Below are positions 1 to 64,000 of a stretch of DNA of 64,000 nucleotides, piece after piece. Position 1 is the stretch's first letter; every line of letters begins with the position of its first letter. This DNA comes from Amycolatopsis granulosa (GTDB taxonomy: Bacteria > Actinomycetota > Actinomycetes > Mycobacteriales > Pseudonocardiaceae): contig NZ_JAANOV010000001.1 in assembly GCF_011758745.1 (NCBI RefSeq), positions 248,001 through 312,000 of the forward strand, given 5' to 3'. Under the pieces are notes generated by a model. That model ran no database searches. It was not told where the DNA came from and worked only from the letters and a program-made list of their open reading frames with translations. Made by a program: the position numbers and the translations under genes.

Positions 1-1136
1 TCGGCGGACTGGCCAACGCCTACGCCCTGGCCGCGGCCGGGCACCGGGTCCGGGTGCTCGAGCGGGCGCCGGAGTTCGCCGAGGTGGGTGCGGGCTTGCA
101 GCTGGCGCCGAACGCCACCCGGATCCTGCGCGAGTGGGGCCTGCTCGACGAGGTGGTCGCCCGTGGTGTGCTGCCGCGGCGGCTCGTGCTCAAGGACGCG
201 CTCGACGGCGCCGAGCTGACCTCGCTGGACCTCGGGCGCGGGTTCACCGGCCGCTACGGCGCGCCGTACGTGGTGATCCACCGCAGCGACCTGCTGACGA
301 TCCTGCACGACGCCTGCCGGGATGCCGGGGTCGAGCTGCTGGCCGATCACAAGGTCGACGACGTCGAGGTGGACGCCGAGGGTGTGCGCGTGCGGGTGGG
401 GGAGCGGGAGTTCGCCGGGGACGCCGTGCTGGCGGCGGACGGGTTGTGGTCGTCGCTGCGGCCGCGGCTGTCCGCCGACCAGCCGGTGTGTTCCGGGTAC
501 GTGGCCTACCGCGGTACCCGCCCGGTGGCGGAGGTGACCGGCCTGGACGCCGACGTGCTGACCGATGTGGTCGTCCACTTCGGACCGCGGTGCCACCTCG
601 TGCAGTACCCGTTGCGCGGTGGCGAGCTGCTCAACACGGTGGCCGTGTTCGCCTCGCCGGCCTTCGACCGGGGCGCCGCGGAGTGGGGCGGGCCGGACGA
701 GCTGGACGCGGCGTTCGAGGGCACGTGTGACGCGGTGCGGCGCGGCTTGGCGTGGCTGTGGCGGGACCGGCGGTGGCCGATGTACGACCGGCTGCCCGTG
801 CGGAACTGGGTGGACGGCCGCCTGGCGCTCACCGGGGACGCCGCGCATCCGATGTTGCAGTACCTGGCGCAGGGTGCGTGCCAGGCGCTGGAGGACGCGC
901 ACAGCCTGGCCGGTGAGGTCGCCAAGCAGCAGGCCGCGTCGGCGCTGGACTGGCCGTCCGCGCTCACCGCTTACGAGCAGGCCCGCCTCGACCGGACCGC
1001 GCGGGTGCAGTCCAGCGCCCGCGTGTGGGGCGAGCTGTGGCACTGCGACGGGCTGGCCCGCCTGCTGCGCAACCAGTACCTGGGTGAACGCCGGCTGGAC
1101 GACTACCGCTGGACCGACTGGCTCTACCGGCCCTGA
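1..1136 (+). CDS. FAD-dependent aromatic hydroxylase, 3-hydroxybenzoate 6-monooxygenase-like (5' partial)
   Basis: Group A flavoprotein monooxygenase, using NAD(P)H and O2 to hydroxylate an aromatic acid in the cytoplasm. The start lies left of the window; reading begins in frame at base 3 inside the N-terminal Rossmann fold (GGLANAYALAAAGHRVRVLE, the second half of a GxGxxG motif). The DG motif (VLAADGLWSSLR) and the FAD-ribityl GD motif (LTGDAAHPMLQYLAQGACQA) are present. The stretch LQYLAQGACxALEDA is typical of 3-hydroxybenzoate 6-hydroxylases and salicylate hydroxylases, which feed gentisate or catechol pathways. About 377 residues are visible, close to family length, so only a few N-terminal residues are missing. 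Exact substrate is inference; no ring-cleavage gene lies in the visible flank. Confidence 0.85.
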   Translation, partial: GGLANAYALAAAGHRVRVLERAPEFAEVGAGLQLAPNATRILREWGLLDEVVARGVLPRRLVLKDALDGAELTSLDLGRGFTGRYGAPYVVIHRSDLLTILHDACRDAGVELLADHKVDDVEVDAEGVRVRVGEREFAGDAVLAADGLWSSLRPRLSADQPVCSGYVAYRGTRPVAEVTGLDADVLTDVVVHFGPRCHLVQYPLRGGELLNTVAVFASPAFDRGAAEWGGPDELDAAFEGTCDAVRRGLAWLWRDRRWPMYDRLPVRNWVDGRLALTGDAAHPMLQYLAQGACQALEDAHSLAGEVAKQQAASALDWPSALTAYEQARLDRTARVQSSARVWGELWHCDGLARLLRNQYLGERRLDDYRWTDWLYRP

Positions 1137-1286
1137 CCGGTGGACCACTGACCGGTGGACCCCGACCGGCGCCGGGCGCGGGCAGGATTGCTCCGTTCGG
1201 AGCAGTCGCGGGACCGAAACGGTTTCCGGAAACGGCTTTACCGGGCGAAAAACGCGGGGATGACCGGCTGACTGACGGCCGGGCCG

Positions 1287-1311
1287 GGTGGTCGGGAAGT
1301 TTCCGACCACC
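1287..1311 (+). terminator. Inverted repeat after the hydroxylase gene, possible terminator
   Basis: The 299-base gap 1137-1435 holds no gene. Arms GGTGGTCGG (1287-1295) and CCGACCACC (1303-1311) pair over 9 bp around a 7-base loop. There is no strong T-tract, so termination is tentative. The rest of the gap leads to the promoter and ribosome binding site of the lysozyme gene. Confidence 0.4.
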
Positions 1312-1435
1312 GCCGATGTCCTTTTCCCAGCGGTAATGGGGTGTCCGGTTTCCACTGTGGATCCGGCACCGTTTACAGTTCCGTTCGCCGCGTTCGGTCG
1401 AACCGGATTCCGTTGCCTTGTACTGGGGAGGTCCC

Positions 1436-3421
1436 GTGCGCTCGACGCGTGCGCTCGTGCTGCTCGCTGTCCTGGTGGCCGGGCTGACGCCGCTGGGGCT
1501 CCCCGCCGTCGCGGCCACCGCGTCCGGCCCCGCCCATCCGGACACCGATTTTGCCGGGTCGACGGTGCACTCCCCGCCCGCGGCGCGCTCCTTCGCCGCC
1601 ACCGCGCAGCCGGCCGCCGCACCGGCCGGCACCCCCGGGATGGACGTCTCCCACTACCAGGGCACCGTGGACTGGCCGTCCGCGGCGGCGAAGGGAGCGA
1701 AGTTCGCGTACCTGAAGGCGACCGAGGGCACCGGTTACACCGATCCGCAGTTCGGCGTGAACTACACCGGTTCGGCGAACGCGGGACTCGCCCGCGGCGC
1801 CTACCACTTCGCCCTCCCGGGCGACTCCAGCGGCGCCGCCCAGGCCATGTTCTTCCTCGCGCACGGCGGCGGATGGGTTGCCGACGGCCGCACGCTGCCG
1901 CCGGTGCTCGACATCGAGTACAACCCGTACGGCACCGCGGACTGGGCCGGCTGGTGCTACAACCTCACCCCGGCCCAGTTGACGGCGTGGATCAGCGAGT
2001 TCGCCACGACGATCCACGACCGCACCGGTCGCTGGCCGGTCATCTACACCACCAACGGCTGGTGGTCCACCTGCACCGCCAACTCCGCGGCGTTCGCCAA
2101 CGATCCACTGTGGATCGCGCCGAGCAACTCCGACGCCGGTGGCGCGCCGACGATCCCCGCGTCGTGGAGCGCGTACACGTTCTTCCAGTACGCGACGTCC
2201 GGCACGTTCCCGGGGGACCAGGACGTCTTCGCCGGCTCGGCGGCCGATCTGGCCGCCTTCACCACCGGCGACGGCCCGGACCAGATCCAGGCCCGCTACA
2301 CCGCGCTCGGCGGGAGCGGCTCCGGGCTGGGACAACCGGTCGGTGGTGAGTACGTCGTCGCCTCGGGCTGGGGCCAGGACTACGAGCACGGCACGATCTA
2401 CTACTCGCCCGCCACCGGTGCGCACGCCGTGACCGGGCCGATCCTCGACCGTTACCGGCAACTCGGCGGCCCCGCGGCCATCGGGTTCCCCACGACCGAT
2501 ACCGCCACCGCCGCCGATGGTGCCGGCCAGTTCAGCACGTTCGGCGGTTCCTCGCTCTACTACTCCGGCGGCACCGGCGTGCACCTGATCGGCGGTGACA
2601 TCCGGGCCAGGTGGCTGGCCCTGGGCGCGGAGAAGACACTGGGTTACCCGACGACGGATGAGTTGGCCACCCCGGACGGGGTCGGCCGGTACAACCACTT
2701 CAGTTCGGGTGCTGGTGCGTCGGTCTACTGGACGCCGGGTACCGGTGCGCATGCGATTCAGGGTGCGATCCGGTCGAAGTGGGCGGAGCTGGGCTGGGAG
2801 ACCGGCCTCGGGTATCCGACCACGGACGAGTTGGCCACCCCGGACGGGGTCGGCCGGTACAACCACTTCAATTCGGGCGGCGGTGCGTCGGTCTACTGGA
2901 CGCCGGGTACCGGTGCGCATGCGATTCAGGGTGCGATCCGGTCGAGGTGGCTGGCCCTGGGCGCGGAGAAGACACTGGGTTACCCGACGACGGATGAGTC
3001 GGCCACCCCGGACGGGGTCGGCCGGTACAACCACTTCAATTCGGGCGGCGGTGCGTCGGTCTACTGGACGCCGGGTACCGGTGCGCATGCGATTCAGGGT
3101 GCGATCCGGTCGAAGTGGGCGGCGCTGGGCTGGGAGACCGGCCTCGGCTACCCGACGACGGACGAGTCGACCACCCCGGACGGAATCGGCCGGTACAACC
3201 ACTTCACCAACCGCGCCTCGATCTACTGGACCGCATCCACCGGCGCGTGGTCTCTGTACGGCGCGATCCGGGACAAATGGGCCGCCCTGGGCTGGGAAAC
3301 CAGCCCGCTGCGGTACCCGACCAGCGACGAGTACGGTGTCCCGGGCGGGCGGCGCAACAACTTCCAGAACGGCACCATCACCTGGTACAGCGCGAACGGC
3401 AGCGTGCAGGCCGCTTACTGA
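1436..3421 (+). CDS. Secreted GH25 lysozyme with C-terminal LGFP repeats
   Basis: Predicted exported muramidase cutting peptidoglycan glycan strands. The GTG at 1436 is chosen because GGGGAGG (1425-1431) lies just upstream and a signal peptide follows at once (charged MRSTR, hydrophobic core, cleavage near AVA-AT), giving 661 residues. The GH25 domain spans about residues 60-250, with GMDVSHYQG at its start and the acidic catalytic strand LDIEYN near residue 160. The last 390 residues are six or seven LGFP repeats (for example LGYPTTDE, GRYNHF, VYWTPGTGAHAI), which in corynebacterial proteins are linked to wall anchoring. The repeats are nearly identical at DNA level in the middle of the tract. 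It stands alone, followed by a hairpin. Confidence 0.93.
   Translation: MRSTRALVLLAVLVAGLTPLGLPAVAATASGPAHPDTDFAGSTVHSPPAARSFAATAQPAAAPAGTPGMDVSHYQGTVDWPSAAAKGAKFAYLKATEGTGYTDPQFGVNYTGSANAGLARGAYHFALPGDSSGAAQAMFFLAHGGGWVADGRTLPPVLDIEYNPYGTADWAGWCYNLTPAQLTAWISEFATTIHDRTGRWPVIYTTNGWWSTCTANSAAFANDPLWIAPSNSDAGGAPTIPASWSAYTFFQYATSGTFPGDQDVFAGSAADLAAFTTGDGPDQIQARYTALGGSGSGLGQPVGGEYVVASGWGQDYEHGTIYYSPATGAHAVTGPILDRYRQLGGPAAIGFPTTDTATAADGAGQFSTFGGSSLYYSGGTGVHLIGGDIRARWLALGAEKTLGYPTTDELATPDGVGRYNHFSSGAGASVYWTPGTGAHAIQGAIRSKWAELGWETGLGYPTTDELATPDGVGRYNHFNSGGGASVYWTPGTGAHAIQGAIRSRWLALGAEKTLGYPTTDESATPDGVGRYNHFNSGGGASVYWTPGTGAHAIQGAIRSKWAALGWETGLGYPTTDESTTPDGIGRYNHFTNRASIYWTASTGAWSLYGAIRDKWAALGWETSPLRYPTSDEYGVPGGRRNNFQNGTITWYSANGSVQAAY
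2833..3113 (+). repeat. Near-identical internal LGFP-coding direct repeats
   Basis: Bases 2833-2945 and 3001-3113 are identical over 113 bp at an offset of 168 bp, and related copies begin near 2665 and 3169. They encode LGFP modules in register, so copy number could change by recombination without breaking the frame. Confidence 0.9.
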
Positions 3422-3427
3422 CCGCAG

Positions 3428-3454
3428 CGCGGGCGCCCGCCGGTGGCGCCCGCG
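3428..3454 (+). terminator. Hairpin after the lysozyme gene
   Basis: Arms CGCGGGCGCC (3428-3437) and GGCGCCCGCG (3445-3454) form a 10-bp GC stem with a 7-base loop seven bases after the stop codon. No T-tract follows, as is common in high-GC actinomycetes. Confidence 0.55.
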
Positions 3455-3547
3455 TGCAGCCGACGCGGCGTGCGCGTCACGAGCACACCCGGCAAGGTCG
3501 CGCGTCCCCCGGCCGGTCGCGGTGGCCGCCGCGCGCTGAAACCCCGG

Positions 3548-4465
3548 TCAGGGTTTTCCCGCCGGGTCCCGCGCGCCGGCCGCGGCCCGTGGCCGCAGGA
3601 ACGGGCGGCGGCAGGTCTCGCCGGTGCGCGCCAGCAGCACCACGCCGACAACGGCGACCAGCGCGGCCGGTCCCCACGCCGCGGCATGGCCGGGTTCGAG
3701 CCGTTCCCCGAGGAGCAGCCGGGCCGCCGGAATCGCCGCCAGCGGGTCGAGGACCGTCAGCGCGGGCAACGACCACGCCAGGGCACCCCGCGAGTACGCC
3801 TGCTGGCTGCCGACCTGTGCCACCACGGCGACCACGATCGCCGCCGCCACCAGGAACCAGAAAGCGCCGTCGGTGAGGGCGTGCCCGCTGTGGCCGGCCT
3901 CCTTGAACGCGGACGAGATCAGCACGGCGGCACAGCCGGCCGCGATCCCGGCGCACACCCCGCACACCACGGCGGCCGGAGCGGCGCCGCGGCGGGTGCG
4001 CGCGGCGAGCCCGACCAGCACCAGCACCCCGGCGACCACGCCCAGCACCACGACCGGATTGGGCAGGTGGTCCGGACGCCCCTGGGCCGGGCGCGCGGTC
4101 AGCAGGAACGCCGTCAGCCCGCCCACGGTGCACACCGCGCCGAGCACTTCGCCACGCCCGGGCAGGCAGCGGTCCCACACCGCCCGCACGCCCAGCGCGA
4201 TCACCATCGCGCCCGCCAGCAGGGGCTGCACGATCGACACCGGCGCGAACGCGAGCGCGGCGACCTGCACGAGACTGCCGGAGGCGGTCGCGGCCTGGCC
4301 GCCGAGCCACATCGGGCGGCGCACCAGGGTCCGCAGGTCGACGTCCCGGCCGGAGAGAGCCTCGTGCTGCAGGACCGACCCCACGGCGAACAACACGGCC
4401 GCGATCACCGCGAGCACGGTGCCGGTGGTGTAGGCGCCGACCCCGCCCAGATGAGGAGCGTGCAC
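3548..4465 (-). CDS. DMT/EamA-type multi-pass membrane protein
   Basis: A 305-residue, strongly hydrophobic protein with about nine or ten predicted membrane segments in the tandem arrangement of small drug/metabolite transporters. It begins with a membrane helix (VLAVIAAVLFAVGSVLQHEA). Segments such as VSIVQPLLAGAMVIALG and LPALTVLDPLAAIPAARLLLGE recall actinobacterial DMT proteins annotated as EamA-like or magnesium-transporter-like. The start is a GTG at 4465 with no strong ribosome binding site. It follows the deacetylase lipoprotein gene on the same strand after about 40 bases, so they may be co-transcribed. The substrate cannot be told from sequence. Confidence 0.75.
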   Translation of the reverse strand: MHAPHLGGVGAYTTGTVLAVIAAVLFAVGSVLQHEALSGRDVDLRTLVRRPMWLGGQAATASGSLVQVAALAFAPVSIVQPLLAGAMVIALGVRAVWDRCLPGRGEVLGAVCTVGGLTAFLLTARPAQGRPDHLPNPVVVLGVVAGVLVLVGLAARTRRGAAPAAVVCGVCAGIAAGCAAVLISSAFKEAGHSGHALTDGAFWFLVAAAIVVAVVAQVGSQQAYSRGALAWSLPALTVLDPLAAIPAARLLLGERLEPGHAAAWGPAALVAVVGVVLLARTGETCRRPFLRPRAAAGARDPAGKP

Positions 4466-4507
4466 GCCGCTGGCTTTCCCGCCGCGCCGCGCGGCGAAAC
4501 GCGCCGG

Positions 4508-5320
4508 TCAGTGCTCGGTGGCCGGGAACATCTCCCGGAGCGTGACCGGGGTCAGGTGGCGCTCCCGGATGAGGTCGGCGATCTGGTCGAGCAGCCCGAG
4601 CACCGTGGGGTGGTTGGCGTGGCCGAGCAGGATCGTCCCGGGTTGCAGGTACCGGCGGGCCTGCGACATCAGGTAGTCGGGGGTGACCAGCTTCGAGTCG
4701 CCGTAGGAGCCGTTCCACATCACCGTGTTGCGGTAGCCGAGCTCGGCGGCGACGCCGTCGACGTGCGCGTTGTGGAAGCCGAACGGCGGCCGGTAGTACG
4801 GCGTGGTGCGGGTGCCGAAGGTGGTGCTGACCCACTCGTCGTTGCGCTCGAGCTCGGCGCGGATCTGCGCGTCGGTCATCGGCCGGAGGTCGTGGTGGTT
4901 GAAGGTGTGGTTGATGATCTGCACCTGGCCCGCCTCGATCAGCGGTGCGAGCGTGGCGGCGTGCGGCGCCCACGCGTGGGCGTAGAGACCGTTGGGGCTG
5001 AACGTGAGGTGGATGCCGGTGCGCTGGGCGAACGCGACGTAACCGGCGACCACCTCGTTGCTGTAGCCGTCGTCCACGGTCAGCGCGATCTGGTTGCTCC
5101 CGGCCGGCCCCTTGCTCAGCAACCCGGTCGGGCCACCGGCGCCGGTCTCGGCCGGCACGTCCGGATCGTTGCCGCTCGGCGGCCCGGGTGAGGTGGTGGT
5201 GGTCGCGGAAGGTGCGGTGCCGGGTGGGTCGCTGGAACACCCGGTGACGGCGACGGCCGCGCCCAGCGCCAGCAGTCCGAAGAATGCCCGCCGTTCCAGT
5301 GGGCTCCGGGGTGCACGCAT
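4508..5320 (-). CDS. Polysaccharide deacetylase lipoprotein
   Basis: NodB-type, metal-dependent carbohydrate esterase tethered outside the membrane. The N-terminus has twin arginines (LERRAFFGLL) before a hydrophobic stretch ending in a lipobox-like VTGC, so it may be a Tat-exported lipoprotein; a low-complexity Thr/Pro/Ser linker follows. Catalytic motifs are in order: LTVDDGYSN (the Asp pair), NHTFNHHDL (metal histidines), YYRPPFG and ILLGHANHP. The ATG at 5320 (270 residues) is preferred to an in-frame GTG 21 bases upstream because it places the positive n-region directly before the core. Likely substrate is wall glycan, an inference from family and location. Confidence 0.9.
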   Translation of the reverse strand: MRAPRSPLERRAFFGLLALGAAVAVTGCSSDPPGTAPSATTTTSPGPPSGNDPDVPAETGAGGPTGLLSKGPAGSNQIALTVDDGYSNEVVAGYVAFAQRTGIHLTFSPNGLYAHAWAPHAATLAPLIEAGQVQIINHTFNHHDLRPMTDAQIRAELERNDEWVSTTFGTRTTPYYRPPFGFHNAHVDGVAAELGYRNTVMWNGSYGDSKLVTPDYLMSQARRYLQPGTILLGHANHPTVLGLLDQIADLIRERHLTPVTLREMFPATEH

Positions 5321-5446
5321 ACCGCCGACTCTACCGATCACCCCGCCCCTGGACCGGGAACCCGGCGGGCCGCGTTCTCAGCGTCCGCTCAGCGTCCCCG
5401 GCCACGTGGACCATTGTGGACGATGGCCGCACCGCGTGCCGGGTGC

Positions 5447-7774
5447 TCATCCCTGGCCGGCGGACTCCGGCAGCAGCCGGTGCCGCGCGTGCCGCACCAG
5501 CAGTCCGTCGGCACCGGTGCCGACCTCGCCGGTGACGCGGAGCAGCCGGCCGACCTCCAGGCCGCGGGCGGGTGGCGCGAACTCGACGGTGACCTCGCCG
5601 GTGGCGTCGACGAGGCGCCCGAGCATCCGCGGCTCGTGGTCGGAGTGGACGAGCCGCAGTTCGTGCAGGCGCCCGGCGATGGTGGCGTGCTGGCCGGCGC
5701 GCAGCGCGTCGATGGGCACCGCGCTGGCCGGTGGCGGCGGCTTCTCCGCCTCCTCGTCGGCGGCCGGGGCACCGGCGATGTGGTCGGCGAGCCGCTCCAC
5801 CGCCGTGGTGAGCCGTTCCCCGGGCAGGTCCGGGAAGAAGCGCCGGATCCGGCCCTGCACGTCGAAGGGCACGATGGTGGCCGCCGCGTGCTCGAGCCGG
5901 CTGACCCCCTTGGCGATCCGGTCCGCGGTGCGGTCGTGCAGCAGCCGGCCCAGCATCGGCGAGTAGGTGCGCCGCGGGAGGAGCACGGTGACACCGGTGC
6001 CGGGCACGCGGGTGGCCTCGGCGACCAGCTTCTGCGCGGCCCGGCCGAGCCGCCGGTCGGGGCAGTCCACAATGCGCAGTGGCAGGTCCAGACCGAGCCG
6101 CTCCCACCGCTGCCGCAGACGTTCGGCGTGCACCCGGTCCAGCATGAAGTGCACCGCGGTCTGATCCGACCCGCGCAGGGCGCGCGCGTAGCGCACGGTT
6201 TCCATCACGGCGAGGTCGGCGGTGTTGACGAGGATGAAGACCTCGTGGCGGGCGTAGTTCACCACGCGCGCCGGGTTCTCCCTGACCCGGTCGAGCACCG
6301 CTTCCTCCAGGCGGTACTCCCGGTTGAGCCGGATGAGCACGAACACCAGCACCGGGAACACCACGACGATCAGCCACGCGCCCTCGGCGAACTTCGCCAC
6401 CGCGAAGATGCCGACCACCACCGTGGCGAGCGCGCCCGCCGCGAAGTTGATCACGAGCCGGTGCCGCCAGCCGGGCTCCCGCAGCCGCAGGTGGTGGCGG
6501 GTCATGCCGAACCCGGCGACCGCGAACCCGGTGAACACCCCGATCGCGTAGAACGGCACCAGGCCGTTCACCGACCCACCGGTGACCAGCAGCAACGCGA
6601 CGGACAGCGCGGCCAGCACGAGGATGCCGTTGGAGAACACCAGCCGGTGGCCCCGGCGGGTGAGCTGCCGCGGCAGGAACCGGTCCTCGGCGACGAAACT
6701 GGCCAGGAACGGGAAGCCGTTGAAGCTGGTGTTCGCGCCGGTGTAGAGGATCAGCGCGGAGGCCGTCTGGAGCGCGGCGTACAGGACGGTGCCCAGTGGT
6801 CCCTGCCCGAACACGAGCCGGGCCTCCTGCGACAGGACCGACGGGTACCCGGCGGTGAAGGGCGTCGCGTGGGTGACGAAGGCCAGGAACGACACCCCGG
6901 CCACGAGGAACCCCAGGATCGACGCCATGACGGTCAGCACGAGCCGGGCGTTGCGGCCCTGGGGCTTGCCGAACGCGCTCACGGTGTTGGAGATCGCCTC
7001 CACGCCGGTCAGCGACGAGCCGCCGTTGGCGAACGCCCGCAGCACCACCAGGACCGTCGCGCCCATCACCAGGCCGTTGCCCTGGTGCACGGCGACCGCA
7101 CCGGGCAGCTGCGCCGGGTCGTAGCGGGACAGGCTGCCCAGGGCCGCCCGCACCACGCCCACCACGATCATCAGCCCGACCATGCCGACGAAGAAGTAGG
7201 TCGGTGCCGCGAAGGGACGGCCGGCCTCCCGCAGCCCGCGGAGGTTGCCGTAGCACAGCAGCAGGACGACGGCGATGGTGATTTCCAGGTGGTACCGGCC
7301 GAGCACCGGGACGGCCGACACCACCGCGACCGTGCCGGCGGCCGCCTGCACGGCCACCGTGACCACGTAGTCGATCAGCAGCGCCGCGGCCGCGACCTGC
7401 GCGAACCGCGGGCCGAAGTTCTCCCTGGCGACGATGTAGGACCCGCCCGCGCGGGTGTAGGCCATCACGACCTGGCGGTAGGAGAGGGTCACCAGCAGCA
7501 GGATGAACAGGATGATCCCGGTGATCGGAACAACCAGTGCGAACGCCGCCAATCCGGCGTAGGGCAGCAATTCGATGAGGATCTCCTCGGTGCCGTAGGC
7601 GGAGGAGGAGATCGCGTCCGGGGACAGCACGCCGAGCGCGACGGGATTGGACAGCCGTTCGGCGTGCAGGCGGCTGGTGATCAGCGGCCGCCCGAGAAGG
7701 ATCCGTTTCAGCACGTAGCCGAGCGATTCCTCGGGCAGGGCCGGCGCCGCGTGCCGCTCCGGTGCGATGGCCAT
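5447..7774 (-). CDS. KimA-like APC-superfamily potassium permease with C-terminal OB-fold-like domain
   Basis: Membrane permease of 775 residues. The N-terminal 450 residues match the KimA/YdaO group of proton-coupled potassium importers: LSPDAISSSAYGTEEI at the first helix, SYRQVVMAYTRAGGSYIVA, and about twelve hydrophobic segments. A soluble region with nucleotide-binding-like segments follows (for example HFMLDRVHAERLR and EATRVPGTGVTVLLP). The last 88 or so residues (about 5447-5713), from PIDALRAGQHATIAGRLHEL onward, look like a small OB-fold beta-barrel. In other actinomycetes OB-fold proteins are encoded separately near such permeases, so the fusion is notable. The ATG at 7774 begins MAIAPERH; an in-frame GTG lies at 7795 and neither has a clear ribosome binding site. 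Potassium specificity is inferred from similarity. Confidence 0.8.
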   Translation of the reverse strand: MAIAPERHAAPALPEESLGYVLKRILLGRPLITSRLHAERLSNPVALGVLSPDAISSSAYGTEEILIELLPYAGLAAFALVVPITGIILFILLLVTLSYRQVVMAYTRAGGSYIVARENFGPRFAQVAAAALLIDYVVTVAVQAAAGTVAVVSAVPVLGRYHLEITIAVVLLLCYGNLRGLREAGRPFAAPTYFFVGMVGLMIVVGVVRAALGSLSRYDPAQLPGAVAVHQGNGLVMGATVLVVLRAFANGGSSLTGVEAISNTVSAFGKPQGRNARLVLTVMASILGFLVAGVSFLAFVTHATPFTAGYPSVLSQEARLVFGQGPLGTVLYAALQTASALILYTGANTSFNGFPFLASFVAEDRFLPRQLTRRGHRLVFSNGILVLAALSVALLLVTGGSVNGLVPFYAIGVFTGFAVAGFGMTRHHLRLREPGWRHRLVINFAAGALATVVVGIFAVAKFAEGAWLIVVVFPVLVFVLIRLNREYRLEEAVLDRVRENPARVVNYARHEVFILVNTADLAVMETVRYARALRGSDQTAVHFMLDRVHAERLRQRWERLGLDLPLRIVDCPDRRLGRAAQKLVAEATRVPGTGVTVLLPRRTYSPMLGRLLHDRTADRIAKGVSRLEHAAATIVPFDVQGRIRRFFPDLPGERLTTAVERLADHIAGAPAADEEAEKPPPPASAVPIDALRAGQHATIAGRLHELRLVHSDHEPRMLGRLVDATGEVTVEFAPPARGLEVGRLLRVTGEVGTGADGLLVRHARHRLLPESAGQG

Positions 7775-7910
7775 AAGGCCATTGTGGGCGTGCACCGGTA
7801 CCGGGGTGGTGGTCCGGGACCGCTCAAGATTTCGTCAAAATTCCGCACGAGCGCGGCGATGTCCCTCCACGGGGTATGGACCGCGGCCCACCGGGCTGGG
7901 CCGGGCGGTC

Positions 7911-8432
7911 CTAAGACGACGGTGCGGCGCGGAACGGGAACCGGTCCACCAGACGCCATCCGGCGCCCGGCACCGCCAGCCACGCCTCCGTCAGCCGCGC
8001 GCGCAGCGGAAGGCCGGCGTCCACCGCCCGCGCGAGCGCCGTGCCGTCCGGGGCGTCCATCGCGATGGTCACGTGCGCGTCGACGGTGTCGCCGAACCGG
8101 CCGTCGTAGGGCCGCAGCCCCGGCCACCGGCGCCGCAGGCGGGCGATCAGCTCGTGCAGCGGTTCGGCGGGTTCCGGCCGCAGGAACACGAACCCGTCCC
8201 GGACGTGGCAGCGCGTGAACCGCACCTCGAGTTCGCATTGCTGCCCGAGGAGGTCCGCCAGGGCCGCGGTGGTGGCGGCGCCCAGGTCGGCGGCGGGCAG
8301 GAACGGGTACAGCAGCGTCAGGTGCGCGGGCAGCCCGCGCCGCGCGGCGGCCGACTGCCCGGCCGCCCGCGCGAGCAGCGGGTCGGCGGCCGGCACCGGG
8401 ATCGCGAGCGCGCTGCGTCCGTCGGCGGTCAT
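7911..8432 (-). CDS. 2'-5' RNA ligase / cyclic phosphodiesterase family protein
   Basis: A 173-residue soluble 2H-phosphoesterase-like protein. The two HxTx catalytic tetrapeptides are present: HLTL near residue 37 and HVTI near residue 119. This bilobal family hydrolyses 2',3'-cyclic phosphates or joins RNA ends in vitro; the physiological substrate in bacteria is mostly unknown. It ends about 135 bases from the start of the permease gene on the same strand; the gap 7775-7910 holds no gene. Start ATG 8432. Confidence 0.85.
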   Translation of the reverse strand: MTADGRSALAIPVPAADPLLARAAGQSAAARRGLPAHLTLLYPFLPAADLGAATTAALADLLGQQCELEVRFTRCHVRDGFVFLRPEPAEPLHELIARLRRRWPGLRPYDGRFGDTVDAHVTIAMDAPDGTALARAVDAGLPLRARLTEAWLAVPGAGWRLVDRFPFRAAPSS

Positions 8433-8490
8433 GTCCCGTTCCTACCGGTTCCCGCCGCCGGACGCGAACGGCGGCCCGCGAGCCGCGGAA

Positions 8491-8817
8491 TCAGGCGCCG
8501 GCTTCGTCGGTGCGGGCGCCGGCGAGGATGGTGTCCAGCAAACCGGGGTAGCGGACGTCGAGGTCCTCCCGGCGCAGCGTCAGCAGGTTCTCCCGGCCGG
8601 ACGGCTCCTGGGTGATCACCCCGGCATCGCGCAGGACCCGCCAGTGGTGGGTCATCGTCGACTTGGCGGGGATGCCCAGCACGGTCAGCACGCTGCCGCA
8701 GTTGTGCTCACCGCCGGCGTCGAGCACGCGCACGGCCGCCAGGCGCACGGGATGCCCCAGCGCCGACAGCACCCCGTCGATGCGGATCTGGTCACGGGCC
8801 GGATGACGGTACCTCAC
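8491..8817 (-). CDS. ArsR-family winged-helix transcriptional regulator
   Basis: A 108-residue winged helix-turn-helix repressor type: IDGVLSALGHPVRLAAVRVL at the N-terminus and the recognition region LGIPAKSTMTHHWRVLRDAG. It lacks an obvious ArsR metal-binding ELCVCDL motif, so it is more like the metal-independent, drug- or metabolite-sensing ArsR proteins. The frame stays open far upstream across the MFS gene, but similarity begins at the GTG at 8817. It is divergent from the MFS gene with a perfect palindrome between them, so it probably represses that gene and perhaps itself. Confidence 0.88.
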   Translation of the reverse strand: MRYRHPARDQIRIDGVLSALGHPVRLAAVRVLDAGGEHNCGSVLTVLGIPAKSTMTHHWRVLRDAGVITQEPSGRENLLTLRREDLDVRYPGLLDTILAGARTDEAGA

Positions 8818-8860
8818 GGTACTACCATACCGCGATACGCGAACAATCGTAGGTATCCCC

Positions 8861-8904
8861 TTGCCAAGCGGTACGACTGTACGCAAGTATTCGTACAGTC
8901 GTAC
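8861..8904 (+). promoter_or_regulatory. MFS promoter overlapped by a perfect 13-bp-arm palindrome (probable ArsR operator)
   Basis: Arms GTACGACTGTACG (8871-8883) and CGTACAGTCGTAC (8892-8904) are exact inverted repeats around an 8-base centre. A possible -35 TTGCCA (8861-8866) and -10 AAGTAT (8885-8890) bracket the left arm, so a bound regulator would cover the promoter of the gene starting at 8965. The pairing is visible; the regulator assignment is inferred from gene position. Confidence 0.75.
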
Positions 8905-8964
8905 TTCGGTTGGCCGGTGCCGCCCAGCCGTGTCCCCTCGAGATCCCGGAAGGTGTCCTGTCGC

Positions 8965-10419
8965 ATGTCCGCTGTTCCGAGCCGGCCCGCCGGGCGGAGG
9001 CTGGGGTGGATCCTGGCCCTGCTGGCGCTGGCGCAACTCATCTACGCGCTCGACCTGAACATCGTGTTCGTCGCCCTCCCCGAGATCGGTGCGGAGCTGG
9101 GCTTCCCCGGGCAGACCCAGCAGCTGGTGGTGAGTGCCTACGTGGTGTTCGCCGGCGGATTCCTGCTCTTCGGCGGGCGGGCCGCGGACCTGCTCGGCCG
9201 CCGCCGGGTCTTCGTGTTCGCCCTGGCCCTGTATGCGGTGTCGTCGCTGGCCGGTGGCCTCGCGCCGACGCCGGCCATGATCATCATCGCGCGGGCGGTG
9301 CAGGGGATCGGGGGCGCGCTGCTGCTGCCGTCCACCCTCTCGCTGATCAACACGCTGTTCCCGGAGGGCCCGCAGCGCAACCGGGCGCTCGCGGTCTGGG
9401 GCGGCGCGGGCGCGAGCGGTCTGACCATCGGCGCGCTGCTGGGCGGCGTGCTCACCGAGAACTTCGGCTGGCCCGCGGTGTTCTACGTCAACGTGCCGCT
9501 GGCCGGCATCGTGGCGCTGGCCGCGCTGGCCGTCATCCCGCGCGACCCGGCCCGCGGGGAGAAGCGCCGCTTCGACCTGCCCGGTTCGCTGACCGTCACC
9601 GCGGGTGCGACGCTGCTCGTCTTCGCCCTGGTCCAGGGGCCGGAGCAGGGCTGGGGCAGCCCCCTGGTGGTCGGCGCGTTCGTGCTGGCCGCGCTGTTGC
9701 TGGTGGCGTTCGCGGTGATCGAACAGCGCAGCGCCGATCCGCTGATGCCGTTCCGGCTGTTCCGCAACCGCAGCCTGACCATGGGCATGACCGTCACCTT
9801 CATCTACATGGCCACCTTCGGTGTGCTGCCGTACTTCCTGACGGTGCTGATGCAGAGCGTGCACGGCTTCAGCGCCCTGCAGACCGGCCTGGCCTTCCTG
9901 GTTCCGTCGCTGGCCATCGCGACCGGCACCCAGCTGGGCGAACGGATGACCACGCGGATGGGCCTGCGCCGCACCCTGCTGATCGGGTTCGGGGTCGGCG
10001 TGGTCGGCACCGCGGTGATGGCGATCGGGTTCGACGCCGGTGCCGGTTACGGCATGCTCGTGCCCGGGCTGATCGTCTCCGGTGTCGGGCAGGGCGTGGT
10101 GTGGACGGCGATGTGGATCGCCGCCGCCACCGGAACCGCGCCGCACGAACAGGGTGTGGCCAACGGCATCGCGTCCACGGCCCTGAACATCGGCAACGCC
10201 ATCGGCCTCGCCGTGTTCACCGCGCTCGCCGAGATCGGCACCGGTGGCAAGACCGGCGAGAACCTGCGCGCGGCCACGGCGCACGGCGAGTTCGTCGTGG
10301 TGCTGCTGACCGCGGCCGGCATGGTCGTCGGGTTTCTGGTGAGCCTCGCCCTGCCGCGGGCGAACGCGAAGGCACCGGTGCTGCCCGAGGCGCCGAGCCC
10401 GGATCCCATCGCCTCCTGA
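8965..10419 (+). CDS. MFS drug-efflux-type transporter (DHA2-like, 14 TM)
   Basis: A 484-residue integral membrane protein of the EmrB/QacA type, predicted to export drugs with protons. It begins with a membrane helix containing LIYALDLNIVFVALPEI, has the MFS loop-2 motif GGRAADLLGRRRVF and the motif-C-like helix around AGASGLTIGALLGGVL, and shows about fourteen hydrophobic segments. The ATG at 8965 is preferred (GGAAGG at 8948-8953) over an in-frame GTG at 8953. It is divergent from the ArsR gene, whose predicted operator overlaps this promoter, suggesting inducible efflux. Confidence 0.88.
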   Translation: MSAVPSRPAGRRLGWILALLALAQLIYALDLNIVFVALPEIGAELGFPGQTQQLVVSAYVVFAGGFLLFGGRAADLLGRRRVFVFALALYAVSSLAGGLAPTPAMIIIARAVQGIGGALLLPSTLSLINTLFPEGPQRNRALAVWGGAGASGLTIGALLGGVLTENFGWPAVFYVNVPLAGIVALAALAVIPRDPARGEKRRFDLPGSLTVTAGATLLVFALVQGPEQGWGSPLVVGAFVLAALLLVAFAVIEQRSADPLMPFRLFRNRSLTMGMTVTFIYMATFGVLPYFLTVLMQSVHGFSALQTGLAFLVPSLAIATGTQLGERMTTRMGLRRTLLIGFGVGVVGTAVMAIGFDAGAGYGMLVPGLIVSGVGQGVVWTAMWIAAATGTAPHEQGVANGIASTALNIGNAIGLAVFTALAEIGTGGKTGENLRAATAHGEFVVVLLTAAGMVVGFLVSLALPRANAKAPVLPEAPSPDPIAS

Positions 10420-10425
10420 CCGCGA

Positions 10426-10466
10426 CGGCGGTCCGCCCAGCCAGGCCCTGGCTGGGCGGACCGCCG
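10426..10466. terminator. Bidirectional terminator hairpin
   Basis: Arms CGGCGGTCCGCCCAGCCAG (10426-10444) and its exact complement (10448-10466) form a 19-bp stem with a 3-base loop between two convergent genes ending at 10419 and 10475. Confidence 0.85.
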
Positions 10467-10474
10467 CTCGCGGT

Positions 10475-11335
10475 TCAGGCGGTGGTGCGCCGGTAGTGCT
10501 CGGCGATCTCGTCGCTGGTGGTGAGCCAGACACCCTCGTGGCCGGCGATGTAGGCCAGCGCCTCGTCGAGGTAGCGCGCCCGGAACGGCTGGCCGATGAC
10601 GAACGGGTGCAGCGCGAGCGCCATCACCCGCCCGCTGGCCGCCGAGTCCGCGTAGAGCTGGTCGAACTGGTCCTTGATGATCTGCAGCACCTGCGGACCG
10701 GTGAATCCCTTGGTGACGAACATGAGCAGGTCGTTCACCTCGAGCGTGTAGGGGACGCTCAGCAGACCGGGCACGTTCAGCCGGTAGGGCTGGTCGTCGT
10801 TGGTCCAGTCCAGCACGTAGCTCAGGCCGAGTTCGGCCAGCAGCCGCGGCGTGTTCATGGTCTCGGTCAGACCGGGACCCATCCAGCCCTTCGGCCGCTG
10901 CCCGCTCGCCTTCTCGATGGTGGTGACGATGTCGGCGAGGATCTCCCGCTCGTCGTCGATCTCCAGGTTCGCGTGCAGCCGCGAGTTGGTCTGCCCGTGC
11001 GCGAGCCAGGCCCAGTTCCGCGCGCGCCCGGCCTCGATGACCTGCGGGTAGTGCTCCGCGACCTCCGAATTGAGCAGCGTCGACGCCCGGATCCCGTACC
11101 GGTCCAGGGTCTCGATCACGCGCCAGATGCCGACGCGCATCCCGTAGTCGCGCCAGCCGTAGTTGAGCGGGTCGGGCACCAGGGTGTTGGTCGAGGCCCA
11201 GATGCTGGTCGAGGGCTTGTCCACGTGGAAGTGCTCGATGTTGAGGCCGACGTAGAAGGCGACGCGCGCACCGTTGGGCCAGGTGATCGGCTCGCGATCA
11301 ACGATCGGCTGGTAGTCGAAGAGTTCTACGTTCAT
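10475..11335 (-). CDS. PuuE-like polysaccharide deacetylase family hydrolase
   Basis: A cytoplasmic NodB-fold protein of 286 residues with no signal peptide, closer to the allantoinase-like PuuE group than to glycan deacetylases. Visible segments are NGARVAFYVGLNIEHF, LAHGQTNSR, PKGWMGPGLTET, LDWTNDDQPY and ALHPFVIGQP, where family catalytic motifs sit. It lacks the canonical DDG and uses NIEHF, as in C-N bond hydrolysing relatives. Start: ATG at 11335, although GGAGG lies only one base before it; an in-frame TTG is at 11350. It diverges from the CoA-transferase operon across a TGTC-N-GACA-type operator, so it likely belongs to the same catabolic regulon. Substrate unknown. Confidence 0.8.
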   Translation of the reverse strand: MNVELFDYQPIVDREPITWPNGARVAFYVGLNIEHFHVDKPSTSIWASTNTLVPDPLNYGWRDYGMRVGIWRVIETLDRYGIRASTLLNSEVAEHYPQVIEAGRARNWAWLAHGQTNSRLHANLEIDDEREILADIVTTIEKASGQRPKGWMGPGLTETMNTPRLLAELGLSYVLDWTNDDQPYRLNVPGLLSVPYTLEVNDLLMFVTKGFTGPQVLQIIKDQFDQLYADSAASGRVMALALHPFVIGQPFRARYLDEALAYIAGHEGVWLTTSDEIAEHYRRTTA

Positions 11336-11391
11336 GCCTCCAGCGTGCAACCTTCACATCAGTGTCAAGGTCAAGCAGCTGCAATTCGTTA

Positions 11392-11404
11392 AATGTCAGA
11401 CGTT
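11392..11404. promoter_or_regulatory. Predicted GntR operator in the divergent deacetylase/CoA-transferase promoter
   Basis: AATGTCAGACGTT is a palindrome with one mismatch (AAYGTC-N-GACRTT). It is one of five related sites in this island, centred between divergent starts at 11335 and 11486, and would control both the deacetylase and the nine-gene operon. Confidence 0.6.
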
Positions 11405-11485
11405 GAGCAACCTGCTTACTTACTGCTAGTCTGCGTGCTCTCTGCTGGTGCAAGTGTCAGCCCGAACCGACGGGAGGGGAAGCCG

Positions 11486-12742
11486 ATGCCGGTCGCACTC
11501 GGACCGCTCGAGGGTGTCCGTGTGGTGGACATGACCACGTCCTACGCGGGGCCCACGGCCGCGATGTACCTCGGTGACCTCGGCGCCACCGTCATCAAGG
11601 TCGAGCGCCCGGGGACGGGGGACGACGCGCGAGGCTGGGGGCCGCCCTTCGTGGCCGGGGAATCGGCCTGGTTCGCCTCCGCCAACCGCAACAAGCAGTC
11701 CGTCGTGCTCGACATCCGCGCGCCGGAGGGGCGCGAGGTGCTGTTGCGGCTGGTCGACACCGCCGACGTGTTCCTGCACAACGTGAACCCGGCCAAGGCC
11801 GCCGCCCTGGGCATCGACGGTGAGCAGCTGCGCTCCCGCAACCCTCGCCTGGTCTACTGCGCGCTGTCGGGTTTCGGGCTGGACGGCCCGGACCGCGGCC
11901 TGCCGGGCTACGACCTGGTCGCCCAGGCCCGTTCCGGCCTGATGTCGGTCACCGGGGAACAGGGCCGCAGCCCGCAGCGCGTGTCGACCGCGCTGTCCGA
12001 TGTGGTCACCGGGATGTGCGCGGCCATCGCGGTCAACGCCGCCCTGGTCCGCCAGCGGGTCAGCGGCGCGGGCGAGATCATCGACGTCTCCCTGCTCGAC
12101 GCCGACCTCGCGCTCATGGCGCCGCGGATCGCCGCTTTCCACGCCGGTGAGCCCGAACCGGCACCCAGTGGCGGCACCGATTCGGTGCTCGCCGTCTACC
12201 AGCCTTTCGAGACCGCGGACCGCACGATGGTGGTCGCCGTCGGCAACGACCTGATGTGGCAGCGCCTCTGCCGCGCGCTCGAGCTGGAGGACCTGGCCGC
12301 CGATCCCGCGCTGGCCGGCAACGCCGGCCGGCGTGAGCAGCGGGCTCGCGTCACCGAGGCGATCGCCGCCCGCCTCGCCACCCGGCCCGCGGCCGACTGG
12401 CTGCGGATCCTCGGCACCGCCCAGGTGCCCGCCGCGATCGTGCACACGCTGTCCGAAGTGGTCAAGGACCCGCAGGTGGTGGCCCGCGGCGCGGTGCTCC
12501 CGGTCCCCGGCTCGGGCGACGAGCTGGTCACCGTCCGCAGCCCGTTCCGGCTGTCGTCGGTGGCGCCGCGCAACGAACGGTTCCCGGCGCTCGGCGAGCA
12601 CACCCGCCAGGTCCTGCGCGGCCTGGGCTACCACGAGGAGGACATCACGCGGATGAAACGCAAGGGTGTGGTTTCCGACGGCCCCGGCGCAGACGCCGGG
12701 ACCGTCGAGGTTGGCGTGGCTGGTGAGGCGGCGGCGTCATGA
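11486..12742 (+). CDS. CaiB/BaiF family (class III) CoA-transferase
   Basis: Transfers CoA between carboxylic acids; 418 residues, normal for the family. The N-terminus reads PLEGVRVVDMTTSYAGP, then YLGDLGATVIKVERPGTGDD, the CoA-binding start of class III transferases. The catalytic aspartate lies in the DVSLLDADLAL segment. The start ATG 11486 has GGGAGGGG at 11473-11480. It is the first gene of a nine-gene operon and overlaps the next by ATGA. With an AMP-forming ligase at the operon end, it probably provides a second way to load or recycle CoA on the pathway acid. CoA donor and acceptor are unknown. Confidence 0.9.
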   Translation: MPVALGPLEGVRVVDMTTSYAGPTAAMYLGDLGATVIKVERPGTGDDARGWGPPFVAGESAWFASANRNKQSVVLDIRAPEGREVLLRLVDTADVFLHNVNPAKAAALGIDGEQLRSRNPRLVYCALSGFGLDGPDRGLPGYDLVAQARSGLMSVTGEQGRSPQRVSTALSDVVTGMCAAIAVNAALVRQRVSGAGEIIDVSLLDADLALMAPRIAAFHAGEPEPAPSGGTDSVLAVYQPFETADRTMVVAVGNDLMWQRLCRALELEDLAADPALAGNAGRREQRARVTEAIAARLATRPAADWLRILGTAQVPAAIVHTLSEVVKDPQVVARGAVLPVPGSGDELVTVRSPFRLSSVAPRNERFPALGEHTRQVLRGLGYHEEDITRMKRKGVVSDGPGADAGTVEVGVAGEAAAS

Positions 12743-13530
12743 GCGACCTGCTCGCGCAGCGCAGCGGCGCGGTGGTGACGCTCACCATCCACCGCCCGGC
12801 GGCGCTGAACGCCCTCACCGGCGCGTTGCTGGCGGATCTGCGCCGGGCGGTGGAGGAGGCCGCGGACGACCGGACGGTCCGGGCGGTGGTGATCACCGGC
12901 AGCGGGGAGAAGGCGTTCAGCGCCGGGGCCGACCTGAACGAGATCTCGGTGCTCGGATCGGATCTGGACAAGGCACGGGAGGTGATGGCGGCGGGGCAGG
13001 CCGCGTTGCGCGCGATCGAGCGCGCCCCGGTTCCGGTCATCGCCGCCGTCAACGGGCTCGCGCTCGGCGGTGGGTTCGAGCTGGTCCTGGCCTCGACCTT
13101 CGCGGTGCTGTCCACCCGGGCGTCGTTGGGGCTGCCCGAGGCGGCCCTGGGCCTGATCCCCGGCTACGGCGGTACCCAGCGGCTGCCGCGCGCGGTCGGG
13201 CACCGGGTCGCCGCGCACCTGATGCTGACCGGGGCGCGGCTGTCCGCCGACCGCGCCTACGAGCTGGGCGTCACACCGGTACCCCCCGTGGCGCCGGAGG
13301 AGCTCCTGCCCACCGCGACGTCGATCGCCGAGACGATCGCCGCGCGCGGCCCGCTCGCCGTGCGCGCCATCCTGCACGCCGCCGAGGCGGCTCGGGACGC
13401 GCCGCTGGAGGAGGGGCTGACCACCGAGACCGAGCTCGCGGCGCGGGCGATCGCGAGCCCGGAATCCACCGAGGGGGTGGCCGCGTTCACCGAGCGCAGG
13501 CCCCCCGTGTTCCCGAACCCGGAGGACTGA
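12739..13530 (+). CDS. Enoyl-CoA hydratase/isomerase family protein (BadK-like role)
   Basis: Crotonase-fold protein of 263 residues. The oxyanion-hole segments are FSAGADLNEI and NGLALGGGFEL. The catalytic glutamates of true hydratases appear in ASLGLPEAALGLIPGYGGTQ, so it should hydrate an alpha,beta-unsaturated acyl-CoA. The ATG overlaps the CoA-transferase stop (ATGA), implying coupled translation. In a cyclohexanecarboxylate-type pathway this would add water to cyclohex-1-ene-1-carboxyl-CoA. That role is inferred from operon composition, not from specific residues. Confidence 0.9.
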   Translation: MSDLLAQRSGAVVTLTIHRPAALNALTGALLADLRRAVEEAADDRTVRAVVITGSGEKAFSAGADLNEISVLGSDLDKAREVMAAGQAALRAIERAPVPVIAAVNGLALGGGFELVLASTFAVLSTRASLGLPEAALGLIPGYGGTQRLPRAVGHRVAAHLMLTGARLSADRAYELGVTPVPPVAPEELLPTATSIAETIAARGPLAVRAILHAAEAARDAPLEEGLTTETELAARAIASPESTEGVAAFTERRPPVFPNPED

Positions 13531-13532
13531 GG

Positions 13533-14756
13533 ATGCCGGCCGAGCCACTCGACTTGGACATCGACCCCGACGCGTACCACCGCCTGCACGCGGTGCTCGA
13601 CGAACCGGCGGCCGACGCGGCGCTGACCCCGCGCGAGCGGGAGATCCGCGACCGCACCCGGGAGGTGGTGGCGTCGGAGGTCGCGCCGCGCGCGGCGATC
13701 CTGGACGCCACGCACGCCTTCGCCCACGAGGGCGTGCAGGCGCTGGCCCGGGCCGGCCTGTGCGGGCTGCTGTTCCCGGAACACCTCGGCGGCAGCGGCG
13801 ACAGCACCGTCGCCTACGCGGTGGCGATGGAGGAGGTCACCGCCGGTTGCGCGGCGACCAGCCTGGTGTTCATGACCCAGACCCACGCCGCCTACCCCAT
13901 CCTGCTCGCCGGCACGGACGACCTGCGGCAGCGGTACATCCCCGGGCTGCTCGACGCCTCGCGCTACGGCTCGCTCGCCATCACCGAACCGGACGCGGGC
14001 TCCGATGTCGCCTCGCTGAAGACGACCGCCACCGAAACCCCGGACGGCTGGTCGATCACCGGGCAGAAGACGTTCATCACCACCGGCGACAAGGCCGGCG
14101 TGATCGTCTGTTTCGCCACCGTCGACCGCGCACTGGGCCGCCGGGGCGTGACCGCCTTCGTCGTCGACGGTGACCGCCCGGGCCTGACCCGGGGTGCGCC
14201 GTTCACGAAGATGGGCATGCACGGTTCGAGCACCGCCGAGCTGTTCTTCGACCGCGTCCCGGTTCCGCGGGACAACGTGCTCGGCGAGGTGGGCGGCGGC
14301 TGGTCGGTGGTGATGAGCTCGGTCGTGAAGTCGCGCATCAGCGCGGCCGCGCAGGGCGTCGGCCTGGCCCGCGCCGCCTACGCGCGCACGCTCGCGGCCC
14401 TGACCCGGCTGCACGGTTCGCGGCTGCCGGACGAGTGCTCGTTCGCGCTCGCCGGGCTGCGGGGCCGCATCCTGCAGGGCCGGCTCCTGCTGCACGCTGT
14501 CGCCCGGCAGGTCGACGCGGACCCGCGGGTGTCCCCGGGCCAGATCGCGATCATGAAGCAGTCGTGCACGGACCTGGGGTTCCGCGCGGCGGTGGACGCC
14601 GCCCGCATCCTCGGCCCGTACGGTGACCTCGCCGCGGTGGGTGTCGAGCGCTGCCTGCGGGACGCCAAGGTCACCCAGATCTACGACGGCACCAACGAGA
14701 TCCAGCGGCTGCTCATCGGCCGTGAAACCACCCGGGCGATGGAGGGTGTGGCGTGA
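13533..14756 (+). CDS. Acyl-CoA dehydrogenase with Asp at the usual catalytic Glu position
   Basis: FAD enzyme of 407 residues that introduces the C2-C3 double bond. Signature segments are AITEPDAGSDVASLKTTAT, GQKTFITTGDKA, FTKMGMHGSSTAELFF and the C-terminal VTQIYDGTNEIQRLLIG. The last is normally YEGTNEIQ, with Glu as the base in medium-chain enzymes; here the codon is GAC (14684-14686), an aspartate. I recall Asp bases in some alicyclic acyl-CoA dehydrogenases but cannot verify this here. The start ATG 13533 has GGAGG at 13521-13525; the stop overlaps the SDR start (GTGA). In context it would oxidise a ring-bearing acyl-CoA. Confidence 0.9.
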   Translation: MPAEPLDLDIDPDAYHRLHAVLDEPAADAALTPREREIRDRTREVVASEVAPRAAILDATHAFAHEGVQALARAGLCGLLFPEHLGGSGDSTVAYAVAMEEVTAGCAATSLVFMTQTHAAYPILLAGTDDLRQRYIPGLLDASRYGSLAITEPDAGSDVASLKTTATETPDGWSITGQKTFITTGDKAGVIVCFATVDRALGRRGVTAFVVDGDRPGLTRGAPFTKMGMHGSSTAELFFDRVPVPRDNVLGEVGGGWSVVMSSVVKSRISAAAQGVGLARAAYARTLAALTRLHGSRLPDECSFALAGLRGRILQGRLLLHAVARQVDADPRVSPGQIAIMKQSCTDLGFRAAVDAARILGPYGDLAAVGVERCLRDAKVTQIYDGTNEIQRLLIGRETTRAMEGVA

Positions 14757-15511
14757 CGACAGCAAGTTTGCAGGGCAAGGTCGCCATCGTGACCGGCGCG
14801 GGCCGCGGGTTGGGCCGGGCGATGGCGCAGGCACTGGCCGAAGCGGGGGCGGCGGTCACCGTCGCCGCGCGCACCCGGTCCGAACTGGACCGGTTCGCCG
14901 ACGAGGTGAAGGCCTCCGGTGGTTCGGCGCTGGCCTGTCCCACCGACATCACCGACGAGTCCGCGGTGGAGCAGATGGTCACCGCGACGGTCGAGACGTT
15001 CGGACGGGTGGACATCCTCGTCAACAACTCCGGCATCGTGGCGACCTCCGCCCTGGTCGACCAGCCGGCGGCGGAGTGGGACCGGGTGATCGCTACCAAC
15101 CTGCGCGGCACCTTCCTGGCGACCCGCGCGGTCGGCAGGCACCTGATCGCCCAGGGCTCGGGCAAGGTCGTCAACATCGCGTCCAACTTCGCCCTCCAGG
15201 GCATCGCGCGGCACGCGGCGTACTCGGCGTCCAAGGGCGCGATCATCGCCTTCACCCGCTCGATGGCCGTGGAATGGGCCCCGCACGGGATCCAGGTGAA
15301 CGCGATCGCGCCCGGCTACTTCGCCACCGCGCTCAACGCCGACGTGCACGGGAACCCGGACATGCTGGCGCGCGTGGTGCGGGCGATCCCGGCGCGCCGG
15401 ATGGGGGATCCGGATGAACTCAAGCCGTGGCTGCTGCTGCTGGCCGGCCCCGCTTCGGACTTCATGACCGGCGAGGTCGTCGTCATCGACGGCGGCCAGA
15501 GCATCCGCTGA
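14753..15511 (+). CDS. SDR-family 3-hydroxyacyl-CoA (alcohol) dehydrogenase, BadH-like role
   Basis: Short-chain dehydrogenase of 252 residues. Cofactor motif is TGAGRGLG near residue 14, followed by AARTRSEL (a basic residue after strand 2 suggests NADP(H), though this is not decisive). NNSG, the catalytic Ser in NIASNFALQG, and Tyr/Lys in YSASK complete the active site; the C-terminus has the family VVVIDGGQS. Start is GTG overlapping the dehydrogenase stop. In alicyclic acid pathways an SDR oxidises the 2-hydroxycyclohexanecarboxyl-CoA intermediate to the ketone before ring opening, the role inferred here. Confidence 0.9.
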   Translation: MTTASLQGKVAIVTGAGRGLGRAMAQALAEAGAAVTVAARTRSELDRFADEVKASGGSALACPTDITDESAVEQMVTATVETFGRVDILVNNSGIVATSALVDQPAAEWDRVIATNLRGTFLATRAVGRHLIAQGSGKVVNIASNFALQGIARHAAYSASKGAIIAFTRSMAVEWAPHGIQVNAIAPGYFATALNADVHGNPDMLARVVRAIPARRMGDPDELKPWLLLLAGPASDFMTGEVVVIDGGQSIR

Positions 15512-15527
15512 CACCCCGGGAGAACGA

Positions 15528-16406
15528 GTGAGCAACGAGAGCAAGACCGTCGCCGTCCTCGGCGCCGGCACCATGGGCTCGGGCATCGCGACCGTCATGG
15601 CGCGCGCCGGGCACCGCACGATCCTGTTCGACATCGACGAGGCCAACCTCCAGCGCGGCCTGGGCACCGTCCGCGGGTTCCTGGACAAGAGCGTCCAGCT
15701 CGGCAAGCTCGACGCCGGCGCCGCGCAGGCCGCCAAGGACGGCCTGTCCGGCACCACCGAGCTGACCGATCTGGCGCCGTGCGACGTCGTGGTCGAGGCC
15801 GTGTTCGAGGACCTGGCGCTGAAGAAGGACACCTTCGGCCGGCTCGACGACATCGTGTCCGACTCGACCCTGTTCCACACGAACACCTCGACGTTGTCGG
15901 TGACCGGCATCGCCAGCGGCTCCCGCCGGCCCGAGCGCGTGGTGGGCACCCACTACTGCAACCCGGCGCCGCTGATGAAGCTCGTCGAGGTGGCCGACGG
16001 CCGGCACACCGCCACCTGGGCGCACCGGGCGACCGTGGAGTTCCTCGCCTCGCTGGGCAAGACCAGCGTCGTGACCCAGGACCGGCCCGGGTTCATCGTC
16101 AACCGGTTCCTCATCCCGTGGGAGAACTCCTGCATCCGGGCGCTGGAAGCGGGCTGGGCCACCAAGGAGGCCATCGACGCCGCCGTGCCGGGCGCGCTGG
16201 GGCACCCGATGGGCCCGTTCCGGCTGCTCGACATCGTCGGGCTGGACATCCACCAGCAGGTGTCCACCCGGCTCTACGAGCAGTTGCGCGACGACCGGTT
16301 CTTCCCACCGCCGATGGTGGAGCGGATGGTCGCCGCGGGCGATCTGGGCCGCAAGACCGGCCGCGGGTTCTACGACTACGACGACACCCGGTTGTTCGGG
16401 TCCTGA
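15528..16406 (+). CDS. 3-hydroxyacyl-CoA dehydrogenase (FadB2-like)
   Basis: Monofunctional NAD-dependent dehydrogenase of 292 residues. N-terminal GAGTMGSGIATVMARAG is the NAD fingerprint, with the acidic ribose-binding residue in LFDIDEAN. The catalytic histidine lies in GTHYCNPAPLMKLVEV, and NRFLIPWENSC begins the helical C-terminal domain ending RKTGRGFYDYD. GTG start 15528 is preceded by GGGAGAA. The operon thus has an SDR and an HAD-type dehydrogenase, fitting one hydroxyl oxidation on the ring and one on the opened chain. That division is inference. Confidence 0.9.
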   Translation: MSNESKTVAVLGAGTMGSGIATVMARAGHRTILFDIDEANLQRGLGTVRGFLDKSVQLGKLDAGAAQAAKDGLSGTTELTDLAPCDVVVEAVFEDLALKKDTFGRLDDIVSDSTLFHTNTSTLSVTGIASGSRRPERVVGTHYCNPAPLMKLVEVADGRHTATWAHRATVEFLASLGKTSVVTQDRPGFIVNRFLIPWENSCIRALEAGWATKEAIDAAVPGALGHPMGPFRLLDIVGLDIHQQVSTRLYEQLRDDRFFPPPMVERMVAAGDLGRKTGRGFYDYDDTRLFGS

Positions 16407-16416
16407 GGAGTAGGGC

Positions 16417-17172
16417 ATGAGTGAGTCCACAGCAGACTTCAAACGGGTCGGCCTGCTCGGCTCCGGGCCGGTGGCCACCGCGATCGCCGAGCTGGTGACC
16501 GCCTCCGGGCGCGAGGTGATCGGCACCGTCACCGATCTCGCCGACGCCGATCTCGTCCTGGAGTTCAGCGCCGGGGACGCCGCGGGGACGAAGCAGCTGC
16601 TCGCCGAGATCGCGGCCGTCGTCGGCGCGCACATCCCGATCGTGACCGGCACGGCGACGCTGTCGGTCACCGAGCTCGCGGCCGGCGTACCGGAACCGGA
16701 ACGCGTCGCCGGGCTGCACTTCCTCGACGCGGTGTCCGGCATCGGCGTGGCCGAGGTCGTCCGCGCCCTGCGCACCGCCGACGCGCTGGTGCAGGCCCTG
16801 GTCGCCTTCGCCGGCTCGCTGGAGGGCGTGCAGCCCGTCGTGGTGGACGACCGGCCCGGGTTCCTGCTCAACGCGCTGTTCGTGCCCTACCTCAACGACG
16901 TCGTCCAGGAGTTCGACGACGGACTGGCGAGCGCGGAGGACATCGACGTCGCCCTGAAGCTCGGCCTGGGCTACCGCCGCGGTCCACTCGAGACACTCGA
17001 CCGGATCGGGCTCGACGAGCACCTGCGCACCACCGAGGCCCTGTACGCGGCCACCCGGGACGGCCGGTACGCGCCACCACCGCTGCTGCGCCGGATGGTG
17101 GCCGCCGGGTACCTCGGCGACAAGACCGGACAAGGCTTCCGCACCGCGGCAGCGGCAACCGAGGAGGAGTGA
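16417..17172 (+). CDS. Degenerate 3-hydroxyacyl-CoA dehydrogenase-like protein
   Basis: Paralogue of the preceding protein, 251 residues, with a shortened and eroded N-terminal Rossmann half. The glycine loop is LLGSGPVATAI, and the acidic residue that binds NAD ribose is not evident. Where the active-site HxxNP motif should be it reads GLHFLDAVSG, keeping His but replacing Asn by Asp. The C-terminal dimerisation half is well kept (DDRPGFLLNALFVPYLND, GYLGDKTGQGF). The RBS GAGGAG precedes ATG 16417. It may be a partner subunit of the preceding enzyme, a dehydrogenase with altered specificity, or a non-catalytic acyl-CoA-binding protein. It is conserved as an open frame, so not simply decaying. 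Confidence 0.75.
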   Translation: MSESTADFKRVGLLGSGPVATAIAELVTASGREVIGTVTDLADADLVLEFSAGDAAGTKQLLAEIAAVVGAHIPIVTGTATLSVTELAAGVPEPERVAGLHFLDAVSGIGVAEVVRALRTADALVQALVAFAGSLEGVQPVVVDDRPGFLLNALFVPYLNDVVQEFDDGLASAEDIDVALKLGLGYRRGPLETLDRIGLDEHLRTTEALYAATRDGRYAPPPLLRRMVAAGYLGDKTGQGFRTAAAATEEE

Positions 17173-17179
17173 GTTGACG

Positions 17180-17956
17180 ATGAGCTATGACGACATCCTG
17201 GTCAGCACCGACGGCCCGGTGCTCACCATCACGATCAACCGGCCCGGCAACGGCAACAAGTTCCGCCACCAGACCTGTCTGGAACTCTTCGACGCCCTCC
17301 AGCGGTTCCGCCTCGATCCGGCGCTGCGCGCCGCGGTCCTCACCGGTGCCGGCGACAAGTTCTTCTGCATCGGCGGCGAGCACGACCCGGTGACCTCGCT
17401 CGACCAGTCGCAGGTGCTGCCCATCGTGGACGTCTACCAGGCGATCGACACCATTCCCAAGCCGGTCCTCGCCGCCGTCAACGGGTTCGCGGTCGGCGGC
17501 GGCAACGTCCTGCACAACGTGTGCGATCTGACGATCGCGGCCGAGAACGCGGTGTTCCGGCAGGTCGGCCCGCTGGTCGGCAGCTTCGACGCCGGCTACG
17601 GCTCGTGGTACCTGGAGGACACCATCGGCCGCAAGCGGGCCAAGGAGATGTGGTACCTCAACCGCAAGTACACCGCCGCGCAGGCGCTGGCGATGGGACT
17701 GGTCAACGAGGTCGTCCCGCTGGCGGACCTGCCGGCCAGGGCCGCCGAGGTCGCCCACGAGATCGCCAGCCGCAGCCCGCTCGCGATCGGCGGTCTCAAG
17801 GCCGCGTTCTCCGCGCGGCACAACGGGGTCTCCGGTCAGGCGCGGATGGCGCACGACCAGCAGCTGACGCTCTACCTGCAGACGCGGGAGGCGCACGAGG
17901 TCAGTGCCGCCTTCGCCGAGCGGCGCAGCCCCAAGTCCGAGAGCTTCTGGTCATGA
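17180..17956 (+). CDS. BadI/MenB-type ring-opening beta-ketoacyl-CoA hydrolase
   Basis: Crotonase-superfamily protein of 258 residues closest in motif layout to 2-ketocyclohexanecarboxyl-CoA hydrolase (BadI) and naphthoyl-CoA synthase (MenB). Start MSYDDILVS resembles BadI. Oxyanion loops are FFCIGGEHD and NGFAVGGGNVLHNVCDL; the group-defining stretch is RQVGPLVGSFDAGYGSWYL followed by KRAKEMWYLNRKYTA and GLVNEVVPL. The C-terminal TLYLQTREAHE and FAERR also match. BadI opens a cyclic 2-oxoacyl-CoA by retro-Dieckmann hydrolysis. MenB itself is unlikely because no menaquinone gene is nearby. ATG 17180 is preferred over TTG 17174; RBS GGAGGAG lies at 17163-17169. Confidence 0.82.
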   Translation: MSYDDILVSTDGPVLTITINRPGNGNKFRHQTCLELFDALQRFRLDPALRAAVLTGAGDKFFCIGGEHDPVTSLDQSQVLPIVDVYQAIDTIPKPVLAAVNGFAVGGGNVLHNVCDLTIAAENAVFRQVGPLVGSFDAGYGSWYLEDTIGRKRAKEMWYLNRKYTAAQALAMGLVNEVVPLADLPARAAEVAHEIASRSPLAIGGLKAAFSARHNGVSGQARMAHDQQLTLYLQTREAHEVSAAFAERRSPKSESFWS

Positions 17957-18984
17957 CCTGGCGCGGCCCCCTGCTCGACGAGGAGCAGCGAGATCTGGTG
18001 TCCCTGCTGGACGCGGTCGCCGCCGACCGGGCGGTCGCGCCGGCCGACGACGCCCCCGAGACGGTCGCCGCCCTGGTTCGCGAGCTCGCCGGCCTCGGCG
18101 TGTGGACCTTGGGCACGGCCGAGTCCGCGGGTGGCGGCGGTGCCGGGTGGATGACCACCGCGGTCGCGTTCGAGCGGCTCGGCCGGTCCTGGCCCGCCCT
18201 CGGCTGGGCCGCCGTGCAGGCGCACGCCGCGGTGGACGTGCTCGGCGCGGATCCCCGCTTCGCGGATCTGGTGGGTGCGATCCACGCCGGTGAGGCGGGC
18301 ATCGCCGTCGTCGACGGCGACGCCGCCCACGTCCGGCTCGCCTGGCAGGGCGAGAGCCTCTCCGGAGCCGTGGACCGGGTGGACGCTGCCGCGCGATCGC
18401 CGCACCTGCTGGTCCTGACCGGCGCGGACGAGGCGTTCCTGGTCCCGCCCGCCGTGACCAAGGCGACCCCGCTGCGCCGCACCGGTCTCGGTGGCGCGCT
18501 CACCGTGGCGCTGGACGTGGCGGCCGGTGCGGGCGAGGTGCACCAGCTCACCGGCGTCGCCGCCGCGGCCGCTCGCCGCCGGCTCCTCCTCGGCGCGGCG
18601 GCGGTCGCCACCGGCATCGCGGGTGCCGCCGCCGACGACGCGGCCGGCTACACCGCCCTGCGCCACCAGTTCGGCCGGGCGCTGCACGACATCCCGGTCG
18701 TGCGGATGTCGCTGTTCGAGCAGGCCGCCCGCACGGCGGCCGCGCTGGCCGCCGTCACGTCCGCCGTCCCGGACGAGCTGGCGGCGCTCGCGGTGGCCCG
18801 GGAGTGCTGCGACGCCGCCATCGAGGTGGCGGCCGCGGCCGTGCAGGCGCACGGCGGGTACGGCTACCTCGCGGAGTACCCGGTGGAACGGCGGCTCCGC
18901 GACGCGGTCTCCCTGCGGGCCGCCGCCGGTACCCACGGCACGCCGGCCCGCACCGCCACCGCTTCGAGAAGGGACGCGCGATGA
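17953..18984 (+). CDS. Divergent acyl-CoA dehydrogenase family protein
   Basis: A short (343-residue) member of the family, overlapping both neighbours by ATGA. The C-terminal domain is recognisable: LRHQFGRALHDIPVVRMSLF and VQAHGGYGYLAEYPVERRLR. The N-terminal and middle domains are much reduced (Ala/Gly/Val-rich, no GQKxxI or TEPxAGSD motif), and the usual YEGT base motif is absent at the C-terminus. It may pair with the full-length dehydrogenase as a non-catalytic subunit, as in heteromeric FadE complexes, or act on an unusual substrate. The role is not determinable from sequence. Confidence 0.82.
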   Translation: MTWRGPLLDEEQRDLVSLLDAVAADRAVAPADDAPETVAALVRELAGLGVWTLGTAESAGGGGAGWMTTAVAFERLGRSWPALGWAAVQAHAAVDVLGADPRFADLVGAIHAGEAGIAVVDGDAAHVRLAWQGESLSGAVDRVDAAARSPHLLVLTGADEAFLVPPAVTKATPLRRTGLGGALTVALDVAAGAGEVHQLTGVAAAAARRRLLLGAAAVATGIAGAAADDAAGYTALRHQFGRALHDIPVVRMSLFEQAARTAAALAAVTSAVPDELAALAVARECCDAAIEVAAAAVQAHGGYGYLAEYPVERRLRDAVSLRAAAGTHGTPARTATASRRDAR

Positions 18985-20651
18985 CGACACTCCCGGTCCG
19001 CCGGCCGCTGGCGGCGGCACTGGACGGGCAGTACTCACCGATCGACGACGACACCGCGGCACGGTGGCGCGCCGAGGGCTGGTGGGAGGACCGCTCCGTG
19101 CGGTCCCTGCTGACCGAGGCCGCGCAGGCCCATCCGGACCGGATCGCGCTGGTCGGCCGCCGCTCCGACGGCAGCCGGGTCACCCGGACCTACCGGGAGT
19201 TCGACGAGGGTGCCCATCACGTCGCCAGCGTGCTCGCCCACCTGGGTGTCGGTGTGGGCGACGCCGTGGTCGTGATGCTGCCGAACTGGGTGGAGTACCC
19301 GGAACTGGTCTTCGGCATCAACGAGGTCGGCGCGATCTACGCGGGAATCCCGGTGGCCTACGGCCCCCGGCAGGCGGCGGCGATCCTGCGCCGCAGCAAG
19401 GCCAAGGTGCTGGTGATCCCGCGCCGCTGGCGCAGCACCCACCACCTGGAGATGGCCCGCGCCCTGCGGGCCGAGCTGCCCGCGTTGCAGCACATCCTCG
19501 TCCTGGACGAGGACGGCTCGGACCTGGGCCCGGGGGAGTCGCGGTGGGCCGACCACGCCGGTGTGCCCACCCGGACGTTCCCGGACCCGGACCCGGACCG
19601 GATCTGCTACCTCGGCTTCACCTCCGGCACCACGGGCGAGCCCAAGGGTGCGATGCACAGCCACAACACGCTGATCTACTCCGCCCGGCAGCAGGCGAAC
19701 CACATCGGGGCGAAGGTCTTCGGCGAGCCGATGGTGCAGCTGGTCGCCTCGCCGGCCGGCCACCACACCGGGTTCGAGTGGGGCATCCTGTTCACCACGC
19801 TGCTCGCCGGCACCGGTGTGCACGTCGACCGCTGGGACCCGGAGTGGGGCACGCGGATCATCCGCGAGGAGGGCGTGACCACCTTCTTCGGCGCGCCGAC
19901 CTTCCTGCAGGACATGCTGCGCACGGACCTCGCCGGCGACCCGGCGTGCCCGCTGACCTGCCTGGTGATCGCCGGAGCCCCGGTTCCCCGCAACCTGCCG
20001 GCGCAGGCCGCTGCCGCGCTCGGCGCCTACGTCGCCCCCGCGTGGGGCATGACCGAGTGCAGCATCCTCACCTCCTGCACCCCGGCGGAGGGCGAGGCGA
20101 TCCTGCGCACCGACGGGTCGGTGTTCGCCGGATCCGCGGTCCGGATCGTCGACGCGACCGGTACGGAGGTCGGCGCGGGGGAGGTCGGGGACCTGGTCAT
20201 GCGCGGCCCGGGGGTCGTGCACGGCTACTACGACCGGCCCGACGCCACCGATGAGGCGTACCTGCCGGGTCTGTGGTTCCGCACCGGGGACCGGGCGAGC
20301 GTGGACGAGCACGGGTGGCTCTCCTTGCGGGGCCGCAGCAAGGACGTCATCATCCGCGGCGGTGAGAACATCCCGGTGACCGATGTGGAGTCCCTCATCT
20401 TCGATCACCCGGACGTGCTCAACGCCGCCGTGGTCGGCCTGCCCGACCCGCGGCTGGGGGAGCGGGTCTGCGCGGTCCTGGTGCTCCGGCCGGGGCGCCC
20501 GGAACTCACGGTGGGCACGCTGGGGGAGTACCTGCTCGCGCGGGGGCTGTCGAAGCACTACCTGCCGGAGCGGGTGGAGGTGCTCGGCGAGCTGCCGATG
20601 ACGCCCAGCGGGAAGATCCAGAAGTTCAAGCTCCGCGAACTCCTGGGCTGA
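18981..20651 (+). CDS. AMP-forming acyl-CoA ligase (AliA/CaiC-like)
   Basis: Adenylate-forming enzyme of 556 residues that activates a carboxylic acid with ATP and CoA. Motifs in order: phosphate-binding FTSGTTGEPKGAMHSHN, WGMTEC, hinge WFRTGDRASVDEHGW followed by LRGRSKDVIIRGGENI, and the catalytic lysine in PMTPSGKIQKFKL. The N-terminal DDDTAARWRAEGWWEDRSV resembles cyclohexanecarboxylate-CoA and related ligases. ATG 18981 overlaps the preceding stop by four bases, closing the nine-gene operon before a strong hairpin. It likely activates the acid taken up by the MFS transporter encoded at 24953. Confidence 0.9.
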   Translation: MTTLPVRRPLAAALDGQYSPIDDDTAARWRAEGWWEDRSVRSLLTEAAQAHPDRIALVGRRSDGSRVTRTYREFDEGAHHVASVLAHLGVGVGDAVVVMLPNWVEYPELVFGINEVGAIYAGIPVAYGPRQAAAILRRSKAKVLVIPRRWRSTHHLEMARALRAELPALQHILVLDEDGSDLGPGESRWADHAGVPTRTFPDPDPDRICYLGFTSGTTGEPKGAMHSHNTLIYSARQQANHIGAKVFGEPMVQLVASPAGHHTGFEWGILFTTLLAGTGVHVDRWDPEWGTRIIREEGVTTFFGAPTFLQDMLRTDLAGDPACPLTCLVIAGAPVPRNLPAQAAAALGAYVAPAWGMTECSILTSCTPAEGEAILRTDGSVFAGSAVRIVDATGTEVGAGEVGDLVMRGPGVVHGYYDRPDATDEAYLPGLWFRTGDRASVDEHGWLSLRGRSKDVIIRGGENIPVTDVESLIFDHPDVLNAAVVGLPDPRLGERVCAVLVLRPGRPELTVGTLGEYLLARGLSKHYLPERVEVLGELPMTPSGKIQKFKLRELLG

Positions 20652-20659
20652 ACCGCGAC

Positions 20660-20701
20660 ACGGCTGTGGCGGGACCGGCCGGCCGGTCCCGCCACAGCCG
20701 T
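20660..20701. terminator. Strong bidirectional terminator at operon end
   Basis: A perfect 42-base palindrome (21 bp per arm, starting ACGGCTGTGG) lies between convergent genes ending at 20651 and 20705. It can fold into a long GC stem in either transcript. Confidence 0.85.
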
Positions 20702-20704
20702 TCG

Positions 20705-21088
20705 TCATTCCGTGCGGGGTTCGAGCTCGGGTGCGCCGACGACCTCGGCCCACGCCTGCACACCGCCCTGGAAGGCCACGATGCCCGCTTCGGGCAGTGC
20801 GATCTCGATCGCCTCGAGGATTTCCTCCGGCGTGGCCCCCGCGGCGAGGGCCAGCTTGATGTGCGTGACGATCTGCGTGTGCGGGGCGCGCATGACCGTC
20901 AGGCTCAGGATGAACAGCAGCTCCTTGGTGCGCTTGTCCAGCCGCCGCTCGGTGAGGTAGGCCTGCGCGACCATGCCGTCCATCGCCTTGAGCAGGTCGA
21001 GGTCGGCGCCGGCCAGGATCTTGTGCAGCCGGAACGCGTACCCCCGCCGCCGCGCCAGCTCGTCGATGTAGTCCTGCGCCTCGCTCAC
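20705..21088 (-). CDS. Carboxymuconolactone decarboxylase / AhpD-like family protein
   Basis: A 127-residue all-helical protein. Family features are LLKAMDGMVAQAYLTERRLD, KTKELLFI-like RTKELLFILSL, and HIKLALAAGATPEEILEAIEIA. It lacks the CxxC of AhpD peroxidase-type members, so it resembles gamma-carboxymuconolactone decarboxylase-type proteins, which act on small lactones or acids; no catalytic function is assigned. GTG start 21088 overlaps the stop of the 2-hydroxyacid dehydrogenase (GTGA), so the two are translated together and probably lie in the same regulon as the ring-degradation operon. Confidence 0.82.
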   Translation of the reverse strand: MSEAQDYIDELARRRGYAFRLHKILAGADLDLLKAMDGMVAQAYLTERRLDKRTKELLFILSLTVMRAPHTQIVTHIKLALAAGATPEEILEAIEIALPEAGIVAFQGGVQAWAEVVGAPELEPRTE

Positions 21089-22149
21089 CGCGCGACCTCG
21101 CGTCCGGCCGCGAGGGCGCGGCTCACGCCACGGCTGAGGTCCAGCAGCTCCTGGGTCATCAGCGAGCGCGGGCCGCCGGCGACGTGCGGGGTCAGGATGA
21201 CCCGTTCGGAGTCCAGGAGCGGGTTGTCCGCGGGGACGGGTTCGCTTCCGTGGACGTCGAGGGCGGCGAAGCGGAGTTCGCCGCGGCGCAGGGCTTGCGC
21301 CAGGGCGTGCTCGTCGATGAGCAGTCCCCGGGAGACGTTGACGAGCACCGCGTCGGCCCGCATCTTGCCGAGGAAGGCGGCGTCGACGACGTGACGGTTG
21401 TCCGCCGTGCTCGGGATGTGCAGGCTCACCGCGTCGCTTTCGGCGAGCAGGTCGTCCAGCGGCAGGTACTCCAGGCCGTCGACCGTCCGTTGTGGACGGC
21501 CGCGGAGCGAGGTCCACACCACCCGGGCGCCGGCGGCGCGCAGGCGCCGGGCGACGAGCAGCCCGACCTCGCCGAGTCCGATGATGCCGACGGTGCTCGC
21601 GGACAACGTCCGTCCGAACGCGACACCGGGCCAGTTGTAGGCGGTGGATCCGGGTTCGGCGGAACCGGCCGCGACGGTCGACTCCCGGGTGGTCCGGTCC
21701 AGCCGGGGCAGCTCCCGCAGCGCCGCCATCACGAGCAGCACGGCGTGGTCGGCCGTCGCTTCCAGCGCCGGGCGGGGCACGAAGTCGAGCGTGATGCCGC
21801 GCTCGCCCGCCGCGGCGACGTCAATGGTGTCCCGCCGCTCGCCGAGCTTCTGGACGTGCCGCAGCTGCGGCAGCCGGTCCAGCAGCTGCCGGTCCACCCG
21901 GGTCCGGCGGACGACGAGCACGCGGGTGCCGGGGTCGGGCGCGTAGCCGGTGTCCCCCTTGGCCGGCATGTCGATGGCGGCGTCCGGGATGTGGCCCGCG
22001 GCGAAGAGCGCGTCCAGATCGACCACCTCGGGGGCGAAGAACGCCTCCAGGCGCCGGCGGGTCGCCTCGTCCGGTCCGCGCATCACGTCGGCTGCGGCAG
22101 CGAGCATGTGGTCCCACTCGGGGAAGCTCACGACGGTGGGGTTGACCAT
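21085..22149 (-). CDS. D-isomer-specific 2-hydroxyacid dehydrogenase family protein
   Basis: NAD(P)-dependent 2-oxoacid/2-hydroxyacid oxidoreductase of 354 residues. The cofactor motif is VGIIGLGEVG. The catalytic triad is in place: Arg in NVSRGLLIDEHAL, Glu in ALDVHGSEPVP and His in ILTPHVAGG. ATG 22149 is chosen because AGGAG precedes it by six bases. The promoter carries a TGTC-A-GACA operator (22187-22195). It is transcribed with the carboxymuconolactone decarboxylase-like gene. The substrate is unknown; regulation links it to the alicyclic acid pathway. Confidence 0.9.
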   Translation of the reverse strand: MVNPTVVSFPEWDHMLAAAADVMRGPDEATRRRLEAFFAPEVVDLDALFAAGHIPDAAIDMPAKGDTGYAPDPGTRVLVVRRTRVDRQLLDRLPQLRHVQKLGERRDTIDVAAAGERGITLDFVPRPALEATADHAVLLVMAALRELPRLDRTTRESTVAAGSAEPGSTAYNWPGVAFGRTLSASTVGIIGLGEVGLLVARRLRAAGARVVWTSLRGRPQRTVDGLEYLPLDDLLAESDAVSLHIPSTADNRHVVDAAFLGKMRADAVLVNVSRGLLIDEHALAQALRRGELRFAALDVHGSEPVPADNPLLDSERVILTPHVAGGPRSLMTQELLDLSRGVSRALAAGREVAR

Positions 22150-22184
22150 CCCATCTCCTGTCTGACCGATTTGACAATGCGTCA

Positions 22185-22197
22185 ATTGTCAGACATT
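22185..22197. promoter_or_regulatory. Predicted GntR operator upstream of the 2-hydroxyacid dehydrogenase
   Basis: ATTGTCAGACATT has the core TGTC-A-GACA (22187-22195) and is symmetric except at one position. A flanking TTGACAATGCGTCAATTG stretch may add half-sites. It lies 36 bases upstream of the start codon at 22149. Confidence 0.6.
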
Positions 22198-22250
22198 AGC
22201 AGGACGGGGTCAAGCACTCGTGATGCCGTTGGGTGCGGGGGAGTCCGGGT

Positions 22251-23003
22251 TCAGACCCCCGCCGGGGCCGGCCGGCCGTTTCCGCCGGCCGGCTGGTCCG
22301 CGAGCGCGGCCCTGATGTGCTCCCGCAGGTAGGCGAGGTGTTCGCTGATCGCCGCTTCCGCGGCCTGCCGGTCCTGCGCCTCGATCGCCTGCACGATCCG
22401 CTGGTGCTGGGCCACCGTGTGGCGTCCGACCTCCGGCGAGAGGTCGAGGTAGCGCACCGGCTCCGACTCGTGGTGCAGCGCGTGGACCAGTGACGCGAGC
22501 ACCCGGTTGCCCGACATCCGGGCGATGATGGTGTGGAAGCGCATGTCCAGCTCGGCGATCAGCGGGTCGTCCACCGAGCGCGTCTTCTGCTCGCGCACCA
22601 CCTGGCGCAGCTCCTCCAGGTCCTCGGCGGACCGGTTCTCGGCGGCCAGCCCCGCGCACGGGACCTCGAGGTGCTGGCGCGCCAGGGACACCTCCTCGAA
22701 GCTGACGCTGCCGAGCCGCACGAGGTTCTGCATCGAGGCGCGCACCACCTCGCCGAGGGACTGGTGGTCCACGGGCTGGACGAAGCTGCCGCCGCCCGCG
22801 CCGGGCACGCGGCGGATCAGTCCCTGCATCTGCAGCGACGACAACGCCTCGCGGATGGTCGGGCGGCTGACGCCGAACTGCCGCGCGAGCTCGGCCTCCG
22901 ACGGCAGGCGTTCGCCGGTGCCCAGCTTGCTGCTCAGGATCGCCTTCTTCAGTGCCTGCTCGACCTGTTCACGCGGGCGGAGAATCTTCTCCCCGAGCTC
23001 CAT
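22251..23003 (-). CDS. GntR/FadR-family transcriptional regulator with FCD domain
   Basis: A 250-residue regulator. The N-terminal winged helix reads VEQALKKAILSSKLGTGERL and PSEAELARQFGVSRPTIREA; the C-terminal FCD helical domain carries metal/ligand residues in ELDMRFHTIIARMSGN and the histidines near AQHQRIVQAIE and EHLAYLREH. ATG 23003 is used because GGAAGGGG precedes it and the wHTH starts at once; the frame is open to 23063. It is central in the island, and TGTC-N-GACA sites fit the palindromes bound by FCD-type GntR proteins. A near-match in its own promoter suggests autoregulation. The effector is probably a pathway acid or acyl-CoA (inference). Confidence 0.9.
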   Translation of the reverse strand: MELGEKILRPREQVEQALKKAILSSKLGTGERLPSEAELARQFGVSRPTIREALSSLQMQGLIRRVPGAGGGSFVQPVDHQSLGEVVRASMQNLVRLGSVSFEEVSLARQHLEVPCAGLAAENRSAEDLEELRQVVREQKTRSVDDPLIAELDMRFHTIIARMSGNRVLASLVHALHHESEPVRYLDLSPEVGRHTVAQHQRIVQAIEAQDRQAAEAAISEHLAYLREHIRAALADQPAGGNGRPAPAGV

Positions 23004-23058
23004 GTGTCCGATCCCCTTCCCGAGGTGCACGCGTCCCATCTGCAAATGTACGGCACTT

Positions 23059-23119
23059 GGCAAATGGGTGAGAGTTTGCCCTGCGGTCTGCGACTTACCT
23101 AATCGGCAAATGTCAGGCA
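23059..23119. promoter_or_regulatory. GntR gene promoter region with inverted TTTGCC repeats and an imperfect operator
   Basis: GGCAAA (23059-23064) and TTTGCC (23075-23080) form an inverted repeat, and a third GGCAAA begins at 23105. TGTCAGGCA (23111-23119) matches the regulon motif with one mismatch. The arrangement suggests autoregulation, but no binding data exist here. Confidence 0.45.
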
Positions 23120-23173
23120 GATCCCGGCGTGCACCCCGGGGACGGGCCGGTGCCGAGGGAGGTCAGGCGGCGG

Positions 23174-23896
23174 TCAGGGTACCGGCACCGGCTGGGCCGC
23201 GTGGCGGACCGACTCCAGGTACTCGATGGTCTCGCTCGTGCTGACCACCTCGGCGTACTTCATGTGCATGTCGAACAGGTTGACCTGGTGGGAGATCTGG
23301 CTGCGGTCGGCGCAGCATTCGAACGGCACGACGACGTGGAAGTTGTACTGGAACGCGTCCAGGACGGTGGCGCGCACGCAGCCGCTGGTCGTCATCCCGG
23401 TGACGATGACGGTGTCGCATCCCGCGTGGATCAGGTAGGACGCCAGCGGCGTGCCGAAGAACGCGCTCGGCTTGCCGCCCTTGTTGATGACGATCTCGTC
23501 GTTGAGCGGGGTGAGCTCCGGGGGCAGCGCATCGCCGGGCGGGGTGCCGTCGGGGAGCGGGACGGGCCGCGGGTTGAGCTTCCACCGGCCGCGCTCGGCC
23601 GGCCGGGGGCGGTGATCGGGTTCGGCGTAGGCCTTGGTGAAGAACACCGGGATGCCGGCTCGCCGCGACGCGGCGAGCAGTTCCGCGTTCGCCGCCAGGG
23701 CCGGCCGGCCGGTGGGCGAGAAACCGGTCGGGTAGGTGGAGTCGACGAACGCCTTCGTCATGTCCACCACCACGAGCGCGGGCGACGTGCCCGCCGTGAG
23801 CGGCCGGTCTTCGGGCGCGAACTCGCGGCCGAAGGTCTCCAGATCCGCCGCCGGGATCACGCCGGACCACGGTTTGGGGTTCCCAGGTGTCGGCAC
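23174..23896 (-). CDS. Isochorismatase-family cysteine hydrolase
   Basis: A 240-residue alpha/beta hydrolase of the isochorismatase/amidase superfamily. The catalytic triad is visible: Asp in ALVVVDMTKAF, Lys in IVINKGGKPSAF and Cys in GMTTSGCVRATV. The Lys-Cys form is shared with N-carbamoylsarcosine amidase, maleamate amidase and ureidoacrylate hydrolase, so it probably cleaves a C-N bond. GTG start 23896 has GGGAGGG upstream, and the promoter carries a TGTC-T-GACA operator. Regulated together with the deacetylase-like gene at 10475, it suggests the natural substrate contains nitrogen. That is inference. Confidence 0.88.
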   Translation of the reverse strand: MPTPGNPKPWSGVIPAADLETFGREFAPEDRPLTAGTSPALVVVDMTKAFVDSTYPTGFSPTGRPALAANAELLAASRRAGIPVFFTKAYAEPDHRPRPAERGRWKLNPRPVPLPDGTPPGDALPPELTPLNDEIVINKGGKPSAFFGTPLASYLIHAGCDTVIVTGMTTSGCVRATVLDAFQYNFHVVVPFECCADRSQISHQVNLFDMHMKYAEVVSTSETIEYLESVRHAAQPVPVP

Positions 23897-23915
23897 AGGC
23901 CCTCCCTCAAGCTAA

Positions 23916-23926
23916 TTGTCTGACAT
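23916..23926. promoter_or_regulatory. Predicted GntR operator upstream of the isochorismatase-like gene
   Basis: TTGTCTGACAT contains the core TGTC-T-GACA (23917-23925), a perfect odd-centred palindrome, 21 bases before the start codon of the gene at 23896. It lies in the gap to the downstream end of the oxidoreductase gene at 23953. Confidence 0.62.
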
Positions 23927-23952
23927 TCGAAGACTAGGAACCGGACTGCCGG

Positions 23953-24864
23953 TTAGTCAACGGTGGATTCCGCGCCGAGGTCCCCCGCGACGTACTGGAC
24001 CACCCGGGTGCAGTCGAGGTCCGCGTACCCGTCCTCGGCGGCCTGCTGCCACGCGGCGTGCGCGTGGGTGGCCACGGCGGGGTCCAGGCCGGCGTCCCGC
24101 GCCGCTTCCAGGAACAGGCTCAGGTCCTTGACCACCGAGGCGAAGCTGAACCCGAAGTCGAACCGGCCGGTCAGCACCTCCCGCGGGAACTTCTCCAGCG
24201 TGGCGGAGTTGCGGCCGCTGCTGGCGTTGAAGACGTCGATCGCCTGCGCGAGGTCGACGCCCAGCCGGGTCAGCACGACCGCCGCTTCCGCGGTGGCCAG
24301 CAGGGCGGACAGGCCGAGCATGTTGTTCGCGCTCTTGACGGCCTGGGCCAGCCCGGGCTCGCGGCCGACGTCGAACAGGTGCTCGCCCAGGAGCTCGAGC
24401 ACCGGACGTGCGGTGCGCACCGCCTCCGCCGGGCCGGACACGATGAAGGTCAGGGCGCCGCGTTCGGCGGCCACCATCCCGCCGCTGACCGGGGCGTCGA
24501 CGAGCTGCACACCGGTGCCGGCCAGTCGCTCGGCGCACTTCTTGCTGGTCACGATCCCCGAGGTGGAGGTGTTCACGATCGTGAGCCGCTCCGGGGTGCG
24601 CCCGGCGAGCAGCTCGGACACCGTGCCCTCGACCGCGGCCGGCCCGGGCAGGCTGAGGATCGCGAGCTCGCTGGCCTCGAACAGCGAGCCCGGATCGCGG
24701 TGCACGGTCACCGACGGCAGTCCGGTCAGCCGCTCGGTGGCGGCGGGATCGCGGTCGTAGACCCCGATCTCGTGCTTGCCGTGCGCGGCCAGCCGCCGGA
24801 TCATCGGCTGCGCCATCCGGCCGGCGCCCACGAAACCGACCCGCTCCGGGTAAATGTCGGACAT
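23953..24864 (-). CDS. 3-hydroxyisobutyrate dehydrogenase-like NAD(P) oxidoreductase
   Basis: Beta-hydroxyacid dehydrogenase of 303 residues. N-terminal VGFVGAGRMAQPMIRRLAAH is the cofactor loop, followed by the Asp in IGVYDRDPAA; substrate-binding DAPVSGGMVAAE and the catalytic lysine segment AQAVKSANNMLGLSAL are intact. It would oxidise a 3-hydroxy acid or reduce a semialdehyde. The start codon 24862-24864 sits inside a perfect TGTC-G-GACA operator, so binding should block transcription directly. It is divergent from the MFS importer gene. Confidence 0.88.
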   Translation of the reverse strand: MSDIYPERVGFVGAGRMAQPMIRRLAAHGKHEIGVYDRDPAATERLTGLPSVTVHRDPGSLFEASELAILSLPGPAAVEGTVSELLAGRTPERLTIVNTSTSGIVTSKKCAERLAGTGVQLVDAPVSGGMVAAERGALTFIVSGPAEAVRTARPVLELLGEHLFDVGREPGLAQAVKSANNMLGLSALLATAEAAVVLTRLGVDLAQAIDVFNASSGRNSATLEKFPREVLTGRFDFGFSFASVVKDLSLFLEAARDAGLDPAVATHAHAAWQQAAEDGYADLDCTRVVQYVAGDLGAESTVD

Positions 24865-24865
24865 T
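24853..24865. promoter_or_regulatory. Perfect GntR operator overlapping the oxidoreductase start codon
   Basis: AATGTCGGACATT is a perfect 13-base palindrome between divergent genes at 24864 (minus) and 24953 (plus), and contains the minus-strand start codon. A weaker TGT-TCT-ACA lies at 24908-24916 nearer the MFS gene. Confidence 0.68.
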
Positions 24866-24952
24866 AAGTTCTCCTGTCGAAGTCAGGCGTTGTGAGCCAG
24901 GTTATATTGTTCTACACTCGCCGCCAACCTTGGCAGACAGAGAGGCGGCAGG

Positions 24953-26281
24953 ATGACTACCGACACCGCGCACGGTCAAGCCACCGTGCCGATCCGGAGG
25001 ATCGCGCTCGCGAGCTTCATCGGAACCTGCATCGAGTACTTCGACTTCTTCATCTTCAGCACGGCATCGGCCCTCGTCATCAACAAGCTGTTCTTCCCGG
25101 CACTGGATCCGCTGGCCGGAACCCTCGCCGCGTTCGCCGCGTTCGGTGTCGCGTTCTTCATGCGCCCCTTCGGCGGCATGCTGTTCGGGCACTTCGGTGA
25201 CCGGATCGGCCGCAAGCGGATGCTGGTGCTCAGCCTCCTGATCATGGGCGTCGGCACCGCGTCCGTGGGGCTGCTGCCGACCTACGCGCAGATCGGCGTC
25301 TGGGCGCCGATCCTGCTCGTCGTCACCCGCATGCTGCAGGGTCTCGCCGTCGGCGGGGAGTGGAGCGGCGCGGTCCTCCTCGCGGCCGAGCACGCGCCCC
25401 CGTCCCGGCGTGCGTTCTTCAGCAGCTGGCCGCAGGTCGGGATCCCGGCCGGACTGGTGATGTCCTCGGCGGTCTTCTACTTCGTGGGCCTGATGCCGCA
25501 CGACGCGATGATGAGCTGGGGATGGCGGCTGCCGTTCATCGCGAGCGCGATCCTGGTCGTGATCGGCCTCTACGTGCGCCTGCGCATCGACGAATCGCCG
25601 GCCTTCAAGGCGGTGCGCGAGCGCGGTGAGGTGGCCAAGTTCCCCGCACTCGAGCTCGTGCGCACGGCGAAGAAGTCGGTCGTCATCGCGCTGCTGGCGC
25701 ACGCCGGGAACAGCGTGGTGTTCTACATGGCTTCGGTGTTCGGCCTGAAGTACGCCGCGGACCGGGGGACCGGCAGCGGTGGCATGCTGCTCGCCCTGAT
25801 CGTGGCGGCCGCGCTGCAGGTCGTGACGATCCCGTTGTCGGCGGTCCTGGCCGACCGCTACGGCCGTCGCCCGGTGATGGCGGTGGGTGCCGTCCTGACG
25901 GTCATCCTGGCCTTCCCGGTCTTCTGGCTGCTCGGCGCCGGGCACTTCCTGCCCAGTCTGGTGGCGCTGGTGCTGGCGATCTCCGTACTGCACGCGCTGC
26001 TGTACGGCCCGGAGGCGAGCTTCCTGCTCGAACTGTTCGAAACGCGGCTCCGTTACACCGGTTCCGCGGTCGGTTACCAGATCGGCAGTATGCTCTTCAG
26101 CGGTCCCACGCCATTCATCGCGGCGGCCCTGTTCGCCTGGGCGCAGTCGATCTGGCCGCTGGCGGCTTACATGATCCTTTCCGGGCTGCTCACCGTGATC
26201 GGAGTGGCGATGGCGAAGGAGACCCGGGCGATGGAATTCGTATCGGGCCGCTCCCGTGGAGCTCTCGACAAGGTCGAGTAG
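24953..26281 (+). CDS. MFS metabolite:proton symporter (KgtP/ShiA type)
   Basis: A 442-residue transporter with about twelve membrane segments. It has the metabolite:H+ symporter signature at the N-terminus (ASFIGTCIEYFDFFIFSTAS), the loop-2 motif GHFGDRIGRKRMLVLSL, GLAVGGEWSGAVLLAAEHAP and the mirrored loop motif LADRYGRRPVMAVGAV. Such carriers import organic acids. ATG 24953 has GGCAGG upstream. Divergent from the oxidoreductase gene across the regulon operator, it is the probable uptake system for the acid processed by the operon at 11486-20651. Confidence 0.9.
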   Translation: MTTDTAHGQATVPIRRIALASFIGTCIEYFDFFIFSTASALVINKLFFPALDPLAGTLAAFAAFGVAFFMRPFGGMLFGHFGDRIGRKRMLVLSLLIMGVGTASVGLLPTYAQIGVWAPILLVVTRMLQGLAVGGEWSGAVLLAAEHAPPSRRAFFSSWPQVGIPAGLVMSSAVFYFVGLMPHDAMMSWGWRLPFIASAILVVIGLYVRLRIDESPAFKAVRERGEVAKFPALELVRTAKKSVVIALLAHAGNSVVFYMASVFGLKYAADRGTGSGGMLLALIVAAALQVVTIPLSAVLADRYGRRPVMAVGAVLTVILAFPVFWLLGAGHFLPSLVALVLAISVLHALLYGPEASFLLELFETRLRYTGSAVGYQIGSMLFSGPTPFIAAALFAWAQSIWPLAAYMILSGLLTVIGVAMAKETRAMEFVSGRSRGALDKVE

Positions 26282-26296
26282 CAGCTCCGTCACCGA

Positions 26297-26346
26297 GGGC
26301 AAAAACCGTGCCCGAGCTGCGCGAACACGGTTCAAATAGATTGCCC
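26297..26346 (+). terminator. Nested hairpin after the MFS symporter gene
   Basis: An inner pair AACCGTG (26304-26310)/CACGGTT (26326-26332) is nested in an outer pair GGGCAA (26297-26302)/TTGCCC (26341-26346). It starts 15 bases after the stop codon. No clear T-tract follows; termination is likely but unproven. The rest of 26347-26530 holds no gene; it is the upstream region of the transglycosylase-like gene. Confidence 0.45.
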
Positions 26347-26530
26347 TTGGCACCCCTAAACTGTGGGTTCAGTCACCGTTTGGTGATATCTCCGTTGCTC
26401 GTTCGTAATCTGGCTGAGGCCTCGTGGTGACCCCGAGAAATCCCCCGTTCTCCTCACCCGTGGCCCCCGCCGGCCTGGCCCCCGACAGGGTCGGCGCGGA
26501 CGAACGTCCGAGCAAGGAGACCTCCCGTTC

Positions 26531-27313
26531 ATGGGATGCCATAATTCGAAAACCCGTTTTCCCCGCCCACTGGTCCTGTTTCCCCCGGACAGGCACCGTC
26601 CCCGACACGCAGCAAAACTGAAGAACTCCGGTCGCCTCGCCGCGCGCACGTCCGTTTCCGCGGGCCTGCTCGTGATGTCGGTGGCCGGGTCCGCGAGCCC
26701 GCTCGCGATGGCGAGCACCGGCGGCGATCCCGCGCCGCCGGTGCCCGCCGCCGAGACCGCCCCGGTCGCCGACGCCGCACATGTCGCTCCGGTCCTCGGG
26801 CCGCCGTCGACCTGGGTCGTGAGCACCCCGGCGTCCGTCCTGGACATCCCGGCCCGCCCCGCCCACCCGGAGCCGGCCGCCGCGGAAACCCCCGCCGCGG
26901 CACCGGTTCCACCGCCCCCACCACCGCCCCCGCCGGAGGTGTTCGACACCAGCGGCGACCAGCTCGCCGGCTGGGTCAACGAGGCGCTGCGCGTGATGAA
27001 ATCGCAGGGCATGCCGGTGGGTGCCGGTGATGTGCGGGCCATCCGCACGATCATCGACAAGGAGTCGGGCGGCGACCCGCAGGCGGTGAACCGGTGGGAC
27101 AGCAACTGGATCGCCGGTCACCCGTCCAAGGGCCTGATGCAGTGCATCGACTCGACCTTCGAGGCGAACAAGCTGCCCGGGCACGACGACATCTTCGACC
27201 CGGTGGACAACATCATCGCCGGGGTGCGCTACACCTTCGACCGCTACGGCAGTTTCGCCGGTCACCCCGGGCTGAAGAGCATGTCCCAGGGCAGCGGTTA
27301 CCGCGGTTACTGA
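26531..27313 (+). CDS. Secreted lytic-transglycosylase-like (SLT) protein
   Basis: A 260-residue exported protein. A long basic N-region (residues 1-40) precedes the hydrophobic core TSVSAGLLVMSVAGSASPLA, followed by a Pro/Ala-rich linker with a run of prolines around residue 130. The C-terminal 120 residues are an SLT-like domain with the catalytic-type glutamate in IIDKESGGDPQAVNRWDSN, then SKGLMQCIDSTFEANKLPGH and NIIAGVRYTFDRYGS. It should cleave or bind peptidoglycan, as resuscitation-type and SLT enzymes do. AAGGAG (26514-26519) supports ATG 26531, though a start nearer the signal core is possible. Confidence 0.85.
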   Translation: MGCHNSKTRFPRPLVLFPPDRHRPRHAAKLKNSGRLAARTSVSAGLLVMSVAGSASPLAMASTGGDPAPPVPAAETAPVADAAHVAPVLGPPSTWVVSTPASVLDIPARPAHPEPAAAETPAAAPVPPPPPPPPPEVFDTSGDQLAGWVNEALRVMKSQGMPVGAGDVRAIRTIIDKESGGDPQAVNRWDSNWIAGHPSKGLMQCIDSTFEANKLPGHDDIFDPVDNIIAGVRYTFDRYGSFAGHPGLKSMSQGSGYRGY

Positions 27314-27318
27314 GGCAC

Positions 27319-27355
27319 CCACGGGCGTCCGTCCGATCCGGACGGACGCCCGTGG
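27319..27355. terminator. Bidirectional terminator hairpin
   Basis: Arms CCACGGGCGTCCGTCCG (27319-27335) and the exact complement (27339-27355) form a 17-bp stem with loop ATC between convergent genes ending at 27313 and 27403. Confidence 0.85.
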
Positions 27356-27402
27356 CCGCTGTGGACGGTCGCGCGGCACCGCCGACCGGATCCCTGCGCA
27401 CC

Positions 27403-28365
27403 TCAGTCCTGCAGTGCCTTCCTCAGCACCGACACCGCCTGGCTGATCGCGGCCTCGGCGGCCGGGGTCTCGCGCAGCGCGTTGAGCATCACGAAGTCGT
27501 GGATGACACCCTGGTAGCGCACCGCGGTGACCGGGACGCCGGCCTGGCGCAGCTTGTTCGCGTATGCCTCACCCTCGTCGCGGAGCACGTCGGCCTCCGC
27601 GGTGATCACCAGCGCCGGGGGCAGCCCGGCCAGCTCGTCCAGGCTCGCGCGCAGCGGCGAGGCGGTGATCTCCGCGCGCTGCGCCGCATCGGTGGTGTAC
27701 TGGTCCCAGAACCACTTCATGCCCTCCAGCGCCAGGAAGTAGCCGGTGGCGAACTCCCGGTACGAGGCGGTGTCGAAGCTCGCGTCGGTGACCGGGTAGA
27801 ACAGGACCTGCTGGCGGAAGGTGACGTCGCCGCGCTGCCTGGCCAGGATCGTCACGGCCGCGGTCATGTTCCCGCCGACCGAGTCGCCGGCGATCGCCAG
27901 GCGGTTCGCATCGAGTCCGTGCTCCGCGCCCTCGGCGACGATCCACTGCGCGGCGGCGTAGTTCTGCTCGAGCGCGACCGGATAACGCGCCTCGGGGGAG
28001 CGGTCGTATTCGGGGAAGACGACCGCCGCGCCGGTACCGGCCGCGATCTCGCGGATCAGCCGGTCGTGGGTGTGGCTGTTGCCGAACACCCAGCCCGCGC
28101 CGTGGATGTAGAGCACGACCGGCAGGGTGCCGGTGGCGCCGGCGGGACGCACGATGCGCAGCCGCACCTGGCCGGTCGGCCCGCCGTCGATGGTGCGGTC
28201 CTCGATGTCGGCGTCCGGCTTGGCGATCTCCCCGGACTGAACCTCGTCGACGGCCCTGCGGCCTTCCTCGGGCGGAAGCTGGAACAGGTACGGCGGGTTG
28301 TCGGTCGCCTCGGCGAACGCCTGTGCGGCGGGTTCGAGGGCGAGGTTGTGCGGGTTGGCGGTCAT
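27403..28365 (-). CDS. Alpha/beta hydrolase (HSL-type esterase)
   Basis: A 320-residue cytoplasmic esterase/lipase of the hormone-sensitive lipase family. The oxyanion motif HGAGWVFG and the nucleophile elbow GDSVGGNMTAAV are present, and the acid and histidine lie in EADVLRDEGEAYA and VIHDFVMLN. ATG 28365 has AGGAG upstream. It is divergent from an OhrR-type regulator gene with a TTGTGCACAA palindrome between, so it may respond to organic peroxide or a related electrophile. The natural ester is unknown. Confidence 0.9.
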   Translation of the reverse strand: MTANPHNLALEPAAQAFAEATDNPPYLFQLPPEEGRRAVDEVQSGEIAKPDADIEDRTIDGGPTGQVRLRIVRPAGATGTLPVVLYIHGAGWVFGNSHTHDRLIREIAAGTGAAVVFPEYDRSPEARYPVALEQNYAAAQWIVAEGAEHGLDANRLAIAGDSVGGNMTAAVTILARQRGDVTFRQQVLFYPVTDASFDTASYREFATGYFLALEGMKWFWDQYTTDAAQRAEITASPLRASLDELAGLPPALVITAEADVLRDEGEAYANKLRQAGVPVTAVRYQGVIHDFVMLNALRETPAAEAAISQAVSVLRKALQD

Positions 28366-28425
28366 GGCGCTCTCCTGACTGTGTGCGGGGCCGGCGGTCC
28401 GGCCATTCGGTTGCATCAAACCAGA

Positions 28426-28435
28426 TTGTGCACAA
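28426..28435. promoter_or_regulatory. Palindrome between esterase and OhrR-type regulator genes
   Basis: TTGTGCACAA is a perfect 10-base palindrome in the 165-base divergent gap. It is a candidate MarR/OhrR operator by position only; it does not match the classical TACAATT-AATTGTA OhrR box closely. Confidence 0.45.
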
Positions 28436-28530
28436 CTTAATTGCCTGATATGGTATGTGTCACCCCGGAATGGCAGGCGACCTGGTGTGGGGGAAGATCG
28501 AGTGTCGTACTCCGGCGGGAAGGTGGAGGC

Positions 28531-28986
28531 ATGGCCGAGGACGCACCACGACTCGACGATCAGGTCTGCTTCGCGTTGTACGCCGCCTCGCGTGCGGTGA
28601 CTTCGCTGTACCGTCCCCTGCTCGACGAGCTGGGGCTCACCTATCCGCAGTATCTGGTGATGCTGGCGCTGTGGGAGCACGGCGAACTCTCGGTCAAGGA
28701 GCTCGGCCGGGCGCTGTCGCTGGACTCCGGCACGCTGTCGCCGCTGCTCAAGCGTCTGGAGAAGCTCGAGCTGGTGCGCCGTGAACGGCGCGCCGACGAC
28801 GAGCGGTCGGTGTGCATCCGGCTCACCGGCAAGGGGGACGAGCTGCGGGCGATGGCGGCCCCGCTGCCCGGGGTGGTCGGCACGGCGATGGGCCTGCCGG
28901 CAGCCGGTCTGGAGGAGCTGCGCGCGACGTTACGTGGGCTGACCGATTCGGTGAACGCCTACCGCGAGTCCCGGACTGACGTATAA
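28531..28986 (+). CDS. OhrR-type MarR-family redox regulator
   Basis: A 151-residue winged-helix regulator. LDDQVCFALYAASRAV near the N-terminus has the reactive cysteine position (about residue 12) that senses organic hydroperoxides in OhrR proteins, followed by LGLTYPQYLVMLALWEHGEL. The DNA-binding helix lies in LSLDSGTLSPLLKRLEKL and the wing in ERRADDERSVCIRLT. RBS GGTGGAGG precedes ATG 28531. No ohr peroxidase gene is adjacent; the divergent esterase is the likely target. The stop codon overlaps the GTATA palindrome at 28980. Confidence 0.88.
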   Translation: MAEDAPRLDDQVCFALYAASRAVTSLYRPLLDELGLTYPQYLVMLALWEHGELSVKELGRALSLDSGTLSPLLKRLEKLELVRRERRADDERSVCIRLTGKGDELRAMAAPLPGVVGTAMGLPAAGLEELRATLRGLTDSVNAYRESRTDV

Positions 28987-28997
28987 CGACATATACG
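28980..28997. promoter_or_regulatory. CGTATA-N6-TATACG palindrome (copy 1 of 3)
   Basis: CGTATA (28980-28985) and TATACG (28992-28997) flank ACGACA. Two near copies with similar spacers occur at 43120 and 46903. Here it overlaps the end of the MarR-type gene, 78 bases before the amidohydrolase start. The binding factor is unknown. Confidence 0.5.
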
Positions 28998-29074
28998 CCA
29001 CGGCCGGGACGGGTGCGGTCCGGCGGCCGGGACCCCTACCCTGCAGGGAACGGCCCCGACCGGAAGGATCCGCT

Positions 29075-30727
29075 GTGCTCGATCTCCTGGTGCGCGACGT
29101 ACGTGCGCTGACCGTGTCCGACGACCGTCCCCGGGCGCACGCCGTGGGCGTGCTGCACGGGCGGATCGTCGGCCTCGACGAGGAGGTTGAGGGGCTGGCC
29201 GCCCGGACCGTGATCGACGGCGGTGGCGCGGTGCTCACGCCCGGGTTCGCCGACGCGCACAACCACATGGTCTGGTACGGCCTGTCACTGGCCGAGATCG
29301 ACCTGTCGGTCTGCCGCACCCTGGACGAGCTCTACGACACCGTCGCCGCGCGCGCCGCGCAACTGCCCGCCGACGCCTGGGTGATCGGCTCGAAGTACGA
29401 CGACTTCGTCCTCGGCGGCCACCCCGACCGCGCCGCGCTGGACCGCGCCGGCGGCGGCCGTCCGGTGTGGCTCAAGCACCGGTCGGCGCACATGTGCACG
29501 GTCAGCTCCGCGATCCTGCAGCAGGCCGGGGTGCTCGATGCCGCGGTGCGCGTGCCCGAGGGCGGGGTGGTCGCCCGTGACGACGACGGCGTCCCGACCG
29601 GGCTGCTCGCCGAGCAGGCACAGCAGCTGGTGGATGCGCTGGTCAAGCCCTACCCGGTGGAGGAGCTGGCGGCCGCGATCGAGCGGGCCGCGAAGGTGTA
29701 CGTCACGGAGGGCCTGACCTCGGTGACCGAGGCCGGGATCGGCGGCGGCTGGATCGGCCACAGCCCGGCCGAGGCGTCGGCCTACCAGCTCGCGCGTGCC
29801 CGCGGCGCCCTGCCGGTGCGGGTCGAGCTGATGCCGGCCAGCGAGGTGCTGCACCCCCTCGGTGGCAACCCCGCCGACACCGGGTCGATCGGGGTGGATC
29901 TGGGCCTGCGCAGCGGGTTCGGTGACGAGTTCCTCCGGCTCGGCCCGATGAAGATCTTCACCGACGGCGCGCTGAGCAGCCGGACCGCCGCCCTGACCGA
30001 GCCGTTCTGCTCGCACGGCGGCCTCGGTGTGCTGCAGGACGACCCGAAGGTGCTGCGCGACACCATCGTCGCCGCCCACCGCAGCGGCTGGCGGGTCGCC
30101 GCGCACGCGATCGGCGACCGGGCCATCGATCTGACGCTGGACGCGTTCGAGGAGGCCCAGCGGGTGCTCCCGCGCCCGGACGTGCGGCACCGCATCGAGC
30201 ACGCCGCCATGGTGCGGCCCGACCAGCTGCCGCGGCTGGTCGCGCTGGGGGTGGTGCCGGTACCGCAGGCGCGGTTCCTGTACGAGATCGGCGACACCAT
30301 GGCCGAGGCGCTCGGCGCGTCCCGGGTGCCGTGGTTGTACCGCCAGAAGTCGCTGGTGGCGGCCGGGCTGCGGGTGCCGGGCAGTTCCGACCGGCCGTGT
30401 GTCGGGGTCGGCGCCCCGCTGGCGGGGCTGCGCTCGATGGTGGAGCGCACGACCAGCGCGGGCGTGGTCCTCAGCCCGGACGAGCGGGTCGACGGGACGG
30501 AGGCGCTGCGCGCCTACACCGCGCACCCGGCGTGGGCGTCGCACCAGGAGCACGAGCGGGGCCGGCTCGCGCCCGGGCTGTGGGCGGACATGGTGCTGCT
30601 CGACGACGACCCGACCACCGTGCCGAGCGCGCGGATCAGCGAGATCGGCGTCCTGGCCACCTTCGTCGGCGGCCGGTGCGTGCACGGCGCCGGGAACGTG
30701 CGGGCCGACGGCCCGGTGCCGGCCTGA
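29075..30727 (+). CDS. YtcJ-like amidohydrolase
   Basis: Metal-dependent amidohydrolase_3 family protein of 550 residues. The N-terminal composite domain leads to the metal motif GFADAHNHMVWYG (HxH). Later features are KIFTDGALSSRTAAL, the histidines in RVAAHAIGDRAID and RHRIEHAAMV, and SSDRPCVGVGAPL, where the catalytic Asp lies. The C-terminal GLWADMVLLDDDP closes the small beta domain. GTG 29075 follows GGAAGG. The substrate is not predictable; family members act on exocyclic amides and N-acyl compounds. It ends one base from the convergent DUF1015 gene. Confidence 0.88.
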   Translation: MLDLLVRDVRALTVSDDRPRAHAVGVLHGRIVGLDEEVEGLAARTVIDGGGAVLTPGFADAHNHMVWYGLSLAEIDLSVCRTLDELYDTVAARAAQLPADAWVIGSKYDDFVLGGHPDRAALDRAGGGRPVWLKHRSAHMCTVSSAILQQAGVLDAAVRVPEGGVVARDDDGVPTGLLAEQAQQLVDALVKPYPVEELAAAIERAAKVYVTEGLTSVTEAGIGGGWIGHSPAEASAYQLARARGALPVRVELMPASEVLHPLGGNPADTGSIGVDLGLRSGFGDEFLRLGPMKIFTDGALSSRTAALTEPFCSHGGLGVLQDDPKVLRDTIVAAHRSGWRVAAHAIGDRAIDLTLDAFEEAQRVLPRPDVRHRIEHAAMVRPDQLPRLVALGVVPVPQARFLYEIGDTMAEALGASRVPWLYRQKSLVAAGLRVPGSSDRPCVGVGAPLAGLRSMVERTTSAGVVLSPDERVDGTEALRAYTAHPAWASHQEHERGRLAPGLWADMVLLDDDPTTVPSARISEIGVLATFVGGRCVHGAGNVRADGPVPA

Positions 30728-30728
30728 C

Positions 30729-31841
30729 TCATCCCCCCAGCGCGGCGAGCAGCAGCCCGCTGCGTGGCTTCGGGGTGAAGTAGGTGCTCTTGCGCGGCAT
30801 GCGGCGGCCCTGCGCGTGCGCGGTGAGCACTTCGGACAGTGGCACGGGCGCCAGCCGCAGCACGGCGTCCGTGCCCGGCCCCGGCGGGTGGCCTGCGGGC
30901 AGAGGGTGCACGTGCGGGCCTTCCGGGTCGAGCCCGAGTGTCTTGGCGAGCAACAGGTTCTCCACCACGGCGTGGTCGGGTTCGCCCGGCGGCAGCTCGA
31001 CCAGCAGGGTGCCGCCGCGGCCCGTCACGACCGTGCTGCCCGGCACCGGGGTGTCCACATCGGACGCTTCCCGGACGGTCAGGCCGGCCCGCCGCCAGAC
31101 CCGCGCCAGCGCGGCCACGGTCAGCCCGGTACCGCTGATCGTCCGGTGGATCGCGCCGATCCGCAGGTCCGGGCCGGCGGTCACCAGCGCCAGCAGGGGA
31201 CTGCCCGCCTCGGCCGCCGCCGCGACGCGGTGGTTGCCGTCGGCGACGAGCAGGGGAGCGGCGCGCACGGCGGCGAGCAGCCGGTCCTGCTCCACGCCGG
31301 GACCGGTCAGCCACAGCCGGTGCGTGCGGCCGCCGCCGGTCACCTCCACGGCGGGCGCGCCCCGCGCCGCGCCCAGGGCCGCCGCGGTGAGCTCGTCGCC
31401 GGACACCGGCACCAGCATCGCCGCGCTCGTCGCGCAGCCGAGCGCCCGCAGCGCGGCCGCCCGCTCGGCGACGACACCGGTGTAGACCTCTTCACCGTGC
31501 CGGATCCGGGCGCCGACCGCGGACGGGTCGACCAGGCACAGCACTCCCGCCGCGGTCCCGTCCGGCCCGCTGATCCGGTACGGCGCGACGACGTCCCGCA
31601 CCGGCCGGTAGTCCCGGGCCCGCAACCGGTCCAGCATCGCCCGCGCGGCCGGCAGGGACTCCTCCAGCGACCGGCCGCCCGGCAGCCGGTGCGGGTGCTG
31701 CACCGCCAGCAGCGAGTCGCCGGGGTCCGCCGCCAGCGCCGCCGCGATCTCCACCGGGTCGGCGAACTCGTCCACGTCCGGCCCGGCGGGCGGCGCGTCG
31801 AGGACCCATCCGGTGCCGATCGGGCGTGCCCAGTCCGTCAT
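30729..31841 (-). CDS. DUF1015 family protein
   Basis: A 370-residue soluble protein of the DUF1015 family, often found near serine or phosphoglycerate enzymes but functionally undefined. Recognisable segments are VQHPHRL, the conserved VADGNHRVAAAAEAG and the C-terminal PRKSTYFTPKPRSGLLL. The compact actinobacterial form here has Arg/Ala-rich loops. ATG 31841. It is followed on the same strand by nothing in its own transcript and preceded by an alpha/beta hydrolase gene ending 24 bases upstream, so the two may form an operon. Confidence 0.82.
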   Translation of the reverse strand: MTDWARPIGTGWVLDAPPAGPDVDEFADPVEIAAALAADPGDSLLAVQHPHRLPGGRSLEESLPAARAMLDRLRARDYRPVRDVVAPYRISGPDGTAAGVLCLVDPSAVGARIRHGEEVYTGVVAERAAALRALGCATSAAMLVPVSGDELTAAALGAARGAPAVEVTGGGRTHRLWLTGPGVEQDRLLAAVRAAPLLVADGNHRVAAAAEAGSPLLALVTAGPDLRIGAIHRTISGTGLTVAALARVWRRAGLTVREASDVDTPVPGSTVVTGRGGTLLVELPPGEPDHAVVENLLLAKTLGLDPEGPHVHPLPAGHPPGPGTDAVLRLAPVPLSEVLTAHAQGRRMPRKSTYFTPKPRSGLLLAALGG

Positions 31842-31864
31842 GCCCCGATCCTGCCGGACGGGGC

Positions 31865-32665
31865 TCAGCACGCCGCCGGCAGTTCCTCGGTGCCGGCGCC
31901 GGCGCGCGCCCAGCGGGCCAGCCGCGGCGCCGCGGCCACGTAGAAGTCCGGGTCCAGTCCCATTCCGGTGTGCGAGCTGCGCACCTCCACGCATTCGGCG
32001 TACGGGTCCAGGCACAGCTGCCACGGCGCGATCGCGTCGGCGCGCGAGTACACCGCCAGCGCGGGAACCTCCCGCGGCAGGGGCGCGGCGAGGGCCTTGA
32101 TGTTCGCGTCGTAGCAGGGGCCGGTGAAGCAGTCGGTGTCCATCAGCCCGGGAATGCCCAAAGTGGACAGCCGGGCGAGGAGGCGGGCCACGCGCACCAC
32201 CTTCGGGTGCGCGCCCAGCGGGTCGAGCACCGGGCTGCCGAGCATCACCAGGCCGCGCACCAGATCCGGGCGGCGGATCGCGGCCAGCCGCGCCAGCCAG
32301 CCGCCGCGGCTCTGCCCGAGGAGGACGACGCGACGACCGGTGTCGGTGGCGTGCTGTTCGAGCCGGGCGACGAGCCGGTCGACCAGTGCGGTGGTGCAGC
32401 CGACGTTGAACCCGATCCGGGCCCCGGCCGGGCGGTAGCCGCGCGCTTTCAGCCAGGCCCCGGCCAGCGTCATGCTGCGGTCGCCGAAGCCGAAACCCGG
32501 CACCAGCAGCACACCGAGCCCGGCGCCCTCCCGCGGATCGTGCGGCCGCCAGATCGGATGCCGCACCAGCCGCGGGATGTCCAGCATCGCCAGCAGCAGG
32601 TGTTCGCGTGTCGCCATGCGGATGGTGTCGCCCGCCGCGCGCGCGGGCTGGAGCAGCGTGATCAT
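31865..32665 (-). CDS. Alpha/beta hydrolase
   Basis: A 266-residue hydrolase with VLLVPGFGFGDRSM near the oxyanion strand and the nucleophile elbow GQSRGGWLARLAA. The acid and His are probably in AVYSRADAIAPW and VRSSHTGMG, as in PGAP1-like/lipase-like members. ATG 32665 has GAGGAGG spaced seven bases upstream; an in-frame extension to 32725 lacks this. The gene lies upstream of the DUF1015 gene and tail-to-tail distance to the AraC-type gene is 97 bases with no evident element. Substrate unknown. Confidence 0.87.
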   Translation of the reverse strand: MITLLQPARAAGDTIRMATREHLLLAMLDIPRLVRHPIWRPHDPREGAGLGVLLVPGFGFGDRSMTLAGAWLKARGYRPAGARIGFNVGCTTALVDRLVARLEQHATDTGRRVVLLGQSRGGWLARLAAIRRPDLVRGLVMLGSPVLDPLGAHPKVVRVARLLARLSTLGIPGLMDTDCFTGPCYDANIKALAAPLPREVPALAVYSRADAIAPWQLCLDPYAECVEVRSSHTGMGLDPDFYVAAAPRLARWARAGAGTEELPAAC

Positions 32666-32762
32666 GTGCGGCCTCCTCGCGAGCTGAAGAGGCCCTTGAT
32701 CTACCCGGAATTCCGCTGTTGACACCTCGAACCGCGCCGATGGGCCGGCGTCGGACGCGAAG

Positions 32763-33803
32763 TCAGTGGCGCGTCCCGCTCCGCAGGTACCGCGCGGGGG
32801 TGGTCCCGGTCCAGCGGCGGAACGCGTAGATGAAGCTGGACGCCTCCGCGTATCCCAGCCGCAGGGCCACGTCTTCCACCGTCAGTGCGCCGGTCGCGAG
32901 CATTTCCTCGGCCAGGGTCTGGCGGACCTCGTCGAGCAGCCCGCGGAAACTGGTGCCGGCGTCCTCCAGGCGCCGCCGCAGGGTCCGTGTGCTGATGTTG
33001 AACTCGAGCGCCACCTCGTCCATGGTCACCGTGCCGCCGACGCGGATCAGCTTGTCCCGCACCTGATGCGCGATGCCGGAACGGGCGCGTCGGCGGCTGA
33101 CCAGGTCACGGCACTGCGCCTCGCACAGGGCGACCGTGTGCTCGCTGGCCTGCGGCAGTGGCTGCCCGAGGGCGGCGGGATCGAGGGTGACCAGGTGCGC
33201 CGGCGCGTCGAAGCCCGGGTGGATACCGAACACCTCCGCGTACCCCGCGGGATCCGGCGGCCCGGGGAAGGGAAAGTCCACACTGCGCAGGTGCAGACCA
33301 CTCGGCAGCAGGTCGTGCAGCACGGTGTGGATCGCACTGGCGTCGCGCTCCAGCAGGAACCGGCGCACGTCGTGCGGAAGGCCGTCGTCGCGCAGCCGGA
33401 ACCGCAGCTCGTCCTCGGCCAGTTCGACGACCGGCAGGCAGAAGATGAAGCTGAGGTCGAGGTAGCGCAACGCGAAGCCGATCGCGTCGCGCAGGGTCGG
33501 GCTGCTGATGCAGGCGAACCCGAACACGCCGAAGGTCGTGACCCGGTAGCGCACCCCGGCGTCCAGCCCCAGGCCCGGCGGGTTTCCGAGCTCCCGCACG
33601 AGGTTGCGCGCCACGGCCAGCTCCTGGTGCGCGTCCACCTGCGCCGCCGGGTCGTCCAGCCGGGCCGGGGACAGCCCGGTCCCGCGCAGCAGGGCCTCCC
33701 GGGACACTCCGCGTTCGGCGCCGAACCGCACGAGCAACGCCGCGCTCGCGATACCCCGGGGGAAGTTCCAGTCGCGCACGGCGACGGGCAGCAGCTCAGC
33801 CAT
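32763..33803 (-). CDS. AraC-family regulator, VirS/OruR-like
   Basis: A 346-residue activator type: an N-terminal arabinose-binding-like domain (about 20-200), then a C-terminal AraC DNA-binding domain with MDEVALEFNISTRTLRRRLE and the second HTH VEDVALRLGYAEASSFIYAF, ending RRWTGTTPARYL. This layout matches VirS of mycobacteria and OruR/ArgR-type regulators. It is divergent from the flavin monooxygenase gene at 33921 with 117 bases between, just as VirS is divergent from MymA. It probably activates that operon in response to acid stress or a lipid-like effector (inference). Confidence 0.88.
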   Translation of the reverse strand: MAELLPVAVRDWNFPRGIASAALLVRFGAERGVSREALLRGTGLSPARLDDPAAQVDAHQELAVARNLVRELGNPPGLGLDAGVRYRVTTFGVFGFACISSPTLRDAIGFALRYLDLSFIFCLPVVELAEDELRFRLRDDGLPHDVRRFLLERDASAIHTVLHDLLPSGLHLRSVDFPFPGPPDPAGYAEVFGIHPGFDAPAHLVTLDPAALGQPLPQASEHTVALCEAQCRDLVSRRRARSGIAHQVRDKLIRVGGTVTMDEVALEFNISTRTLRRRLEDAGTSFRGLLDEVRQTLAEEMLATGALTVEDVALRLGYAEASSFIYAFRRWTGTTPARYLRSGTRH

Positions 33804-33920
33804 GGCCGGAAGTATGCACCCGGGGTGTCCGGAACTCTCGATTTCCTGGCCGCTGGTCTCTGGGGTTCCGCGCACCGAGCACCCTACTGTGGAGTAGCAC
33901 CACCGGCACCGAGGAGCAGC

Positions 33921-35405
33921 ATGGTATCGACCACCACCGGCCGACGGCCGTCCGTCCTGATCATCGGTGCCGGTTTCGGCGGCCTCGCCGTCGCGACCGA
34001 ACTGGTCCGCGCCGGGTTCGCGGACTTCACCATCCTGGAGCGGGCGGAGGAGATCGGCGGCGTGTGGCGGGCCAACACCTATCCCGGTGCGGGCTGCGAC
34101 ATCCCGTCGCCGCTGTACTCGTTCTCGCACCGGCCGAACCCGGACTGGCCGAGGCGGTTCTCCCTCCAGCCCGCCATCAAGCGTTACCTGGAGGACGTGG
34201 CCCGCGAGTACGGCGTGACCGACCGGATCCGCTTCGGCACCGGCGTCGCCTCCGCCGAGTTCGACGAGAGCTCCCGGCGGTGGCGCGTGCACACCGAGGC
34301 GGGTGAGGTGATCGAGGCCGACGTGCTGGTCCCGGCCGTGGGCCAGCTGTCCCGCCCGGCGATCCCCGAGATCGCCGGCCGCGACTCCTTCCGCGGCCCG
34401 GCCTTCCACTCGGCGAACTGGGACCACGACTGCGACCCGGCGGGCAAGCGCATCGCGGTGATCGGCACCGGTGCCAGCGCGGTCCAGTTCGTGCCGCACC
34501 TGCAGCGGGTCGCGAAGCAGGTGACGGTGTTCCAGCGGTCCGCGCCGTGGGTGGTGCCGAAGAACGACGTGGCCTATTCGCGGTGGCAGCGCCGGCTGTT
34601 CCGGCGCCTGCCGGTGACCCAGAAGATCGAGCGGCTGCGCATCTGGCTGGTGTGCGAGCTGCTGTCGCTCGGGCTCGTCGACGTGCCGCTCGTGCGGTGG
34701 TTCCTCGGCCGGCTCGGCACCCGGCACCTGGCCCGGCAGGTACCGGACCCGCAGCTGCGGGACAAACTCACGCCGGACTACCCGCCCGGCTGCAAGCGGG
34801 CGCTGTTCTCCAACGACTACTACCCGGCCCTGACCCGGCCGAACGTGACCGTGGCGACCGAGAAGATCGTGGAGATCCTCCCCGCGGGTGTGCGCACCGC
34901 CGACGGCGTGGTGCACGAGGCGGACGTGCTGGTCTACGGCACCGGGTTCCACGCGACCGACTTCCTGGTCCCGATGACGGTCCGCGGGCGCGGCGGCATC
35001 GATCTGGCGCAGCGGTGGCGGGACGGCGCCTGGGCCTACCTCGGCATGACGGTTCCGGGTTTTCCCAACCTGTTCCTCGCCTACGGCCCGAACACCAACC
35101 TCGGCGGGAACTCGATCGTGTTCATGCTCGAGTCGCAGGCGCGCTACATCGTCCAGGCGGTCCGGGCGCTGGCGAGCCGGCCGGGGGCCGCGCTCGACGT
35201 CAAGCCGGAGGTGGCCGCCCGGTTCGACAGCGTGCTGCAGCGGCGGCTGGCCCGCTCGGTGTGGACCCGCTGCGCCAGCTGGTACCGGACCGAGACGGGC
35301 CGGATCGTCAACAACTGGCCGGGCACGGTCACCCGGTACCGGCGGCGGACGCGGAGACTGGACCTGCGCGACTACCGGGCGCTCACCGGCGAGGAGGCGG
35401 CATGA
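33921..35405 (+). CDS. Baeyer-Villiger-type flavin monooxygenase, MymA-like
   Basis: A 494-residue FAD/NADPH monooxygenase, the same size as mycobacterial MymA. The first Rossmann motif is IIGAGFGGLAVA; the Baeyer-Villiger fingerprint FxGxxxHxxxW is present as FRGPAFHSANW near residue 160; the second Rossmann motif IAVIGTGASAVQ follows. Later GFHATDFL and YGPNTNLGG match the class. RBS GAGGAG precedes ATG 33921. It overlaps the GMC gene by ATGA. It would insert oxygen next to a ketone or oxidise a heteroatom; substrate unknown. Confidence 0.9.
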   Translation: MVSTTTGRRPSVLIIGAGFGGLAVATELVRAGFADFTILERAEEIGGVWRANTYPGAGCDIPSPLYSFSHRPNPDWPRRFSLQPAIKRYLEDVAREYGVTDRIRFGTGVASAEFDESSRRWRVHTEAGEVIEADVLVPAVGQLSRPAIPEIAGRDSFRGPAFHSANWDHDCDPAGKRIAVIGTGASAVQFVPHLQRVAKQVTVFQRSAPWVVPKNDVAYSRWQRRLFRRLPVTQKIERLRIWLVCELLSLGLVDVPLVRWFLGRLGTRHLARQVPDPQLRDKLTPDYPPGCKRALFSNDYYPALTRPNVTVATEKIVEILPAGVRTADGVVHEADVLVYGTGFHATDFLVPMTVRGRGGIDLAQRWRDGAWAYLGMTVPGFPNLFLAYGPNTNLGGNSIVFMLESQARYIVQAVRALASRPGAALDVKPEVAARFDSVLQRRLARSVWTRCASWYRTETGRIVNNWPGTVTRYRRRTRRLDLRDYRALTGEEAA

Positions 35406-37126
35406 CCGGCGAGCCGGACTACGACGTGGTGGTGATCGGCTCGGGGTTCGGGGGCAGCGTCAGCGCGCTGCGCCTGACCGAGAAGGGCTACCGGGTGGGG
35501 GTGCTGGAGGCGGGACGGCGGTTCGCCGACCACGAGTTCGCCAGGACGTCCTGGCGGCTGCGCCGGTACCTGTGGGCTCCGGCGCTGGGCTGCTTCGGCA
35601 TCCAGCGGCTGACGTTGCTGCGCGACACCTTCGTGCTGAGCGGGGCCGGGGTCGGCGGTGGCTCACTGGTCTACGCCAACACCCTCTACGAGCCGCCGCC
35701 CGCGTTCTACGCGGACCGCCAGTGGGCGCACATCACCGACTGGCGCGCCGAGCTGGCGCCGTACTACGACCAGGCCAAGCGGATGCTCGGTGTCACCGCC
35801 TACCCCGGCACCTCCCGCGCCGACCGGGTGCTGCGCGAGGTGGCCGAGGACATGGGCATCGCGCACACGGTGCGGCCCGCCCCGGTCGGGGTGCTGTTCG
35901 CCACCGGCGGCCTGCGGCCCGGCCAGGAGGTGCCGGACCCGTTCTTCGGCGGCGCCGGCCCGCCGCGCCGGACGTGCACGCACTGCGGCGAATGCATGAC
36001 GGGCTGCCGGCACGGCGCGAAGAACACCCTGGTCAAGAACTACCTGCACCTCGCCGAGCTGGCCGGGGCGCGGGTGCACCCGCTGACCACGGTGGTGGAC
36101 GTCCGCCCGCGGCCCGGCGGCGGGTACGAGGTCGGCACCGTTCGCACCGGCTCGCGCCGGCACCGCCGGACGTTCACCTGCGAGCAGGTGGTGTTCGCCG
36201 CATCCGCGCTGGGCACGCAGCGGCTGCTGCACCGGCTGCGTGACTGCGGCTCGCTGCCGGAGCTGTCGCACCGGCTGGGGCACCTGTCGCGCACCAACTC
36301 GGAGGCGATCCTCGCGGTGCGGTCGCGGGACCGGCGCGCCGCCTACACCGACGGCGTGGCGATCACCTCCTCGATGCACCCCGACGACGTCACCCACATC
36401 GAACCCGTGCGGTACGGCAAGGGCAGCAACCTGATGAGCCTGCTCGCCACCGTGCTCGTCGACGGCACTGACGGACCCGACGGCACCGATGGCCGCGGGC
36501 GGCAGCGACGGTGGGTGCGGGGCCTGCGGGAACTCGCCCGGCACTGGCGTGAGCTGCCGCGCCTGCACAACCCGCGCCGGTGGTCGGAGCAGATGGTCGG
36601 CCTGCTGGTGATGCAGAGCGTGGACAACTCCGTCACCACCTACACGCGCCGCGGGTTGTTCGGTCGCCGGATGACCACCCGGCAGGGCGATGGTGCGCCG
36701 AACCCGGCGTGGATCCCGCACGGCCACGAGGTGGCCCGCCGCGTGGCGGAGAAGATCGACGGCGTGCCCCAGGGCGCCTGGACCGACTTCGCGAACATCC
36801 CGCTCACCGGGCACTTCATCGGTGGCTGCCCGATCGGGGACGCACCGGAGACCGGCGTGGTGGACCCTTACCAGCGCCTCTACGGCCATCCCGGGCTGCA
36901 CGTGGTGGACGGCTCGGCGATCTCGGCGAACCTCGGCGTCAACCCGTCGCTGACGATCACCGCCCAGGCCGAGCGCGCGCTCGCGCTGTGGCCCAACAAG
37001 GGCGAGGCCGACCGGCGTCCCCCGCTGGGCGAGCCCTACGTCCGGCTGGACCCGGTCGCCCCGCGCACCCCTGTCGTCCCGGCGGCCGCGCCCGGTGCGT
37101 TGCGCCTGCCCGTCACCCCGATCTGA
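35402..37126 (+). CDS. GMC-family oxidoreductase with ferredoxin-like Cys cluster (ChoD-like)
   Basis: A 574-residue flavoprotein similar to the mycobacterial protein often labelled cholesterol oxidase ChoD. FAD motif VVVIGSGFGGSVSALRL is followed by GAGVGGGSLVYANTL. A cysteine set CTHCGECMTGC (35975-36007) resembles an iron-sulphur ligand motif, unusual in classical GMC enzymes. The active-site region has FANIPLTGHFIGGCPIG and the C-terminal FAD loop HVVDGSAISANLGVNPSLTI. It is translationally coupled to the monooxygenase, so both likely process one alcohol/ketone substrate. Cholesterol specificity is not shown. Confidence 0.88.
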   Translation: MTGEPDYDVVVIGSGFGGSVSALRLTEKGYRVGVLEAGRRFADHEFARTSWRLRRYLWAPALGCFGIQRLTLLRDTFVLSGAGVGGGSLVYANTLYEPPPAFYADRQWAHITDWRAELAPYYDQAKRMLGVTAYPGTSRADRVLREVAEDMGIAHTVRPAPVGVLFATGGLRPGQEVPDPFFGGAGPPRRTCTHCGECMTGCRHGAKNTLVKNYLHLAELAGARVHPLTTVVDVRPRPGGGYEVGTVRTGSRRHRRTFTCEQVVFAASALGTQRLLHRLRDCGSLPELSHRLGHLSRTNSEAILAVRSRDRRAAYTDGVAITSSMHPDDVTHIEPVRYGKGSNLMSLLATVLVDGTDGPDGTDGRGRQRRWVRGLRELARHWRELPRLHNPRRWSEQMVGLLVMQSVDNSVTTYTRRGLFGRRMTTRQGDGAPNPAWIPHGHEVARRVAEKIDGVPQGAWTDFANIPLTGHFIGGCPIGDAPETGVVDPYQRLYGHPGLHVVDGSAISANLGVNPSLTITAQAERALALWPNKGEADRRPPLGEPYVRLDPVAPRTPVVPAAAPGALRLPVTPI

Positions 37127-37133
37127 GGTCCCG

Positions 37134-37742
37134 ATGGTTGATCCGGCCGGATACCCGCCCGAACCCTGGCACCTGCGTGGCCGGATGCACGCCTCCGTCT
37201 GGTGCGTCCCCGCCGCCGAACTGCCCGCGCTGCCGCCCGGGGTGCGCCCGCTGACCGTCGCGGGGCGCGCGTTCGTGATCGCCGCGTGGGCCGGCTACCA
37301 GCCACCCGGTGTGCTGTCCTACCGGGAGCTGATGGTCACCGTGGTGGTGCGGGGCCTGCCGTCGGTGACGATTCCGCACATCTGGGTGGACAGTCCGGTG
37401 TCCCTGGCCGGCGGCCGGGCCCTGTGGCACATCCCGAAGGAACTCGCCGAGTTCACGCTGGCCGACGAGCCGCACTTCACCGCAACGGCCCACGCGGACG
37501 GGAACCTGCTGGCGGGCGCGGAGTTCACCCGCCGCCGCACGGTGCCCGTCCGGCTTCCCGTGGCGTTCTCCGTGCGGCAACGCGGTCCCCGGCGCAGCCG
37601 GGTGCGGGTGACCGCCCGGCTGGGGGTGGCGCGTGCGGCCTGGCGGGTCGGCGCGAGCGGTCCACTGGCGTTCCTGGCCGGCCGCCGGCCGGTGATCAGC
37701 CTGGTCGCCCGCGACTTCCGGATGCGCTTCGGCGGCGCCTGA
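37134..37742 (+). CDS. Acetoacetate decarboxylase-like family protein
   Basis: A 202-residue protein of the acetoacetate decarboxylase-like superfamily. The segment WHIPKELAEFTLAD includes the lysine that forms a Schiff base in true decarboxylases; SYRELMVTVVVRG and VTIPHIWVDSP belong to the beta-cone core. It starts seven bases after the GMC gene stop, completing a three-gene operon under the divergent AraC-type regulator. It may decarboxylate or otherwise process a beta-keto product of the two oxidases, an inference. The C-terminal part is basic and shorter than in clostridial enzymes. Confidence 0.75.
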   Translation: MVDPAGYPPEPWHLRGRMHASVWCVPAAELPALPPGVRPLTVAGRAFVIAAWAGYQPPGVLSYRELMVTVVVRGLPSVTIPHIWVDSPVSLAGGRALWHIPKELAEFTLADEPHFTATAHADGNLLAGAEFTRRRTVPVRLPVAFSVRQRGPRRSRVRVTARLGVARAAWRVGASGPLAFLAGRRPVISLVARDFRMRFGGA

Positions 37743-38105
37743 CACCCAGGTGATCCGCGGGTACTTCACACCGGCGGGTTAAATTCATGATCGAATGCGC
37801 TGACGGTGCGTGGTCGCGGTGGTACCGCATCAGGCGCGTTTCGCCGCGGCACATCGCGCTGTCACGCACAGTGATAACGCTCTGTGAAGTAGGCGCGCAC
37901 GGAAACTACCGGATCATCGCAGCGCACGACACGTGTGGGTTGGAAAAGGCCGATCCGCACGGAATGAAACGTCGTTCGTCCGGGTGATCGCGCGGTGGGC
38001 TCGAAATCGTCGCCGGGCGGCGCCGGCGGGCTGCTAGCGTCTGCCGTGCTCGTGACGGGACTCCCGTCGGGGCAGAACTGCAAGCGAGTCGATGGGAATC
38101 ACAAG
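37743..38105 (+). promoter_or_regulatory. Intergenic region with promoter of the first rodlin-like gene
   Basis: No convincing gene. A block GCTGCTAGCGTCTGCCGTGC (from 38031) is matched at 38911-38930 ahead of the second paralogue (TGATAATGTCTGCCGTGC). The shared TAGCGT/GATAAT position (38035-38040) is a likely -10, with about 65 bases of similar 5' leader ending AAGGTGCTCAAGAAGTC. A further shared GAAACGTCG lies upstream (about 37966). Confidence 0.5.
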
Positions 38106-38411
38106 GTGCTCAAGAAGTCTGCAATTGTGGCGGCTGTCGCGGCCGGTTTCGTGATGATCGGTTCCCCGGCCTTCGCGGCCCAGGGTGCGTGGGACGAGGG
38201 CGGCGACACCGGTCAGGTCGGCCTGGTCAACGTCGACGACGTCCTCAACGACAACAACGTCGGCGCCTGCCACAACAACGTCAACGTCCTCGGCGTCCAG
38301 GTGGCCGACGCGCTGAACGGCGCCGGCCTGTCCGTTCCGGTGCTGTCCGGTGTCTCGCACGCCCACCAGGGCGAGGCCCCGGACACCTGCATCGCCGACG
38401 CCGAGAACTGA
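38106..38411 (+). CDS. Small secreted rodlin-like protein A
   Basis: A 101-residue precursor with signal peptide MLKKSAIVAAVAAGFVMIGS and cleavage near AFA-AQ. The mature part is short, acidic and Asn/Val-rich (LVNVDDVLNDNNVGACHNNV, NVLGVQVADALNG) with two cysteines (ACH and DTC) that could form a disulphide. The MLKK start and hydrophobic repeats recall Streptomyces rodlins, which line aerial hyphae, but similarity is weak, so the function is inference. GTG 38106 is preceded by AAG/GGGA. A close paralogue lies 884 bases downstream, and both have conserved leaders and 3' hairpins. Confidence 0.78.
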   Translation: MLKKSAIVAAVAAGFVMIGSPAFAAQGAWDEGGDTGQVGLVNVDDVLNDNNVGACHNNVNVLGVQVADALNGAGLSVPVLSGVSHAHQGEAPDTCIADAEN

Positions 38412-38450
38412 TCCGGCCGCACGCCGGACCGGCCCGGTCCGGCTGATCAG

Positions 38451-38493
38451 GGGCGCGGGTGGGAATCACTGGTACTGATTCCCACCCGCGCCC
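38451..38493 (+). other. 3' hairpin with CTGGTAC loop (copy A)
   Basis: A perfect 18-bp stem, GGGCGCGGGTGGGAATCA (38451-38468) with its complement (38476-38493), encloses loop CTGGTAC. The paralogous gene has the same loop with a covarying stem at 39435-39477, so the structure itself is conserved. It lies 40 bases after the stop codon, before the T-tract terminator. It may stabilise the mRNA or pause transcription. Confidence 0.8.
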
Positions 38494-38518
38494 GCTGTTG
38501 TCCGAGTGACAACGACGC

Positions 38519-38550
38519 ACACCCGCATCCGAATCGGAGGCGGGTGTTTT
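38519..38550 (+). terminator. Rho-independent terminator after rodlin-like gene A
   Basis: ACACCCGC (38519-38526)/GCGGGTGT (38540-38547) with inner TCCG/CGGA pairing forms a stem followed by TTTT. It follows the CTGGTAC hairpin by 25 bases. Confidence 0.8.
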
Positions 38551-38989
38551 GTCGTGCGCGCCTTTTCCGCACGTTGGGGCCGGCCGGGTGTGCCGATTGC
38601 CGGGAGACCGCCGGGATTTCGTGAAACGGACGGGAATGACTCGCCGGTACGTCACACGGCCGGGCTAATTGCCGGCTCACCTTCCTTCACCCGCCGTATC
38701 TGCTTCTCTACCTGATCGGAGGGTTTAGTGGCGGCCGGCCCGACCCGTTCGGGGCGGGATAACCGTCGGTGAAAACTCCGGGACAGGTGTGGAGTGGATA
38801 ACCGCAGCACACCGCGTATGCGGGTGCGGAACACCCGGTGAGGTGCTGGTGAAACGTCGATCGACCGGGTGATGCCGGAACACGCGCCGATTTGCTTTCG
38901 ACGTGCCCGTGCTGCTGATAATGTCTGCCGTGCTCGCGACGGAAGTCACGTCACGGCGAAACTGTAGTCGAGTCGATGGGGAATATAAG
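38551..38989 (+). promoter_or_regulatory. Intergenic region and promoter of the second rodlin-like gene
   Basis: A 439-base gap with no convincing gene. The 3' part repeats the layout upstream of the first paralogue: GAAACGTCG (about 38850), a -10-like GATAAT at 38917-38922, then a leader TCTGCCGTGCTCG... through AAGGTGCTCAAGAAGTC. The remainder shows nothing recognisable. Confidence 0.5.
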
Positions 38990-39307
38990 GTGCTCAAGAA
39001 GTCCGTAATTGTCGCCGCTGCTGCGGCCGGTTTCATGATGATCGGTTCCCCGGCCTTCGCCGCCCAGGGCGGCGGATGGGGTCACCACCACGGCGGCGGC
39101 GACACCGGTCAGATCGGTCTGATCAACGTCGACGACGTCCTCAACGACAACAACGTCGGCGTCTGCCACAACAACGTCAACGTCCTGGGTGTCCAGGTGG
39201 CCGACGCCCTCAACGGCGTGGGCCTGAATATCCCGATCCTGACCGGTGCGGCCCAGCAGGAAGCCGGCTCCGCCCCGGACACCTGCATCGCCGAGGTCGA
39301 GAACTGA
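38990..39307 (+). CDS. Small secreted rodlin-like protein B
   Basis: A 105-residue paralogue of the gene at 38106. Signal peptide MLKKSVIVAAAAAGFMMIGS is followed by AFA-AQ and a mature chain with GGGWGHHHGGGD insertion, then LINVDDVLNDNNVGVCHNNV and NVLGVQVADALNG nearly identical to copy A, and two cysteines at equivalent places. The Gly/His-rich insert after the signal peptide is unique to this copy and could bind metal. GTG start 38990. Like copy A it is probably a cell-surface protein of hyphae or spores; function is not established. Confidence 0.78.
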   Translation: MLKKSVIVAAAAAGFMMIGSPAFAAQGGGWGHHHGGGDTGQIGLINVDDVLNDNNVGVCHNNVNVLGVQVADALNGVGLNIPILTGAAQQEAGSAPDTCIAEVEN

Positions 39308-39434
39308 GGCCGGATCCCGGACGGGGTTCCGCGCCGGAACGACTCTGATCCGGCCGAGAGTCCCGGCGGTCCGACTGCACTCCGGATGGCCCGGGACGGT
39401 TTTCTGGGTGAGAGCCGGCCGGATCGGAAAATGC

Positions 39435-39477
39435 GGGAACGGACGGGAACTACTGGTACTAGTTCCCGTCCGTGCCC
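39435..39477 (+). other. 3' hairpin with CTGGTAC loop (copy B)
   Basis: Left arm 39435-39452 and right arm 39460-39477 pair at 17 of 18 positions around loop CTGGTAC. Relative to copy A, five base pairs differ by changes on both arms (for example T-A to C-G and C-G to T-A near the loop), which keeps the stem while the sequence drifts. Confidence 0.8.
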
Positions 39478-39505
39478 GGTGTTCTTCGGGTAGTACGACG
39501 ACAGG

Positions 39506-39537
39506 CACCCGTATTCGCATCGCGAATGCGGGTGTTT
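39506..39537 (+). terminator. Rho-independent terminator after rodlin-like gene B
   Basis: CACCCG/CGGGTG and ATTCGC/GCGAAT pairs (39506-39518 with 39522-39534) close over a 3-base loop with a T-G wobble, followed by TTT. It matches the terminator after the first paralogue in position and outer stem. Confidence 0.75.
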
Positions 39538-39610
39538 GCCGTGTCCGCGATTCTAGCGGCGTACCGGTGGTGGTGCGACCGCGTGACGGGCTGCGGTCAG
39601 CCGCTGCCAC

Positions 39611-39925
39611 TCACGGTCGTTGAAACTCCACCACGACGTCGTAGAGGGCCGGGTTCGGGGAAACGGCGCCCGGCACTCCGCGCATCGCCGCCCGGAAGCC
39701 GGGTTCGGCGGTGGCGGCTTCCCACGCCTCGGCACTGTCCCAGTGCGCGACGTTGACGAGCTGGAAGCGGGTGTCCGGGAGCTGGGCCCGGTGCAACCGC
39801 GAGTCCCGGAATCCCGGCGCGTCCCGCATGAGCTTCGCGCGTTCCCGCCACTGCTCGACGAACGCGTCCACCTCGTCGGCGGGCAGCTCGATGACGTTGA
39901 TGAAGGTGACACCTTTTTCAACCAT
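39611..39925 (-). CDS. Antibiotic biosynthesis monooxygenase (ABM) domain protein
   Basis: A 104-residue dimeric ferredoxin-like fold protein. FINVIELPADEVDAFVEQWR at the N-terminus, then GFRDSRLHRA and FQLVNVAHWDSAEAWEAA, are typical of ABM-family cofactor-independent oxygenases and heme-degrading relatives. ATG 39925; a GAGG lies somewhat far upstream. It is a single-gene unit, converging with the rodlin-like pair. No substrate is implied by context. The 216-base gap to 40141 shows nothing beyond a possible promoter. Confidence 0.82.
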   Translation of the reverse strand: MVEKGVTFINVIELPADEVDAFVEQWRERAKLMRDAPGFRDSRLHRAQLPDTRFQLVNVAHWDSAEAWEAATAEPGFRAAMRGVPGAVSPNPALYDVVVEFQRP

Positions 39926-40141
39926 GAATGAATTCTGGGACCTCGACCGCGGTGGAGGTCAAGAGGGCGGCCGGGATGTCCGCAACATCACCTCCCGGCG
40001 GCACCGCGGGCAGGTGATTCGTGTCTCCGCCGGATGGCGGGACGGGTTAGCGCTCCGCCGCCCGGGGTAGCCGGTTGACGAAGGGCTTCCGGCGGTGTGC
40101 GCGGCACCGCACCCGACGAACGCAAAGCAGGGGTAGGCACC

Positions 40142-40261
40142 ATGTTGTGGCTGATGTTGTTAGTTCCGGTCGTGATCCTGATCAGCACGGTGAGCATGCA
40201 GAAGTTCGAGGCCGTGATGCTGGAGACCGACCCGCTGCGCGACCGCGACCGGTATCGATGA
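40142..40261 (+). CDS. Small single-pass membrane protein (39 aa)
   Basis: A short open frame starting ATG 40142 with AGGGGTAGG nine to sixteen bases upstream, and stopping at 40261, three bases before the DosR-like gene. It encodes MLWLMLLVPVVILISTVSM followed by a polar tail with EAVMLETDPLRDRDRYR. One predicted membrane helix then a charged cytoplasmic tail suggests a microprotein. Coupling to the response regulator suggests it could tune or localise signalling; that is speculative. No known family was recognised. Confidence 0.55.
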   Translation: MLWLMLLVPVVILISTVSMQKFEAVMLETDPLRDRDRYR

Positions 40262-40264
40262 GCC

Positions 40265-40912
40265 ATGGTCCGGGTGTTCCTCGTCGACGACCACGAGGTG
40301 GTCCGGCGCGGCGTCGCTGACGTCGTCGGGGCGGAGGCGGACCTGGAGGTGGCGGGCGAGGCGTCGACGGCGGGGGAGGCGCTGGCCCGCATTCCGGCGG
40401 TGCGGCCCGACGTCGCGGTGCTCGACCTGCGGCTGCCGGACGGCAACGGCATCGAGCTGTGCCGGGAGCTGTGTTCCCGCATGCCGGAGCTCCGTTGCCT
40501 GATGCTGACCTCCTACACCGACGAGCAGGCCATGCTCGACGCCATCCTCGCCGGCGCGCGCGGGTACGTCGTCAAGGACGTGCGCGGCATGGAGCTGGTG
40601 TCCGCGGTGCGCCAGGTCGGCGCCGGGAAGTCCTTGCTGGACAACCGGGCCGCTGCGGCGCTGATGGCCCGGCTGCGGAACGAGCCCGCCGTGCCGCGGG
40701 CCGTGGCCGGGTTGTCGGACCGGGAACGGGCGCTGCTCGACCTGATCGGGGAAGGCCTGACCAACCGGCAGATCGCCGAGCGGATGTTCCTGGCCGAGAA
40801 GACCGTGAAGAACTACGTCTCCCGGTTGCTGCACAAGCTGGGCATGCAGCGGCGTACGCAGGCTGCGGTGCTGGCCACGAGCCTGCGCCGGGAAGTGCCG
40901 GGCCGCCGCTGA
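40265..40912 (+). CDS. DosR/DevR-like NarL-family response regulator
   Basis: A 215-residue response regulator. Receiver residues are DD (8-9), the phosphorylated Asp54 in [10 protein letters not shown], and Lys104 in YVVKDVRG. The C-terminal LuxR-type HTH has [20 protein letters not shown]. Sequence layout is close to mycobacterial DosR ([36 protein letters not shown]), the activator of the hypoxia/dormancy regulon. A paralogue is at 46937. No kinase is adjacent, so it may be phosphorylated by the GAF kinase at 47728. Confidence 0.9.
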
Positions 40913-40930
40913 GGCAGCCCGGCACGGCCG

Positions 40931-41764
40931 TCAGCGCATGTTGAAGGTGTCCGGGTCGGGACCGGTGCGCAGGCCCTTCTCCAGCTTCGCCAGCTCGGCG
41001 AGGTCGCCGCCGTCCAGCTCGAAGCCGAACAGGTCGAGGTTTTCCCGCACGCGGGAGGGCGTCACCGACTTCGGGATGACCACGTTGCCCAGCTGCAGGT
41101 GCCAGCGCAGCACGATCTGCGCCGGTGTGCGGCCGTGCTTGCCCGCGATCGCGGTCACGGCCGGCTCGGCGAGCAGCTCGCCGCCTTTCGCCAGGGGGCT
41201 CCACGCCTCGGTGACGATGCCGTGCGCGGCGTGGTAGGCCCGCAGCTCCGCCTGCTGCAGGTAGGGGTGCAGCTCGATCTGGTTGACCGCGGGCACGATG
41301 TCGCTCTCCTGCGCCAGCCGGTCCAGGTGGTGCGGCTGGAAGTTGGACACGCCGATCGCGCGGACACGCCCCTCGGCGTGCACCTTCTCCAGCGCGCGCC
41401 AGGTGCCGACGTAGCGGTCGGCGTCCGGGACCGGCCAGTGGATCAGGTAGAGGTCCAGGTGGTCCAGGCCGAGGTCGGCCAGGCTCCGGTCGAACGCACG
41501 CAGGGTCTCGTCGTAGCCCTGGTCGGAGTTCCACAGCTTGGTGGTGACGAACAGCTCCGCGCGCGGGAGGCCGGACCGGTGCAGCGCCCGCCCGACCGCG
41601 GCCTCGTTGCCGTAGGCGGTGGCGGTGTCGATGCTGCGGTAGCCGGCCTCCAGCGCGGTGGCGACCGCCTGGGTGGTCTCCTCGGCGGGGACCTGGAAGA
41701 CCCCGAAGCCCACCCGCGGCATGGCCACGCCGTTGTTCAGATCGACCGTGGGAATGGTGGTCAT
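40931..41764 (-). CDS. Aldo/keto reductase
   Basis: NADPH-dependent oxidoreductase of 277 residues with the full AKR tetrad: Asp in SIDTATAYGN, Tyr in the same motif, Lys in VTTKLW and His in LIHWPVPD. GVSNFQPHHL, NQIELHPYLQ and the C-terminal NVVIPKSVTPSR are the standard signatures. It most resembles 2,5-diketogluconate reductase-type AKRs. AAGGA precedes ATG 41764. It lies 23 bases after the MFS gene on the same strand and is probably co-transcribed. Likely a broad aldehyde/ketone reductase. Confidence 0.93.
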   Translation of the reverse strand: MTTIPTVDLNNGVAMPRVGFGVFQVPAEETTQAVATALEAGYRSIDTATAYGNEAAVGRALHRSGLPRAELFVTTKLWNSDQGYDETLRAFDRSLADLGLDHLDLYLIHWPVPDADRYVGTWRALEKVHAEGRVRAIGVSNFQPHHLDRLAQESDIVPAVNQIELHPYLQQAELRAYHAAHGIVTEAWSPLAKGGELLAEPAVTAIAGKHGRTPAQIVLRWHLQLGNVVIPKSVTPSRVRENLDLFGFELDGGDLAELAKLEKGLRTGPDPDTFNMR

Positions 41765-41787
41765 GTGTGTCCTTTCGTTGTCGTCGG

Positions 41788-42969
41788 TCAGTGGAGGGCC
41801 GGGATCTCCGGCTCCGTCCGGTGCGCCGGGCGCCGGTCGAGCGCGCCGGAGAGCAGCGCGGCACCGAGCCCGGCGGCGGCCAGCACCGCGCCGATCCAGT
41901 TCGGCGCCGTGTAGCCGAGGCCGTGGGCGATCGCGAGGCCGCCGAGCCACGAGCCGCCCGCGTTGCCGAGGTTGAACGCCGCGATGTTCGCGGCCGAGGC
42001 CAGGGCCGGGGCGTCGCCGGCCTTGGCCATCACCCGGGCCTGCAGGGGCGGCACGGCCGCGAACCCGGCGACGCCGAACACCGCGATCGTGACGGCGGCC
42101 GGCAGCTGTGCGTGGGCGGTGAACACGAACACGACGAGCACGACGGCCAGCACCGCCAGGCTGACGTACAGGCTCGGCATGAGCGCGCGGTCCGCGCTCC
42201 GGCCCCCGATCACGTTGCCCACGACCAGGCCCCCGCCGAACAGGACGAGCAGCCACGCCACCGCACCGGAGGAGAACCCGGCGACCTCGGTCATCATCGG
42301 CGCGATGTAGCTGAACGCCGCGAACATGCCGCCGAAGCCGAGCGCGGTCATCGCCAGCGCGAGCCACACCTGGGGGCGGCGGAACACGGCCAGCTCGGAG
42401 CGCAGGCTGTGGCCCTCGGCGACCGGGCGGCTGGGGACCAGCGCGACGACGCCGATCAGCGCGATCACGCCGAGGACGGACACGGCCCAGAACGTCGAAC
42501 GCCAGCCGAACTGCTGGCCCAGGGCGGTGCCGGCGGGCACGCCCAGGACGTTGGCCACGGTCAGGCCGGCGAACATGATCGCGATCGCGCTCGCCCGGCG
42601 CGACGGGGGCACCAGCGACGCGGCGACGACCGACCCGACGCCGAAGAACGCGCCGTGGGAGAGGGCGGCGACCACCCGGCCGGTCATGAGCAGACCGTAG
42701 CCGGGCGCCAGGGCGGAGACGAGGTTGCCGGCGATGAACAGCACCATCAGGCCGGTCAGCACCGTCTTGCGCGGGACCTTCGAGCCCAGCGCGGTGAGCA
42801 GGGGAGCGCCGACCACGACGCCGAGGGCGTACCCGGAGATCAGGAGCCCGGCCGTGGGCACGGAGACCCCGAGGTCGGTGGCGACGTCGGGCAGCAGGCC
42901 CATGATCACGAACTCCGTGGTGCCGATGCCGAAGGCGGCGATGGCCAGCGCGAGCAGGGCGACAGGCAT
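41788..42969 (-). CDS. MFS transporter (DHA1 family, AraJ/Cmx-like)
   Basis: A 393-residue twelve-helix transporter. It starts with the family helix LALAIAAFGIGTTEFVIMGL, has VGAPLLTALGSKVPRKTVL in loop 2, and GTALGQQFGWRSTFWAVSVL in helix 5. This group exports sugars, chloramphenicol or other small compounds. GAGG lies upstream of ATG 42969. The gap upstream contains a GTATA-N6-TATAC palindrome at 43120. It is coupled to an aldo/keto reductase gene, suggesting detoxification by reduction and export. Confidence 0.9.
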   Translation of the reverse strand: MPVALLALAIAAFGIGTTEFVIMGLLPDVATDLGVSVPTAGLLISGYALGVVVGAPLLTALGSKVPRKTVLTGLMVLFIAGNLVSALAPGYGLLMTGRVVAALSHGAFFGVGSVVAASLVPPSRRASAIAIMFAGLTVANVLGVPAGTALGQQFGWRSTFWAVSVLGVIALIGVVALVPSRPVAEGHSLRSELAVFRRPQVWLALAMTALGFGGMFAAFSYIAPMMTEVAGFSSGAVAWLLVLFGGGLVVGNVIGGRSADRALMPSLYVSLAVLAVVLVVFVFTAHAQLPAAVTIAVFGVAGFAAVPPLQARVMAKAGDAPALASAANIAAFNLGNAGGSWLGGLAIAHGLGYTAPNWIGAVLAAAGLGAALLSGALDRRPAHRTEPEIPALH

Positions 42970-43119
42970 GTCTTTCCTCGAGGTTGTGCTGCGTTGGTCG
43001 AACTACCGAGGTAGTTGCACACGCGGGTTATTTCGAACGACGACTACGTTAGCAGTCAAGGACATGAGGGGCAGGCTGCGCGGCCCCGTCGGGCGGTGAA
43101 ACGGGTCACGAGGACGGGT

Positions 43120-43135
43120 GTATAACGCCCTATAC
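43120..43135. promoter_or_regulatory. GTATA-N6-TATAC palindrome (copy 2 of 3)
   Basis: GTATA (43120-43124), spacer ACGCCC, TATAC (43131-43135). The spacer is identical to copy 3 at 46903. It lies 150 bases upstream of the MFS start at 42969 and 10 bases beyond the HAD gene's 3' end. Confidence 0.5.
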
Positions 43136-43145
43136 GCGACGGCGA

Positions 43146-43859
43146 TCAGCAGCCGAGCGTGGCGGCCAGCTCCGGGAAGCTCGAGACGACCACATCGGCC
43201 GGGACGTCGCCGGGCCGGTCCGCGGCCTGGTGTGGGCCCTTCTCCTCGGGCCGTTCCAGGAACGCGGTGCGCAGCCCGGCGGCGCGCGCACCGGTGAGAT
43301 CCCACCCGTGCGCGGCGACCATCAGCATCTCGTGCGGCGCGACGTCCAGCAGGGCGGCCGCCGTGCGGTAGACCTCCGGGGCGGGCTTGTAGGTACGCGC
43401 CAGCTCCGCCGACAGGACGCAGTCGAACGGCAGCGCCGCATCCTTGATCAGGTGGGTCATCAGGGCGAAGCCGCCGTTGGACAGGGCCGCCACCACGAAC
43501 CGCGACCGCAGCCGCGCCAGGCCCGCGGCGGAGTCGGGCCAGGCCGGCAACCGGTGCCAGGCCCGCACGAGCCGGTCGCGCTCCTCCTCGCCCAGCGTCA
43601 CGCCGTGCTCCTCGAGCAGCGCGTCGAGGGACTCGCGGTGCAAGGTGTCCAGCACGGCCCAGCCGCGCGAGCCGTCCTGCACGCGCCGCATCGAGGGCAG
43701 GTACTCCGCGCGCCAGGCCGAGGCGAACTCACCCGCGTCCAGGTCCACCCCGGCGGCGCCGAACACCCCGGCCACCTGGTCCCGCACCCCGCGGTACCAG
43801 TCCACGGTGGTGCCGAAGATGTCGCAGGCGATGACACGGATGCCGCCGAGGTCGCTCAT
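43146..43859 (-). CDS. HAD-superfamily hydrolase, haloacid dehalogenase type II-like
   Basis: A 237-residue HAD hydrolase. Motif I is [12 protein letters not shown] with the nucleophilic Asp; motif II is VAALSNGG; the motif III lysine is in [12 protein letters not shown]; motif IV is in [17 protein letters not shown]. The cap insertion type and these motifs fit L-2-haloacid dehalogenases and related phosphatases. ATG 43859 is chosen because motif I must lie near the N-terminus. Its C-terminus is close to the GTATA palindrome at 43120. Physiological substrate unknown. Confidence 0.88.
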
Positions 43860-44084
43860 CCCGCCATCGTGCCGCAACACCACCCGCTCCCGCCGGGGAC
43901 CGGCCCCGTAACGGTGGTCCCTGCCGCGGCTCGGCGGCTACCTCGCCGCCCGCGGGCTCCGGCCCGTCGAACCCCGCACCGCGAGCGCCGGCGTCGGCGA
44001 GATCACGCACCCGGGTGCCGGGCACGGGCAGAGCCTGGATCTAGGCTCGAAGGTGGACGGTACGCACGCGGAAACGGGGACAGT

Positions 44085-46148
44085 GTGACATCAGCGCAGG
44101 CCCACGACTTCACCTCGCTCTACCGGCACGGGTTCGTGCGGGTGGCCGCCGCGGTGCCCGAGGTCCGGGTGGCCGATCCCGAGTTCAACTGCGACGCAAC
44201 GCTGGCACTGGCCCGCCGCGCAGCCGCGGACGGCGTCGCCATCACCGTCTTCCCCGAACTCGGTTTCTCCTCCTACACCGCCGACGACCTGTTCCACCAG
44301 AACGCGTTGCAGGCCGCGGTGGACGACGCGGTGGCGCGGTTCGTGCACGAGTCCGCGGAGCTGCCGGGCGTGTTCGCGATCGGGGCGCCGCAGCGGATCG
44401 ACGGTCGCCTGTTCAACTGCGGCATCCTGGTGCACCGGGGCCGGGTGCTCGGCGCGGTGCCCAAGAGCTACGTGCCGGGTTACCGCGAGTTCTACGAGAA
44501 GCGGCAGTTCGTGGCCGGCCGGGACGCGGTGTCGGAGCGGGTCCGCATCGCCGGCCAGGACGTGCCCTTCGGCAGCGACCTGCTGTTCGACCCGCCGAAC
44601 GTGCCGGGTCTGGTGTTCCACGCCGAGATCTGCGAGGACGGCTGGGTGCCGGTGACGCCGAGCGGGTTCGGTGCGCTCGCCGGGGCGACGGTGCTGCTGA
44701 ACCTGTCCGCGAGCAACATCGTGATCGGCAAGGCCGGCTACCGCCGCACCCTGTGCACCGGCCACTCCGCGCGGTTCCTCGCCGCATACATCTACTCGGC
44801 GGCCGGACCGGGGGAGTCCACCACGGACCTCGCCTGGGACGGGCAGGCGGTGATCGCCGAGAACGGCTCCCTGCTGGCCGAGGGGGAACGGTTCGCCTCC
44901 GACCAGCTGGTGACCGCCGACGTCGACCTGGAGCGGCTGGCCGCCGACCGGCTGCGGCTGACCAGCTTCAGCGACAACGCGCACGACCACCGGGAGCGGC
45001 TCAAGCGGTTCCGCCGCGTGGACTTCGAGCTGGACCTGCCGCCCGGGCCGGTGCGGCTGCGCCGCGCGATCCAGCGCTTCCCCTACGTCCCGGCGAACAC
45101 CGCCGACCGCAATGAGCGGTGCCGCGAGGTCCACCACATCCAGGTGCAGGGGCTGACGCAGCGGCTCGCCGCGACCGGGATCGAGAAGGTCGTCATCGGC
45201 GTCTCCGGCGGCCTGGACTCGACGCAGGCGCTGATCATCGCCGCGCAGAGCATGGACAAGCTGGGGCTGCCGCGGGAGAACGTGCTGGCCTACACGATGC
45301 CCGGTTTCGCGACCAGCAACCACACGCTGACCAACGCGCACAAGCTGATGAAGGCGCTGGGCACGTCGGCGCACGAGATCGACATCCGGCCCTCGGCCCG
45401 GCAGATGCTGGCCGACCTGGGACACCCGGCCGCGGACGGGTCGCCGGTGTACGACGTGACGTTCGAGAACGTGCAGGCGGGGGAGCGGACCTCGCACCTG
45501 TTCCGGCTGGCCAACCACCACGGCGCGCTCGTCGTCGGCACCGGCGACCTGAGCGAGCAGGCGCTGGGCTGGGCCACCTACGGCGTGGGCGACCAGATGT
45601 CGCACTACAACGTCAACGCGTCGGTGCCCAAGACGCTGATCCGGTACCTGATCGCGTGGGAGGTGGAGACCGAGCGGCTGGGGGCGGGCGCCGACGAGGT
45701 GCTGCGCTCGATCCTGGCCACGGAGATCTCGCCGGAGCTGGTGCCGGGCGAGGGGCCGGACGCGGGCCCGGCGCAGAGCTCCGAGGCCAAGGTCGGCCCC
45801 TACGAGCTGCAGGACTTCCACCTGTACTACCTGCTCCGGTTCGGGTACCGGCCCAGCCGCATCGCCTACCTGGCGCAGCACGCGTGGGGCGACGCCGGCA
45901 CCGGCGCCTGGCCGGACCTGGTGCCGGAGTCCGACCGCACCAGCTACGACCTGCCCACGATCAAGAAGTGGCTGCGGGAGTTCCTGTGGCGGTTCATCCA
46001 GACCAGCCAGTTCAAGCGCTCGGCCATGCCGAACGGGCCGAAGGTCGGTTCGGGCGGTTCGCTGTCGCCGCGCGGTGACTGGCGCGCCCCGAGCGACGCG
46101 AGTGCGCGGGCCTGGCTGGACGAGCTGGAGGCCAATGTCCCCGGCTAG
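44085..46148 (+). CDS. nadE: Glutamine-dependent NAD(+) synthetase
   Basis: A 687-residue bifunctional enzyme making NAD from deamido-NAD with glutamine. The N-terminal nitrilase domain has the triad Glu in [11 protein letters not shown], Lys in [17 protein letters not shown] and Cys in [11 protein letters not shown]; the C-terminal ATP-pyrophosphatase domain has [17 protein letters not shown] and [17 protein letters not shown] 44085 has GGGGA upstream. It overlaps the convergent CPBP gene by four bases. The preceding gap 43860-44084 has a coding-looking but startless stretch that was not annotated. Confidence 0.96.
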
Positions 46149-46867
46149 CCGCCGCGCCCGGCGAACCAGGCGAGCACGAGCCCGCCGGAGTTGAGCGCGA
46201 CGTGCACCAGCGCGGGGGCCAGCACTCCGCGTCCGGCGTAGCGCAGTGCGCACAGCGCCACCCCGGCCACGGCGGCACCCGCCATCGCCAGGACCGACAG
46301 CACGGGGAGGGGAAGGGCACCCACCGCCGCGTCCACGCCGGCGTTGCGCCGCAGCGCCAGTGACGGCAGCAAGTGCCACAACCCGAACAACGCCGAGGCG
46401 CCGAGGACGGGCCGCCACCGCCAGCGTTCGCCGCCGCCGAGCAGGGCGGGCAGCACGCCCCGGAAGGCGACCTCCTCGACGACGACGGTGCCGAGCGGGA
46501 TGCGGACCAGTGCCAGCCACACCAGGTCACCCGGCGACGGTTGCCCGACGCGTCCGTCGTGGAACAGCGGCCGCAGCGCCGGCACGGCCAGTGCGACGGC
46601 GAAACCGGCCGCGACGACGAGGCAGGTGAGACCGCCCGTCCGGGCCGCGTGCCGCCAGTCGCGCGGCGACAGACCCAGCTCGCCGGACCGGTACCCGGCC
46701 AGGCGGGCGAGTCCGATCAGGACACCCGCGGTCACCACTCCGCAGACGGGGTAGGCCCACCCGGGCAGAACCCGGTTGGCCAGCGTGGTGGCGGCGGCCA
46801 GGACCACGACGGCGCCGAGGGCGGCGGTCCGGCCGGACAGGCGGGGCGTGGCGGCGTTCTGGCGCAT
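46145..46867 (-). CDS. CPBP-family intramembrane metalloprotease
   Basis: A roughly 240-residue membrane protein of the CAAX-protease/bacteriocin-processing (Abi) family. Motif 1 is [17 protein letters not shown] (EExxxR), motif 2 is [13 protein letters not shown], and motif 3 is [12 protein letters not shown], with several hydrophobic helices between. ATG 46867 has GGGGAGG directly abutting it, so the exact start is uncertain. A GTATA-N6-TATAC palindrome lies 36-51 bases upstream. Natural substrate unknown. Confidence 0.85.
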
Positions 46868-46902
46868 CCTCCCCAGTGTGCCTCGCCCGGCGATCAACGA
46901 AT

Positions 46903-46918
46903 GTATAACGCCCTATAC
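46903..46918. promoter_or_regulatory. GTATA-N6-TATAC palindrome (copy 3 of 3)
   Basis: GTATA (46903-46907), spacer ACGCCC, TATAC (46914-46918), between the CPBP gene start and the 3' end of the second DosR-like gene. On the minus strand it would sit at a promoter position for the CPBP gene. Confidence 0.5.
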
Positions 46919-46936
46919 GACACGGCGTCGTGCGCA

Positions 46937-47590
46937 CTAATTCTGTTCCGGCCCCTTCTTGCCCTCCCGCAGTTTCGTCGCAAGGACGGCGGCCTGAGTC
47001 CGCCGTTCCAGGCCGAGTTTGGTGAGCAGGCGGGAGACGTAGTTCTTGACCGTCTTCTCGGCGAGGAACATCCGTTCCGCGATCTGCCGGTTGGTCAGCC
47101 CTTCACCGATGAGGTCGAGGAGAGTGCGCTCCCGGTCGGTCAGCGCGGCGAGCGGACCGCGCTCCGCGGTGTCCGAGCGCAGCTTCGCCATCAGCGTCGC
47201 GGCCGCGCGCGTGTCCAGCTGGGAACGGCCCGAGCCGACCTCGCGCACCGCGGACAGCAGCTGGAGGCCCTGGACGTCCTTGATCACGTAGCCGCCGGCA
47301 CCGGCGAGGATCGCGTTGAGCATCGCCTCCTCGTCGGTGTAGGAGGTCAGGATCAGCACGTTCAGCCCGGGCAGCCGGGAGCGCAGTTCCCGGCACAGCT
47401 CGATGCCGTTGCCGTCGGGCAGCTGCACGTCGAGCACCGCCACGTCCGGACGCAGCGCGAGCATCCGGGTCAGTGCCTGCCCCGCCGTGGACGCCTCGCC
47501 GACGACGGACAGCCCGGGGTCGGACTCCAGCAGGTCGGCGACGCCACGGCGGACGACCTCGTGGTCGTCGACCAGGAACACCTCGATCAT
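46937..47590 (-). CDS. DosR/DevR-like NarL-family response regulator (second copy)
   Basis: A 217-residue paralogue of the regulator at 40265. It has DD at 8-9, Asp54 in [10 protein letters not shown], Lys in YVIKDVQG, and the Lux[24 protein letters not shown] identical to the other copy. It ends with a basic, polar tail. ATG 47590 has AAAGGTGG upstream. The DosS-like kinase gene lies 137 bases upstream on the same strand, so the pair form a two-component system; spacing suggests separate promoters or a long operon. Predicted to activate a low-oxygen or redox regulon. Confidence 0.92.
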
Positions 47591-47727
47591 CCCGCCACCT
47601 TTCGCCCTGCGCGGAATCTCCCAGGCTACGGACGCCCACGCCGCCCGGACACGGACGAAGGTCACCAGCGCTCAGGGCACGAGGACCGCAGCTGCGGTAA
47701 CCCCGCGGGGCGGCAGGTCCCGAACCG

Positions 47728-49488
<1,761 letters not shown>

Positions 49489-49574
49489 TCAAAGGAGGCG
49501 TCTCGTGCGGCGATTTTCCGCCCCTCGGTGCGCCGCCGCGGTTAGCGACCGCCATGGCTGGGCATGTGTGGGGC

Positions 49575-50003
49575 ATGGCCGTCGAAGAGTCCCTGCCCAC
49601 GCTGCACCGGCTGGCCGATCTGGCCGAGCTCCTCATCCCCGGGTCGGTCGTCTACGTCCGCTACTCGCCCGGTCCGGAGGCGGACGCCGAGCACCCGAGC
49701 ACCGATCACGAAAGCGGGCTCGAGATGCCCGGCGTATCGGTGAACCCGTTGAACGCGCCGGGTTGGTGGACGCTGCCGGTGGAGGACTGGCTGGCGCGCC
49801 GGATCTGCCAGTACCTGCACCAGCAGCAGGAGGGGGCGCGGCCGTGGGTGCTCACCGGCAAGGAGATCGACTTCGGACCGGACAACGAGCCGTTGCTGGT
49901 GGACGTGGAGCCCCTCGCGTGGATTTCCGGTGATCTGGTGCGGGAGGCGCGCGAGCGGTACCACTCCCGGTTGGACGCGGGGCGCGCGACGCACGAAGAT
50001 TGA
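49575..50003 (+). CDS. DUF6098 family protein
   Basis: A 142-residue soluble protein. Features are LPTLHRLADLAELL, VYVRYSPGPEADAEH, DHESGLEMPGVSVNPLNAPG, WTLPVEDWLARRICQYLHQ and a C-terminal segment with WISGDLVREARERYHSRL, the pattern of the actinobacterial DUF6098 family of unknown function. It lies divergent from the DosS-like kinase and 57 bases before the formate dehydrogenase operon on the same strand. ATG 49575 is chosen; ATG 49554 is also in frame. The position suggests, but does not prove, a redox-linked role. Confidence 0.75.
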   Translation: MAVEESLPTLHRLADLAELLIPGSVVYVRYSPGPEADAEHPSTDHESGLEMPGVSVNPLNAPGWWTLPVEDWLARRICQYLHQQQEGARPWVLTGKEIDFGPDNEPLLVDVEPLAWISGDLVREARERYHSRLDAGRATHED

Positions 50004-50060
50004 CCGCACGGGGTTTGCTGTGTCCGGCGGCCGGGAAAGCGGGCCGGGAGGAGGTGCGCG

Positions 50061-53000
50061 ATGGGCGTGGGTGACTGGCTGCGCTCGTGGCCGGTGTACC
50101 GGCAGCTGACCGGCGCCGACCCGCTGGGCCGGGGTAGCGCGGCGCAGTCGGCGCGGTCGCGGTCGCTGGTGCCGCGCACCGCCTCGGCGGACCGGGTGGT
50201 CCATTCGGTGTGCCCGTACTGCGCGGTGGGGTGCGCGCAGAACGTCTACGTCAAGGACGAGCAGGTCGTCCAGATCGAGGGCAATCCGGACTCGCCGATC
50301 TCGCGTGGCCGGCTGTGCCCGAAGGGGTCGGCCAGCAAGCAGCTGGTGACCGGTCCGCAGCGGGTGGAGAAGGTGCTCTACCGCGCGCCCTATGGCACGC
50401 AGTGGCAGGAGCTGGACCTGCCGACGGCGATGGACATGGTGGCCGAGCGGGTGCTGGACGCGCGGCGCAAGGGCTGGCAGGACCGCGACGAGCAGGGCAA
50501 TACGTTGCGGCGCACGATGGGCCTGGCGAGCCTGGGTGGCGCGACGCTGGACAACGAAGAGAACTTCCTGATCAAGAAGTTGTTCACGGCGCTGGGTGCG
50601 ATCCAGATCGAGAACCAGGCCCGTATTTGACACTCCGCCACGGTTCCCGGTCTGGGAGCCTCCTTCGGTCGCGGTGGTGCGACGGATTACCAGCAGGACC
50701 TGATCAACTCCGACTGTGTGATCATCATGGGCTCGAACATGGCCGAGGCCCATCCGGTCGGGTTCCAGTGGGTGGTGGAGGCCAAGGCGCGGGGCGCGAA
50801 GGTCTTCCACATCGACCCGCGGTTCACCCGGACCAGTGCGCTGGCGGACCGGCACGTGCCGTTGCGCGCCGGGTCGGACATCGCGTTCCTCGGCGGCGTG
50901 ATCAACTACATCCTGAGCAACGGGCTGGAGTTCAGGGAGTACGTGCGGTCGTACACGAACGCGTCGTTCCTGGTGAGCGAGGAGTTCGCCGACACCGAGG
51001 ACCTGGACGGGTTGTTCAGCGGCTACGACCCGGAGACGGCGTCCTATGACCCGGCGAGCTGGCACTACGAGAGCTCACGGCCGGGGCCGGGCGACGGCGC
51101 GCGGGCGAAGGAGCAGTCGGCGCCGGACCAGCACGGGTCGGGCGGGCCGCCGATCCAGGGCGGGGCCGACGACATCGCCGCGGATCCGTCGCTGGAGCAC
51201 CCGCGGTGCGTGTTCCAGATCCTCAAGCGGCACTTCTCGCGGTACACGCCGGAGATGGTGGAACGTGCGTGCGGTGTGCCCGCCGAGCTGTTCCTCGAGG
51301 TCTGCCGGGCGTGGACGGAGAACTCGGGCCGGGAGCGGACCGCCGCGCTGGTGTACAGCGTGGGCTGGACGCAGCATTCGATGGGTGCCCAGTACATCCG
51401 GGCGGGTTCGATCATCCAGCTGCTGCTGGGCAACATCGGGCGTCCGGGGGGCGGGGTGTTCGCGCTGCGCGGGCACGCCTCGATCCAGGGCTCCACCGAC
51501 ATTCCGACGTTGTTCAACCTGCTGCCCGGGTACCTGCCGATGCCGGACACCTCGCACGAGGACATCGCCGCCTACCTGCGCGGCATCCCCGGTGAGCGGC
51601 AGAAGGGGTTCTGGCACAACGCCGACGCCTACCTGGTGTCGCTGCTGAAGGAGTACTGGGGCGAGCACGCCACGGCGGACAACGACTGGTGCTTCGACTA
51701 CCTGCCGCGGATCAACGGTGATCACGGCACCTACCGGACCGTGATGGACATGATCGACGGGAAGGTGTTCGGGTACTTCCTGCTGGGGCAGAACCCGGCG
51801 GTGGGGTCGGCGCACGGCCGGTTGCAGCGGCTGGGCATGGCGAACCTGGACTGGCTGGTGGTGCGGGACCTGGCGATGATCGAGAGCGCCACGTTCTGGA
51901 AGGACTCGCCGGAGATCGAGACCGGGGAGATCGTGCCGGAGCGGTGCCGCACGGAGGTGTTCTTCTTCCCGGCGGCGTCGCACGTGGAGAAGTCGGGCAC
52001 GTTCACGCAAACGCAGCGGATGCTGCAATGGCGGGACAAGGCGGTGGAACCCAAGGGTGATCAGCGCAGCGAGCTGTGGTTCTTCTACCACCTGGGCCGG
52101 ATCCTGAAGGAGAAGCTCGCGGGGTCGGCGGACGAGCGGGACCGGCCGCTGCTGGACCTGTGGTGGGACTACCGGATGGAGGGGGAGGAACCCTCCGGTG
52201 AGGACGTGCTGCGGCGCATCAACGGGGTGAACCTGGAGACCGGGCGGGCGCTGAACGGCTACCTCGAGCTGAAGGCGGACGGCAGCACGGCGTGCGGTTG
52301 CTGGATCTACAGCGGGGTGTTCGCCGACGAGGTGAACCAGGCGGCGCGCCGCAAGCCGCACGACGAGCAGGGGCCGTACGAGTCGGAGTGGGGCTGGACC
52401 TGGCCGCTGAACCGGCGGGTGCTGTACAACCGGGCGTCGGCCGATCTGCAGGGCCATCCGTGGAGCGAGCGCAAGAAGCTGGTGTGGTGGGACGCGCAGA
52501 AGGGCGAGTGGACCGGGTACGACGTGCCGGACTTCGAGAAGACGAAGCCACCGGACTACCGGCCGGAGCCGGGTGCGTCGGGCCCGGCCGCGTTGCACGG
52601 TGATGATCCGTTCGTGATGCAGGCCGACGGCAAGGGCTGGCTGTTCGCGCCGAACGGCGTGCTGGACGGGCCGTTGCCGACGCACTACGAGCCGCACGAG
52701 TCGCCGGTGCGCAACCCGCTGTACGGGCAGCAGGGCAATCCGGCGCGCAAGGTGTACGCGCGGGCGGACAACCCGTCGAACCCGTCGCCGCCGGAGCAGC
52801 ACGGCGAGGTGTTCCCGTTCGTGTTCACCGCGGCGCGGCTGACGGAGCACCACACGGCGGGCGGGATGAGCCGTCAGCTGCCGTACCTGGCGGAGTTGCA
52901 GCCGGCGTTGTTCGTGGAGGTCTCGCCGGAGCTGGCGGCCGAGCGCGGGCTGGTGCACCTGGACTGGGCGCACGTGGTGACGAGCCGCGCGGCGGTGGAC

Positions 53001-53318
53001 GCGCGGGTGTTCGTCACCGAGCGGATGCGGCCGCTGCGCATCGAGGACCGGGTGGTGCACCAGATCTGGATGCCCTACCACTGGGGTTACACGGGTCTGG
53101 TCGACGGCGACGTGGTGAACGACCTGCTGGGTGTGGTGGCCGATCCGAACGTGTTCATCCAGGAGAGCAAGGTGGCCACGTGCGACGTCCAGCCGGGCCG
53201 CCGCCCGCGGGGCCCGGCCCTGCTGGCCTACCTGGAGGAGTACCGGAAGCGGGCGGGTGTCACCGTGGAGACGGGGACGCACATCGACACGGCCGCCGGA
53301 GCGGAGGGACGGTCATGA
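50061..53318 (+). CDS. fdhA: Formate dehydrogenase catalytic subunit, selenocysteine-containing
   Basis: Molybdopterin enzyme oxidising formate to CO2. The single frame runs from ATG 50061 to 53318 (1086 codons, 1085 residues) with one internal TGA at 50628-50630, codon 190, read as selenocysteine. Sequence either side is continuous (ENQARI, Sec, HSATVPGLGASFGRGGATD), matching the Sec site of FdnG/FdhF-type enzymes. The [4Fe-4S] motif is CPYCAVGC (51-58) with C86 in LCPKG. No twin-arginine signal is seen. RBS GGAGGAGG lies upstream. It heads a three-gene operon; the stop overlaps the iron-sulphur subunit start by ATGA. A SECIS hairpin lies directly after the TGA. Confidence 0.93.
50628..50660 (+). 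promoter_or_regulatory. Recoded UGA codon with bacterial SECIS hairpin
   Basis: TGA (50628-50630) is followed after 11 bases by the stem GGTTCCC (50642-50648), loop GGTCT (50649-50653) and GGGAGCC (50654-50660), with one U-G pair. The spacing and GGTCT loop match the E. coli fdhF SECIS as I recall it. SelB binding to the hairpin would direct Sec insertion. Confidence 0.9.
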
Positions 53319-54220
53319 CGAACGGTTTCTCCGGTCCGTTGCCGGACCCGGCGGGCAACGCCGGTTACCTGGAGCACCCGCCGCGGGTGGGGTTCTTCAC
53401 CGACACCTCGGTGTGCATCGGCTGCAAGGCGTGCGAGGTGGCGTGCAAGGAGTGGAACGGGGTGCCCGACGACGGGTTCGACCTGCTGGGCATGTCGTTC
53501 GACAACACCGGGTCGCTCGGGGCGAACTCGTGGCGGCACGTGGCGTTCGTGGAGCAGGACCGGCCGGGTGCGGTGTCGCCGGAGCCGGTGGATCTGGGGC
53601 TGCCCTCGTTCGAGCTGCCGGGTGCCGGTGACGGCGCGGGGAGCCGGACGGATTTCCGGTGGCTGATGAGTTCGGACGTGTGCAAGCACTGCACGCACGC
53701 GGGCTGCCTGGATGTGTGCCCGACCGGTGCGTTGTTCCGCACCGAGTTCGGGTCGGTGGTGGTGCAGCCCGACATCTGCAACGGCTGTGGCTACTGCGTG
53801 TCCGGCTGCCCGTACGGGGTGATCGAGCGGCGTGAGGACGACGGGCGCGCGTGGAAGTGCACGTTGTGCTACGACCGCTTGCGGGACGGGCTGGAACCGG
53901 CGTGCGCGAAGGCGTGCCCGACCGATTCGATCCAGTTCGGGCCGCTGGACGAGCTGCGGGAGCGGGCCGCGCGCCGGGTGGACGCGCTGCACGAGGCCGG
54001 GGTGGCCGAGGCACGGCTGTACGGCGAGAGCCCGGACGACGGTGTGGGCGGGGACGGTGCGTTCTTCCTGCTGCTGGACGAGCCCGAGGTGTACGGCCTG
54101 CCGCCGGATCCGGTGGTGCCCACCAAGGACGCCGGGTCGATGTGGCGGTACGCGGGCATGGCCGCCTCCGCGCTGGTGGCCGCCGCGGTGTCGGTCTTCT
54201 TCGGACGGGGCAGGGGATGA
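53315..54220 (+). CDS. fdhB: Formate dehydrogenase iron-sulphur (beta) subunit
   Basis: A 301-residue electron-transfer subunit with four ferredoxin-type cysteine clusters: CIGCKACEVACKEW, CKHCTHAGCLDVCPTGA, CNGCGYCVSGCPYG and CTLCYDRLRDG leading to CAKACPTDSI. A C-terminal hydrophobic helix (AGMAASALVAAAVSVFFG) anchors it to the membrane, as in FdnH/FdoH. ATG 53315 overlaps the catalytic subunit stop; its stop overlaps the next start. It passes electrons from the molybdenum centre to the quinone-side subunit. Confidence 0.95.
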   Translation: MTNGFSGPLPDPAGNAGYLEHPPRVGFFTDTSVCIGCKACEVACKEWNGVPDDGFDLLGMSFDNTGSLGANSWRHVAFVEQDRPGAVSPEPVDLGLPSFELPGAGDGAGSRTDFRWLMSSDVCKHCTHAGCLDVCPTGALFRTEFGSVVVQPDICNGCGYCVSGCPYGVIERREDDGRAWKCTLCYDRLRDGLEPACAKACPTDSIQFGPLDELRERAARRVDALHEAGVAEARLYGESPDDGVGGDGAFFLLLDEPEVYGLPPDPVVPTKDAGSMWRYAGMAASALVAAAVSVFFGRGRG

Positions 54221-55158
54221 GGGAACAGGTCGCGGTGCCGAAGGCGGAGTTCCGGTCGTACTACGGGCGGCCGGTGCTCAAGCCGCCGGTGTGGGAGTGG
54301 AAGATCCCGGCCTACCTGTTCACCGGCGGGTTGTCGGCCGGGTCGGCGCTGCTCGGTGCGGGCGCGGACCTGACGGACCGGCCGGTGCTGCGGCGGGCGG
54401 GCCGCCTGGGCGCGCTGGGTGCGCTCGCGGCGAGCATGTACCTGCTGGTCGCCGATCTGGGCCGGCCGGAGCGCTTCCTGCACATGCTGCGGGTGGCCAA
54501 GCCGAGTTCGCCGATGAGCATGGGCACCTGGATCCTGGTGGCCTACGGGCCGGGCGCCGGGGTGGCGGCGGTGGCCGAGCTGGTGCCGGCGAGGCTGGCG
54601 AGGACGTGGCCGGGGCGGTTGCTGCGGTGGGCGGCGCGACCGGCCGGGCTCTCCGCGGCGGCGATCGCGCCCGCGGTGGCGTCCTACACGTCGGTGCTGC
54701 TGTCGCAGACGGCGGTGCCGGGGTGGCACGCGGCGTACCGGCAGCTGCCGTTCGTGTTCACCGGGTCGGCCGCGGCCAGTGGCGCGGGGCTGGGGCTGGT
54801 GTGCGCGCCGGTCGCCGAGGCGGGCCCGGCGCGGCGGCTGGCGGTGGTTGGCGCGGCGGCCGAGGTGGTGGCGTCGAAGCTGGTCGACCAGCGGCTCGGC
54901 CTGATCTCGCAGGCGTACACGACGGGCAGGGCGCACCGGCTGCGGAGGTGGGCGGAGTACCTGACCGTCGGGGGCGCGGTGGGTGCGCTGGCGGGTCGTC
55001 GCAGCCGTGCGGTGTCCGTGGTGTCGGGACTGGCGTTGCTGGCGGGTAGCGCGTTGCAGCGGTTCGGGGTGTTCGAGGCCGGGGTGGAGTCCACGAAGGA
55101 CCCGAAGTACGTGGTGGTGCCACAGCGGGAGCGGGTCAGCCGGGCGCGCGGGCGCTGA
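54217..55158 (+). CDS. NrfD/PsrC-type membrane subunit of formate dehydrogenase
   Basis: A 313-residue polytopic membrane protein with about eight helices. WEWKIPAYLFTGGLSAGSAL, MYLLVADLGRPERFLHMLR and SPMSMGTWILVAYG are NrfD-family signatures. NrfD proteins exchange electrons with menaquinone and lack haem, so this replaces the cytochrome b gamma subunit of FdnI-type enzymes. ATG 54217 overlaps the preceding stop. The 3' end overlaps the convergent metallo-beta-lactamase gene by 23 bases. Confidence 0.9.
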   Translation: MREQVAVPKAEFRSYYGRPVLKPPVWEWKIPAYLFTGGLSAGSALLGAGADLTDRPVLRRAGRLGALGALAASMYLLVADLGRPERFLHMLRVAKPSSPMSMGTWILVAYGPGAGVAAVAELVPARLARTWPGRLLRWAARPAGLSAAAIAPAVASYTSVLLSQTAVPGWHAAYRQLPFVFTGSAAASGAGLGLVCAPVAEAGPARRLAVVGAAAEVVASKLVDQRLGLISQAYTTGRAHRLRRWAEYLTVGGAVGALAGRRSRAVSVVSGLALLAGSALQRFGVFEAGVESTKDPKYVVVPQRERVSRARGR

Positions 55159-55957
55159 TCAGGTTCGCCAGCGGGAAGCTCTCGCCGCGCGCGAGCAGGC
55201 GCACGTCGGTGGCCGGATGCCGCCGGGCGGCCTCGGCGAGGAAGTTCGACACGGGTGAGGTGAACTTGCCGTAGTCGTCGAAGTGGACCGGTACCACATG
55301 GGTGGGGTTCATCAGCTCCAGCATGTGGCCGCCCTGGCGGTCGTCCATGCTGACCAGCACGCCGAGCACGCGGGTGCCGCCCAGGTGCAGCACGGCGACG
55401 TCGATGTCGGGGTAGCGCCGGCGGATCTGGCTGAGTTCGTCGTGGATGATCGTGTCGCCGCTGACGTAGAGGCGCAGTGCGGCGGCGCCGGGGTGCGGGG
55501 TGTACTCCCAGATGCTGCCCATCACCGGTGGCAGGATCCGGTCGAGCGGGCCGCGGGAGTGCCGGGCGGGGACGGCGGTGACGGTGAGGGTCGCGTCGCC
55601 GTCGGCGAGGGTTTCGCTGTGCCAGGTCGGCAGGGCGATGGTGGCACCGAAGCCCTTCTTGGACAGCCGGGTCGCGGCGTGCTCGGTGGTCAGGATGGGC
55701 ACGTCGGCGGGCAGGTCGCGGCGGGCGATGCGGTCGAAGTGGTCGCCGTGCAGGTGGGACAGCACCACCCCGTCCAGGGGCGGCAGGTCGGCCACCTGGG
55801 CGGCGGGTTCGGTGCGGCGCCGGGAGACCAGCCCCTGGCCGAAGTGGGACCACTGGCCGCGGTGCAGGAAGTTCGGGTCGGTGAGCACGGTGAACGGCCC
55901 TAGCCGGATGAGGGTGGTGGCGGTGCCGATGAAGGTGAGCGAGTCGGCGGGGAACAT
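55136..55957 (-). CDS. Metallo-beta-lactamase-fold hydrolase (UlaG-like)
   Basis: A 273-residue MBL-fold enzyme with the metal motif SHLHGDHFD and later ligands in VPARHS, LYVSGDT and VPVHFDDYGKF. This arrangement is like UlaG/NAPE-PLD-type hydrolases and SoxH-like relatives rather than antibiotic beta-lactamases. ATG 55957. It converges on the NrfD-type gene with a 23-base overlap, so antisense effects are possible. Substrate unknown. Confidence 0.87.
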   Translation of the reverse strand: MFPADSLTFIGTATTLIRLGPFTVLTDPNFLHRGQWSHFGQGLVSRRRTEPAAQVADLPPLDGVVLSHLHGDHFDRIARRDLPADVPILTTEHAATRLSKKGFGATIALPTWHSETLADGDATLTVTAVPARHSRGPLDRILPPVMGSIWEYTPHPGAAALRLYVSGDTIIHDELSQIRRRYPDIDVAVLHLGGTRVLGVLVSMDDRQGGHMLELMNPTHVVPVHFDDYGKFTSPVSNFLAEAARRHPATDVRLLARGESFPLANLISARAPG

Positions 55958-56048
55958 CGGCGCCCTTTCGGCCGGAGGTGGTGACGGGGCGGGGCTACCC
56001 CGGGCGGGCCGGATGATTCACCGGCGGACGGGCGGGAACCCGGCCGTC

Positions 56049-56681
56049 ATGGCACCTGCCCTCGTCCGACCCGTGTTCGGCGCGCTGGCCCGACTGCGCA
56101 AGGCGCGCGTGTTCCACCCCCGTGGGCTGCTGCTGCGGGGCACGCTGGAGACGCTGGATCCGGACGCGTTGCCGCTGCCGGCGGGCGGCGGTCCGGTGGT
56201 GGCGCGGCTGTCGAAGGGCGCCGGGCTGCGTGGCGGCGCGCCGGACATCCTCGGGCTGGCGCTGCGCATCCCGACCGACGACGGGCCGTGGGACCTCACC
56301 CTCGCCAGCGCGCGCGCCCGGTTGCTGCTGTGGCCGTCGGCCGGGTGGCGGCGGGCGCGGTTCAGCAGTCTGGTGCCCTACCGCACGGCGGCCGGGCTGC
56401 GGTGGGTACTGGCCGGTGTGGACGGTCCGGAGGGGGCGTCGCTCGACGCGCTGGCCGGGGAGGTGGCGTCCCGGCCGGTGACCGTCCGGTGCGCCACGGC
56501 GAAGCTCACCGGCCCGCCGGTGCCGGTGGCGCGGATCGTGCTGGACGCCCTGCTCGGTGATGGTGAGCGGCCCAGTTTCGACCCGATGCTGCACAGCCCG
56601 CCCGGGGCGCGGCTGTACCCGGAGTGGCTGTCACGCCTGCGGGAGCCGGCCTACCAGGGCAGCCGCGCCGGGCGCCGCTGA
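56049..56681 (+). CDS. Conserved actinobacterial protein, phosphodiesterase-annotated family
   Basis: A 210-residue soluble protein. Conserved-looking stretches are ARVFHPRGLLLRGTLETL, VVARLSKGAGLRGGAPDILG, WDLTLASARARLLLW and ARFSSLVPYRT, with C-terminal FDPMLHSPPGARLYPEW. Similar actinobacterial proteins are often labelled phosphodiesterase, but I know of no validated function, and the layout somewhat recalls a reduced catalase-like fold. It stands alone between convergent neighbours. ATG 56049, with no strong ribosome binding site. Confidence 0.7.
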   Translation: MAPALVRPVFGALARLRKARVFHPRGLLLRGTLETLDPDALPLPAGGGPVVARLSKGAGLRGGAPDILGLALRIPTDDGPWDLTLASARARLLLWPSAGWRRARFSSLVPYRTAAGLRWVLAGVDGPEGASLDALAGEVASRPVTVRCATAKLTGPPVPVARIVLDALLGDGERPSFDPMLHSPPGARLYPEWLSRLREPAYQGSRAGRR

Positions 56682-56715
56682 CCCGGCGCCGGGCGGGACG
56701 ACGGTGATTGACATG

Positions 56716-58374
56716 TCAGATCGGGAGCACCCCACGGCGGTGGTGATCCCGCTGTGTGCGGGGGATGGCCAGCACCGCGGTGCCGTGGACGTGCGTATGG
56801 GGGCCGAGGTCGGTCAGGTCGACCGACAAATGCTCCGCTGCCGCCCAGGCCCCGAAGAGTAGGTTTTGCTCCCACGTCGCTGCTGTTGGTCTGCCGTCCT
56901 CGTCGAACTCTTCGGCGGCGTCGTGTTCGTCCGGGAGGCGATCGTCGCCGTGACGTTCGCCCAGGACGTCTTCGTATGCTTCGGCTCTTTCTTCGTCATC
57001 CCGTCGGTTCGCGCGACCGATGTCGTGGGCTTCGATCCAGGCCTTCAGTTCGCCGAGGGAGTCCACCGGGTTCGATTCCTCGCACCGGTAGACCCAGACG
57101 TCGTCGGAGGACACGCAGTGCATGCGGACCTCGCCGTCCCGGGCGATGCACCATTGTGACCACGTCAGGTCGGTGTAGTCGTCGACGACGAAATGCTCGT
57201 ACCAGTGTGCCGATCCGAATCGTCGGCTCAGTTCTTCCAGCCGCTGGTACAGGTCGTGCCGGTGTTCGGTCGAGACCGCTCTCGGGGCCAGTCCACCCAG
57301 TACCTCGTTCTTGCAGTATGCGACGGTCCACCCGTCCAGTGCCGGCGTGACGAAGACCTCGGGGTTGGGTTGGTCGGGGTAATAGCTTGATCGCTCCATG
57401 ACAGCGCTCCCCATGCGCAGTGTCGCGGGAACCGGGTCGGTGAGGTCGAGCGCGTCCAGGACCGCGGCCTGATCGGTGGTCGGGAAGGCGTACCATCCCC
57501 CGTGGGCGTCCAGCACCGGCAGTGGTTCGGGTGTTTCACTCACTTGCTTGATGCGGATCAACCGCTGTAGCGCCCTCCTGTCCTCGGCGGGGATGTGATC
57601 CCACCCGAATCCGGCCAGCAGGAGCAGTGCATTTCGTCGAGCGGCGGGAAGCGACCGTCGCGCGGACCGCAACAGATCGGTCGCGCCGGGACCGAAACCC
57701 TCGACGAGGTTCATCGCCTCGTCCCTGACCGCGTGCAGCGAACTGCCCAGCAACGCGATGGAAAGAGGCAAATGCGGGCACTCATGTGCGGCGACAACAC
57801 CGCTGCACCAGGTGAACGGCCAGCAGTGGACCTGTGTGGAACATCCCTCGGGCGACACTTCGAGTAATGGGGTCGCGGCGGGCAGGCCGAGCGCGACCGA
57901 CAGCCTTTTCCGCAAATCCGGCGGCGCCTCGATGTACTCGCTCACCAAAGTTTTGACCGGAGGGTCGCGGCGCAACACCTCGATGCATTCCGGCCAGGCG
58001 TACTCGAAACGATCGTCGGCCAGCAGCTCCAGCGCTGTTGTGTGGCGCGACGGATATCCGACGACGACGATGTTCACCCAGCCCGCTCGGTTCCGCACCA
58101 CCGGGTCAGGATCGGCCAGCAGTCTTCGGAACTGCTCGGGCTCGAGGTCGCGCAGCACGAGTGCGAAGAGGTCGGCTCGCGTGGAGTTGTCGACGACCAG
58201 ATCGAGCGCGTCCCAAGCTTGCCGGCGGACAGTCGGATCCGGGTCCATGACCAGCTCACGGGCCTCCTCCAGCAACTCTGCTGGTTCGCGCTCGTAGCGC
58301 GCCCGCTGGGCGAGCTCGTGCACCGTGCCCTCCGCCAGCAGGGTCTTGAGCCGGTCCGAGTTGATCTTCCCCAT
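56716..58374 (-). CDS. Low-GC HEAT-repeat-like protein of unknown function
   Basis: A 552-residue soluble protein. The N-terminal third resembles helical HEAT-type repeats (LVMDPDPTVRRQAWDALDLV, LADPDPVVRNRAG, LDLLADD-type segments). The middle (about 270-470) has an alpha/beta pattern with Trp, Tyr and Cys in GWTVAYCKNEVLGGL, WYEHFVVDDYTDLTWSQWCI and DVWVYRCEESN. The C-terminal 60 residues are acidic then basic. No known domain was recognised. Base use differs from its neighbours: a sampled line (57181-57240) has 34 G/C of 60. That suggests transfer. ATG 58374; no RBS is clear. Confidence 0.7.
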   Translation of the reverse strand: MGKINSDRLKTLLAEGTVHELAQRARYEREPAELLEEARELVMDPDPTVRRQAWDALDLVVDNSTRADLFALVLRDLEPEQFRRLLADPDPVVRNRAGWVNIVVVGYPSRHTTALELLADDRFEYAWPECIEVLRRDPPVKTLVSEYIEAPPDLRKRLSVALGLPAATPLLEVSPEGCSTQVHCWPFTWCSGVVAAHECPHLPLSIALLGSSLHAVRDEAMNLVEGFGPGATDLLRSARRSLPAARRNALLLLAGFGWDHIPAEDRRALQRLIRIKQVSETPEPLPVLDAHGGWYAFPTTDQAAVLDALDLTDPVPATLRMGSAVMERSSYYPDQPNPEVFVTPALDGWTVAYCKNEVLGGLAPRAVSTEHRHDLYQRLEELSRRFGSAHWYEHFVVDDYTDLTWSQWCIARDGEVRMHCVSSDDVWVYRCEESNPVDSLGELKAWIEAHDIGRANRRDDEERAEAYEDVLGERHGDDRLPDEHDAAEEFDEDGRPTAATWEQNLLFGAWAAAEHLSVDLTDLGPHTHVHGTAVLAIPRTQRDHHRRGVLPI

Positions 58375-58970
58375 CGCGGCAATGTAGCAACGACTGCGTT
58401 GCCACTGTGTTTGCGGCCTCCGGCGCGGATCGTGTGGTAACTCCGGAGCCACGGCTCATCAGGGATCCGGGCAAATGACCTGGCTACCCACTCATCTCAA
58501 TGCCATTGCGGTACCAGAACCGGTGGGTGTTCTCACCGCAGGCCGGCAAAGGAGCGGCAGTCGATGAATATGTCACGCACGTACCAGTCGTGCACAACAC
58601 CCGCGCACACGACGGCCAACCCCTCCGCGGCGCCGCCTGATGCGAATACCTTTTGCCTTTAATGCGAATATTTTTTTCTGGCGTATTCGGCGCCGCCCCT
58701 GACTCGGCTGGGTGCTCCGGGTTGTCTGGACGGGCTATCTGGGGGCGAGGCTGCACCCGAGAACGACGGGGACGCCGACACGTCCCGGGAGCCCGTGTGA
58801 CCGGCTCAACTGAGCCGCAGGCCAGATGGGGACGGCGGACGAGGCGGAAGCCGACGCTCCGCTCGCTCTTCGGGGCCGCTTCGGGAGAAGGACTCGCCTC
58901 GCCAGGTCGGTGACAGCTCGTCTTGGGGCTACGGCAGATATTGGATCAGCTGAACTAAAAGTCTGGTACC
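58375..58970. other. AT-richer intergenic region with repeats, no convincing gene
   Basis: About 600 bases between the lower-GC gene and the MFS unit. TGCGAATA occurs at 58641 and 58663; CGGCGCCGCC occurs near 58629 and 58688; CGAATA (58665-58670) pairs with TATTCG (58684-58689) around a T-rich loop. CGGCTCA/TGAGCCG (58802-58817) is another small inverted repeat. No open frame here has convincing coding character. It could be the scar of a lost mobile element. Confidence 0.4.
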
Positions 58971-59026
58971 GTGCACCCGCAACGCACATCCCGGCCACCC
59001 GGCCGGCTCGGAAAGGACGTCAGCTC

Positions 59027-59062
59027 ATGGCAGCAACACCCGGCCGGAAGGCGGCCCGCTGA
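59027..59062 (+). CDS. Possible 11-residue leader peptide of the MFS gene
   Basis: ATG 59027 preceded by GAAAGGA (59011-59017) encodes MAATPGRKAAR and stops with TGA whose last base is the first base of the MFS start (TGATG). Such coupled mini-ORFs sometimes control resistance genes by ribosome stalling, but no alternative hairpins were verified, so it could also be chance. Confidence 0.4.
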   Translation: MAATPGRKAAR

Positions 59063-60243
59063 TGCCCCTCGCGGTCTTCGTCCTCGGCTTCGCGATCTTC
59101 TGCCTCAACACGACAGAGGTCATGGTGGCCGGACTGCTCCCGTCGCTCTCCGGCGGCCTCGGCGTCTCGATCACCGCCGCGGGCAATCTGGTCACCGTCT
59201 TCGCGCTGGGCATGGTCTTCGGCGGCCCGGTGCTGACGCTCACGCTCCGCAAGGCGCCGCCCAAGCAGGCGATGGTCATGATGTTCGTGCTGTTCCTGGC
59301 GGGGCAGACCATCGGCGCCCTCGCCACCGCCTACTGGGCGATGGTGCTCGCCCGCGTCGTCACGGCCCTGGCGACCGCGGCCTTCTTCGGGCTCGCCGCC
59401 TCCGTGTGCGCCAACCTCGTCCCGGCGGACAAGATCGGCCGTGCCCTGGCCATCGTGTTCGGCGGCTTCATGGTGGCCAACGTCTTCGGCCTGCCCCTGG
59501 CCACCTTCATCGACCAGCTCATGGGGTGGCGGGCCGCGTTCTGGGCCGTGGACATCCTCGTCGCCCTGTGCCTCGTCCTGGTCGTCTGCACCGTCAAGGC
59601 CGTCCCGGCACCGCAGGCGCCGGACGTGCGTTCCGAGCTGTCGGTGTTCCGCAGCGGGCGGCTCTGGGGCGCGTTCGCCACCAACGCCCTGCTGATCGGC
59701 GCGGTGTTCGCCACCTTCGCCTACCTCGCTCCGGTGCTGACCGAGGTGGCGGGCTTCTCCGCCGCCGTCGTCCCGCTGCTGTTCGTGCTCTACGGCGTGG
59801 GCACCGTCGTGGGCAACATCGTGCTGGGGCGCCTGGCGGACGCGCACACGATGCGCGTCCTGTGGCTCGGCGGCGTGGTCCTGGCGGTGCTGCTGGGCCT
59901 GTACGCGCTGGTCGCGAGCAGCCAAGCGCTGTCCGTCGTGGCGTTGTTCCTGCTGGGATTCACCGGGATGCCGCTCAATCCGGCCATGGCGTCACGGGTC
60001 ATGCGCCTGTCCAACAGCGGCGCCCTGATCAACACCATGAACACCGCGACGATCTGCGCGGGCATCACCGTGGGCAGCTGGCTCGCCGGGCTCGGCGTCG
60101 ACGCCTTCGGTTACCGGGCCCCGATGTGGACGGGTGCGCTGCTCGCGGTCGGCGCTCTGGTGAGCCTGCTGCTCGCGCGGGCCGCCGGAGGACGCCGCAC
60201 CACCAGCGCCGGTCCCGTCCCCCAGGTCTCCAGCCCGCACTGA
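59062..60243 (+). CDS. MFS transporter (DHA1 family)
   Basis: A 393-residue twelve-helix exporter. It begins at the first membrane helix (LAVFVLGFAIFCLNTTEVMV), has the loop-2 region VFGGPVLTLTLRKAPPKQ, helix 5 with VFGLPLATFIDQLMGWRAAF, and the mirrored loop GRLADAHTMRVLWLGG. It is related to chloramphenicol and sugar efflux proteins and is distinct from the gene at 41788. ATG 59062 is overlapped by the stop of a mini-ORF. A TetR-type gene follows after 46 bases and probably regulates it. Confidence 0.9.
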   Translation: MPLAVFVLGFAIFCLNTTEVMVAGLLPSLSGGLGVSITAAGNLVTVFALGMVFGGPVLTLTLRKAPPKQAMVMMFVLFLAGQTIGALATAYWAMVLARVVTALATAAFFGLAASVCANLVPADKIGRALAIVFGGFMVANVFGLPLATFIDQLMGWRAAFWAVDILVALCLVLVVCTVKAVPAPQAPDVRSELSVFRSGRLWGAFATNALLIGAVFATFAYLAPVLTEVAGFSAAVVPLLFVLYGVGTVVGNIVLGRLADAHTMRVLWLGGVVLAVLLGLYALVASSQALSVVALFLLGFTGMPLNPAMASRVMRLSNSGALINTMNTATICAGITVGSWLAGLGVDAFGYRAPMWTGALLAVGALVSLLLARAAGGRRTTSAGPVPQVSSPH

Positions 60244-60253
60244 GCACCGGGTT

Positions 60254-60283
60254 TTTTGACAACCGATCCAAAAGGGTTAGGTT
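60254..60283 (+). promoter_or_regulatory. TetR-gene promoter with overlapping TTTTG-N10-CAAAA repeat
   Basis: -35 TTGACA (60256-60261), a 16-base spacer and -10-like TAGGTT (60278-60283) place transcription start at about 60290, the ATG itself, so the mRNA is probably leaderless. TTTTG (60254-60258) and CAAAA (60269-60273) form an inverted repeat over the promoter, a likely operator for autoregulation. Confidence 0.6.
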
Positions 60284-60289
60284 GGCGGC

Positions 60290-60868
60290 ATGGGCAGGCC
60301 CAGGAAGTTCGACGAGACCAGCGCGCTCACCGCGGTCATGAACACGTTCTGGCAGCGCGGGTACGAGGCGACGACGACCCGCGACCTGGCCGAATCGACG
60401 GGCATGGGGCTGTCCAGCCTGTCCAACGCCTTCGGGGACAAGCGGCAGCTCTACTTGCGCGCGCTGCGCCGCTACTACGAGACGAACACCGCGGTGCAGG
60501 TCGAGCTCCTCGGCCGGCCGGGGCCGGTCAAGGACCGGCTGCGGAACCTGATGACCCAGGCCATCGACCTCGACCTGGCCGATCCGCCCTCCCTGGGCTG
60601 CCTCGTCATCAACGCCTCGATCGAGATGGCGAACACCGATGCGGAGGTGGCGCAGGAGGTGCGCCGCCACTTCACCACGGTCGAGCGCGCGGTGCACGCC
60701 GCGGTGGCCCACGGGCAGCGCACCGGGGAGATCACCCGCGACCGGACCGCGACGGCGCTGACCCATCACGTGCTGACCAGCTACTACGGTCTGCGGGTGC
60801 TCGCCCGCGTCCAGCCCGACCGGACGGCGCTGATGGACGTGGTGGACACGATGGTGGCCAAGCTGTGA
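60290..60868 (+). CDS. TetR-family transcriptional regulator
   Basis: A 192-residue TetR-type repressor. The N-terminal HTH reads ALTAVMNTFWQRGYEATTTR, LAESTGMGLSSLSNAFGDKRQLY; the C-terminal ligand domain starts near residue 75. The start MGRPRKFDE fits the family. It lies after the DHA1-type MFS gene and likely represses it until an exported compound binds. The promoter suggests a leaderless transcript. Confidence 0.92.
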   Translation: MGRPRKFDETSALTAVMNTFWQRGYEATTTRDLAESTGMGLSSLSNAFGDKRQLYLRALRRYYETNTAVQVELLGRPGPVKDRLRNLMTQAIDLDLADPPSLGCLVINASIEMANTDAEVAQEVRRHFTTVERAVHAAVAHGQRTGEITRDRTATALTHHVLTSYYGLRVLARVQPDRTALMDVVDTMVAKL

Positions 60869-60964
60869 CCGCCGGACCGGGCATCGGGAGCGCGACGAAC
60901 GACCCGGGCCGCCACCACGCCGAGCTGCTCGCTCGCCCGGCGGCCCGTCGGTAGGTTGGCCGGT

Positions 60965-61513
60965 ATGGCAAGGCCGAACAGCACCGTCGTCGTGCTCACC
61001 GGTCCCGCTGCCGGGGAGGTGCTGGCCGGGCTGGACGGGCTGGCGAACGTGCGCGTGGCCCGGTCGGGCAGCGCCGCGGCACTGGTGGGGCAGACGCACG
61101 CGGCCTACGTGGTGCACGACCAGGACCCGCTGGGTGGGGTGGCGCATGCGTGGGCCGCGTTCTTCGACCAGCAGGCGCCGGCCGGCACCCTCGAGGTCGC
61201 CATCGAAAGCGCGGTCGCCGACCTGCGGCGGGGCGCCGCACTGCTGCCGGACTACTACGTCGTCCTCGACCCGGAGTCGCTGCCGGCTACGGGCAAGCAC
61301 TGGTGGCTGGGTGTGCTCGCCGGCGCCGCGCCCAGCCGGGTCGTGCCCGCCGCGCCGACGGTGTCCGCCGTGCGGCACGTTCTCTCGCGGTTGCCGTCGG
61401 GGCGGTGGTGGCCCGATGACGTGGAGACCTGGCTGCGCGACCTGGTCCGCGCGGTGCCCGATCAGGTGGGGCTGCCGGTACCTCTCGCGACGGTTCCACG
61501 GGATAGCCGCTGA
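60965..61513 (+). CDS. Conserved hypothetical protein
   Basis: A 182-residue soluble protein with no recognised domain. It has an Ala/Val-rich N-terminal half (TVVVLTGPAAGEVLAGLDGL) and recurrent Trp in AHAWAAFFDQ, GKHWWLGVLAGA and SGRWWPDDVETWL. TAGGTT (60952-60957) lies 8 bases upstream of ATG 60965, like the neighbouring TetR promoter, suggesting a leaderless transcript. Coding use is typical of the genome, so it is a real gene, but its job is unknown. Confidence 0.72.
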   Translation: MARPNSTVVVLTGPAAGEVLAGLDGLANVRVARSGSAAALVGQTHAAYVVHDQDPLGGVAHAWAAFFDQQAPAGTLEVAIESAVADLRRGAALLPDYYVVLDPESLPATGKHWWLGVLAGAAPSRVVPAAPTVSAVRHVLSRLPSGRWWPDDVETWLRDLVRAVPDQVGLPVPLATVPRDSR

Positions 61514-61564
61514 CCAGGCCGGACGCGGCTGCCTCGGACGTGTACCGGCTCGACGATGCCGGCG

Positions 61565-62665
61565 TCAGCCCGGCACGCCCCAGTCCCGGATCACGTCCTC
61601 GGTGTCCGCACCCGGGGTGGCCGGCGGCTTCGGGTCCGTGGCGGGGGTGCGGGAGAACCGTGGCGCGGGCGCGGCCTGGGTGACACCGTTGAGCTCCCGC
61701 ACCGAGCCGCGGGCCACCAGGTGCTCGTTGCGGGCCGCCTCGGCGAAGGACAGCACCGGCGTCACGCAGGCGTCGGTGCCGACGAACACCGCCGCCCACT
61801 CGTCGCGGGTGCGGGTGGCGATCACCTCGGTGAACCGCTGCCGCAGCTTCGGCCAGCCGTCGCGGTCGCCCTGGGCGGGCAGGTCCTCGCCGTCCAGCTC
61901 CAGCCCCCGCAGCAGCTCGGCGTAGAACTGGGGCTCCAGCGCCCCCACCGCGATGTACTCGCCGTCGGCGCAGCGGTAGGTGTCGTAGAAGGGACACCCG
62001 GTGTCCAGCAGGTTCGTGCCGGGTTCGTCGGACCAGGCCCCCTGCGCGCGCATCGCCCACATCATCTGCAGGAGCACGCTCGCCCCGTCGACCATCGCCG
62101 CGTCCACCACCTGGCCACGCCCCGAGCGCTCCCGCTCCAGCAGTGCCGCGAGCACCCCGGCGACCAGGAACATCGACCCGCCGCCGAAATCGCCGACCAG
62201 GTTCAGCGGCGGGATCGGCTTGCCCGCCGGGTCACGCACCGCGTACAGCGCGCCGGTGAGGGAGATGTAGTTGATGTCGTGCCCGGCGCGCTCCGCCATC
62301 GGGCCGTCCTGTCCCCAGCCGGTCATGCGGCCGTAGACCAGGCGCGGGTTGCGGGCGAAGCAGTCCTGCGGGCCGACCCCGAGCCGTTCGGCCACTCCGG
62401 GCCGCAGTCCCTCCAGCAGCACATCGGCCTTCGTCACCAGCTGCCCGACCAGCCGCCCGCCCTCGGGGGTCTTGAGGTCCGCGGCGATCGACCGGCGGCC
62501 GCGCAGCAGGTGGTCCCGCGCCTCGGGCGGCATCATGCGCAACCCGCCCGAGGGTCGCTCGACCCGGACGACGTCGGCACCGAGATCGGCGAGGATCATC
62601 GCCGCATGCGGTCCCGGGCCGATGCCCGCCAGTTCCAGCACCTTGATCCCGGCCAGCGGCCCCAT
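61565..62665 (-). CDS. mcr: Alpha-methylacyl-CoA racemase
   Basis: A 366-residue CaiB/BaiF-fold racemase of 2-methyl-branched acyl-CoAs, used in degrading branched fatty acids and sterol side chains. It is close to the mycobacterial enzyme: [33 protein letters not shown] with the catalytic His, [20 protein letters not shown] with the Asp and [13 protein letters not shown] with the Glu. ATG 62665 is used because homology begins there; the frame is open further upstream. It is divergent from a membrane-anchored hypothetical gene. Confidence 0.94.
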
Positions 62666-62853
62666 CGGCACCCGCTCCCCACTCCTCGACGTGCTCCTGC
62701 CCCGGATTCTGCCAGCCGCGGTCGGCGGGTAGTGAGGCGCTTTCCACCACCCCGGGGCGCGGTCCGGCGGCACCGGACCGCACTCCGCAACCAGGCGCAT
62801 CATGGAGTCAGGAGCACCCGCGCCGGGTGCCCGCCGTGGTGAGGGAGCTGCCG

Positions 62854-63528
62854 ATGCCCTACCAAGACCTGGGAGCGTTCGTCTGGCCCGTCATGGTGCT
62901 GATCTGGGTGCTGGCCGCGTCCTACTCCCGCGCGGCGATGCACCACCGCTGGCAGGCCCGTGCGCACCCGCCGCCGAAGCCACCCGCCCGTCCGGTGGAC
63001 GCGCCCGACGCGGGCGAGTCGCTGCGCGCGCTGTGGGAAACCGCCCGGGTCCGCTACGCACGGATCGCGGGGGAGTACGGCGCCTACGAGGCCGACCCGA
63101 AGCAGGTTCTGCGGCGGCCCGCGCTGGCCGACCCCGCGGTGCCCTCGACCGGCCGGTTCATCGACGCCTTCCACGAGGCGATGGCCCTGCACACCGAGTC
63201 CTACCCGCCGGTGGACCTGGCGAAGAAGTACGTGGAGGCGACCGAGAACGCGGAGAAGGCGTGGACAGCCGCGTGCGCCGCGGCGGACAAGCTGCGGGCG
63301 TCCCGGTTCACCACCGACGAGCGCGCCCTGATCAACCAGGGCATCAAGCTGCTCGAACTCGCCGAGGGTGCCGCCACCCCGGCCGAGCAGGAAGCGGCCT
63401 ACGCGGCCGCCCGGCAGGTGCTGGCCAAACTCGAACGCAGTGCCGGCACCCGGCTGGACTGGCGGGTGCCGCGGCCCGCCCGGCAGGCCATCGACCGGCT
63501 CGGCAAACCCACGCTGCCCCCGTCGTGA
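62854..63528 (+). CDS. Membrane-anchored conserved hypothetical protein
   Basis: A 224-residue protein with one N-terminal helix ([18 protein letters not shown]), a Pro-rich stretch and a long helical, charged domain containing [34 protein letters not shown] and [20 protein letters not shown]. The pattern suggests a membrane-anchored coiled-coil-like protein. ATG 62854 has GGGAG upstream; an in-frame GTG lies at 62827. No family was recognised. A strong hairpin follows. Confidence 0.78.
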
Positions 63529-63531
63529 CGC

Positions 63532-63566
63532 GGAAGGGGCCCGGCTCACCGAGCCGGGCCCCTTCC
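63532..63566. terminator. Bidirectional terminator hairpin
   Basis: Arms GGAAGGGGCCCGGCT (63532-63546) and AGCCGGGCCCCTTCC (63552-63566) form a 15-bp stem, plus one more pair in the loop, between convergent genes ending at 63528 and 63580. Confidence 0.85.
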
Positions 63567-63579
63567 CACCAGTACCTGC

Positions 63580-63978
63580 CTACCGGCGAGCCTGGGCGGT
63601 CTTGCGGTCGTTGGCCTTCTGGATGGCCTTGACCAGCTCGTCCTTGCTCATCGACGAGCGGCCCTTGATGTCCAGCTTCTTGGCCACGTCGTACAGGTGC
63701 TGCTTGCTGGCCGAGGCGTCCACGCCGCCGGCGGTCTTCGTCGGCTTGCGGCCGGCGCCGCGCGCGGCCTGCTTGTCGGAGGGGCCCTTGCGACCCTTCT
63801 CCTCCCAGTGGTCCCCGACCTTTTCGAACGAGTGCTTCAGCGACGCGTACGCCGTCTGGTGCGCCCGCCGGCCCTCGCCGTAGGTCTCGACCGCCGAGTC
63901 GTGGGTTTTCACCCACGTGTCCTGCGCCTTCCTCGACGACCGCTTCAGCGTGCTGGGCAGGGCTTCACGTCCGGGCAT
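63580..63978 (-). CDS. ChaB-like protein with C-terminal Rho_N/SAP-like domain
   Basis: A 132-residue, very basic protein. The N-terminal half, LPSTLKRSSRKAQDTWVKTH followed by DSAVETYGEGRRAHQTAYAS, LKHSFEKVGDHWEEKGRKGP, is the ChaB fold. The C-terminal KQHLYDVAKKLDIKGRSSMS, KDELVKAIQK is the Rho_N/SAP-like helix-extended-helix that binds nucleic acids. ATG 63978 has GGAGG 9 bases upstream. It probably acts as a small DNA- or RNA-associated protein; ChaB's supposed link to cation transport is not supported by context. Confidence 0.87.
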   Translation of the reverse strand: MPGREALPSTLKRSSRKAQDTWVKTHDSAVETYGEGRRAHQTAYASLKHSFEKVGDHWEEKGRKGPSDKQAARGAGRKPTKTAGGVDASASKQHLYDVAKKLDIKGRSSMSKDELVKAIQKANDRKTAQARR

Positions 63979-64000
63979 CGGAGCACCTCCAGTCTCCTCT

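Follow-up and report, generated by a model that had tools for sequence, protein, structure and literature searches.

Which compound is broken down by a gene cluster that combines beta-oxidation enzymes with a BadI/MenB-type crotonase and holds no thiolase? The question is raised by a 64,000-nucleotide stretch of the Amycolatopsis granulosa genome (positions 248001-312000 of its contig; hereafter the window), in which the initial annotation had seen a route resembling that for cyclohexanecarboxylate. Our comparison of the locus with its relatives suggests that the cluster may catabolise a carboxylic acid by beta-oxidation with a composite acyl-CoA dehydrogenase (ACAD), followed by a hydrolytic cut of the carbon skeleton. 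The substrate would most likely be alicyclic, rather not cyclohexanecarboxylate, and perhaps dicarboxylic. We give this reading a probability of about 0.45.

Nine genes form a conserved operon

The initial annotation had placed a nine-gene plus-strand operon at 11486-20651, and all nine open reading frames and their stated families were confirmed. The Pfam and NCBIfam calls are, in gene order, CoA_transf_3, ECH, ACAD, SDR, 3HCDH, 3HCDH, ECH/MenB-BadI, ACAD and AMP ligase. The genes are closely spaced, with 4-base overlaps or gaps of at most 16 bases. "HAD" in the annotation and in the names HAD1 and HAD2 stands for 3-hydroxyacyl-CoA dehydrogenase (3HCDH). The products, in order, are:

11486..12742, plus: CoAT1, class III CoA-transferase (CaiB/BaiF); PF02515, 419 bits
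12739..13530, plus: ECH, ordinary enoyl-CoA hydratase; PF00378, 193 bits
13533..14756, plus: ACAD1, acyl-CoA dehydrogenase; Pfam/NCBIfam and motifs
14753..15511, plus: SDR, short-chain dehydrogenase; PF13561, 213 bits
15528..16406, plus: HAD1, intact 3-hydroxyacyl-CoA dehydrogenase; PF02737 and PF00725
16417..17172, plus: HAD2, degenerate 3HCDH of 251 aa; Pfam and alignment
17180..17956, plus: crotonase of a third MenB/BadI-type clade; profile scores, tree and motifs
17953..18984, plus: ACAD2, predicted pseudo-acyl-CoA dehydrogenase; Pfam match mainly to the C-terminal domain, motifs and model
18981..20651, plus: LIG, AMP-forming acyl-CoA ligase; PF00501, TIGR03208 below cut-off

The two degenerate, putative partner proteins, HAD2 and ACAD2, had been overlooked. 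None of the nine proteins reached an equivalog cut-off among the best 25 NCBIfam matches listed for each.

All nine genes are present in order in 11 of 27 other actinobacterial loci and the first eight, in identical order, in 17 (only recognised genes were compared, gaps of less than 1600 bases were permitted, and loci L075 and L093 share sequence). Since the eight-gene order recurs in 17 of the 27 loci, the cluster is a unit rather than a chance arrangement, and we predict that it is one conserved catabolic operon. Reshuffled sets of these genes occur in alpha- and betaproteobacteria. Relatives of HAD2 at 53-100% identity were found in 10/150 genomes of the family, its own included, the next best match being at 42%; the nine other genomes all carry the operon, one of them (L070) without the ligase in view. 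A search of open-access papers on the cluster, its chemistry and heteromeric ACADs did not find a description of the cluster.

The crotonase is related to BadI and MenB

To our knowledge, BadI and MenB are the only members of this small crotonase group that have been characterised; they open or make rings. The 17180-17956 product scored 228 of 467.6 bits with the BadI model TIGR03210, under the curated cut-off, and also stayed below threshold with two MenB models (NF005637, 269 of 380 bits; a second one, 249 of 342.7). In the tree, its family forms a clade of its own (41 rows, 100/99), separate from the BadI clade (10 rows, 100/99); the label of the CHC clade in this tree comes from score and motif and not from the BCP1 sequence. 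The placement that the initial annotation had named as a refutation, firmly with MenB or ordinary hydratases, did not arise: the protein lies neither inside MenB nor among ordinary hydratases. AU tests do not discriminate between BadI and MenB as the sister clade (p-AU 0.334). Ser135, Asp137 and Tyr232 are invariant in 10 orthologues and align with BadI and MenB; we take Ser135 and Asp137 (GS.D.G) and the C-terminal Tyr232 to be the catalytic residues of the group. The alignment shows no GGDQ-[KR]xRG loop of the MenB type. Of the earlier call as a BadI/MenB-type hydrolase, membership of the group is upheld by the three residues, and identity with BadI is not, given the score, the separate clade and the missing GGDQ. 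Judged by its sequence, the crotonase is a distant cousin of BadI and not BadI itself, and we propose that it performs hydrolytic C-C (ring) cleavage.

The enzyme could instead run in the MenB direction, as a Dieckmann-type condensation, or act on a naphthoyl-type substrate. MenB indeed gave the highest NCBIfam score among the matches listed (269 bits) and the best solved relatives. We nevertheless consider this very improbable, as the protein lies outside the MenB clade and lacks the MenB loop, the genome holds another protein with the MenB motif, and the distribution of the crotonase type is patchy (6/394 genomes of the class, its own included).

A divergent version of the known bad-ali/chcpca route for cyclohexanecarboxylate, which would share its substrate, yield pimelyl-CoA and use the extra genes as accessories, has more in its favour. 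Its reaction classes are identical, and a reduced quick tree joins the crotonase clade with BadI and the chcpca type (SH-aLRT 95.6). The window's genome has just one other BadI-model match at E 1e-50, a protein with MenB's motif, and a BadI over the cut-off is missing from all eight actinobacterial genomes tested that hold the crotonase family. Against it, of the 12 proteobacterial genomes tested that hold the crotonase family, 7 also encode a BadI over the cut-off, and a chcpca-like protein (326-342 bits) occurs in 2 of the 8 actinobacterial ones. The coexistence in proteobacteria, although unmatched in actinobacteria, makes cyclohexanecarboxylate a less likely substrate.

CoA activation and the SDR

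The AliA model TIGR03208 gave LIG its top score among the matches listed, which also fits cyclohexanecarboxylate; this score, 428 of 792.3 bits, is far below the cut-off. The AliB model TIGR03207 also missed its cut-off (107 of 575.35 bits), so that BadI, AliA and AliB were all missed by wide margins. The initial reading is partly upheld: the operon is conserved and has the equipment for beta-oxidation without thiolase, closing with a BadI/MenB-group crotonase. Orthologues of AliA, AliB and BadI are not supported by these models.

CoAT1 meets PF02515 (cut-off 23.3) over its full length (residues 8-373) and scored 318 of 750 bits with NF052585. Its nearest solved structure is human SUGCT (9br6, E 2.4e-75), with further matches to the two chains of benzylsuccinate CoA-transferase (9fn0). 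In 16 of the 27 actinobacterial loci the operon is followed by another class III CoA-transferase. These features would suit the breakdown of an open-chain dicarboxylic acid with branches or substituents, by a logic like that for benzylsuccinate: activation by CoA transfer, beta-oxidation and, in place of thiolysis, a hydrolytic retro-Claisen cut of a beta-keto dicarboxyl-CoA. We regard such a substrate as unlikely: the characterised group members BadI and MenB open or make rings, and an arylsuccinate-forming gene was not noticed in the flanks inspected. The SDR exceeded the cut-off of one subfamily model (NF005559, 233 of 215 bits) and is proposed to carry out 3-hydroxyacyl-CoA oxidation.

ACAD1 and ACAD2 divide the ACAD motifs between them

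ACAD1 has the TEP..GSD motif and lacks the R..FG FAD motif; its residue at the classical catalytic-base position is Asp (IYDGTNEIQ). In ACAD2 this position is not acidic, and R.QFG and Q.HGGYGY are retained. The same split runs through the actinobacterial loci: TEP..GSD is present in 25/25 ACAD1 and 0/22 ACAD2, R..FG..L in 0/25 ACAD1 and 20/22 ACAD2, and HGG.G in 21/22 ACAD2. Asp stands at the base position in 25/25 ACAD1 rows, and an acidic residue is absent from it in all 23 ACAD2 rows (counts that take in the window and exclude the interrupted ACAD1 of L075). We take the base position to be the residue before the GT of GTNE; at the isovaleryl-type position ACAD1 has Ser/Thr. Glu occupies the base position in 38 of 39 proteobacterial cluster ACADs and in 3 of 4 solved relatives compared. 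Because Asp stands where Glu is usual, it is uncertain whether ACAD1 is active. In 11/25 ACAD1 an Arg persists in an R.[HR]G-like context, and in the divergent loci L101, L102 and L160 ACAD1 lacks R..FG and ACAD2 is not in view.

The structural model of ACAD2 (pLDDT 91.6) has a full ACAD fold (Z 34.9), and 6wy8 matches it weakly in sequence (E 3.3e-4) and in fold. We propose that ACAD2 is the partner subunit of ACAD1. This arrangement resembles the alpha2beta2 steroid ACADs ChsE4-ChsE5, ChsE1-ChsE2 and Tcur3481-Tcur3483, which show the same split of base and FAD motif within one operon; there the alpha subunit is reported to contribute the catalytic Glu and the isoalloxazine site and the beta subunit to bind the ADP-ribose part of FAD (PMC11153573, PMC8399759). 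In contrast to these, ACAD1 and ACAD2 do not lie in a steroid cluster, and ACAD1 has Asp rather than Glu. The closest solved relative of ACAD1 is MmgC (5lnx), which suggests an origin independent of the steroid ACADs. A motif scan did not find R..FG..L in the 39 proteobacterial cluster ACADs. In four of these, inspected by eye, the FAD-motif region holds an Arg, then a QSG stretch, and a GGYGY loop; these four therefore look like ordinary homomeric enzymes.

HAD2 may be a decaying partner of HAD1

The Gly loop, Ser, His and Glu of HAD1 are retained in 25/25 actinobacterial rows and in 60/60 rows overall. HAD2 (model pLDDT 82.7) has lost ~40-45 aa of the NAD domain and carries Ser to Ala and Asn to Asp exchanges. 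Its actinobacterial copies are mostly intact, with the His present in 23/24; in proteobacteria the His is absent from 21/24 rows. We interpret HAD2 as a partner of HAD1 that is undergoing decay. Descent from one ancient duplicate is unsupported: in a quick tree, the HAD2 proteins of proteobacteria and actinobacteria do not form one group, and a very long branch sets 10/11 proteobacterial rows apart from the actinobacterial ones.

The missing thiolase

The initial annotation noted that the operon has no thiolase. A Thiolase_N search of the genome gave 19 matches, 17 of them over the cut-off; none lies within the 64-kb window and the nearest is ~180 kb from its edge. The conclusion drawn from this, a ring substrate, is weakened by thiolase-like genes, recognised by eye, within the loci of 5/27 actinobacterial and 6/58 proteobacterial relatives.

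Proposed pathway and relation to known systems

In the proposed pathway, CoAT1 (using succinyl-CoA or another acyl-CoA), the AMP ligase or both would form the CoA thioester. A composite heteromer of ACAD1 and ACAD2 would then make the 2-enoyl-CoA, ACAD1 providing the substrate site and the Asp carboxylate as base and ACAD2 the half-site for the FAD nucleotide. Hydration by ECH would be followed by oxidation to a cyclic beta-ketoacyl-CoA by the SDR or HAD1, with HAD2 as a non-catalytic or weakly catalytic partner of HAD1. The crotonase would cut the C-C bond with water (retro-Dieckmann), and the resulting carboxyacyl-CoA would enter general beta-oxidation with thiolases encoded elsewhere.

The bad-ali system of Rhodopseudomonas palustris and Aromatoleum sp. 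CIB (AliA, AliB, BadK, BadH, BadI; PMC9795900) is reported to share the ligase, ACAD, hydratase, SDR and MenB/BadI-type crotonase. The operon described here differs in having a crotonase of another clade, an additional CoA-transferase, two 3HCDH proteins and a putative pseudo-ACAD. The same source describes a succinyl-CoA:cyclohexanecarboxylate CoA-transferase in G. metallireducens (PMC9795900). The chcpca cluster of Rhodococcus aetherivorans BCP1 is also actinobacterial and has a BadI-like protein, SDR, ligase, ACAD and ECH; it differs in its two TetR regulators and has neither a CoA-transferase nor a 3HCDH among the genes listed for it (PMC5906575). Aromatoleum sp. CIB reportedly received a five-gene cassette meant to show sufficiency for converting cyclohexanecarboxylate to pimelyl-CoA. 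These two points also speak against the divergent cyclohexanecarboxylate pathway, which we judge improbable. The thn operon for anaerobic naphthalene degradation in culture N47 likewise pairs a CoA-transferase with ACADs whose substrate is the CoA ester of an alicyclic dicarboxylate, but ThnP is a family I transferase, the route is anaerobic and both its ACADs are reported active (PMC11659651). Published passages on the thn, naphthenic acid, estrogen edc and steroid C/D ring systems show different gene sets, and these routes were rejected as homes for the cluster; the auxin (iaa/iad) and monoterpene (perillyl-CoA) routes were tentatively set aside.

Tentatively, the cluster might represent an undescribed, widespread aerobic pathway of Actinomycetota and Pseudomonadota with a third functional MenB/BadI lineage, a substrate other than cyclohexanecarboxylate and asymmetric enzyme pairs that run successive oxidation steps. 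A split Asp-base ACAD would have evolved in actinobacteria outside steroid catabolism, and both phyla would pair a 3HCDH with a partner whose proteobacterial copies have mostly lost the NAD domain and the catalytic His. If so, a third lineage would join the small MenB/BadI group, composite ACADs would extend beyond steroid breakdown, and one 3HCDH pair subunit would offer a natural series of decay stages. The crotonase clade with the CoA-transferase and 3HCDH pair would mark alicyclic or dicarboxylic acid breakdown in many soil and marine bacteria, and similarity-based names such as BadI or naphthoate synthase would have to be replaced for genes of such clusters.

Flanking genes

Four neighbouring genes are candidates for related functions:

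10475..11350, minus: PuuE/polysaccharide-deacetylase-like hydrolase, possible accessory; PF01522 30.5 bits, TIGR03212 132 of 424.6
22251..23063, minus: GntR/FCD regulator, possible operon regulator; PF00392 and PF07729
23174..23896, minus: isochorismatase-type amidohydrolase, possible accessory; PF00857, 118 bits
24953..26281, plus: MFS transporter (MHS-like by eye), possible substrate uptake; PF00083/PF07690

The deacetylase-like gene lies upstream of and divergent from the operon, and a convergent minus-strand gene (20705 to about 21118) lies downstream. Relatives of the GntR/FCD regulator (E 1e-20) are within the locus in 19 of the 27 actinobacterial loci; the 235 bases preceding the CoA-transferase gene, compared across 16 loci, yielded no shared operator. 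The deacetylase-like and isochorismatase-type proteins together raised the idea that the upstream substrate could be a cyclic imide or amide. This was rejected: each has relatives in just 2/27 loci (at 71-72% for the isochorismatase type), so an imide or amide step would be at most a local add-on. Relatives of the MFS transporter at 52-61% are within the locus in 5/27 loci.

Organisation of the operon

The initial annotation described a nine-gene operon for alicyclic-acid degradation that lacks a thiolase. All nine open reading frames were found on the + strand, adjacent ones overlapping by 4 bases or being spaced by at most 16 bases, and the operon is flanked by a divergent gene on one side and a convergent gene on the other. 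The family assignments are as follows.

11486-12742, +, class III CoA-transferase (CoA_transf_3), CoAT1
12739-13530, +, ECH family, ECH
13533-14756, +, acyl-CoA dehydrogenase (ACAD), ACAD1
14753-15511, +, SDR family, SDR
15528-16406, +, 3-hydroxyacyl-CoA dehydrogenase (3HCDH), HAD1
16417-17172, +, 3HCDH, HAD2
17180-17956, +, ECH family, MenB/BadI type, hereafter the crotonase
17953-18984, +, acyl-CoA dehydrogenase, ACAD2
18981-20651, +, AMP ligase

Among the matches listed, no operon protein passed an equivalog cut-off and the SDR exceeded the cut-off of one subfamily model. Thiolase_N had 19 matches across the genome (5.62 Mb, one contig) and none within the window (248001-312000), in agreement with the claimed absence of a thiolase. 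Judged by gene families, the pathway would run from activation through dehydrogenation, hydration and oxidation to hydrolytic C-C cleavage. We infer that this is a thiolase-free ring-opening beta-oxidation in a new version, one that has unusual paired enzymes. No description of the cluster was found in the literature searched, which is no proof of novelty.

Conservation of the operon

The operon is real and conserved. A HAD2 query gave matches at 53-100% identity in 10/150 same-family genomes, own included (next best 42%), and the operon was present in all nine other family genomes matched, with the ligase not in view in one (locus L070) and ACAD1 interrupted in another (L075). At class level the distribution is patchy, a crotonase orthologue being found at E 1e-95 in 6/394 genomes, own included. 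A wider set comprised the best 80 of 571 relatives and is biased to two motifs because it was selected with the patterns TG[ATE]G[ED]KFF and CIGGEH[DE][PE]. It was split into 58 proteobacterial and 22 actinobacterial loci; L160 was counted among the latter (titled Rhodococcus), yet was filed under Cyanobacteriota in the crotonase tree. Four of the 22 repeated family loci, and the remaining 18 plus the nine family loci gave 27 actinobacterial loci, two of which (L075 and L093) have sequence in common.

Within these 27 loci (best 80 of 571 plus family loci), the order CoAT-ECH-ACAD1-SDR-HAD1-HAD2-crotonase-ACAD2 was found in 17, and the ligase followed this eight-gene order in 11. Among the 58 proteobacterial loci of the best 80, the exact order CoAT-crotonase-ligase-ECH-SDR-ACAD-HAD1-HAD2-CoAT occurred in six, at least 19 further loci began with CoAT-crotonase-ligase-ECH (15 commonest orders), and ten held the crotonase alone or with the ligase only. 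The proteobacterial ligase, SDR and ACAD are ~29-38% identical to their window counterparts and may be replacements. Thiolase-like genes, recognised by eye, were present in 5/27 actinobacterial and 6/58 proteobacterial loci of the same sets.

The operon crotonase

The crotonase scored higher against the MenB model (269 of 380 bits) than against the BadI model (228 of 467.6 bits), and fell under both cut-offs. A 77-row tree was built with IQ-TREE (LG+C20+F+G4); its hydratase outgroup sits on long branches, and its group labels were set by score and motif rather than by assayed sequences. The operon crotonases formed a single clade of 23 actinobacterial and 18 proteobacterial rows (support 100/99), beside a clade of BadI and chcpca-like proteins (96/93) and a MenB clade (98/99). 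The protein is placed in a distinct clade and not within MenB or ordinary hydratases; a position in either of the latter is what the initial annotation had named as telling against its proposal. BadI and MenB were joined weakly in this tree (85/55), a 54-row quick tree joined the operon clade and BadI (SH-aLRT 95.6), and AU tests did not reject alternative sister arrangements of the clade (p 0.334). The GGDQ of BadI and MenB is replaced by GGEH in actinobacterial rows and by GG[ERS]K in the proteobacterial rows seen, and the loop that follows is shorter than in BadI/MenB. Collectively, the score, clade and motif tests applied indicate that the operon crotonase is not BadI; it does belong to the BadI/MenB group, as proposed, and retains the catalytic residues Ser135, Asp137 and Tyr232.

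Known members of the MenB/BadI crotonase group make or open rings. Since the operon crotonase retains the group's catalytic residues, the best reading is that it would hydrolytically cleave a cyclic beta-ketoacyl-CoA. Twenty selected genomes with the operon crotonase family (12 proteobacterial, 8 actinobacterial) were examined for coexisting proteins. BadI above its cut-off accompanied it in 7/12 proteobacterial and 0/8 actinobacterial genomes, so that the crotonase exists beside BadI in several proteobacteria; a chcpca-like protein of 326-342 bits was present in 2/8 actinobacterial genomes. A search with the BadI model at E 1e-50 in the genome from which the window comes matched the crotonase and one protein bearing the MenB motif. 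Cyclohexanecarboxylate, whose degradation route the initial annotation had compared with the operon, is a less likely substrate because BadI coexists in proteobacteria, though it may still be that of the window. The presence of a CoA-transferase would make sense for a ring acid that is substituted or dicarboxylic, and an open-chain branched dicarboxylic acid is a rival to such a ring substrate.

Proposed dehydrogenase pairs

Roles of 3HCDH active-site residues were assigned after the human enzyme. HAD1 retained the Gly loop, Ser, His, Glu and second Asn in 60/60 rows, and the first active-site Asn was Leu in 35/35 proteobacterial rows (for example, L113 15198-16732). This replacement occurs in clusters whose HAD2 is mostly stripped. 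Actinobacterial HAD2 kept His in 23/24 and Glu in 24/24 rows. In proteobacterial HAD2 the first Gly was gone in 21/24, Ser had become Glu in 21/24 and His was lost in 21/24 (Ala in 18), with Glu kept in 24/24 (all counted per column); three rows retained Ser, His and first Asn. Two scanned proteobacterial HAD2 proteins matched the 3HCDH C-terminal domain and left the N-terminal domain unmatched. The window HAD2 lacks ~40-45 residues of its NAD domain, shows Ser to Ala and Asn to Asp changes and clusters (support 90) with the HAD2 of L068, L087 and L096, which are reduced in the same NAD-domain stretch. Its predicted model (pLDDT 82.7) retains a shortened Rossmann core, so that it has likely lost NAD binding. 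Separately, genomes of this family carry ORFs of ~600-1000 aa with two tandem 3HCDH units outside the operon (L019-L038), perhaps a fused 3HCDH pair.

ACAD2 (343 aa) is predicted to have a complete ACAD fold (pLDDT 91.6), with human SCAD as the best structural match (Z 34.9) and the steroid heteromer 6wy8 among the Foldseek matches. ACAD2 showed TEP..GSD in 0/22, R..FG..L in 20/22 and HGG.G in 21/22 loci, and ACAD1 showed TEP..GSD in 25/25, R..FG..L in 0/25 and LGG.G in 0/25, though 11/25 still have an Arg whose surroundings resemble R.[HR]G. The classical catalytic base of MCAD and SCAD is the Glu preceding GT. Solved relatives have YEGT there in three of four compared and IYTGT in the fourth. 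The position is an invariant Asp in ACAD1 (25/25 actinobacterial rows; residue 385 in the window), non-acidic in 23/23 ACAD2 rows, and Glu in 38/39 proteobacterial cluster ACADs, with one gap. A Glu370Asp study reportedly exists for glutaryl-CoA dehydrogenase. At a second position, the isovaleryl-type one, no ACAD1 or proteobacterial row had Glu, and the ACAD2 alignment there is unsure. The motif split resembles ChsE4-ChsE5 and ChsE1-ChsE2, in which the alpha subunit provides the catalytic Glu, substrate site and isoalloxazine part and the beta subunit the ADP-ribose part of FAD (PMC11153573, PMC8399759); the invariant Asp of ACAD1 departs from that Glu. Counter to a pair, the ACAD1 of L101, L102 and L160 lacks R..FG, and ACAD2 is not seen in these three loci, which hold only crotonase, CoAT, ECH and ACAD1 (L101 with one additional CoAT). 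Neither ACAD gene was recognised in L089 and L099.

CoA-transferases and neighbouring genes

The nearest solved structure to CoAT1 is human succinate-hydroxymethylglutarate CoA-transferase. A second class III CoA-transferase follows the operon in 16/27 actinobacterial loci, and an MDR (quinone-reductase-like) gene is present in 11/27 actinobacterial and 25/58 proteobacterial loci; in the window neither follows the operon. L085 13503-15644 is an example with both after the operon. These counts, and those of relatives below (out of the 27 actinobacterial loci), refer to the best 80 of 571 plus family loci.

10475-11350, -, PuuE/polysaccharide-deacetylase-like gene, relatives in 2/27
20705-21118, -, CMD-family gene, relatives in 5/27
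21085-22185, -, D-2-hydroxyacid dehydrogenase gene
22251-23063, GntR/FCD regulator, relatives in 19/27
23174-23896, -, isochorismatase-type amidohydrolase, relatives in 2/27
23953-24864, -, 3-hydroxyisobutyrate-dehydrogenase-like gene, relatives (30-49% identity) in 8/27
24953-26281, MFS transporter, 52-61% relatives in 5/27, 11/27 with weaker ones
27403-28680, -, hormone-sensitive-lipase-type esterase, NF058653 306 of 350 bits

The deacetylase-like and isochorismatase-type genes stand on either side of the operon in the window and lie adjacent to each other beside it in Actinomadura mexicana (L090 15689-17454). This pair could be a cyclic imide/amide opening step supplying the operon.
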